In this document: piece by piece, positions 1-32,592 of the stretch
Position numbering within the stretch: the stretch's first letter is position 1
How the letters are laid out: each line of letters begins with the position of its first letter
Assembly (NCBI GenBank): GCA_016200145.1
Contig: JACQFH010000385.1
Span: forward strand, 1-32,592
Direction: 5' to 3'
DNA: 32,592 nt
From: Planctomycetia bacterium
GTDB lineage: Bacteria > Planctomycetota > Planctomycetia > Planctomycetales > Planctomycetaceae
Translations under genes and position numbers: made by a program
Notes under the pieces: generated by a model
What the model was told of the DNA's origin: nothing
Seen by the model: only the letters and a program-made list of their open reading frames with translations
The model's database searches: none

Positions 1-910
1 GGAAGACCACCAGCAGAACAAAACCAAAACCCGCGATGACCCCGGCTGCCGTCAAGACATGCGGTACGATGGTCATCCGCAGCCGCGCCATCGCCGATTC
101 GACGACTCCCAGCAGCACGGCCACGCCCAGCACCGCAGCCGTGAAAATCAGCCAATTCGCCCAGGCGCTGCTGAAATTGAGCGGGACGGCCAGACGCACC
201 ACGAGCGCCGCGAAGACGAATTGCTTGATTGCGGCAGCCAGTTGCAGCAGGGCCAGCATCGGCCCGCTGTGATCGAGAATAATCACCTCGTGGATCATCG
301 TGAGTTCCAGGTGCGTATTGGGATCGTCGAACGGAATCCGGCAGTTTTCGGCAAGCATCAGCAGGAACCAACTGGCGATGACGAGCAGCACCAGCACCCC
401 CGCCCCCCCCGATTCCGCAGACAGAGAACCGCCGAACAGCTCGACCATCCGCAAGGATCCGGAGACTTTGGCCAGGATCAGCAGGCAGAAGAACATCGTC
501 GGCTCGGCCAAACACGCGAACGAGACCTCGCGAGCGGCCCCCATGCCTTCAAACGACGAGCCCGTGTCGAGGGCTGAGAGCACCAGGAAGAACCGACCCA
601 GGGCGAGCACATAGGCGAACAGCAGCAGATCGCCGGTGAATGAGATCGGCGTGACGGGCTGTCCCATGGGAATGAGCATCGCGGCGAACACGGTCGTCAC
701 CAGGCTGGCAACGGGCCCGAATCGAAACAGGCATGTTGTGGTTGTGCTCACGACCGAGCCTTTGTGCAGCAGTCGCCACAGGTCGTAGTACGCCTGGAAC
801 AGGGGCGGCCCCTGTCGCCCGCCAAAGAATGCCTTCGTCCGGTTGATCATCCCCTGCAACAGCGGTGGGAAGGCGATCACCATCAGCACATGTGGCACAA
901 AGTGGATCAT
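1..910 (-). CDS. HyfC/HycD-like (NuoH-family) membrane subunit, partial at the window edge
   Basis: This is the membrane subunit that anchors the peripheral arm in group 4 hydrogenases and related complexes, the NuoH counterpart of complex I. I translated the minus strand from ATG 910-908; the frame stays open to base 1, giving at least 303 residues against about 315 for the family, so only the C-terminus is missing. Visible motifs are GRQGPPLFQAYYDLWRLL near residue 25 and, about residue 185, AENCRIPFDDPNTHLELTM followed by IHE, which is the HycD/HyfC form of the NuoH quinone-chamber loop. Multiple hydrophobic segments surround them. It starts 16 bp after the stop of the HyfB-like gene, so they are very likely cotranscribed. 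An 8-C run at 403-410 stays in frame. The catalytic subunits would lie to the left of the window, so it cannot be said whether the complex is a true hydrogenase or a hydrogenase-related (Ehr-type) complex. Confidence 0.85.
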   Translation of the reverse strand, partial: MIHFVPHVLMVIAFPPLLQGMINRTKAFFGGRQGPPLFQAYYDLWRLLHKGSVVSTTTTCLFRFGPVASLVTTVFAAMLIPMGQPVTPISFTGDLLLFAYVLALGRFFLVLSALDTGSSFEGMGAAREVSFACLAEPTMFFCLLILAKVSGSLRMVELFGGSLSAESGGAGVLVLLVIASWFLLMLAENCRIPFDDPNTHLELTMIHEVIILDHSGPMLALLQLAAAIKQFVFAALVVRLAVPLNFSSAWANWLIFTAAVLGVAVLLGVVESAMARLRMTIVPHVLTAAGVIAGFGFVLLVVF

Positions 911-926
911 TTCCGGGCGCACCGTC

Positions 927-2915
927 CTAACCCCAGAACAACAGCAGGAACACCAGAATTCCGAAGACGTACACGAGATAAATCTGAACGCTCCCCTGCT
1001 GCATCACGCGGATCCAGAACAGAGTTCGCGCAAGGAAACGGAACGCCGGCAGCACGACCCGATCGAGCACGATTTCCGGCACGTGACTTTCGAATCGGGC
1101 GGCATTGGGAAAAAGTTCGGTAATCCGGGGCCAGTGGACATTCGGCCGCAGCGCCCATCCGAACAGCGTCACCAGGATTTGTGCGAACGAAGAGGCCGTG
1201 TACTGCATCCGCGGCGTCGGGGCGGAATATCCGCAGCCCCATGTTTCGGTCCAATCAAATGGCCGGGTGCGAATGCGCCAACGCAGCAATCCTGCGGCCA
1301 GCGCCAGCGACGCGAGCAACGCGATCGCCGACGTGCTGATTTGTGAGACCGGCGCCAGTTGCCCCAGCATCCCGGCGCCGATCGGCGAACCGCCGGTCCA
1401 GACGGAAACCGCGTGATCGAGAACGGGGACCACCAGCGGCGGCGCCAGCCCGATTGCCGCACAACAGACTGACAGGACTCCCATCGGCGCCAGCATCGTC
1501 CAGCGCGATTCGTGGCCGGGATGCGGCTGCGATGCTCGCGCTGTCCCCAGAAACACGACGGCGAAGACTTTCACAAAGCAGGCGACGGCCAGCGCTCCCA
1601 TCAGGGCCAGCGCCGGAACGGCAAACGCCGCCGATGGATATTCCGGCCCGGTGCCCAGTCCCAGCGTTTGGAACAGACCGAGATAGATGAAGAATTCGCT
1701 GACGAATCCGTTGAGCGGGGGAAGCCCGCAAATGGCCGCCGCTCCGATGAGAAAGAACCCAGCCGTCCACGGCATCGATTTGGCCAGTCCTCCCAGGTGG
1801 TCGATCTCCCGCGTCTTTTGCGAGTGAATCACCGACCCCGCACTCAGAAACAACAGCGACTTGAACAGAGAGTGATTCCAGACGTGCAATAAACACCCGC
1901 TGAGGCCGAGAACGATCCACGTTTCTTGTCCGACTGAACGTCCCAGCACGGCCAGCGCCAGGCCAATCACGATGATTCCGATGTTCTCGATGCTGTGATA
2001 CGCCAGCAGCCGCTTCAGGTCGTGCTGACCAATGGCAAAGGCCACTCCCAACACGGCCGAAACGATGCCCACTGCCAGGAGCAGGCCGCCCCACCAGACC
2101 GGCGGGTCGGGCAAGAGGGACGTGATCCGCACCAAGCCATAGATGCCCATCTTGATCAGCACTCCCGACATCATCGCCGACACGTGGCTCGGCGCCATCG
2201 CGTGGGCGCTCGGCAGCCAGAAGTGCAGCGGCATGAATCCCGCCTTCAGCCCAAATCCCGCCAGCGCCAGCAGAAATATGACGTTGGCAGCGGCGGGAGA
2301 GATCGACCCGGCGGCCAGCGGCGCCAGGTCGTAACTCCCGGTCAGACCGTACAGGACGGCGAACATGGCAAACAGGCTCAGCGTCGCGGCATGGCTGGCG
2401 GCCAGATATTGCCAGCCCGCTTCGCGCACCTCCGGATCTTCATCTTCGGTCGCGACGAGCATGAATGCGGAGACCGCCATCGCTTCCCAGCCCAACAGAA
2501 ACGTTACCGAATTCCGCGCCAGCACCAGAACGGCCAGCGCGGCTGTCAGGAACCCATAAAACAACCGCAGCTTGCGACCGTTGTCGGGGTGCCCCGTCTG
2601 CTTCCAATAGTCCAGCCCGTAGACCGAGCCCAGAAGCGATATCAGAAAAATCGGGACGAGAAAGACCGCCGAAAGCGGATCGGCGGCCAGAACAATCTCA
2701 GCTTGCGGGATGGGCGACGGAAACCGCGCGATCTCTGCCGGCGGCGCAGTCAGGGCGAGTGCGGCGCCCCACAACCCGCAGATGCCGCCCGCCACTGCCA
2801 AAACCGTCGTCAGCAATTGTCCGGAACACGACTGCCGTCCAAACAGCAATCCCGGAACGGCGCTGAACCCCGTGAGCAGAATGCCGCTGAGCAATAGCCA
2901 CTCGTTGCCGATCAT
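927..2915 (-). CDS. HyfB-like antiporter subunit (hydrogenase-4 component B / NuoL-M family)
   Basis: This 662-residue polytopic membrane protein belongs to the proton-conducting antiporter family (Proton_antipo_M) and resembles hydrogenase-4 component B. The conserved glutamate lies in LLGWEAMAVSAFMLVATE (about residues 140-157). The broken-helix lysine follows in GLKAGFMPLHFWLPSAHAM, and further conserved residues are seen in LIKMGIYGL, HDLKRLLAYHSIENIGI and NGFVSEFFIY. The long C-terminal part ends in two more hydrophobic segments, as in HyfB. In the family these residues form the ion-translocation half-channels; the coupling ion cannot be read from sequence. The ATG at 2915 overlaps the stop of a possible 59-residue ORF upstream. 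The HyfC-like gene follows 16 bp after the stop, and the SulP gene lies upstream on the same strand. The N-terminus starts directly with a hydrophobic helix, which supports this start. Confidence 0.88.
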   Translation of the reverse strand: MIGNEWLLLSGILLTGFSAVPGLLFGRQSCSGQLLTTVLAVAGGICGLWGAALALTAPPAEIARFPSPIPQAEIVLAADPLSAVFLVPIFLISLLGSVYGLDYWKQTGHPDNGRKLRLFYGFLTAALAVLVLARNSVTFLLGWEAMAVSAFMLVATEDEDPEVREAGWQYLAASHAATLSLFAMFAVLYGLTGSYDLAPLAAGSISPAAANVIFLLALAGFGLKAGFMPLHFWLPSAHAMAPSHVSAMMSGVLIKMGIYGLVRITSLLPDPPVWWGGLLLAVGIVSAVLGVAFAIGQHDLKRLLAYHSIENIGIIVIGLALAVLGRSVGQETWIVLGLSGCLLHVWNHSLFKSLLFLSAGSVIHSQKTREIDHLGGLAKSMPWTAGFFLIGAAAICGLPPLNGFVSEFFIYLGLFQTLGLGTGPEYPSAAFAVPALALMGALAVACFVKVFAVVFLGTARASQPHPGHESRWTMLAPMGVLSVCCAAIGLAPPLVVPVLDHAVSVWTGGSPIGAGMLGQLAPVSQISTSAIALLASLALAAGLLRWRIRTRPFDWTETWGCGYSAPTPRMQYTASSFAQILVTLFGWALRPNVHWPRITELFPNAARFESHVPEIVLDRVVLPAFRFLARTLFWIRVMQQGSVQIYLVYVFGILVFLLLFWG

Positions 2916-3091
2916 GAGGCGCGCGCCGAGCCACTGAACAGACGGAAGTCACAGTCTCCACAGATGATGACGGCGCGATTGGCGAGAATCAACGTCAACG
3001 GGGATTCTGGCACGGCCCGCTTCAATTTGAGACGCACCGGCGCGTGCTTGGTCTGCACGCGGGGATCGAACAGGCCAAGCGCCGTTTCCAA
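2912..3091 (-). CDS. Possible small protein (about 59 aa) coupled to the HyfB-like gene
   Basis: The frame runs from TTG 3091-3089 to TGA 2914-2912, and the stop overlaps the ATG of the HyfB-like gene in an ATGA junction typical of translational coupling. The inferred peptide has a basic N-terminal half (KHAPVRLKLKRAV), a hydrophobic stretch (SPLTLILANRAVIICGDCDF) and a CGDC cysteine pair. About three quarters of its codons end in G or C, as in neighbouring genes. It sits in the 285-bp gap between the SulP and HyfB-like genes, where no longer gene fits. I do not recognise the peptide, the start is a weak TTG without a clear Shine-Dalgarno sequence, and it may be chance. Confidence 0.25.
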   Translation of the reverse strand: METALGLFDPRVQTKHAPVRLKLKRAVPESPLTLILANRAVIICGDCDFRLFSGSARAS

Positions 3092-3200
3092 GTCGCTCGT
3101 TCAATTGGGTCAGCCGGCCCGAAGCTTGTCTTTCAAGATCCGCACCCAGTGACTCACAACAGTCCTGATCCAGGCCGTTCGCAGTGCTGCATCAGTCGCA

Positions 3201-4859
3201 TCACGCGCTTGATTTCTTGGCCTTCTTACGAGACGCGAATTCATGACCGGACGAACTCGTGTGGTCATCCAGACCCGTGATGACCAGCGTGCGATTTCGC
3301 TCGGCAAACTCACGCTGCAGAATGTGCAGGCGTTCCATGACCGTGTGGTCAACGAGGCGGGTTTCGGACAAGTCGAGCTGAACCGTGGCCGTGTCGCTGG
3401 CATCTTCGATCTGCCGCCTCAGTCGAATCCAATTGCTGAACACGGCCGCGTCGTGGACCGACACGACAGTGTTGTCGCGGTCGTCGCGGTTGACCGTGAT
3501 CGGTGCCCGCAGCAGTGATCGCAGCGGCGCCCCGTTAAAGATATGCAGCAAGATCTTGACGGCGACCCCGATGGCAATCCCTTTCAGCAGGTCGGTCGCG
3601 AGAACTCCCAACAAAGTCACCAAAAAAATCGCCAATTGCTCTTTGCCGGTGTGATACACATGAATGAATTCTTGCGGAGACGCGAGGCGGAATCCGGTAT
3701 AGACCAGCATTGCGGCCAGGGCCGCCAGTGGAATCTCGTGAACCAGTCCAGGCACGAACGCCACAAACAGGAACAGAAACAGGCCGTGATACAAATTAGC
3801 GAGACGGGTTCGGGCGCCGTTGTCGATGTTGGCTTTGCTGCGCACGATCTCGGAGATCATCGGTAGCCCGCCGATCAGCGCGCTTCCCACGTTCGCCAAT
3901 CCCACGGCCAGAAGATCCCTGTCGAAGCTCGTCTTGCGTCGCCAGGGGTCGACCAGGTCGATGGCCTTGGCGCTCAGCAGCGATTCGAGGCTGCCAATCA
4001 GCGCAAACATCATCACCCATTTCCAGCCCGCTGCCGTTTGCAACCCGGAAAAGTCGGGAAGTGTGATTGCCGCGAAGATGTTCTTCGGCACGTCAACCAG
4101 GTAGTTGGGCCCCAACCCGAAGATATGCCCTCCGAACGAGTAGGTGTGCTCGTCCTCGAGATCGAACCACAACCCCAGCGGCACCGCAACCAGGATCACC
4201 CACATCGGAGCGGGAATGGCGCGGACCCAGCGTGACTTGAACATCGGCAGTCCGAACAGCAGCAACAGGCTCAACAGGCCAATCACGACGATTTCGGGGT
4301 TGCAGTTCATTATCGAATGGGGAATGTCGCGCAGCAGGAGCAGGGGTTCGCCGTGTTTCGACGGGGTGCCGACGACGGTATGAATCTGCTTGGAGATGAT
4401 GATGACGCCGATGGCGGCGAGCATTCCGTGCACGACCGACGTCGGGAAGAACTCGCTGAGCACGCCCGACCGCAACAGCGAAAAAACGATCTGCAGAACA
4501 CCGGCGGCGACTCCCACCCCCAGCGCCAGGCGATAAGCCTGGAAATCCGCGGCAGGATCCTCGCCCCCGGTAAAGCCGAATTCAGTGACGGCCCCCAGGG
4601 CGATGACGATCAGCCCCGCCGCCGGCCCCTTGATCGTCAGCTCCGAATTGCTGACCAGGCTGCAGACAACGCTCCCCACGATGGCCGTAAACACGCCGGC
4701 GATCGCCGGATATCCGCTCGCCAGAGAAATGCCCAGGCAGAGAGGCAGGGCGATCAGAAACACGAGAAAGCCGGAGTTCAGATCGGCCCGCCAGTTTTCC
4801 CGGAAACCGGCAATCCCAGTTTTGGGAACGTCAGCGCGGGTAGGCTTGTGATCGGTCAT
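3201..4859 (-). CDS. SulP-family anion (sulfate/bicarbonate) transporter with STAS domain
   Basis: A 552-residue inner-membrane transporter of the SulP/SLC26 family. Residues about 28-440 hold the membrane domain, with the first-half signature around residues 50-83 (SGYPAIAGVF, then NSELTIKGPAAGLIV). The conserved GSLESLLSAKAIDL is at 289-302 and GLPMISEIVRSKANIDNGAR at 331-350. A cytoplasmic STAS domain occupies about 455-532 (VQLDLSETRLVDHTVMERL), and the tail is Lys/Ser rich. Family members move sulfate, bicarbonate or other anions, often with Na+ or H+. Bicarbonate is inferred here only from the neighbouring dab genes. It lies on the same strand as the HyfB/HyfC-like genes 285 bp downstream. 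No good Shine-Dalgarno sequence precedes the ATG, which is common in planctomycetes. Confidence 0.9.
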   Translation of the reverse strand: MTDHKPTRADVPKTGIAGFRENWRADLNSGFLVFLIALPLCLGISLASGYPAIAGVFTAIVGSVVCSLVSNSELTIKGPAAGLIVIALGAVTEFGFTGGEDPAADFQAYRLALGVGVAAGVLQIVFSLLRSGVLSEFFPTSVVHGMLAAIGVIIISKQIHTVVGTPSKHGEPLLLLRDIPHSIMNCNPEIVVIGLLSLLLLFGLPMFKSRWVRAIPAPMWVILVAVPLGLWFDLEDEHTYSFGGHIFGLGPNYLVDVPKNIFAAITLPDFSGLQTAAGWKWVMMFALIGSLESLLSAKAIDLVDPWRRKTSFDRDLLAVGLANVGSALIGGLPMISEIVRSKANIDNGARTRLANLYHGLFLFLFVAFVPGLVHEIPLAALAAMLVYTGFRLASPQEFIHVYHTGKEQLAIFLVTLLGVLATDLLKGIAIGVAVKILLHIFNGAPLRSLLRAPITVNRDDRDNTVVSVHDAAVFSNWIRLRRQIEDASDTATVQLDLSETRLVDHTVMERLHILQREFAERNRTLVITGLDDHTSSSGHEFASRKKAKKSSA

Positions 4860-4961
4860 GGTGCAGCGCGAGCGCAGGAAAACCTAAGCCACCGCAGCGC
4901 ATTCCAGCACACGATCGACTGCGACGCCGGGGTTGGTCAGCGACCCATCGTACACAGATTG

Positions 4962-5003
4962 CATTAAGAAGAGAGCACCGTTTTTAGTTACATTTTCTTA
5001 ATG
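4962..5003. promoter_or_regulatory. Inverted repeat in the SulP 5' region, candidate operator
   Basis: CATTAAGAA (4962-4970) and TTCTTAATG (4995-5003) form perfect 9-bp arms around a 24-base, T-rich spacer. The element is notably AT-rich for this genome and lies 103-144 bases upstream of the SulP start. It could be a regulator site or a weak hairpin. No regulator gene is present in the window. Confidence 0.3.
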
Positions 5004-5029
5004 TGTGACGTGCGGCGTCCCACAATAGA

Positions 5030-5065
5030 ACAGGGGCGGGAACGCTGTCGCGAACCCGCCCCTGT
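5030..5065 (-). terminator. Hairpin terminator candidate downstream of the pilin-like gene
   Basis: ACAGGGGCGGG (5030-5040) pairs perfectly with CCCGCCCCTGT (5055-5065) across a 14-base loop. It lies 78 bases past the stop of the minus-strand pilin-like gene. On that strand the stem is followed by TCTATTGT, only moderately T-rich, so termination is likely but not certain. Confidence 0.55.
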
Positions 5066-5142
5066 CTTCCCAGGCCGTCGTACGATTGTTGTCGTCTGTT
5101 GATTGTTGAGGGTGCGCTCTCTGCCTGGAAAGTCACGCGAGA

Positions 5143-5475
5143 CTAGAGTCCTTTATCCGATTCGCGAAGAGGAGCGTCGCAACCGAGAGTGCACTCATTC
5201 TGGTCACACTGGTCGACGTGATCGGTGAAGTACGACCCAAAGGTAATGGCCTTGACGCTGCCGTCAAACTTCCTGCTCGTGAAGCCGGTGAACGAAAAGC
5301 TCTGGTTGAGCGAACCGATCGCCTCGCCGACGTCGTTGAGCTCGTTGACGACCGAAGACTGAATTTCGACCAGTCCCGTGATCAACCCGATCACACAGAT
5401 CGTGGCGACCAGCACCAGTTCCGAAGAGATAATAAATCCGGTTTCGTCATTCAGGAATTTCCGCAACATGATCAT
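5143..5475 (-). CDS. Short Flp/type IV pilin-like protein of planctomycete type
   Basis: A 110-residue protein, or 108 if translation starts at the second ATG (5469). It begins with a short basic leader (MLRKFLNDE), then TGFIISSELVLVATICVIGLITG, one hydrophobic helix with a glutamate near its start. That is the layout of class III (Flp-type) prepilins. The middle part (VVNELNDVGEAIGSLNQSF followed by FTGF) matches what I recall of a family of small planctomycete proteins. The tail is acidic and holds four cysteines (DQCDQNECTLGCD). AAAGG lies 4 bases before the first ATG and 10 before the second. No secretion ATPase, prepilin peptidase or other pilus gene is nearby, so it is an orphan here. 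Its role, whether surface fibre, pseudopilin or other, is open. A hairpin follows the gene. Confidence 0.7.
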   Translation of the reverse strand: MIMLRKFLNDETGFIISSELVLVATICVIGLITGLVEIQSSVVNELNDVGEAIGSLNQSFSFTGFTSRKFDGSVKAITFGSYFTDHVDQCDQNECTLGCDAPLRESDKGL

Positions 5476-6160
5476 TTCGCCTTTCGAGAGAGTGAGAGAG
5501 ATAGAGAGGTTTGTCGAAATCCAACCGCAACACGGCGGGCCTTCGCGGCTTCACACGAGTTACAACTCCACTGATTGTCACAGCCGGAGTTTGTTGAACG
5601 ACCCGAAGAGAAAGCACGAACCGTGCCACTGGGACGATCCGTGCAACCGGCAGAACCAGCGCGGTCCGCGCCGTCGTTGGTACCCGACTCTAACGCATGG
5701 ACGTTACAGGCGTTGCGCGGGGATCGGTCGCGGCGACCGGCGTGCACGGAAAATTCGCGCAGGCCGTGCAGCTCGCGCCGTCCCGTTAATCCGGCGATAC
5801 GGCCTGAGTGAACGCGCGCAATGATTTCTGCGCAACGGCCTGGCGCGTGCCAGGTCGACTGTGTCGCGCTGCGGGCAGGCAGTCCCGCATATTCCGTACC
5901 GTTGGTACGGCCGCTATTCCCGATAGAATCGTCGCAGCCGTCCTATCCGGGCCGGCGAAGGGGAGTTGCACTGATTCTGCGCATCGTAGCGCATTTGCGG
6001 GAAGCGCCGATTGGGGCGGAAATCTCGACGATGACGTTCGTATCGATTGGCGCGGCTTGACACGCGACCTTCGGCAGTCTGGACAACGGCATATTACAAA
6101 AAAGTAAGGTTTGCCGATCTTCCTTTACGCAGGGGGCCGGTATCTCATATACGAATCGTG
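5476..6160. other. 685-bp divergent intergenic region before dabA
   Basis: No convincing gene is present; the open frames here lack family-like sequence. The region must hold the promoters of both the pilin-like gene and dabA. A perfect hairpin or dyad, CCGTACC-GTT-GGTACGG, is at 5894-5910. A TTGACA hexamer is at 6057-6062, but no -10 element lies at the right distance. A purine-rich GAGAGAGTGAGAGAGATAGA tract runs from about 5486 on the plus strand. An in-frame TTG at 6047 could extend DabA by 38 residues but the sequence gained does not look like the family. Confidence 0.4.
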
Positions 6161-9100
6161 ATGATCGAGTCATTTATGGTCGACGTCCGGCAGGAGGCGC
6201 AGCGACACGACGTCGATAAAGGCTGTCGCGACGCGCTGCACGACTTGGAAGAGGCAATCGAGCATGCCTCGCATCTGCTGCCGGCCCAGGGGCCGATTAC
6301 GGTCTTCATCCACCACAACACCCTGCACGCGTTCGAGCACCTGCCGTTCGAAGAGGCAGTCAAAGAAGCGGCGCATGTTTTTGGCTGTCACCCTTACCTG
6401 CAGGAAGACCAGTACCGCGACGCGCTCCGCCGCGGACGCATCCGGTTTTCGCACCTGAAGCAGGTCCTCGAGCGGGACCTGGCGGAACGCGCGGGCGAGC
6501 TGATTCCGTGTTTCGGTACGCGGCTCGATCTGCAACTGGCGATGCTGCACGACCCCGTACGGACCGGCCCGTCGGCTGAACTCGTGTGGCATGTCGCCGA
6601 GGCCGACGCCCTGCGCCGCGTCCGTCCGGAAGTCTCTGCCGCCGTACGCGCCGCGCTGATTTCCGAGACCCGCCGCTGGGTCATGCGCGACCTGCGGCGA
6701 GGAACCGAGCCAGAAAGCTCGAATTCGACTTTACACCGTTCCGCCGATGTGTCCCAGGGCCTCTCGGATCTGCTCGACCGGTTCGAATCGGCTATAGAAA
6801 ACTGGAGCGACGACGACTGGGAAGGTTTTACGCTCCAGGCGCTGTGGCGGGTTTGTTGCGATGGCGTTCGCAGCCTGCCGGCCTTTGGAAGCGGCCCGGC
6901 GCTTCCGGTCCGGCACCGCGACCTGTTGCTGGAGGCCACCGGCGCCGATCCGGATCTGCTCGTTAACGATCTTTTGATCCGTTTCGTAGGTGCATTTCTC
7001 GATCAGGGGCTGGCCTCCCGGGAAATGCCGCTTCATGACGAAGGATTTTTTCGCGCATTCTGCACGCTGTACAGCCAGCCGCTGGGACCTCCCGTCCGTT
7101 GGCTGCGCGGCCTGTCGCGCGAGCTCAGACGCCTGCTCGACCTTCAGCTTTCGCCGCTGGAATCGATCTATGAAAGCATTCAGGCCCTGGGCGTGCCCCG
7201 CGACGACTGGCAAAAGCTCGTTTCGTCCACGTTACTTTCGCTTCGCGGCTGGGGAGGCATGGTGCGCCAGATCGAGCTGCGCGGGGATCGGTCGGTGCGG
7301 CCGGTTCCTACAGGCAGCCTTGTCGAGTTCCTGGCGATTCGCCTGCTTCTCGACCGGTTCGCAGCAGAGCATATTGCCCGCTCGGAATTGGAATTCACCG
7401 AAACTCTCGCGGAATTGCGCGGACGGCTGCTCACGCAGCTCGCTCGACCATGGCAGCCGTCCGCCGAACAGCGGGCATTCCTCGTTTTCCAGCTGGCGCA
7501 GGTCGCCGGCCTGTCGCCCGACGTGCTGTACCGGCTGTCCGATCAGGAATGGGCGACGATCGTCCGCGAGATCGAGGCATTCACGGGCCTCGAGCGGCGG
7601 CGGATCTTTCATCTGGCATACGAGCGGCGGTTTACCGAACAGGCGCTCGATGCCATCGCGATCCATTCGCAGCAGCATTGGGGCCGGCCCGCCAACGCGG
7701 ACTTTCAGGTCTCGTGCTGCCTGGACGAACGCGAAGAATCGTTCCGGCGGCACCTGGAGGAGATCGCTCCGCGGGTTGAAACGTTTGGAGTTGCCGGGTT
7801 TTATAGCGTCGCGATCTATTATCGCGGAGCGGCAGACGCCCATTTCACGCCGCTTTGCCCCATTGTGCTGAAGCCCGGGCACTGGGTGACGGAGGAGGTC
7901 GGCGAAAGCCACGCCGAGGTGCACCACCGGCGCGCCAGAACACGCCGCGCGCTCGGCTCGGCTTCGCACGTGTTGCACCGCGGGAGCCGCACGATCGCTT
8001 CGGGAACGCTCCTGTCGGGGCTCGTCGGCGTGCTGGCCACGTTTCCGCTGGTCGCGCGAATTCTGTTTCCGCGCGTCGCCGCGCGAATTCGCCGGCGCCT
8101 GGCTCACATTGTGCAACCACCCTCCAACACGCGGCTGCAGATCGAACGGCGGGAAGCGAGCTGCGGCCCGGAGAACGGCCATGTCGGATATTCCGTCGAC
8201 GAAATGACGGGCGCGGCCGAGCGCCTGCTGCGTGACATGGGTTTCACGTCGGGCTTTTCGCGCCTGGTCGTTCTGCTGGGGCACGGTTCCGAGAGCCTCA
8301 ATAATCCGTACAACTCGGCGTACAACTGCGGCGCGTGCGGGGGCTCGGCCGGAGGGCCCAACGCGCGGGCCATGGCGCAGATCCTGAACGATCCGCGCGT
8401 CCGCGACTTGCTGGCGCAGCGCGGAATTGTGCTGTCCTCGGACACCGTGTTTGTCGGAGGGCTGCACAATACCTGCAATGATTCCGTCGTCTACTTCGAC
8501 CGCGGTCAGATTCCGCAGACGCATCAGCAGGAATTTCACGACGCCCGCCAGGCGATCGAGGCCGCCTGCGAACGAAATGCGCACGAGCGCTGCCGGCGGT
8601 TCATGTCGGCGCCGCTGACTCTGTCATTCGGTGAGGCGCGGCGGCATGTCGAAGAACGCGCAGAGGACCTGGCCCAGACCCGCCCCGAATTGGGCCATGC
8701 GACGAACGCCATCACGATCGTCGGCCGGCGTGAATGGACGCGGGGGCTGTTCCTCGACCGCAGGGCCTTTCTGACCTCTTACGATCCCACTCAGGACGAC
8801 GCCGAGAGCTCGATCCTGACCCGGATTCTGCAAGCCGTGTTTCCCGTGTGTGCCGGCATCAACCTGGAGTATTATTTTTCGCGCGTGGACAATTACGGCT
8901 ATGGATCGGGAACAAAGCTGCCGCACAACCTCGCGTCGCTGCTGGGCGTCATGGACGGCGCAGCCAGCGATCTGCGAACGGGGCTGCCGTGGCAGATGGT
9001 GGAGATTCACGAGCCGGTTCGCGCTGTGTTCGTCATCGAGACGACCTCCGCCGCCATGAACGGCATCATGGATCGCAACGAGGGCATCGCCCGGCTGTGC

Positions 9101-9313
9101 CGCAACGGCTGGGTTCAGCTTGCGTTGCTGCACCCCCAGACGCGACAAGTGAGCGTGTTTCACGACGGCGCGTTCGAACCCTATGAGCCGCAGGCGGCGA
9201 CGCTACCCGGGGCCAAGTCGTCGGTCGACTGGTATCGCGGGTGGCGGGACCACCTGGAATTCTGCGAGATCACGGGCGATTCGGAGGCGGCGCGACCACA
9301 CGACAGAACGTGA
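6161..9313 (+). CDS. dabA: DabA, zinc-dependent inorganic-carbon pump subunit (DUF2309)
   Basis: This 1050-residue protein is the soluble, carbonic-anhydrase-like subunit of the DAB (DABs accumulate bicarbonate) complex, which is thought to hydrate CO2 vectorially at the cytoplasmic membrane, driven by the cation gradient through DabB. The family zinc ligands are visible: Cys520 and Asp522 in VSCCLDERE, and His708 and Cys723 in LLGHGSESLNNPYNSAYNCG. The 15-residue His-Cys spacing and the two-residue Cys-Asp spacing match my recollection of the characterised DabA. The N-terminal HHNTLHAFEHLPFEEAV and late NCGACGGSAGGPNARA blocks are typical. I chose ATG 6161 (or 6176) because the 38 residues gained from TTG 6047 are unlike the family; no Shine-Dalgarno sequence decides it. 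The antiporter gene follows after 30 bp. The length is at the long end for DabA, which usually has about 800-1000 residues. Confidence 0.92.
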   Translation: MIESFMVDVRQEAQRHDVDKGCRDALHDLEEAIEHASHLLPAQGPITVFIHHNTLHAFEHLPFEEAVKEAAHVFGCHPYLQEDQYRDALRRGRIRFSHLKQVLERDLAERAGELIPCFGTRLDLQLAMLHDPVRTGPSAELVWHVAEADALRRVRPEVSAAVRAALISETRRWVMRDLRRGTEPESSNSTLHRSADVSQGLSDLLDRFESAIENWSDDDWEGFTLQALWRVCCDGVRSLPAFGSGPALPVRHRDLLLEATGADPDLLVNDLLIRFVGAFLDQGLASREMPLHDEGFFRAFCTLYSQPLGPPVRWLRGLSRELRRLLDLQLSPLESIYESIQALGVPRDDWQKLVSSTLLSLRGWGGMVRQIELRGDRSVRPVPTGSLVEFLAIRLLLDRFAAEHIARSELEFTETLAELRGRLLTQLARPWQPSAEQRAFLVFQLAQVAGLSPDVLYRLSDQEWATIVREIEAFTGLERRRIFHLAYERRFTEQALDAIAIHSQQHWGRPANADFQVSCCLDEREESFRRHLEEIAPRVETFGVAGFYSVAIYYRGAADAHFTPLCPIVLKPGHWVTEEVGESHAEVHHRRARTRRALGSASHVLHRGSRTIASGTLLSGLVGVLATFPLVARILFPRVAARIRRRLAHIVQPPSNTRLQIERREASCGPENGHVGYSVDEMTGAAERLLRDMGFTSGFSRLVVLLGHGSESLNNPYNSAYNCGACGGSAGGPNARAMAQILNDPRVRDLLAQRGIVLSSDTVFVGGLHNTCNDSVVYFDRGQIPQTHQQEFHDARQAIEAACERNAHERCRRFMSAPLTLSFGEARRHVEERAEDLAQTRPELGHATNAITIVGRREWTRGLFLDRRAFLTSYDPTQDDAESSILTRILQAVFPVCAGINLEYYFSRVDNYGYGSGTKLPHNLASLLGVMDGAASDLRTGLPWQMVEIHEPVRAVFVIETTSAAMNGIMDRNEGIARLCRNGWVQLALLHPQTRQVSVFHDGAFEPYEPQAATLPGAKSSVDWYRGWRDHLEFCEITGDSEAARPHDRT

Positions 9314-9343
9314 CTGCAGGCGATGCCTGCTGCCGGATCAATT

Positions 9344-10720
9344 ATGCCGAACGTCGAACAGATTGTGCAGTCGCTGGGGCTGGTCGTGGTGGCCGCGCCG
9401 CTCCTGCTGACGGTCATCCTGGGAATCTCGTCGCTGGTCGGTCGCCCCCTGTCGGAAGAAAAGACGACTCTGCTGGGACATGGCACGATCGTCTGCGGGC
9501 TGCTGGCTTCAATCGCCATCCTGGGGATCATGTTGGTCGTCGGCAAACGTCACATCCCCATCCCCCTGGGGGACTGGGTGGTGATTCCGCACCATTACCA
9601 TTTCTCAATCAAGATCGTCTTCGATCGGCTCTCGGTTCCGTTTGTCATTCTGTCGTATGTGCTGTCGGGAACGATCGGCGCATTCGCCAGCCAGTACGTG
9701 CATCGTGAGCCGGGATTCAACCGGTTCTTCTCGCTGTACTCGATCTTCGTGCTGGGGATGGTCGTGACGGCGCTGGCCGGAACGATCGAAACGCTGTTCA
9801 CCGGCTGGGAGCTCGTGGGCCTGTCTTCGACGCTGCTCGTGGCGTTTTACCAGGAGCGGCCGGCGCCGCCGCGCAACGCGCTCTGGATCTGGGCCGTGTA
9901 CCGGGTCTCGGACGCGGCATTGCTGCTGGCGGCCGTCGTCATGCACCACATGCGCGGCGAAGGGGACTTCGACCGGCTCCTGGGGAGCGGCATCTGGCCC
10001 GATGAAGTCTCGAAACTCGAGCCGCGACAGGCCATGTTCGTGGGAGCGCTGCTGCTCATCGCGGTTGCGGGCAAATCGGCCCTGGTGCCGTTCTCGGGCT
10101 GGCTGCCGCGCGCCATGGAAGGGCCGACTCCCTCGAGCGCCGTGTTCTACGGGGCGCTCTCGGTCCACCTCGGAGCATTTCTGCTGTTGAGAATCAGTCC
10201 CCTGCTGGCTCTTTCGCCCGGAATTTCGACGGCCGTGATTGTGATCGGGTTGCTCACGGCCGTCGTCGCGCACCTGGCGGGCAGCGTGCAGACCGACATC
10301 AAAACGGCGCTTTCATTCGCGTCGCTGGTGCAGGTCGGCATTATCGTGACCGAGATCGGCCTGGGCTGGCACTACATCGCACTGATTCATCTGCTCGGCC
10401 ATGCCTGTCTGCGCACGCTGCAATTCGTCAGGGCGCCGACTTTGCTGCAAGACTATCGGCGGCTGGAAGACGCTCTTGGCGAGCGACTGCCGCGCGGGCG
10501 CGCCGGGATCGAACAGTATCGCACCTGGCTCTATCGCTGGTCGCTGGAGCGCGGCTACCTGGACGCGTTTTTGAGCGAGTACTTCGTGGCTCCCTTCGTA
10601 CGCGTCTTCCGCTGGTGCGATCGGATGGAGCGGCGCTGGACCGACTTCTTGTCTCGCGGGCCATCTCGCGACTCCGACCGGCCCGCGGGGCAGAGCGGAG
10701 GCATCGACGACCTGACATGA
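9344..10720 (+). CDS. dabB: DabB-like antiporter subunit (NuoL family)
   Basis: A 458-residue polytopic membrane protein of the Proton_antipo_M family, the membrane partner expected for DabA. With the start at 9344, Glu156 in [17 protein letters not shown] and Lys244 in [20 protein letters not shown] correspond to the conserved charged pair of NuoL-type channels. The [11 protein letters not shown] motif is the NuoL/DabB form. [20 protein letters not shown] lies in the C-terminal third, followed by a soluble tail that is rich in charged residues. ATG 9344 has GGA six bases upstream; ATG 9323 would add seven residues but its AGG lies only three bases away. The gene starts 30 bp after dabA and overlaps the next gene by four bases (ATGA). 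It is shorter than NuoL, which is normal for DabB. Confidence 0.88.
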
Positions 10721-12159
10721 ATCTGTTGCAACTCCCCTGGATCGAGCTGGCGATCTTGTTTGCGATGGTCGGATCGGCGATCGTCGCCCGCCTGCGCGAC
10801 CCAAATCACGCCTATCAGTGGGGCCTGGCCTTCATGGGCGCGTCGTTCATCTCCACGCTGTGGGCGTGGCAGGCGTACTATCTGGGAATTCCTGCGGAAG
10901 ACCTGGCCCGCTTCAGTCTTCAGCCCGGGCTGTTCGGCCGGCGACTCTTTGCGCTCGACGAGCTCAGTGCGCCTCTTGTGCCGAGCGTCGCGCTGCTGCA
11001 CTTTCTGACGGCCCTGGCGACTGCACGGACGAAAATGCGGCGTTACTCATTTTCGTGGTCGCTGGCGGCCGAGGCCATCCGCCTGGCGACCTTCAGTTGC
11101 GAGGAACCGTGGGTGCTCGTGGGCCTGCTCGCGAGCTTGACCGTCCCCCCGTACGTCGAGCTGGTTAATCGCGGTTGCCCGACTCGCGTCTACACGCTGC
11201 ACATGGCGCTGTTTGTCGCCCTGCTGGTCGCCGGGTGGGCGATCGTCGACACGGCTCCGGGCGTCTCTTCGGTTCGCGCCCAGGTGGGAGTCATTCTGCT
11301 GATGGCCGCGATTCTCGTCCGTTGTGGAACGATTCCCGTCCACTGCTGGATAACCGACTGGTTTGAACACGCCTCGTTTGGAATTGCCATTCTGTATGTC
11401 GTTCCGTTGAGCGGCGTATATGCCGCAGTGCGGCTAGTCCTGCCGATCGCCCCCGATTGGGTTCTGCGCACCATCGCGCTGATCTCATTGGCCACGGCCG
11501 TGTATGCAGCCGGCATGGCCACGGTGCAGCGCGACGCGCGGCGATTTTATGCCTATCTGTTTCTCAGCCACGCGTCGCTCGTGCTCGTCGGGCTCGAAAT
11601 GCGGACGGCCCTGTCGCTGACGGCTTCGCTGTGCCTGTGGTTTTCGGTGATTCTCTCGCTGGGTGGCTTCGGGCTGGCGCTGCGCGCGCTGGAATCGCGA
11701 TTCGGGCGGATGTCGCTTGTCAAATATCAGGGACTCTATGGTCATTCGCCGACGCTGGCGGTGTGCTTCATGCTTACGGGCCTGGCCTCGGTCGGGTTTC
11801 CGGCAACCGTCGGATTCATTTCGACTGAGCTCCTGGTCGACAGCGCGGCTGAAGTCAGCGCGCTGGTCTGCGTGGCGGTGGTGGCGGCGGCCGCCATCAA
11901 CGGGATTGCCGTCGTGCGTGCCTACCTGTTGCTGTTCACGGGCGCCAAGCACGTCTCCTCCGTCTCCCTGGAAATCAGTCCGCGAGAGAGATTTGCCGTG
12001 CTGACTCTGGCCGCGCTGATTCTGGGTGGAGGCATTTTCCCGCAGCCCGGCGTGACTTCACGATACCTGGCGGCTGAACAGGCCCTCAGCCGCCGCGAGT
12101 CGTCGCGTGACGTGCGTGCCGGCGATCCGCAAACAGACGAGGTCGAGCACAAGCAATAG
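10717..12159 (+). CDS. Second antiporter subunit of the dab operon (NuoM-like)
   Basis: A 480-residue membrane protein with many hydrophobic helices, more NuoM- than NuoL-like. [19 protein letters not shown] is the counterpart of a conserved NuoM segment, and Glu129/Glu130 lie at the position of the conserved helix glutamate. The broken-helix segment reads [20 protein letters not shown], with Arg202 where NuoL/M proteins normally have lysine. The start ATG overlaps the stop of dabB as ATGA (10717-10720), so translation is coupled and the two products are probably made in similar amounts. A longer frame begins at 10615 but lies inside dabB. Well-studied DAB systems have a single DabB, so this may be a third subunit of the complex; that is inference from operon structure. 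The tail after residue 450 is hydrophilic. Confidence 0.82.
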
Positions 12160-12173
12160 GTTCGCCGATTCTG

Positions 12174-12881
12174 TTACGTGCCCGTGAGCGCCACGCGCAG
12201 AATCGCCCAGCCGGCGTAGAGGCCTTCGGACAGCGAAATCTTCGATTCGCCGTGACGCCGTTCTTCGAACACGATGGGGACCTCGACGAATCGGCAGCCG
12301 ATCCGGCGGCAGCGATACAGGAGCTCTTCCTGGATCGCGTAGCCCCGCGCCACAAACCGATCGAAATCCAGCTCGCGCAGTTTGTCGACCCGGTAGCACC
12401 GGTACGCGCCGCTGTTGTCGCGGGTCTTCAGGCGCAGGACCAGCCTCGCATAGCAGTTGATCGAACGGCTCATGGCGTGCCGCCTGAGTCCCCAGCCGAC
12501 GACTCCCCCCCCGGGGACGTACCGCGAGCCGATCGCCACGTCGGCGTCCTGCATCGCATTCAGCAGCGACGGGAGGTAGCGGGGATGGTGGCTGAAGTCG
12601 GCATCCATGTTGCAGACCAGCGCAAAGTTGTGCTCGACAGCGTAGCGGAGCGCAGCGCGCGTGGCGGTCCCCAGGCCCAGCTTTGTCGGGCGGTGCATTG
12701 CGTGCAGTCGCGATTCGCGTGCGGCCCACTCATCGAGAAAGGGGCCGGTGCCGTCCGGTGAACTGTCGTCGACGACAAGAATTTCAGCCGACGGCGCAAA
12801 GTTCCAGATTTCCGGGATCAGGGCAACGAGATTTTCACGCTCGTTATAGGTGCAGAGAGTGACCAGCAAACGTTCCGCCAC
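12174..12881 (-). CDS. Polyprenol/dolichol-phosphate mannosyltransferase-like glycosyltransferase (GT2)
   Basis: This 235-residue GT-A enzyme is of the dolichol-phosphate mannose synthase (DPM1) type, which transfers a sugar from a nucleotide donor to a polyprenyl phosphate. The N-terminal fold is seen in LVTLCTYNERENLVALIPEI and ILVVDDSSPDGTG (Asp38-Asp39 region). The DXD motif is Asp93-Ala-Asp95 in NMDADFSHHPRYLPSL, followed by DVAIGSRYVPGGGVVGW and the QEELLYRC acceptor-side motif. There is no C-terminal membrane segment, as in the short single-domain DPM1 form. It starts two bases after the stop of the secreted TPR gene on the same strand, suggesting an operon. It ends 14 bp from the convergent dab operon end. 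The sugar is not certain; other prenyl-phosphate glycosyltransferases look alike. Confidence 0.88.
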   Translation of the reverse strand: MAERLLVTLCTYNERENLVALIPEIWNFAPSAEILVVDDSSPDGTGPFLDEWAARESRLHAMHRPTKLGLGTATRAALRYAVEHNFALVCNMDADFSHHPRYLPSLLNAMQDADVAIGSRYVPGGGVVGWGLRRHAMSRSINCYARLVLRLKTRDNSGAYRCYRVDKLRELDFDRFVARGYAIQEELLYRCRRIGCRFVEVPIVFEERRHGESKISLSEGLYAGWAILRVALTGT

Positions 12882-12883
12882 GA

Positions 12884-14101
12884 TCAGGCACCCGCATCCC
12901 TGGCGGCGCTGCGCGCCGCCAGCGGGCGCGGACGAGGCCCCTCGGGCTCGGACTGTTTGCGCGCCGGTTGCGGCGCAGGGGGAGCGGAATCGATTCCTGG
13001 GATGTTCGGTCCCTGGCGGGCAGCGGGCGAAACCTGGGGCTGAGGTGCAGGGAGCGCCGGCTGAATTGCGGGCCTGGCGCCGGGCGCGTCGTCTTCCGCG
13101 TCGAGAAACGCCTGCGCGTAGGCAGGCACCGGTGCAAGGGCACTGGCCGCTTCGAAAAACGTGTGCGACTTCTCGCCATCATCGTTGAAATGCAGCAGCA
13201 CGCCCATCAGGAACAGACGGTTGGGATCGCGAATGTCTTCGCGCACCCAGTCGGCGGCTTTGTGCAACACGGCATTCTTCGACAGCGCATTGTCAGCCCC
13301 GAACAATGTGTCGAGCGTTGCGCCGGTCCGCGGCCAATCCGGATCGACCCGCATCCCGCGCTTCATTTCATCGACGGCTTGCGAGAAGTGTGACATCGAC
13401 GCCAGAGACATCGCCAGGCGAAACCTGGCCTCGATGCGCGTCGGGGCGACACTGAGCGCCTGCTTATAGTGGCCGTAAGCCTGAAGGTAGTTGCTCTTTG
13501 CAAAGTACTCGTCCCCCTGCGCCTGCAGACGCAGGCTGCGACCGACCGCGTCGGCTGAGGGGGTTTTCGGGACGATTGCGACGTCATCCTGGGGAGGCTG
13601 TGCGGGGATCTTCTTTGGTACGGCGGGACGGTTGGCGGCCGGGTTGTTCGCCTCCGGCAGTGGCGCGTCGGCAAACGGATTGGCGCCGATCCAATACGGG
13701 CGGGTCTGCCGGATCACAGGCGCCAGCGGCACATAGCTGTAATACGGCCCGAAATTGGGATAGCCAAACGTCGTATAACCGTAAGGGGTGACGAACGGCG
13801 TGTATCCGCCCAGCGGACCGTAATACCAGTTCAGGCCGCCGAAACCGATGTTCGAAAACCGGTTGTACGTTCCATAGGCCGGCGCAGCCGGTCCATGCAG
13901 CGTCGGGCCGCCATGATACCGTCCTCCGGCATTGCCGAAGGTCGAACCGGACCCGAATTCGGCCCTGCGACCCGAGTACTGCCCCGACGCGCCGGGACCG
14001 TGATAGGGAGGGATGTGCTGCGCCTGAGCCAGCGCGGCAAATAATGTGATCGGCACGGCACAACCGAGCCACGACGCGCACACCGAAATCTCTTTCCGCA
14101 T
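12884..14101 (-). CDS. Secreted protein with tetratricopeptide repeats
   Basis: A 405-residue protein of unknown role. ATG 14101 is chosen because AGGAGG lies six bases upstream, and because it gives a clear signal peptide (MRKEISVCASWLGCAVPITL, cleavage likely after AQA near residue 27). A longer frame upstream has no such features. The mature N-terminal third is rich in Gly, Tyr and Pro (repeats such as YGPLGGY, YGYTTFGYPNFGPYYSY). A TPR region at about 200-330 includes GDEYFAKSNYLQAYGHYKQA, and FLMGVLLHFNDDGEKSHTFF may be a further repeat. The tail is Pro/Ala rich and basic at the very end. It would act outside the cytoplasmic membrane, probably as a scaffold or binding protein. The glycosyltransferase gene follows after two bases. 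Confidence 0.8.
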   Translation of the reverse strand: MRKEISVCASWLGCAVPITLFAALAQAQHIPPYHGPGASGQYSGRRAEFGSGSTFGNAGGRYHGGPTLHGPAAPAYGTYNRFSNIGFGGLNWYYGPLGGYTPFVTPYGYTTFGYPNFGPYYSYVPLAPVIRQTRPYWIGANPFADAPLPEANNPAANRPAVPKKIPAQPPQDDVAIVPKTPSADAVGRSLRLQAQGDEYFAKSNYLQAYGHYKQALSVAPTRIEARFRLAMSLASMSHFSQAVDEMKRGMRVDPDWPRTGATLDTLFGADNALSKNAVLHKAADWVREDIRDPNRLFLMGVLLHFNDDGEKSHTFFEAASALAPVPAYAQAFLDAEDDAPGARPAIQPALPAPQPQVSPAARQGPNIPGIDSAPPAPQPARKQSEPEGPRPRPLAARSAARDAGA

Positions 14102-14407
14102 GGCGAGCCTCCTGTATCTGCCTCGCGAAAACCTGTGTCCCACAGCCGGACCGATCATGCGCGCCCTCATTATCCGCGACGCCGAGCAGGTCGTCAAGAA
14201 CGTCGAGGCGGAGCCTCGGGGCAGTGCGGTCCCGGGCAGATCCGGGAACCGAGTGCCAATGGAAAATGACGGGCCCCGGCGATCGAGCGGCCGGGGCGTT
14301 TCGGCGCTGCCTGACGCGCGTATCGCGGGACGATTTCCAGTGGTAGACTGACTGTCCGGCATAGAAGCGATTTGCGTCATTCGTATGGCCGTCAATCCAA
14401 ATTGAAC
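14102..14407. other. 306-bp divergent intergenic region
   Basis: The region lies between the secreted TPR gene (minus) and the zinc-ribbon membrane gene (plus). It contains AGGAGG of the TPR gene just above 14101 and a hairpin GCCCCGGC (14273-14280) / GCCGGGGC (14290-14297) with a nine-base loop. No gene or clear promoter is visible. Confidence 0.4.
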
Positions 14408-15436
14408 ATGCTGCAGATCCGCTGTCCGCACTGTGATGCGAAAATGTCGGTCCCGGAATCCATGGTGGGCCGGAGCGGACGATGCGGCGATTGCCAGGAG
14501 CGGTTCGTCGTGAGACAGCCGGCCCAAGCAGGTCGCTCGGCCGATAGTGTCGCGATGGCTGACGGGGAAAGTCCGTTTGCGGATGTCGACTCGGCCGCGG
14601 GCGAATTGCGCGGCTCGGCGGCTCGGCAGATCGAAGTCGACGAGTCGATTGCCCTCGAAGCGGATGACGATCCCATCCGCATCACGGCCGATCCCGGGTT
14701 CCCCGACGTGCCCCGGGATGTGGTCGATGAAGTCTGCGAGGCGGTCGAAAACAGACTTCGAACGGGCCTCAAGGAAGATGTCCGCGATGCCGACCTCATC
14801 ATTTCCATCGATCGGTATGATCCTGGCTCGCGGCTGATGAGGTACATGTTCCCGTTCATTTCGGGCGCCGCCCGGGTCGCCTTGTCCGTTTCGGGGACGA
14901 TCAATGACGCCCGAGTGGATATCGAAACGCGTGCGGCCCGCTACATGGGCGCCTTCGGGGGCGATTCCGACAAGATGCTCGAGGCGTGCCTGCAGGATTG
15001 CCTCAGCAATATCCTGCTGGATCTCGATACGGCCTCAGGGCGTGAGCCGGCGCCGTTCGCGCAGTTCTGGAATCGATTGCGAATTGTGCGCTGGGTCGTG
15101 GCTGGACTGGCGTTCGTCGCCTACGCAGCGATCTTTGGCGCCATGCGCTTGCCGAAGCCGGGGCCGATCGGCGCCGGCGGCGAGTGGTTCTTTCTGGTCA
15201 TCGGCAGTTTGTTCATGGCAGTTTCGTGTTTGGGCATCGTGGCGCTCGGCCCCCTGCTGTTTGCGCCTGCGGACTTCCTGTTGACCGACCCGCGAGGAAT
15301 GAAACTCATGACGCGCGCCGGCACGAAAAGCCCGGCCGTCATGAAAGCCGCTGCGGCACTGATTTTTCTTGTGTCGTGCGGCGGCGTCTTACTCGCCGTG
15401 ATACTGCTGCTGGAAAGCAGGCAGGGACAAATGTAG
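14408..15436 (+). CDS. Zinc-ribbon (MJ0042-type) membrane protein with a DUF4410-like middle domain
   Basis: This 342-residue protein has three parts. Residues 1-35 form an MJ0042-type zinc ribbon with Cys6, Cys9, Cys26 and Cys29 (IRCPHCDAKM, RCGDCQERF). Residues about 100-210 are a soluble domain with FDYPGSR-like text (SIDRYDPGSRLMRYMFPFIS, then ARVALSVSG) that resembles DUF4410 proteins; this is a loose match from memory. Residues about 225-340 hold at least three hydrophobic helices. ATG 14408 is preferred because the ribbon begins five residues later; TTG 14372 would add twelve unrelated residues. Ribbons of this type are common at the N-termini of planctomycete and myxobacterial membrane proteins. 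The stop codon lies inside the arm of a downstream inverted-repeat element. Function is unknown. Confidence 0.75.
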   Translation: MLQIRCPHCDAKMSVPESMVGRSGRCGDCQERFVVRQPAQAGRSADSVAMADGESPFADVDSAAGELRGSAARQIEVDESIALEADDDPIRITADPGFPDVPRDVVDEVCEAVENRLRTGLKEDVRDADLIISIDRYDPGSRLMRYMFPFISGAARVALSVSGTINDARVDIETRAARYMGAFGGDSDKMLEACLQDCLSNILLDLDTASGREPAPFAQFWNRLRIVRWVVAGLAFVAYAAIFGAMRLPKPGPIGAGGEWFFLVIGSLFMAVSCLGIVALGPLLFAPADFLLTDPRGMKLMTRAGTKSPAVMKAAAALIFLVSCGGVLLAVILLLESRQGQM

Positions 15437-15508
15437 GGTGAGTCGAGCCGTGCGAGGCCCGCTACGTTGCCGATGCAGGTGGGCCTCACTCCGTTCGACC
15501 CACCCTAC
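15433..15508. repeat. 76-bp dispersed inverted-repeat element
   Basis: Outer arms GTAGGGTG (15433-15440) and CACCCTAC (15501-15508) pair perfectly. GTCGA (15442-15446) pairs with TCGAC (15495-15499), and inner arms GAGGCCC (15454-15460) pair with GGGCCTC (15481-15487). The whole folds into one long imperfect hairpin. Sequences of this GTAGGGTGGGTCGA type are dispersed in many bacterial genomes (recall, not searched). The left arm supplies the TAG stop of the upstream gene. A palindrome TTTATCGATAAA follows at 15521-15532. Confidence 0.7.
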
Positions 15509-15593
15509 GTCTGCATGGCATTTATCGATAAACGGACCACGAGCCGCTGCCCGACGACCGTTTTGCGACACGTCGGCACTCACGACAGGGGTT

Positions 15594-16502
15594 CTACTTC
15601 TTCCCCGAGGCGTGGGGGTGGGCCTTCTGGTAGGTGTCGCGAAGCCGTTCGGTGCTGACGTGCGTGTAGATTTGCGTCGTTGTCAGGCTCTTGTGGCCGA
15701 GCAGCTCCTGGACGCTGCGCAGGTCGGCGCCGCCGTCGAGCAGGTGCGTGGCAAAGCTGTGCCGCAGCGTGTGCGGGGTCGTCAACTTGTCGAGCCCGAT
15801 TTCACGAATGTGCTTTTCCAGGAGCCGGCCGACGCTGCGGGTGGTCAACCGCCGGCCGCGCTTGTTAAGAAACATCGCGCCCTGCTGGATGGCGGGGGCA
15901 GTCGGGTCGGGCTCGCTAACTTCGAGCCAGCGGCCCAGCGCCTGGGCCGCATAGCTTCCGACGGGCGTCACGCGCTCTTTGCGTCCCTTGCCGATCACCC
16001 GCAGGATACCAGCATCGCGGTCCCAGTTCATGACGTTCAGCGACGCGAGCTCAGCAACGCGCAGGCCGGCTGAATACAGCGTCTCGAGGATCGCTCGGTC
16101 GCGCAGCCCCGCCGGCGTGTTCGCGGGGGGTGCTTCGAGCAGCCGGGCGACCTGCTCGGTCGACAGAAAGTGCGGCAGCCGCCGCCCGGCGCGTGGCGTT
16201 CGCAGCGCTTTGGCCGGGTTTGTCTCGGCGAGCTGTTCGCGACAGCAGTACCGAAAAAAACTTCTCAGGCACGCCAGGCGCCTCGCCATCGTGCTGCGCG
16301 AATACTGGCACTCGTGCATGTAGGCGACATAGCCACGCAAATCAGCGACCGAGACCGCGGCGACACCGGGCACTCCGCCCGCGCGCTCGCTAAAGTATTC
16401 CAGAATGCTGGCCAGGTCTTCGCCGTAGGACTTGATCGTCAGCGCAGAACAATTTCGCTCGATCTTCAGGTAATTCAGGAAGCCGGCGATGGCGGATTGC
16501 AT
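15594..16502 (-). CDS. xerC: Tyrosine recombinase XerC/XerD family
   Basis: This 302-residue site-specific recombinase is of the Xer type, which resolves chromosome dimers at dif with a partner Xer protein. Numbering from ATG 16502, the N-terminal SAM-like core-binding domain covers about 1-85 and the catalytic domain about 105-295. All catalytic residues are present: Arg148 (SAGLRVAEL), Lys172 ([10 protein letters not shown]), His244 and Arg247 ([16 protein letters not shown]), His270 ([11 protein letters not shown]) and the nucleophile Tyr279 (IYTHVS). A TTG at 16526 would add eight residues; the ATG is preferred. Length and gene order (no transposon or phage genes around) favour a housekeeping Xer over an integrase. 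XerC and XerD cannot be separated safely from sequence alone. A 79-residue gene ends 45 bp upstream on the same strand. Confidence 0.9.
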
Positions 16503-16547
16503 GGCGCGATTCGGCAGGACCTGCAAACCGACGGCGACGCACTCTGC

Positions 16548-16787
16548 CTACCGCGCGGCGCGCGGGGTGCGAGTCGGCGCTTCGTGCGGGGCAGGCACTT
16601 CCTGGGTCAACTTGCGGACCTTCTGGCTGAGGACGGCGGCGTCGTACCAGGTGAAGCTCAGCTCGGGATTGCCGGCGAACCGGCCCAGCGTCTGCAAGAG
16701 CGCCGGGGCGCTTTCGTTGTCGTACAGGAAAATGTAGCGCTCGGCATCTTTGACGAGCGCCACGACATTGATTCCGCGTTCCATCAT
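16548..16787 (-). CDS. Small conserved protein (79 aa) upstream of xerC
   Basis: The protein starts MMERGINVVALVKDAERYIF and includes LQTLGRFAGNPELSFTWYDA, ending in a Pro/Arg/Thr-rich tail. GGGAG lies four bases before ATG 16787 and seven before ATG 16784, which decides between these and a longer frame starting at 16859. I recall similar proteins in planctomycetes but no assigned function. There is no signal peptide or membrane helix, so it is probably cytoplasmic. The alternating hydrophobic pattern of the first 30 residues suggests a small alpha/beta fold. It lies on the same strand between the lipoprotein gene (85 bp upstream) and xerC (45 bp downstream), so it may be cotranscribed with either. 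Confidence 0.7.
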   Translation of the reverse strand: MMERGINVVALVKDAERYIFLYDNESAPALLQTLGRFAGNPELSFTWYDAAVLSQKVRKLTQEVPAPHEAPTRTPRAAR

Positions 16788-16872
16788 GGAACTCCCGAAT
16801 CGCGGCCGGAAAAGTCGGTTCCGAACGCCGCGTCTTTGTGATTTATCGACCGTCCGCACGAGGGGAGTTCGG

Positions 16873-17892
16873 TTATTTTCCGAAGAGGAATACTTTTTCG
16901 GTTGTCAGGGTTCCGCCGTGCAATTGGAGCATTTCGAGCACGAGGACATGGGCGGTGAATCGCAGAAAATCGTCGCTGCGGTGGAGATACGCCTCCCAAC
17001 CGACGGAGCGCATGTCGCCCCGCCGTACGTAGTAACACTTCAGGCGATGGATCAGCTCGGGCGAGGCCCCGTCGAAAAATCGCGTGTACGACATGACCGG
17101 TCGAAGAATGTCCGGCTTGTCAGGCGAGCAGAACGCCCCTTGCAGAGATTTCGCCTTGGTTGTCGCACCCTGTTTGACGTCGCCGAGACTCGGATCCGGG
17201 TCGGGGGGCCAGATCGGGGCCGGGGGCGTCGCGGCGCTTCCCGCGTTCTTACCGCCCGTTGACTGCGTCAACCTGATCTGAGGCGCGACCGGGAATGGCT
17301 GAAATCGGTCCGACAGTTCATCGCCGTCGGGTGACTGGCCGCGCACGACCGGTGCCTGCGGAGTGGTTGCCCGCGGAGCTGCCCGAGTTCCACCCCCGAT
17401 CGAGTCGGTATCGGATCGAGACTCATCGCCGGTGGCAAAAATCCATCCCCGCGACGAATACCAGTCGATCTGCACGCCAAGTTGCGGTGGATAGTACGGA
17501 ACGTATTCTGTCACCGCTCCGACGACGACGGCATCGACGTCGAGAATGCTTGCCAGCTTGATGACGTCATCGGGATTCTCGATGACCAGCCCGTTCTCAC
17601 GAATCGCCTGCTCCACCACGCCGATCGGCAGCACTTCGTAGTTCGAGGTCTTCTGCAGTTCGGCGTAGTAGGCGATCGCGAATCGCCGTCCGTCGACGCT
17701 GGGTTCGGCACTCAGATTGATAAATGGCGCAACGGCGACCTTCGTCATTCCGGGGATCGGATTGCTGACGTTCACCGGGACGACGCTGCAGCCAGAAGCG
17801 CTCAGCGCCAGCATGAACAGCGGCAGGGCCAGCAGCAGTCCCGCGCGCGCGCTCCTGGCGACAGTCAATAATCGAAAGCCCGGCCGACCCAT
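16873..17892 (-). CDS. Lipoprotein with a CsgG-like N-terminal domain
   Basis: This 339-residue protein has a lipoprotein signal: basic start, hydrophobic core and ALSASGC with the modified cysteine at residue 35. Residues about 45-135 (TKVAVAPFINLS, RRFAIAYYAELQKTSNYEVL, DVIKLASILDVDAVVVGAVT) look like the fold shared by CsgG and other outer-membrane-associated lipoproteins. Residues about 150-245 are Pro/Ser/Gly-rich and probably disordered. The C-terminal block (SYTRFFDGASPELIHRLKCY and VLVLEMLQLHGG) looks conserved. ATG 17892 is chosen over GTG 17937, which would put 15 extra residues before the signal peptide. It lies 102 bp downstream of the polytopic membrane gene on the same strand. 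The role is unknown; envelope assembly is a guess. Confidence 0.72.
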   Translation of the reverse strand: MGRPGFRLLTVARSARAGLLLALPLFMLALSASGCSVVPVNVSNPIPGMTKVAVAPFINLSAEPSVDGRRFAIAYYAELQKTSNYEVLPIGVVEQAIRENGLVIENPDDVIKLASILDVDAVVVGAVTEYVPYYPPQLGVQIDWYSSRGWIFATGDESRSDTDSIGGGTRAAPRATTPQAPVVRGQSPDGDELSDRFQPFPVAPQIRLTQSTGGKNAGSAATPPAPIWPPDPDPSLGDVKQGATTKAKSLQGAFCSPDKPDILRPVMSYTRFFDGASPELIHRLKCYYVRRGDMRSVGWEAYLHRSDDFLRFTAHVLVLEMLQLHGGTLTTEKVFLFGK

Positions 17893-17994
17893 GGACGAAC
17901 CGACCCCCTGCGAATTAGGAAGATTCCACCAATTCACTCATCGGCAGAATTTCGCAGGTTGCTGCAATCGAAATAACCGGCAGAGTCGGAAAAA

Positions 17995-19521
17995 TCAGAA
18001 AAGTCCGAATGGCGCTGGCAGCAGGAAGGCGTGGTGCTCGAACAACACGAGTTTGCCGTGCTGTCCGATGAACTGCGTGAAAAACAGCAGAAACACGTAC
18101 GTGGCCAGGAACGGCAGGAGCACGAGTCTCGTCAGCCAGCGCAATCCGAAAAAGGCACGCCGCTCTCTCGTCAGTGCTCGGTGATAGGCCCATCCGGTAA
18201 TCACTTTGACCGGATAGATGGTCACGATGAATACAATGGTTTCCATCCACAGGGCATCACTGGGAGGCAGCCTGACCTTGAACAGGTACATGGGCAGCGC
18301 CATTGTTAGCGTCACCAGCATGATGACCATCCACGAGAACGGGGCGTTCTTGAAGAGTTTCCGCACCGTCCCCAATTCAAACATCGCGCCGAACCGATTT
18401 TCAGCCGAGTAATGCGCCTGCAGGAACGGAACCCAGCTCAACACGAGCATCAGCAGCGCTCCGCCGAACAGCGTCATCAGGATCGGCCCCCCTTCGGTTT
18501 TCCTGGCAGCCGCAAATATCGCGGTCGGGACCAACAGCCAGATCAGCGCGCCGACGAAGCCCTTGAACCCCAGCAGAAAATGGTGCTTGAGGCGCAGCGA
18601 CGTGACGAACTCGCTCACAGTCGTCGAAGCGTGATTCCAATACGCCGCGGACAGAAGCGATCGCAGATAGGCCAGGTACTCCTTCGCGTGTCTGTACAGC
18701 GCGACGGCCCAGCCGCGAACGAGGGCGTTGAGCCACTCGAGCGTGCGTCCGCGATGCACTGCAAATGCGATGAGTACCGCCAGCAGCAGGCCAGCCAGCA
18801 CGTACCGGGCGGTCGCCAGCAGCAGCAACCCACCGATCGCCACCACCAGCGGAAGCGCCAGCGGCCACATGAAGGCCCACAAGCTTCCGCCGTGCGCCAG
18901 CGCCAGACACAGGTGTACCGTCACCAGCACTGCCAGTGCCGTTACCACGATGTGCAGACTCACGTCGGCAAACGACCCCGGATCGATCAATCGGGCATCG
19001 GCGGCGGCATTCGACAGCAGCCTGAGCGGAATGATCCACGCCCAGATTCCCAGTGCGATCGAGCCCAGACGCGGGGCCTGGCGCAGCAGCGGAAAGGCGT
19101 CTCTCAACTTTCCGCTGCGGGCCATGCGCCCTTCGACTTCCAGCAGGTAGCCGAGCGCGAGTAAATTCACGATGGGAATTGCGGCGATCAACGCCAGCAG
19201 CAGGATCAGGCTGGCAATACCGAACAGCGACTGAATCAACCAGGCAACAAAGCCCAGAGCGGCGACGACCGTTCGGCGGATCAGGCCGTGTTTCGGGCGA
19301 GAATCGGGCGCGACTCCATCGAGATAGTCGGTGATCTCGACCGGGTCCGTCGCGGTACCGGCGGGCGCAAAACCAGGCTCAAGGAACTGGGTCACCTCGA
19401 GCGCCGTTCGTGCGGTGCTCTCGACATGCAGCGGCGAAACGCCGTAGTCGATCATGTCGGCGGCGGGCGCGATTCGCCGCGCGGGCCCTGCGTCCCCCGA
19501 AATTTGGTCGCCCTCCGCCAT
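17995..19521 (-). CDS. Large polytopic membrane protein of unknown function (DUF4013-like)
   Basis: This 508-residue protein has a soluble N-terminal stretch of about 80 residues and then some ten hydrophobic segments. LALIAAIPIVNLLALGYLLE, followed by VEGRMARSGKLRDAFPLLR, resembles DUF4013 membrane proteins; the rest (LKHHFLLGFKGFVGALIWLL, SWVPFLQAHYSAENRFGAMF) looks like planctomycete membrane proteins without assigned roles. Possible starts include ATG 19521 (chosen), 19533 and 19542; none has a clear Shine-Dalgarno sequence. There is no recognisable enzyme motif. It is divergent from the DUF1549 gene, with 134 bp between the two starts, and heads the run membrane protein, lipoprotein, 79-residue protein, xerC on the minus strand. 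Confidence 0.7.
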   Translation of the reverse strand: MAEGDQISGDAGPARRIAPAADMIDYGVSPLHVESTARTALEVTQFLEPGFAPAGTATDPVEITDYLDGVAPDSRPKHGLIRRTVVAALGFVAWLIQSLFGIASLILLLALIAAIPIVNLLALGYLLEVEGRMARSGKLRDAFPLLRQAPRLGSIALGIWAWIIPLRLLSNAAADARLIDPGSFADVSLHIVVTALAVLVTVHLCLALAHGGSLWAFMWPLALPLVVAIGGLLLLATARYVLAGLLLAVLIAFAVHRGRTLEWLNALVRGWAVALYRHAKEYLAYLRSLLSAAYWNHASTTVSEFVTSLRLKHHFLLGFKGFVGALIWLLVPTAIFAAARKTEGGPILMTLFGGALLMLVLSWVPFLQAHYSAENRFGAMFELGTVRKLFKNAPFSWMVIMLVTLTMALPMYLFKVRLPPSDALWMETIVFIVTIYPVKVITGWAYHRALTRERRAFFGLRWLTRLVLLPFLATYVFLLFFTQFIGQHGKLVLFEHHAFLLPAPFGLF

Positions 19522-19655
19522 ACGTGATATCATACCAGACATACCCGCCGGCCATGCCGCACGTTTCGACAAAAAATGCTGAAACAATCCTCGCTTGCAG
19601 GGGGTAGAATGATTAACGATTTCAAGGAAACCGTCCCGCCGACGAATAACTGAAT

Positions 19656-21323
19656 ATGCCGGTTCTCAAGCATCTGACGAAGCTGCTGCCGCTGGTGGTG
19701 GTTCTGGCTGTGGCGTCGCTCGTGGCGCGGGCGGCGCGCAGTCCGCTGCCGCCGGCCGAAAAGCTACCCGAGGTGGGGATCGAAATCGACGACCTGAAGG
19801 CCGCCGTCGCGCGCGTCAACGCATCGTTTACCGATCGCTGGAAAGAATCCGGGATCCGGCCGGCCGGCCCGGCCGACGATTTGCAGGTTTTGCGCCGGCT
19901 GTCGCTGGCGTTGCACGGGACAATTCCGTCGCTCCAGGAAATCCGGCAGTTTCAGGGTGATTCGCGTGCCGATCGGCTCGAGCACTGGACGCGACGCCTG
20001 CTGGCCGACAGGCGTTTCGCCGATTATTTTGCCGAGCGGCTGGCGCGCGGCATGGTGGGAAAAGAAGGCGGCCAGTTCATCATTTCGCGCCGCGACCGCT
20101 TCGTCGACTGGCTCAGCGAACAGTTGCAGAAAAACACCCCTTACGACGCGCTGGTGCGCAAAGTCATTTCGGAAACCGGCCTGTGGACGGGGAACCCGGC
20201 GACCAATTTTGTGACGGCTGCCGTCAACGAAGCGGATGTCGACGAGAACAAGCTGGCCGGCAAGACCGTGCGCGTCTTTCTGGGTCAGCGAATCGACTGC
20301 GCCCAGTGCCACGACCACCCCTTCGACCACTGGAAACAAAGCGAGTTCGAGGGGCTCGCGTCATTTTATGGTCAGGTGCGGACGTCCGGGCTGGTCGGCA
20401 TTGAAGATCTTGAATCGAAAGACGGCAAGCCGATCGAGTACGAGGTCGAAGACCGCAAGACCCTCAAGACAAGAGTCGTGCCCGTGAAGGTTCCGTTTCA
20501 TTCCGAATGGCTGCCGGAACAGGGCACACGCCGCGCGCGGCTGGCCGCGTGGATCACGCATCCCTCAAATCGCCGTTTCGAGCGGGCGATCGCCAACCGT
20601 GTGTGGGCGCTCTTGTTCGGACGGGCCTATCATGAGCCGGTCGACGATCTGGCCGATCCGCCTGAATCGACCCGCGATGTGCTCGACCTGCTGGGGGATG
20701 ATTTCCGAAGTCACAACTGCGACCTGCGACGGCTGATCCAGGTTGTGGCGGCCTCCGAGCCGTTCCGCCTCAGCTCCGAATACGAATTGCCTTCGGCCGC
20801 CGATCGCACGCCGGCTGAACAACTGGCAGCAATCAACGCGGCGCACGGCGCCTGGGCCGTATTTCCGCTCATTCGCCTGCGCCCCGAGCAGGTGATCGGT
20901 TCGCTGTTTCAAAGTTCTTCGATTCAGACGATCGATCAGAATTCGCACCTGCTCTTCCGTACGCTGCGGCTGATTCAGGGGGGGCAGTTCGTCAACGAGT
21001 ACGGCGATCTCGGCGAGAACGAACTGCTCGATCGCGGCGGCACGATTCCACAGCGGCTGCTGATGTTGAACGGCGAGCTTGCGGCAGGGCCGACGCGCGG
21101 CAATCCCGTTAACGCGGTGAGTCGAATCTCCGCTTTTGCGTCAACGGACGAAAAATGCGTTGAGACCGCCTACCTGTGCTGCCTGTCGCGCTTCCCCGAC
21201 GCCGAAGAGCAGGCATGCTTCGTCGGCCGCCTGCGCGACACGCACGGCGGCGATCGCCGCCAGATTGTCGAAGACCTGATCTGGGCGCTCTTCAATTCGA
21301 CCGAATACTCGTGGAACCACTGA
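19656..21323 (+). CDS. DUF1549/DUF1553 secreted protein
   Basis: A 555-residue planctomycete-type protein with an N-terminal signal segment (LLPLVVVLAVASLVARAARS). The DUF1549 part (about 45-270) contains VLRRLSLALHGTIPSLQEI and CAQCHDHPFDHWKQSEF, with Cys215, Cys218, His219 and His221 forming a CxxCHxH motif that could bind haem or metal. The DUF1553 part (about 285-550) contains LAAWITHPSNRRFERAIANR and ends LIWALFNSTEYSWNH, the usual family end. There is no N-terminal planctomycete cytochrome C domain, which many relatives have. These proteins usually come with a DUF1501 protein, as here 150 bp downstream. The biochemical role is not established; a link to polysaccharide or sulfated-glycan use has been suggested for the families. 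Confidence 0.9.
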   Translation: MPVLKHLTKLLPLVVVLAVASLVARAARSPLPPAEKLPEVGIEIDDLKAAVARVNASFTDRWKESGIRPAGPADDLQVLRRLSLALHGTIPSLQEIRQFQGDSRADRLEHWTRRLLADRRFADYFAERLARGMVGKEGGQFIISRRDRFVDWLSEQLQKNTPYDALVRKVISETGLWTGNPATNFVTAAVNEADVDENKLAGKTVRVFLGQRIDCAQCHDHPFDHWKQSEFEGLASFYGQVRTSGLVGIEDLESKDGKPIEYEVEDRKTLKTRVVPVKVPFHSEWLPEQGTRRARLAAWITHPSNRRFERAIANRVWALLFGRAYHEPVDDLADPPESTRDVLDLLGDDFRSHNCDLRRLIQVVAASEPFRLSSEYELPSAADRTPAEQLAAINAAHGAWAVFPLIRLRPEQVIGSLFQSSSIQTIDQNSHLLFRTLRLIQGGQFVNEYGDLGENELLDRGGTIPQRLLMLNGELAAGPTRGNPVNAVSRISAFASTDEKCVETAYLCCLSRFPDAEEQACFVGRLRDTHGGDRRQIVEDLIWALFNSTEYSWNH

Positions 21324-21475
21324 AAAAAAATGCGGAATTCGGAATGCGGAATTGTTGGTGAGCCGGGGGAACGGGCACCGATTCGAATAGAATTGGTCGC
21401 CCCCGGGTACATGCGTCGGTACTTGACGACATGACGCGCGGAAAGATCTGTTCCTTTAACGATCGATTCAATTCC
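21324..21475. repeat. Short direct repeat in the DUF1549-DUF1501 spacer
   Basis: Two copies of ATGCGGAATT (21330-21339 and 21344-21353) are spaced by CGGA, directly after the stop codon and an A8 run. CCGGGGG (21363-21369) can pair with CCCCCGG (21400-21406). Related GAATGCGGA text occurs after glyS near 25048. No gene is seen in this spacer. Confidence 0.45.
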
Positions 21476-22759
21476 ATGATTGATTTCACAATCGGACAGC
21501 AATTTGGCGGCGGAATTTCGCGGCGGGACGTGTTGCAGTTGGCGGCGGCCACGGGGTTGTCATTCCTGTTGCCCGGCTTGCAGGGCCGCGCGGCCGATAC
21601 ACGCGGCAACGAGCGGCCGAAATCGCTGATCACGCTTTGGATGGGGGGCGGCCCCAGCCAGTTGGAAACGTTCGACCCGCATCCCGGTACGGAGATTGGG
21701 GGCAAGACGAAAGCGATCAATACGAAGCTGCCTGGAGTTCAGGTCAGCGACTTTCTTCCCAACATGGCTGAACAGATTCACCAGATGTGCGTGATCCGTT
21801 CGATGGTGTCACAGGAGGGGGACCACGAACGGGGAGCATACCTGATCAAAACAGGTTATCGTCCCGAGACAACGCTCATTCATCCGTCGATCGGGGCCAT
21901 CGTCGCGCACGAGCTGCCTGCCCCGGGCGTCGAAATCCCTCATCACATTTCCATCCTGAACAGCCAATGGCCCGGACGAGGCGGGTATCTGGGGGACGAT
22001 TACGATCCGTTCAAAGTGCTCGATCCGAAACAGAACCTGCAGAATATGAAGGCCACGGTCCAGGACGAAAAACGTCAAGGTCAGCGGCTGAGAGACCTGG
22101 CCGTCGTCGAGAAATCATTCCGCAATCGCCGGCGGATTCAGGCAGATGCCACGCTGCACCAGGATACGGTCCAGCGAGCGCTCACGATGATGAGTTCGCA
22201 GCAGCTCAAGGCATTTCAAGTCGAACTCGAGCCGGCGGCCGCTCGCGCCGCGTATGGCGACACGCCGTTCGGAACCGGTTGCCTCATCGCGCGGCGGCTG
22301 GTCGAAACGGGGGTGCGCTCGATCGAGGTGAACCTCGACGGCTTCGACACGCATGCCAACAATCATGACGGGCAGAAAACGCAGGCCGATATCTTCGATC
22401 CGGCGTTTGCCGCGCTGATCCGCGATTTGATCGACAGAGATTTGTTCGACAGCACCGTCGTGCTCTGGATCGGTGAATTCGGCCGCAAACCGTTCATCAA
22501 CAATCTGAGCGGCCGCGACCACTGGCCCAGCGGATTTTCGTGTGTGGTCGGAGGCGGTGGAATCCGCCGCGGCCTGGTTGTCGGCGAGACCGATCCCACA
22601 GGACAGAAAACGAATCCGACTGACCCGATCGAAGTCCACGACCTGTTCGCGACCATCATGAAGACTCTCGGCGTCGACTACCGCAAAGAGGTCACGACGC
22701 CGATCGGCCGGCCGATGGCTTTGTGCAAGGGCCGGCCGATCGACCGGCTGCTGGCGTAG
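21476..22759 (+). CDS. DUF1501 secreted protein (sulfatase-like fold), Tat-type signal
   Basis: A 427-residue protein of the DUF1501 family, related to the alkaline phosphatase/sulfatase superfamily. Arg16-Arg17 in ISRRDVLQLAAATGLSFLLPG form a twin-arginine-type signal. Family blocks include ITLWMGGGPSQLETFDPHPG, IGEFGRKPFINNLSGRDHWP and VHDLFATIMKTLGVDYRKEV; the conserved Asp/His residues in the first two are plausible metal ligands. ATG 21476 is preferred because it places the signal near the N-terminus; ATG 21431 would add 15 residues. The gene lies 152 bp after the DUF1549/DUF1553 gene, the standard pair in planctomycetes. Substrate unknown. Confidence 0.88.
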   Translation: MIDFTIGQQFGGGISRRDVLQLAAATGLSFLLPGLQGRAADTRGNERPKSLITLWMGGGPSQLETFDPHPGTEIGGKTKAINTKLPGVQVSDFLPNMAEQIHQMCVIRSMVSQEGDHERGAYLIKTGYRPETTLIHPSIGAIVAHELPAPGVEIPHHISILNSQWPGRGGYLGDDYDPFKVLDPKQNLQNMKATVQDEKRQGQRLRDLAVVEKSFRNRRRIQADATLHQDTVQRALTMMSSQQLKAFQVELEPAAARAAYGDTPFGTGCLIARRLVETGVRSIEVNLDGFDTHANNHDGQKTQADIFDPAFAALIRDLIDRDLFDSTVVLWIGEFGRKPFINNLSGRDHWPSGFSCVVGGGGIRRGLVVGETDPTGQKTNPTDPIEVHDLFATIMKTLGVDYRKEVTTPIGRPMALCKGRPIDRLLA

Positions 22760-22791
22760 GCGCGCGGCAGACCGCCCCTTATGATCGCGCC

Positions 22792-23544
22792 ATGTCGCGC
22801 CCGATTTACGTGCACGCCGTTTCCGCGCTGTTCGAGCCGGCTGAGCTGCGGAATGGAGTGGCGGTCGTCATCGATGTGTTGCGAGCCACGTCGACAATCA
22901 CGCATGCGCTGGCCGCGGGGGCGCGCTGCGTCATCCCCTGCGGAGAAGTCGAGGAAGCCCGCCGGCGCCGCGACGCGTTCTTGCCAGCTTCCGCCCTGCT
23001 GGGAGGTGAGCGCCAGGGGCTGCGAATCCCGGGTTTCGATCTCGGCAATTCGCCGGCCGAATACTTGCCCGAAACGGTCCGCGGGAAATCGGTGGTGTTC
23101 ACGACGACAAACGGAACGCAGGCCCTGATCCGTGCCCGCGACGCGAACCGCGTGCTGATCGGCGCTCTCCTGAATGTGGGGGCTGTCGCGGCCACTCTGG
23201 CGGGATTGCCGGAACCGATCCATCTGGTCTGTGCCGGGCTTCACGGGCAGTTGGCACTGGAGGATCTGCTCTTTGCCGGGGCCATCGCCCATCGGCTTCA
23301 ACTCGCCGCGCCGAGCTCCGATTTCAGTGAAGATGCGACGCAACTGGCCCTCAACCTGTATGAAACGTGCGGCCGCGATTATGATCGCGCCGCGAGCCTG
23401 TTGCGGTCAAGCCGTGGCGGGCGCAATCTGATCGAGTGCGGCCTGGAGGCTGATATCGGGATGTGTGCCAGAGAAGACTCGCTGGCGCTCGTTCCGGAGC
23501 TGTTCAAGAACGAATGGGAGATTCGCGATCCTGCGGGGCAGTGA
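22792..23544 (+). CDS. comB: ComB-like 2-phosphosulfolactate phosphatase
   Basis: This 250-residue enzyme of the ComB family hydrolyses 2-phosphosulfolactate to sulfolactate and phosphate, a step of coenzyme M synthesis in methanogens; bacterial members may act on related phosphoesters. Visible family blocks are VVIDVLRATSTITHALAAGA (Asp28, Arg31), GGERQGLRIPGFDLGNSP (71-88), VVFTTTNGTQAL (about 101-112) and the late SRGGRNLIECGLEADI. ATG 22792 is chosen because the 23 extra residues from 22723 are not family-like. It starts 32 bp after the DUF1501 stop. GlyRS follows after 41 bp on the same strand. No ComA or ComC gene is in the window, so the pathway context is missing. Confidence 0.88.
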   Translation: MSRPIYVHAVSALFEPAELRNGVAVVIDVLRATSTITHALAAGARCVIPCGEVEEARRRRDAFLPASALLGGERQGLRIPGFDLGNSPAEYLPETVRGKSVVFTTTNGTQALIRARDANRVLIGALLNVGAVAATLAGLPEPIHLVCAGLHGQLALEDLLFAGAIAHRLQLAAPSSDFSEDATQLALNLYETCGRDYDRAASLLRSSRGGRNLIECGLEADIGMCAREDSLALVPELFKNEWEIRDPAGQ

Positions 23545-23585
23545 TTGTGTCTGAACGTGTAACACGAATAAAGGAAGCAAACACC

Positions 23586-25037
23586 ATGGACAAGATCGTC
23601 GCGCTGTGCAAACGGCGCGGATTCATCTTTCAATCGTCGGAGATCTACGGGGGCCTGAACGGTTTCTGGGATTACGGTCCGCTGGGAGTCGAGCTGAAGC
23701 GCAACGTCAAAGACGCGTGGTGGCGCGACATGATCACCAACCACGACGAATTCGCGACGCCCCCCGGGGCGCCGCAGTCGTTCTCGATGGTCGGCCTCGA
23801 CTGCTCGATCATCATGCACCCGCAGGTCTGGAAGTGTTCGGGGCACTACGACCTGTTTCACGACTTCATGGTTGATTGCAGGGCCTGTCAGGGCAGGTTT
23901 CGTGTCGATCACGTGAAATCGAGCGAGTGTCCGCTCAAGCCGAGCAAACATCCCGGCGAGCACGACAAGTGCCAGCTTACCGATCCGCGCGAATTCAATC
24001 TGATGTTCAAGACGACGCTGGGTGCCCTGGGCGGGCCTGAAAACGAGGCCTTTCTGCGCCCGGAAACGGCCCAGGGCATGTTCGTCAATTTCAAGAACGT
24101 CCTCGACACGGTCCGCGTCAAGGTGCCGTTCGGCATTGCGCAGTCGGGCAAGAGTTTTCGCAACGAAATCACGCCCCGGAATTTCACGTTCCGCTCGCGC
24201 GAATTCGAACAGATGGAAATGGAATTCTTCTGCCATCCGTCGCAGTCGTTTGCGTGGTATCAATACTGGCGCGACCGTCGCTACGACTGGTATCTGAAGC
24301 TCGGGCTGACGCGCGAGAAGCTGCAATTGCGAGATCACACAAAAGATGAGCTCAGCCACTACTCAGTCGGGACAGCCGATGTGGAATACGCCTTCCCGTT
24401 CCTCGAAGCGGGAGAATTCGGTGAGCTGGAAGGAGTCGCACATCGCGGCGATTTCGATTTGCGCTCCCACATGGAGGGCAAGCTCGTCCGCGGCCCCGAC
24501 GGAAACCTCACGCCCGAGCTGGGGGCCGATGGCAGGCCGAAGCATCCGGGATCAGGCAAGGATCTCAATTATTTCGACGACCAGACGCGCGAGCGGTTTG
24601 TGCCGCACGTGATCGAGCCGGCCGCCGGGGCCGACCGCGCCACGCTCGCTTTCATCTGCGAGGCCTACACCGAAGACAGGCAACCCGACGAGAAGGGCGA
24701 ATTGCAGGAACGGATCCTGATGAAGTTCCATCCGCGCCTGGCCCCGATTAAGGCGGCCGTGCTGCCCCTCGTCAAGAAAGACGGCATGCCCGAGGTCGGA
24801 CTCAACATCTATCGCGAGCTGAAATCGGCAGGCATCCCCGCCTATTTCGACCAGCAGGCCGCGATCGGCAAGCGCTATCGCCGGCAGGACGAGATCGGCA
24901 CCCCCTGGTGCATCACCGTCGACGGCCAGACCTTGCAGGACCAGACCGTCACGATCCGCGACCGCGATACGTTGCAGCAATGGCGCATTCCCGTCGCCAA
25001 GGTCGTGGAGGAAATCGGCAGCCGCCTGCGCAGTTGA
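23586..25037 (+). CDS. glyS: Glycyl-tRNA synthetase, dimeric (alpha2) type
   Basis: A 483-residue class II enzyme that charges tRNA-Gly. It is the single-chain eukaryote/archaea-like form also used by many bacteria, not the alpha/beta form. The start ATG 23586 follows AAGGA ten bases upstream. FQSSEIYGGLNGFWDYGPLG is the N-terminal family block. Motif 2 is FRNEITPRNFTFRSREFEQM (191-210). Motif 3 carries Arg351 in EPAAGADRATLAFICEAY. Cys98, Cys101, Cys115 and Cys129 form a likely zinc site in the insertion. The anticodon-binding domain covers about 385-480 (KFHPRLAPIKAAVLPLVKKD, AIGKRYRRQDEIGTPWCITV). The gene lies 41 bp after comB and 28 bp before a repeat element. Confidence 0.96.
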   Translation: MDKIVALCKRRGFIFQSSEIYGGLNGFWDYGPLGVELKRNVKDAWWRDMITNHDEFATPPGAPQSFSMVGLDCSIIMHPQVWKCSGHYDLFHDFMVDCRACQGRFRVDHVKSSECPLKPSKHPGEHDKCQLTDPREFNLMFKTTLGALGGPENEAFLRPETAQGMFVNFKNVLDTVRVKVPFGIAQSGKSFRNEITPRNFTFRSREFEQMEMEFFCHPSQSFAWYQYWRDRRYDWYLKLGLTREKLQLRDHTKDELSHYSVGTADVEYAFPFLEAGEFGELEGVAHRGDFDLRSHMEGKLVRGPDGNLTPELGADGRPKHPGSGKDLNYFDDQTRERFVPHVIEPAAGADRATLAFICEAYTEDRQPDEKGELQERILMKFHPRLAPIKAAVLPLVKKDGMPEVGLNIYRELKSAGIPAYFDQQAAIGKRYRRQDEIGTPWCITVDGQTLQDQTVTIRDRDTLQQWRIPVAKVVEEIGSRLRS

Positions 25038-25065
25038 AGGAAATGCCGAATGCGGACGGTAATCC

Positions 25066-25327
25066 GTGGCCGATGCTGCCAGCATCGGCGTGTTCTTCGA
25101 ATCCTTCTTGAGAATCTCAATCAGGAGTCCGTCGATATCCGCATTTCCTCCCCCCCTTCGTAAGGGGGAGCAACGAAGGCCGCCGAGCGAGCGAGGAATA
25201 AGGCCTGAGGCGGTAGCGGTTTTTCGTCCCAAGGGGGGGTGTCCTTCAGCAAGACTGACTCTCCGCGCAAATCATCCTGTCGCAAAACGAATCCGAGGAA
25301 TCCGCCGATGCTGGCAGCATCGGCCAC
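25066..25327. repeat. 262-bp element with inverted-repeat ends (MITE-like)
   Basis: The ends are inverted copies of each other. GTGG joins CCGATGCTGCCAGCATCGG on the left (25066-25088), and CCGATGCTGGCAGCATCGG joins CCAC on the right (25305-25327). Similarity continues imperfectly for about 25 further bases inward, so the arms are near 45 bp. Each end is itself a hairpin. A third hairpin, CTCCCCC / GGGGGAG, lies inside at 25148-25170. No transposase and no clear target-site duplication are seen. It ends 14 bases before the isomerase start. Confidence 0.7.
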
Positions 25328-25341
25328 GAGCGCCTTCTCAA

Positions 25342-26166
25342 ATGTTCGCGTGCATATCGCAGGTCTGTTCGCTTGGATCGTCGCTCGAGGACGACATCGA
25401 TGGTTACGCGGACGCGGCCGGGTCAGCCATTGAGCTATGGCTGACGAAGGTCGAGGAATATCTCCAGGGGCACGTTGCTGGAGACATCCGGAAAAGGGCC
25501 GCCGATCGCGGGCTCAAACTGGCCGCCGCGTCGTTCCAGGGAGGCCTCTTGGTCTCGCAGGGCGAAGCGCGGCGTGTGGCGTGGGAGCAATTCGCGCGGC
25601 GGCTGGACCTGTGTGCCGAATTGCAGGTGCCCGTGCTGGTCGTCGTCGCCGATTTTCTGGGGCCATTCGGGTCCACCGACATCGAGCGTGCGCAGGTTTC
25701 GTTGCGGCAGGCGGGCGAGATGGCCGCCAGCCGGCGAGTGCGCATCGCCCTTGAATTCCAGGTCCGCAACACGTTCGTCAATAACCTCGAAACGGCCGCA
25801 ATGATGGTGCAGTCGGCGGCCCACCCGAACATCGGAATCTGCCTCGACCTGTTTCATTTCTTCATCGGTCCGAGCAAGTTCGACGATCTCGACCTGTTGA
25901 CGCCCGACAACCTGTTTCACGTGCAGGTCGCCGATGTCGCCGATCGCCCGCGCGAGCTGGCGACCGACGCCGATCGAATCCTGCCCGGCGACGGCGATTT
26001 TCGATTGCAGCCGGTGTTCGACCGATTGCGTCAAATCGGCTATCAGGGAGCCGTATCGCTGGAGCTGACCAACCCGATGTTCTGGCAGATCGCCGCCCGG
26101 CAAGTCGGCGAAATCGGCCTTACCGCCCTCCGTGTGTCGATGGGCGTGGCGCACCGGAAAATCTAA
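25342..26166 (+). CDS. Xylose-isomerase-like TIM-barrel protein (sugar phosphate isomerase/epimerase family)
   Basis: This 274-residue protein is of the AP_endonuc_2/xylose-isomerase-like TIM-barrel family, whose members isomerise or epimerise sugars or related compounds using a divalent metal. Likely ligands are Glu138 (RIALEFQ), Asp169 (GICLDLFHFF), Gln195 (HVQVADV) and Glu241 (VSLELTN); ILPGDGDF at about 213-220 is the family PGxG motif. ATG 25342 is chosen because upstream codons lie inside a repeat element, although the frame stays open back to 25066. The substrate is unknown; inositol, hydroxypyruvate and erythrulose phosphate relatives look alike. The gene follows glyS by 304 bp on the same strand. 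The repeat element sits where its promoter or leader would be. Confidence 0.87.
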   Translation: MFACISQVCSLGSSLEDDIDGYADAAGSAIELWLTKVEEYLQGHVAGDIRKRAADRGLKLAAASFQGGLLVSQGEARRVAWEQFARRLDLCAELQVPVLVVVADFLGPFGSTDIERAQVSLRQAGEMAASRRVRIALEFQVRNTFVNNLETAAMMVQSAAHPNIGICLDLFHFFIGPSKFDDLDLLTPDNLFHVQVADVADRPRELATDADRILPGDGDFRLQPVFDRLRQIGYQGAVSLELTNPMFWQIAARQVGEIGLTALRVSMGVAHRKI

Positions 26167-26281
26167 GAAACGCGAAAAGGGGTGGCCGGGGCTGGACCGA
26201 AGGGAAGCCCCGGTGGTGAAAAACAGAAGAAACGGTGGCGCTGGATGACGTTAGCCTCCCGGCAACGCCCGCCCCCACTCA

Positions 26282-26412
26282 TTGCGACGTCCTCGAACGA
26301 AGGTCGCAACGTACTCATACGCCGAAGGCGTTACGCATCTTAGCCCAGGGTTGCCCGCGTTAAGCGGGCTACCCTGGGTGCCGGTCGTGTGGCACGCCCT
26401 GCCAAGGGCGTG
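26282..26412. repeat. Array of four hairpins (dispersed planctomycete-type repeat)
   Basis: Four perfect or near-perfect stems follow each other: TTGCGAC/GTCGCAA (26282-26288 with 26303-26309); ACGCC/GGCGT (26319-26323 with 26327-26331); CCCAGGGT/ACCCTGGG with inner GCCCGC/GCGGGC (26344-26378, loop GTTAA); and CACGCCCT/AGGGCGTG (26393-26412, loop GCCA). The order and text match repeats I recall in other planctomycete genomes. The surrounding 26167-26470 holds no gene. It lies between two convergent genes, so it may also stop transcription. Confidence 0.65.
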
Positions 26413-26470
26413 GCGAACGTCTCGGTGCACGACATCGATCGATGGACGCTCCGCTACTCACCCTCGAACG

Positions 26471-27844
26471 CTACCCCAGGTCGGTAACCGGAACGCCTTC
26501 ACACAATCGCTGCGGCATCCGCTGGAATCCATCTTCATATTCCAGCGTGTGGTCGATCCCCAGATGATGCAGAATCGTCGCCGTGAGGTCAGCCGGCGTG
26601 ACAGGTTGCGTGGCAACGTAACCCGCCGTCGGCGTCGTTGAGCCGTAAATCTGGCCGCCGCGCACGCCGCCACCGGCGACCAGCGCCGTGAAGGCGTGCG
26701 GCCAATGATCGCGCCCGCCGGGCTTCGTATTCGCGCTCTGCGTGAACTGGCCGAGCCGGGGAGTGCGTCCGAATTCGCCGATTGCCACGACCAGAGTCGA
26801 ATCGAGCAGCCCGCGCTGATGCAGGTCATTAATGAACGCGGGAAAGACCTGGTCGAAGATCGGACAGAGCAGGTTTTTGAGCTTGGCGAAATTTCCCTGG
26901 TGCGTGTCCCAGCAGGTATTTACACCGTCGATTTTCGTTTCGTCCTCCCAGTTGACGGTCACCAGGGGCAAACCCGCTTCGACGAGCCGCCGCGCCATGA
27001 GCAGGCTCTGCCCGACGGCGCTCTCGCCATATTGCGCGCGCGTTGCGGGCGATTCCTGTCCGACGTCGAGAATGCTGTAGACCCGATTTTCGAGCAGCGA
27101 ATAGGCCTGCGTGCTCTGCCGCGCGAAGTCGGCGACGATCTGCGACTGCGCGACGCGCGCCCGCGGTTCGATCGTCGCCAGAAGGTCGCGCCTCTGGCTG
27201 AGACGACTCCACGGCACGTCGTCGTGCAGCTCGAGCCCGCCCAGGCGAAACCGGCCGCGGTCGGCTTCCAGCAGCATGGCGTTGAATTGTTCTCCCATCC
27301 GCCCGCCGGTCTGGCCGGCGATTCGCCGCGACTGCCCCGGAAATTGCAGATACCACGGCAGCACGACCGACGCCGGCAGCCCGATCGGCGAGCGGCCGTG
27401 ACGCATGGTCATCGCGCTCAAGGATGGCCAGTCTTCCGGGCGGGCCTCGTCGGTCACGGGAGGGCCGAAGTATTCGCGCCCGGAGAAAATCTCGCTGCAC
27501 GCCGGGCCGTGCACGTTCATCCGATGAGTCATCGACCGCAGCAGGCAGATCTTCTCCATCGTCTGCGCGAGTCGCGGCAGGTGCTCGCAGATCTCGATTC
27601 CGGGGACATTGGTCGCAGCCGGGTTAAATTCGCCCCGGATTTCGGCTGGGGCCTCTGGCTTCATGTCCCACAAGTCGATGTGGCTTGGCCCGCCGAACAG
27701 GAACAGAAAGACGCACGAATTTCCCTTGTGGCTGGCAGCCGGCGCCGCCTGTGCCGTGTGCGCCCGCAGCCGGAACAGTTCCGGCACCGTCAGCCCCAGG
27801 ACGTTAATCCCGGCAATATTGAGCCAGTCGCGGCGGCGGAGCAT
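26471..27844 (-). CDS. Solitary DUF1501 secreted protein
   Basis: This 457-residue DUF1501-family protein is not closely similar to the one at 21476-22759. The N-terminus (MLRRRDWLNIAGINVLGLTV) has an Arg-Arg-Arg stretch before a hydrophobic segment, as in Tat-type signals. ATG 27844 is chosen because a longer frame from 28033 reads into unrelated, repeat-rich sequence. Family blocks include CVFLFLFGGPSHIDLWDMKP, AIGEFGRTPRLGQFTQSANT, GGRDHWPHAFTALVAGGGVR and a late TPADLTATILHHLGIDHTLE. There is no DUF1549/DUF1553 partner next to it. It converges on the isomerase gene, with the four-hairpin array between them. Confidence 0.9.
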   Translation of the reverse strand: MLRRRDWLNIAGINVLGLTVPELFRLRAHTAQAAPAASHKGNSCVFLFLFGGPSHIDLWDMKPEAPAEIRGEFNPAATNVPGIEICEHLPRLAQTMEKICLLRSMTHRMNVHGPACSEIFSGREYFGPPVTDEARPEDWPSLSAMTMRHGRSPIGLPASVVLPWYLQFPGQSRRIAGQTGGRMGEQFNAMLLEADRGRFRLGGLELHDDVPWSRLSQRRDLLATIEPRARVAQSQIVADFARQSTQAYSLLENRVYSILDVGQESPATRAQYGESAVGQSLLMARRLVEAGLPLVTVNWEDETKIDGVNTCWDTHQGNFAKLKNLLCPIFDQVFPAFINDLHQRGLLDSTLVVAIGEFGRTPRLGQFTQSANTKPGGRDHWPHAFTALVAGGGVRGGQIYGSTTPTAGYVATQPVTPADLTATILHHLGIDHTLEYEDGFQRMPQRLCEGVPVTDLG

Positions 27845-27993
27845 CGTGGTCACACTCCTGCAGGTCAGGTATAGCCTAGCTTGGCCTGCAGGACGTGGCA
27901 ACGGGTGATTCTGGAGGGCGCTGCGGAAGAAGAAAGTCGACAGCAGAGAGTAGACCAAAGGAGATGGAGCAGGCAGCGAATTGATCAGTGGAT

Positions 27994-28070
27994 CAGGTGA
28001 GCAGGTGACCCCAGGAGAGTCGGCCCAACTCACGCATTCCGCCGCCCGTTTTTTTTCTCCTGCTCACCTG
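27994..28070. repeat. Inverted repeat with 12-bp arms
   Basis: CAGGTGAGCAGG (27994-28005) is the exact reverse complement of CCTGCTCACCTG (28059-28070). A second pair, AGGAGAG near 28013 and CTCTCCT near 28080, partly extends the pattern. The 53-base spacer contains T8. Confidence 0.55.
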
Positions 28071-28090
28071 CTCCAAGGCTCTCCTGCTCT

Positions 28091-28135
28091 ATTGGCTTCC
28101 AGCCAATGGAGCCCCCCGCCGGTTCATCCGGCGGG
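28091..28135. repeat. Double hairpin repeat
   Basis: ATTGGCT-TCC-AGCCAAT (28091-28107) is followed by CCCGCCGG-TTCAT-CCGGCGGG (28115-28135). Both stems are perfect. Their tight pairing suggests one dispersed unit. Confidence 0.6.
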
Positions 28136-28183
28136 TGAACAAGTTTCCTGAGCTAGACGACGCGCCCCGCGCCTCCGCGCTCT

Positions 28184-28217
28184 CCCTCTCCCACTGGGAG
28201 AGGGCCGGGGTGAGGGC
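28184..28217 (+). repeat. Dispersed CCCTCTCCC hairpin repeat, copy 1
   Basis: CCCTCTCCC and GGGAGAGGG form a perfect 9-bp stem with loop ACT, followed by CCGGGGTGAGGGC. This hairpin-plus-tail unit is widespread in bacteria (recall). A second copy in the same orientation lies 337 bp downstream. Confidence 0.75.
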
Positions 28218-28357
28218 GGCAGTCCTTACGCGTCCCGTGAAGAATTCGCTGTGGGCAAGGAACGTCATTCCGTTCCCCCCTTTTTCTAATCTCCTCTTTC
28301 TCCTGTCACCCCTCTCGCGCAGCGCCCACCGCACCTTCCGATTCACAATCCGCTCAT

Positions 28358-28507
28358 CTAAAAATCCACCGGCGGGAGGCCCTTCTTAATTCGATCAGGA
28401 TTTGGGTTGCCGTAGCCATATCCAGCATGCCACAGCGCGTTGTCCTTGTCCTTCCGCTCCTTCTCCTCCCTTTCCTCAGGGGTGGAGCCGAACAGGTGGA
28501 TATGCAT
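28358..28507 (-). CDS. Possible short hydrophilic protein (49 aa)
   Basis: From ATG 28507 the frame gives a short, strongly charged peptide (MHIHLFGSTPEEREEKERKD, then NALWHAGYGYGNPNPDRIKK) that looks more protein-like than the repeat-derived frames around it. GGA lies four bases upstream. A longer frame from 28693 runs through the CCCTCTCCC repeat and is not accepted. I do not recognise a family; it may be a gene remnant cut off by repeat insertion. Confidence 0.25.
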   Translation of the reverse strand: MHIHLFGSTPEEREEKERKDKDNALWHAGYGYGNPNPDRIKKGLPPVDF

Positions 28508-28520
28508 CTTTCCGTCTTCT

Positions 28521-28562
28521 CCCCTCTCCCCCCGCGGGAGAGGGGTCGGGGGTGAGGGGGCC
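28521..28562 (+). repeat. Dispersed CCCCTCTCCC hairpin repeat, copy 2
   Basis: CCCCTCTCCC (28521-28530) and GGGAGAGGGG (28536-28545) form a perfect 10-bp stem with loop CCCGC, followed by TCGGGGGTGAGGGGGCC. It has the same unit structure and orientation as the copy at 28184-28217. Confidence 0.75.
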
Positions 28563-28702
28563 GTCACTATCGCACGACGAAAGTTCTCCCCTGCCAGCGT
28601 CCGGCGTGTTAGAATCGCGGGCATGTCATCGAGTTCCGAAATAAAAGATAAGTGGCCATCCAGGATTTCGCACTCTTGAACAGCATTCGGCATGACGTGT
28701 CC

Positions 28703-28719
28703 CGTGATCTGTAATCACG
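28703..28719. promoter_or_regulatory. 17-bp palindrome upstream of the secreted unknown gene
   Basis: CGTGATCTGTAATCACG has perfect 6-bp arms and a 5-bp centre, 16 bases before ATG 28736 and just ahead of the GGAAAGGA ribosome-binding site. The size and position suit a dimeric repressor operator, but a chance palindrome is possible. Confidence 0.3.
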
Positions 28720-28735
28720 TTGGGAAAGGACTGCG

Positions 28736-30220
28736 ATGATTGGGCGAAAATCCGCATCGAAACTGCGAGCGTCGCTTCTCGCGTCATGCTGCCTGATCAT
28801 CGCGGCATCGGCATTTTGGTCCAGCACCTTGGCGGCGCAGCAGGGGCCAGCGGCGGTCGCCGTGTCGGGTCGCCGACCAGTCGTAAGATCGTTGCCAGCA
28901 GAAATGCGCCAGTCCCGACGGCCACTGCGCGAGAGTCCCGGCTATTTGATTGAGTATCCAACAGTCCTTCCTGGCGGCGAATGGCTTGTTGCGATCGTGG
29001 CCCGCCACGACGCCGATCCGTCGCTGCCTGCCGGGAGTACGACATTCCCTTTTGGGCCTTCGGGGATGAACACCTGGATCGGCTGGGTTGCGGTTGAAAT
29101 TGCCAGTGGCCGGCACCTGTTCCTGGATGGCGCAGAGATCGGTCCGGTCGAACACGGCGACAAGCTTGATTACCCAATTGGCTGGGAACACGATTCCTGC
29201 GTAGTCTATTCTCGCCCGACTCGACGCCCAGCCCACGTCGCCGGCAAGGCTGCGACAGACATCCCACCACAAAGGAAGGTGATGTGGCGATGGACTCCCT
29301 CCCGAGGAGAAGTCTGCTCGCTGGGTGACGCCGTTCCAGTCGAGTCGCTGGCGCGGGCTTTGGCCGGCTCAGGTTATTCTATTGCCCTGCCGGCCCGTCT
29401 TGCGAGATCCGGAAATCATCAAATCTGCATCTGCAAAGACAGTGTCGCAACGCAGATCGAAATCGAAGAAACGGGGGACTTCAATATCCCCGTGCATACG
29501 CCAGACTCCGAATTCTTTGCGGCCGAGTCGGCGGACGAAGAGCAACCGAAACCCGACCGACCGACAGTCACGAGAATTCGTCGCCACCGGTTTACACCAG
29601 GAAGGGACCGATTGTCGCTCATTGAATTCAAATGGTGCGAAATTACGGACCCTGTTGACGACGACGATGAGTGCCGCGAACTTGTCATCCGTTGCCTTGG
29701 GCTTACCGCGGCGAGCCGGGCCACCTGGACCGTTTCGCAGGCTGTGATCGAACGCCAGATCGGCGGCGATGGCGTGCGACGGTTTTGGCTGATACCAGGC
29801 TTGAGCGGGCCATGTCAGCGAATTCCCTTTTACGTCGAGTCCAAGAATTCTAAAAGTCGACTTATCCTGACCGTCGACCCGGGGACAGGAAAGCTGGACG
29901 GTCCACATCCCGTACCCGAGGTAGATTTCGTTTTCGGAATGGATTTGTCCGCCCTGTGTGGCTCGGCAGACGGCTCTGTGATCGGATCGAGGAGTCGAGA
30001 AGAGCTCTTGATACGCTCGACTGATCCAATTGCGGACATCCACAAGCGTCCGGTGGCGCCACCGGACTCATTCCGGCCTTGCGGCTTCTCGAAACATCGC
30101 GCACTGATCATTCAAGATGCGACGAAAATCTGGCAAATCGATTACCCGTACGAGGGTGAACGCAAACTCATTTTCAATTTGTCAAACGACGAAGTCACGG
30201 TGCCGGCAGGCGACAGATGA
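28736..30220 (+). CDS. Secreted protein of unknown function (494 aa)
   Basis: The gene starts at ATG 28736 with GGAAAGGA five bases upstream. The N-terminus is a signal peptide (basic start, then LLASCCLIIAASAFWSS, cleavage probably after LAA near residue 34). The mature part is beta-rich in look, with repeated YPTVLPGGEWLVAIV- and RFWLIPGLSG-type stretches and several acidic loops (DPVDDDDE, ADEEQPKPD), and could be a beta-propeller-like fold. I recognise no catalytic motif. Its stop overlaps the start of the next gene as ATGA (30217-30220), so the two are translationally coupled. Base composition is slightly less GC-rich than in the dab region. Confidence 0.7.
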   Translation: MIGRKSASKLRASLLASCCLIIAASAFWSSTLAAQQGPAAVAVSGRRPVVRSLPAEMRQSRRPLRESPGYLIEYPTVLPGGEWLVAIVARHDADPSLPAGSTTFPFGPSGMNTWIGWVAVEIASGRHLFLDGAEIGPVEHGDKLDYPIGWEHDSCVVYSRPTRRPAHVAGKAATDIPPQRKVMWRWTPSRGEVCSLGDAVPVESLARALAGSGYSIALPARLARSGNHQICICKDSVATQIEIEETGDFNIPVHTPDSEFFAAESADEEQPKPDRPTVTRIRRHRFTPGRDRLSLIEFKWCEITDPVDDDDECRELVIRCLGLTAASRATWTVSQAVIERQIGGDGVRRFWLIPGLSGPCQRIPFYVESKNSKSRLILTVDPGTGKLDGPHPVPEVDFVFGMDLSALCGSADGSVIGSRSREELLIRSTDPIADIHKRPVAPPDSFRPCGFSKHRALIIQDATKIWQIDYPYEGERKLIFNLSNDEVTVPAGDR

Positions 30221-30474
30221 CTGGGATTCACATGCGCGACGTGCAGGGATATTCTGACGGCATGCCCGCTCCCGCAACCGCGACTCCTGATCCATTGACT
30301 GACAAGTCGCCGCGTCCTTGGCGGTCGATTCCGCTATCGCTGCGGACGTTTGAACCGGTCCTGCTGCGGGTTGGGATCGTCAGCGCGCTCTTGATCGGCG
30401 TGCATCGCGACGGCGGCGCGGTCTGCAAGCCGAAGGCGCGACGGAAGCCCGCGAAGAAGGGGCAGGCGTCATGA
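30217..30474 (+). CDS. Small basic protein (85 aa), coupled to its neighbours
   Basis: An 85-residue protein with a Pro/Thr-rich start, a short hydrophobic segment (VLLRVGIVSALLIGV) and a strongly basic tail (KPKARRKPAKKGQAS). Both ends overlap neighbouring genes in ATGA junctions (30217-30220 and 30471-30474), which supports it being translated. A later ATG at 30232 or 30262 is possible as the start. It may be a single-pass membrane protein with a basic cytoplasmic tail. No family recognised. Confidence 0.55.
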   Translation: MTGIHMRDVQGYSDGMPAPATATPDPLTDKSPRPWRSIPLSLRTFEPVLLRVGIVSALLIGVHRDGGAVCKPKARRKPAKKGQAS

Positions 30475-30746
30475 TTGGGTTTGCCAAGCGGCACCCGGGC
30501 GAAATTATGCTGGTGTCCGGGGTCTGCCTCCTGGCCTCGGCGCTCTGCTGGGACGCCCTGATCCATCAGGTCATTCAAGACAACAATCCGGGACGGCTCA
30601 GCGGGCCTGTGACCGCCAGCTACCAGCGCGTGGGCGTCATGGAACTGATGTCCGTGGGGTCACTGCTTGGCAGCGCGTTGCTGCTCGTATGTGGCACGTG
30701 GGTGACGTGGCGACGGCGCAGGGCCGCGCGACTGCCGGAGAAATGA
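30471..30746 (+). CDS. Small membrane protein with two helices (91 aa)
   Basis: The protein has two hydrophobic segments: EIMLVSGVCLLASALCWDAL (about 11-30) and LMSVGSLLGSALLLVCGTWV (about 59-78). A short polar loop lies between them and an Arg-rich end (RRRRAARL) follows, predicting a hairpin with the C-terminus in the cytoplasm. Its ATG overlaps the stop of the preceding gene as ATGA. It is the third gene of a coupled set with the secreted 494-residue protein and the small basic protein. Function unknown; the gene ends 118 bp before the next gene. Confidence 0.65.
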   Translation: MIGFAKRHPGEIMLVSGVCLLASALCWDALIHQVIQDNNPGRLSGPVTASYQRVGVMELMSVGSLLGSALLLVCGTWVTWRRRRAARLPEK

Positions 30747-30864
30747 CAACATTTCGTTGGTTTCTTATGCTTCCGGCTGTGCTTTGTTAAGTGCATAGTC
30801 CCGGAGTTGTCGGGGTAGAGAAGTAACCCACAGTGATTGTCCCACGCAGCCTGAGAACTGTTCA

Positions 30865-31917
30865 ATGAAACGCCTTCTGTTCTCGGTGCTGTGCGTTCTC
30901 CTCGTCGTCTTGAATTCGGCGACGCAGACCTCGGTTATGGCCGAACCGGCGAACAGCAAGCAGCCCCGGAAACGGGTCGTCGTGCCGCCTGAACTTACGG
31001 ATTGGACGGCGTCCGTCGCGATCGTGCCGCAGAACGGCCCCCACCGACGCTATTCTCGACCCCGCGTCGAATTCTCACATGATGGGGGCGTGGCCATTCG
31101 AGGTCGTGCGGGCGCGGATCTGAATCAGCGCATGGAACAGGCTGAAGCAAAGGAGCTGTTCGGGTTTCTTGCCGAGTGCACGAATCGCTTTTACCTCACG
31201 AACTCAGAAGGAAAGAAGTACGGGCCGAGCGAGATGCACGACGCAAACGACTCCAAATCCTATCGCGTCCGGCTGGCGAGTGGCGCGCGGGCAGTCGAGC
31301 TGACGCTGGAACAGGCACAGCCGGCCCGGATGGGATTCGAGCCGCTCTTCTTCAGCGTAATCGCCGGAGTGAATCGCCAACTGCGACAGGAAGGCATTCA
31401 AGACCGATTGCCCGAACCGTTCCCGCTGGACGCCAGTTATCGCGATCCTGAAATTGATGAGAATCGGCCTGTCGTGCCGGACCAGTTTTCACGGCAGTGG
31501 GAGGTCACCTTTCAAATTGTCTCGAAATCCCAGAACGCTGAAGTTCGCGTGCTGCACACCGATGCGCAGGCGTTTGGCCTTTACCCACTGCAAACGACAG
31601 AGTGGCTGTCGGTCAGCGTCGACGGCATAGGCCGGCGCCACGAGACGTCGCAGCGCGACCTGTCTCGCGTTTTGTCTCGCAGCGCGAGAACGATCGTGAA
31701 CCAATTCGAGCTGCGGTCTGCTGCTCCCCAGAAAGAGCGCGGGTCGAAGGTCCGGGTCGGCGTTTCACAGGGCCGTCGCGGGATCATCGTCGAATTTGAT
31801 GACACTGATGCGATCCCACTCGAATGGCATACCGAACTGTCTGTCACGATCGAAGCGGTGAATGGCCTGATCGAGACCGACCAGAAGAAAATAGAACCGA
31901 TCCACGACCCTCGTTAA
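30865..31917 (+). CDS. Secreted protein of unknown function (350 aa)
   Basis: The N-terminus is a signal peptide (MKRLLFSVLCVLLVVLNSAT, cleavage likely after VMA near residue 26). The mature protein has no recognised domain. It includes DWTASVAIVPQNGPHRRYSR, a charged middle part and QFSRQWEVTFQIVSKSQNAE, and ends with a short charged tail. No cysteine pairs or metal-binding motif stand out. The gene begins 118 bp after the small membrane protein on the same strand and may belong to the same unit; no Shine-Dalgarno sequence is visible before ATG 30865. Like the protein at 28736-30220 it is probably exported. Confidence 0.7.
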   Translation: MKRLLFSVLCVLLVVLNSATQTSVMAEPANSKQPRKRVVVPPELTDWTASVAIVPQNGPHRRYSRPRVEFSHDGGVAIRGRAGADLNQRMEQAEAKELFGFLAECTNRFYLTNSEGKKYGPSEMHDANDSKSYRVRLASGARAVELTLEQAQPARMGFEPLFFSVIAGVNRQLRQEGIQDRLPEPFPLDASYRDPEIDENRPVVPDQFSRQWEVTFQIVSKSQNAEVRVLHTDAQAFGLYPLQTTEWLSVSVDGIGRRHETSQRDLSRVLSRSARTIVNQFELRSAAPQKERGSKVRVGVSQGRRGIIVEFDDTDAIPLEWHTELSVTIEAVNGLIETDQKKIEPIHDPR

Positions 31918-31967
31918 TTGGCATCCACTGTTCCAGCCTTCCAGCCTCGTCAGGTTTGCCGTCTCCG

Positions 31968-32537
31968 TCAGTTTCGGTACATCCACGACGTTCCCCAGGT
32001 CTGCCGCGTCCTTTGCATAAAGAGCACGCAGTCGAGTTCCGGTTCAAGGTGAAAAGTCCCCGTCAAATATTCGATCAGCGGGAACTCGTAGCTGAATTCA
32101 TGGCAGAAGTACATGTCCCAGGGCGGGTAATCAATCTTCTGGAACGAGAGCTTTTCACGCTCGTAGCAGTACCCGCAGCTACCATCGAGGTCGAAGACGA
32201 ACTGTCGGGCTGCATCAATATCGCGAAAAGTCGTGCTGTCTGGCTTGGCTTTCTGGATTGAGGACATCATCGCGGTAAATTTGCCACGGCACAGCGGATC
32301 GGAAGCTCGGCACTCCAGACTGTAAGTCGACCCGTCGTCAATCCGCGCGAAGTCGGACACTTGCTTTCGGAAATGCGAAAAACGCTTGCCGAAGAATCCC
32401 AGGAATCGCGACGACGAATCGGATCTCAAAGTGTAATAGGTTCGATAATCGGCACCTTGCTTTCGCACCTTGTGTTGACGGCGTTTCAAAGCGGCGGCGC
32501 TGGGCGAGTGTCGCGGCGGTCGAATGTGGCGGCGCAC
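31968..32537 (-). CDS. Conserved protein of unknown function (up to 189 aa), start uncertain
   Basis: The C-terminal 150 residues look like a folded, conserved protein: RFLGFFGKRFSHFRKQVSDF, AARQFVFDLDGSCGYCYERE, KIDYPPWDMYFCHEFSYEFP and a tail ending TRQTWGTSWMYRN. There is a CGYC cysteine pair and many aromatic residues. The frame opens at GTG 32537, but the first 35 residues are Arg/His-rich and unlike the rest; a TTG start near 32432 is possible. No signal peptide or membrane helix is seen. It converges on the 350-residue secreted gene, with 50 bp between the stops. I cannot assign a family. Confidence 0.6.
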   Translation of the reverse strand: MRRHIRPPRHSPSAAALKRRQHKVRKQGADYRTYYTLRSDSSSRFLGFFGKRFSHFRKQVSDFARIDDGSTYSLECRASDPLCRGKFTAMMSSIQKAKPDSTTFRDIDAARQFVFDLDGSCGYCYEREKLSFQKIDYPPWDMYFCHEFSYEFPLIEYLTGTFHLEPELDCVLFMQRTRQTWGTSWMYRN

Positions 32538-32592
32538 AAGCGAGCATCTCTGGAAGTCGAGAAGATGGAGGCTATAGCCCCTATCTTTCCGA

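Follow-up and report, generated by a model that had tools for sequence, protein, structure and literature searches.

Genes for inorganic-carbon uptake and genes of a hydrogenase-4-like membrane module lie side by side at one end of a planctomycete contig, and the question raised by this arrangement is whether the two sets work together or are neighbors by accident. The first base of the window, a 32,592-nt stretch of DNA from a Planctomycetia bacterium, is also that of contig C673, so the stretch starts at a contig edge with no sequence to its left; the source assembly (G000) comprises 8.28 Mb in 742 contigs and is ~96% complete. The first 12,159 nt of the window hold two divergent units: SulP, HyfB, and HyfC, in reading order, on the minus strand, and a tightly packed DabA-DabB-DabC trio on the plus strand (Table 1). 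The original prediction had grouped dabA, two antiporter subunits, a SulP transporter, and HyfB/HyfC-like subunits here as an inorganic-carbon island built from complex-I-type modules; profile searches against Pfam and NCBIfam bear out all six gene identities and support a carbon island that is flanked by such a module. HyfC starts 5 bp past HyfB on the same strand, and HyfB itself does not reach the cut-off (667 bits) of its NCBIfam family, hydrogenase 4 subunit B. The DabA reading frame is open from a TTG at 6047, with the ATG at 6161 the likelier start, and the sequence at the DabB-DabC junction shows the ATG of DabC overlapping the DabB stop by 4 bp. A glycosyltransferase gene follows DabC on the opposite strand, and a scan for promoters and terminators between the divergent units returned nothing exceeding shuffles.

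Table 1. Features of the island, in window coordinates.
Feature	Position	Strand	Evidence or remark
HyfC/NuoH-like Ehr membrane subunit	2..922	-	PF00146 9.6e-33; runs off contig start
HyfB-like antiporter subunit of Ehr complex	927..2915	-	PF00361 3e-54; NF005086 574 bits
SulP-family anion transporter	3201..4859	-	PF00916 3e-60; weak STAS match
Long-type DabA	6161..9313	+	PF10070 1.5e-241; DabA2 9rd0_A 5.7e-61
DabA zinc-site span	7718..8329	+	C558, D560, R562, H746, C761 (ORF numbering from 6047)
DabA membrane finger, aa 644-676	7976..8074	+	without Glu444 equivalent
DabB, shortened NuoL-like	9323..10720	+	PF00361 + PF00662; 9rd0_B 9.4e-25
DabC, NuoM/NdhD-like third subunit	10717..12159	+	PF00361; model pLDDT 88.5

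The match of DabA to PF10070 covers the full length of the protein, and its five zinc-site residues align, in the order listed in Table 1, to C351, D353, R355, H524, and C539 of DabA2; the zinc ligands and the Asp-Arg dyad are invariant in the 33 DabA sequences aligned. The membrane finger is longer than that of DAB2; of 35 long DabAs, 32 have no acidic residue in it, and the DabA of the window is one of these. Glu444 is essential in DAB2, where its mutation abolishes activity (PMC13144422); it is a feature of the DAB2 mechanism and not a cut-off for the family. A Foldseek search with the DabA model gave no significant match in a library (limit April 2026) from which 9rd0 (paper May 2026) may be absent. 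The closest DabA (71-72% identity) comes from a genome of the same genus, where no HyfB was found.

DabB matches NuoL as far as residue ~378. The protein keeps E163, R194, D197, K251, K327, H356, and H360, and retains the complex-I lateral ion pairs that are partly lost in DAB2. The first reading had missed that DabB is a shortened NuoL and that the second antiporter subunit, DabC, is a separate NuoM/NdhD-like protein, the model of which folds like NuoM, MrpD, and NdhD3 (6tjv_D, TM 0.82). In G010, an 866-a.a. protein resembles NuoL in its N-terminal half and matches PF00361 in a second stretch, and we interpret it as a naturally occurring fusion of DabB and DabC. Judged by these alignments, the DAB of the window is a variant with a long DabA, a shortened DabB, and an added DabC, and it is plausible that DabC supplies the proton route given in DAB2 by Glu444 and the helices missing from DabB.

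For the minus-strand unit, the missing part of the operon appears on a second contig. At its start, contig C572 of the same genome encodes the C-terminal 72 residues of a HyfG-like large subunit and, next, HyfH and HyfI fused in one protein that has two [4Fe-4S] motifs and a NuoB-like domain. The Ehr subunits located in G000 are therefore B and C in the window and the G tail and HI on C572, the full set being present in relatives; a search of the rest of the assembly recovered neither HyfE nor HyfF of this genome nor the greater part of HyfG and, since no separate HyfF was found there, one operon is probably split between C673 and C572. The original prediction had singled out the four nickel-binding cysteines of the large subunit as the point to examine. 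The tail ends SDFPLCNKSFNLSYCGHDL and lacks the C-terminal nickel CxxC; in G000 this pair was judged directly and the N-terminal pair through relatives, with both CxxC motifs absent in all 20 non-anammox HyfG relatives aligned (rows from other phyla included) and GDTS-like residues replacing the N-terminal motif in all non-anammox rows. Together, the tail and its relatives mark the module of the window as an Ehr (hydrogenase-related) complex and not a hydrogenase. In the anammox-family large subunits aligned, all four nickel cysteines are kept (RICGVC, CYSC). For Ehr function, formate dehydrogenase partners have been proposed, or the function has been left unknown (PMC6349859, PMC10284858). 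A complete formate-hydrogenlyase locus, the other identity envisaged at the outset, is not what we found: the CxxC motifs, judged as above, are lacking, and Pfam recognized no formate dehydrogenase in the genes inspected past HyfHI on C572, which include DUF4440, TPR, and FGE-sulfatase domains, or in the gene after HyfI in G160 (other loci were judged by ORF listing).

The best solved relative of SulP is 6ki1 (7.9e-21), which we take to be BicA. Against the NCBIfam BicA equivalog, SulP scores 127.6 bits, far under the cut-off of 880, and the sodium-site residues of BicA appear, by eye, to be changed in it; we regard it as a probable bicarbonate carrier. A RuBisCO-linked CCM is unsupported for G000, as RuBisCO (PF00016) had no match in this assembly, nor in G015, G063, or G160, and the bicarbonate therefore probably serves heterotrophic carboxylations rather than the Calvin cycle.

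The DabA-DabB-DabC trio occurs at ~30 planctomycete loci; at ~25 of these, Ehr is not in view, and at roughly eight SulP lies beside the trio. Ehr is rarer than the trio: of 170 genomes in the order, 12 have it, with G000 counted. The adjacency of the two gene sets, for which a survey of other planctomycetes had been proposed, is not confined to this genome and recurs in several gene orders. DabA-DabB-DabC-HyfB-C-E-F-G-I runs unbroken in one direction in G160, while in G063, pieced from three contigs, a helix-turn-helix/EIIA gene lies directly upstream of DabA-DabB-DabC, with HyfB following. The order HyfG-HyfI-DabA-DabB-DabC-SulP is found in G015 and L101, with HyfB-C-E-F divergent from this run in L101 and on another contig in G015, and L100 contains HyfG-HyfI-DabA. 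Three anammox-family genomes carry DabA-DabB-HyfB-C-E-F-G-I; the family was assigned by hydrazine synthase, the gene itself not being detected in G500. SulP also adjoins other Ehr lineages (G042, G158, G161, and L110) and lies ~4.5 kb from Ehr/Hyf in G352, of the anammox family, and SbtA (PF05982 confirmed) adjoins Ehr in G055 and G097. A carbon gene in view is absent at 44 of the 48 Ehr loci in a sample of the phylum and at 75 of 80 in a wider scan of many phyla. Our literature search on Ehr or Hyf together with DabA, SulP, SbtA, or anammox, with subscription papers outside its coverage, returned no earlier account of this linkage.

The linkage is far beyond that expected from random gene placement, which served as the null. 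DabA lies within 10 kb of an Ehr/Hyf operon in 7 of the 17 planctomycete genomes with both (0.08 expected), a count that includes G000, although the window was chosen for its linkage, that shows an excess independent of G000, and that may be too low given fragmented assemblies. With the anammox family taken as one, 5 of 11 are linked (P ~2e-10, same null). Blind clustering of the neighbors of 70 planctomycete Ehr/Hyf units recovered DabA in 9 and SulP in 9; commoner were Hyf genes, response regulators (10), and one cluster in 26 units, taken to be mainly the helix-turn-helix/EIIA gene. Linked members are scattered in both trees, each from a short search, with supported branches forcing at least six changes in the HyfB+C+HI tree and at least five in the DabA tree. 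The AU test rejected a tree that unites the DAB-linked Ehr as one clade (p 8e-9), a value that owes much to the deep anammox branch and was obtained on a short-search tree for a group chosen by linkage. Across 392 planctomycete genomes, the presence of Ehr and that of DabA are not associated (odds ratio 1.06, p 0.84); Ehr therefore does not depend on DAB, and the notion that it needs DAB was dropped. With most loci also lacking a carbon gene, the genomic picture gives Ehr a role that is independent of DAB, and the complex has come to adjoin carbon uptake repeatedly.

With about even confidence, we favor an island for carbon uptake that has recruited an ion pump driven by redox chemistry; the Ehr-SulP unit and the divergent DAB unit would be under shared control. 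CO2 hydration at the DabA zinc site would be coupled to ions flowing through DabB and DabC, and SulP would probably take up bicarbonate. Ehr (HyfB-C-E-F-G-HI, without nickel ligands) would most likely take electrons from a low-potential carrier, e.g., ferredoxin, these entering via the fused two-[4Fe-4S]/NuoB subunit, and would pump ions outward, supporting the gradient spent by DAB and SulP. That the Ehr and DAB modules work together we infer from genomics, and the pumping direction and the electron donor and acceptor are put forward on the same footing. As the anammox large subunits keep their nickel cysteines, the linked cases share a complex-I-like membrane redox module and not active-site chemistry, for which reason coupling that is both energetic and regulatory is favored; the recurrent joining of both gene sets suggests that a respiratory-type pump with no assigned function helps drive carbon uptake. 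Because the proton motive force is delocalized, modules can be coupled energetically without being linked, which counts against this reading. Also counted against coupling were the uncorrelated presence across the 392 genomes, the majority of Ehr loci without a carbon gene, and the absence from the assembly of this genome's HyfE, HyfF, and most of its HyfG.

On a bolder reading, Ehr and DabABC would form a single physical complex that hydrates CO2 with redox energy and parallels the cyanobacterial NDH-1MS by convergence; DabA would sit on DabB/DabC at the tip of an arm like that of complex I, as CupA does on NdhF3/NdhD3. The same-strand runs in G160 and the three anammox-family genomes, the NdhD3-type fold of DabC, and the lateral ion pairs kept by DabB all argue for it, but the trio occurs without Ehr in view at ~25 loci, so DAB does not need Ehr, and gene order varies, with SulP between or beside the modules in several linked genomes; we consider such a complex possible though doubtful. 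The same doubt attaches to the broader proposition that planctomycetes evolved redox-driven CO2 pumps from a nickel-free Ehr and a three-subunit DAB, possibly as one particle, giving a non-photosynthetic counterpart of NDH-1MS and the first concrete function for this Ehr lineage. It is unlikely, in our judgment, that the modules share nothing beyond regulation (by low CO2, low energy, or pH stress) with no energetic coupling. This would fit the helix-turn-helix/EIIA gene, which lies upstream of many Ehr operons as well as of DabA in G063, and the fact that SulP and SbtA, unrelated transporters, both adjoin Ehr; against it, no such regulator gene is present in the island of the window, and shared regulation by itself leaves the repeated choice of a pump-type complex unexplained.

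Alternatively, Ehr might itself have CO2, bicarbonate, or formate as its substrate, handled at a new site that replaces the nickel, with the transporters feeding it. Some of the residues replacing the nickel site are strongly conserved (H165, H194, G218, H260, and D512 are invariant in 23 large-subunit rows), and the complex-I quinone residues H38 and Y87 have no counterpart in an alignment to 2fug_4 inspected by eye; however, formate dehydrogenase or another CO2 enzyme is absent among the neighboring genes checked, and the DAB-linked anammox large subunit aligned has a complete set of nickel cysteines, making this very unlikely. Chance, the linkage having arisen incidentally as genomes rearranged in a few lineages, draws on the unlinked majority of Ehr loci and the lack of enriched co-occurrence, and is highly improbable given the excess over random placement, also with the anammox family counted once, the differing arrangements, and the scatter of linked cases in both trees.

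Returning to the favored reading, a recruited redox-driven ion pump, its interest lies in the repeated siting of Ehr, a group of widespread respiratory-type complexes, beside CO2/bicarbonate transporters, which yields a testable hypothesis for one lineage. The published Ehr complexes (PMC6349859, PMC10284858) have a HyfB, C, E, F, G, and HI set, of which B, C, the G tail, and HI were located in G000, and like the present one a large subunit without the nickel CxxC; the present one differs in adjoining inorganic-carbon transporters. Subunits of the types HyfB, C, E, F, G, and H/I also make up E. coli Hyf and Hyc (hydrogenase 4/formate hydrogenlyase), from which the module departs in its lack of nickel ligands, in the absence of formate dehydrogenase from the genes inspected, and in the fusion of HyfH and HyfI. 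SulP shares the fold of BicA/SulP transporters, 6ki1 being the nearest solved structure, and stands apart from BicA in its low equivalog score.

The DAB itself resembles DAB2/DAC of Halothiobacillus neapolitanus (PMC13144422; PDB 9rd0) in pairing a β-carbonic-anhydrase-like zinc site in DabA with a NuoL-like DabB. In contrast to DAB2, the window's DabA is longer and has no Glu444 in its membrane finger, its DabB is shortened and has Glu in place of Ile151, and a NuoM/NdhD-like third subunit is present; a DAB without the essential glutamate and with an extra antiporter subunit tests the generality of the published coupling mechanism. DAB1 of H. neapolitanus likewise comprises three subunits, its third being described as small and transmembrane. 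Cyanobacterial NDH-1MS (CupA, NdhF3, and NdhD3) also has a CO2-hydrating subunit encoded with NuoL-/NuoM-like subunits and a complex-I-like redox module; DabA, in contrast, carries a zinc site itself and is a member of a different protein family. If the planctomycete modules do act together, evolution would have paired complex-I-type parts with CO2-hydrating subunits on more than one occasion.

DabA, the zinc-site CO2-hydrating subunit, occurs in two sizes that coexist in some planctomycete genomes (e.g., G001, G024, and G034), a long form of about 1030–1130 a.a accompanied by DabB and DabC, and a short form of about 740–900 a.a with, where read, a single DabB of about 530 a.a. The 933-a.a DabA of the G010 genome (locus L048) retains the VESLG glutamate, and the antiporter protein encoded beside it looks, from its sequence, like a natural DabB-DabC fusion (866 a.a; see table).

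Genes found at the island and at compared loci (L numbers)
Feature	Location	Strand	Context
Antiporter protein, 866 aa	L048:6352-8952 (G010)		beside 933-aa DabA
Helix-turn-helix/PTS-EIIA fusion gene	L207:595-1269		upstream of DabA in G063
SbtA-family (PF05982) bicarbonate transporter gene	L093:5141-6295	same as HyfB	upstream of HyfB
SbtA-family (PF05982) bicarbonate transporter gene	L094:11256-12410	same as HyfB	upstream of HyfB
ORF, 110 aa	window 5143-5475	-	between SulP and DabA

Within the window's island, the small 110-a.a ORF had no Pfam match; two relatives (48–50% identity) lie beyond the SulP gene of locus L067 in the G015 genome. The genes checked further along the window (15594–28033), namely a tyrosine recombinase, a 2-phosphosulpholactate phosphatase family member, a class II tRNA synthetase, and DUF1501, look unrelated to the island.

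Operons of the hydrogenase-related complex (Ehr) are accompanied in 55 of 80 loci, spanning many phyla, by the helix-turn-helix/PTS-EIIA fusion gene, the product of which is a candidate regulator. Both SbtA-bearing loci belong to a divergent Ehr lineage.

Regarding the large subunit, HyfG, a profile alignment to 2fug_4, read by eye, left the complex-I quinone residues H38 and Y87 without a match in Ehr HyfG, with D139 matched. In the anammox family, DabA-DabB is followed by a HyfG-bearing operon in three genomes (G366, G515, and G500). Given that HyfG of this family (loci L262, L254, and L255) keeps both nickel CxxC motifs (RICGVC and CYSC), this subunit resembles a genuine group-4 type hydrogenase.
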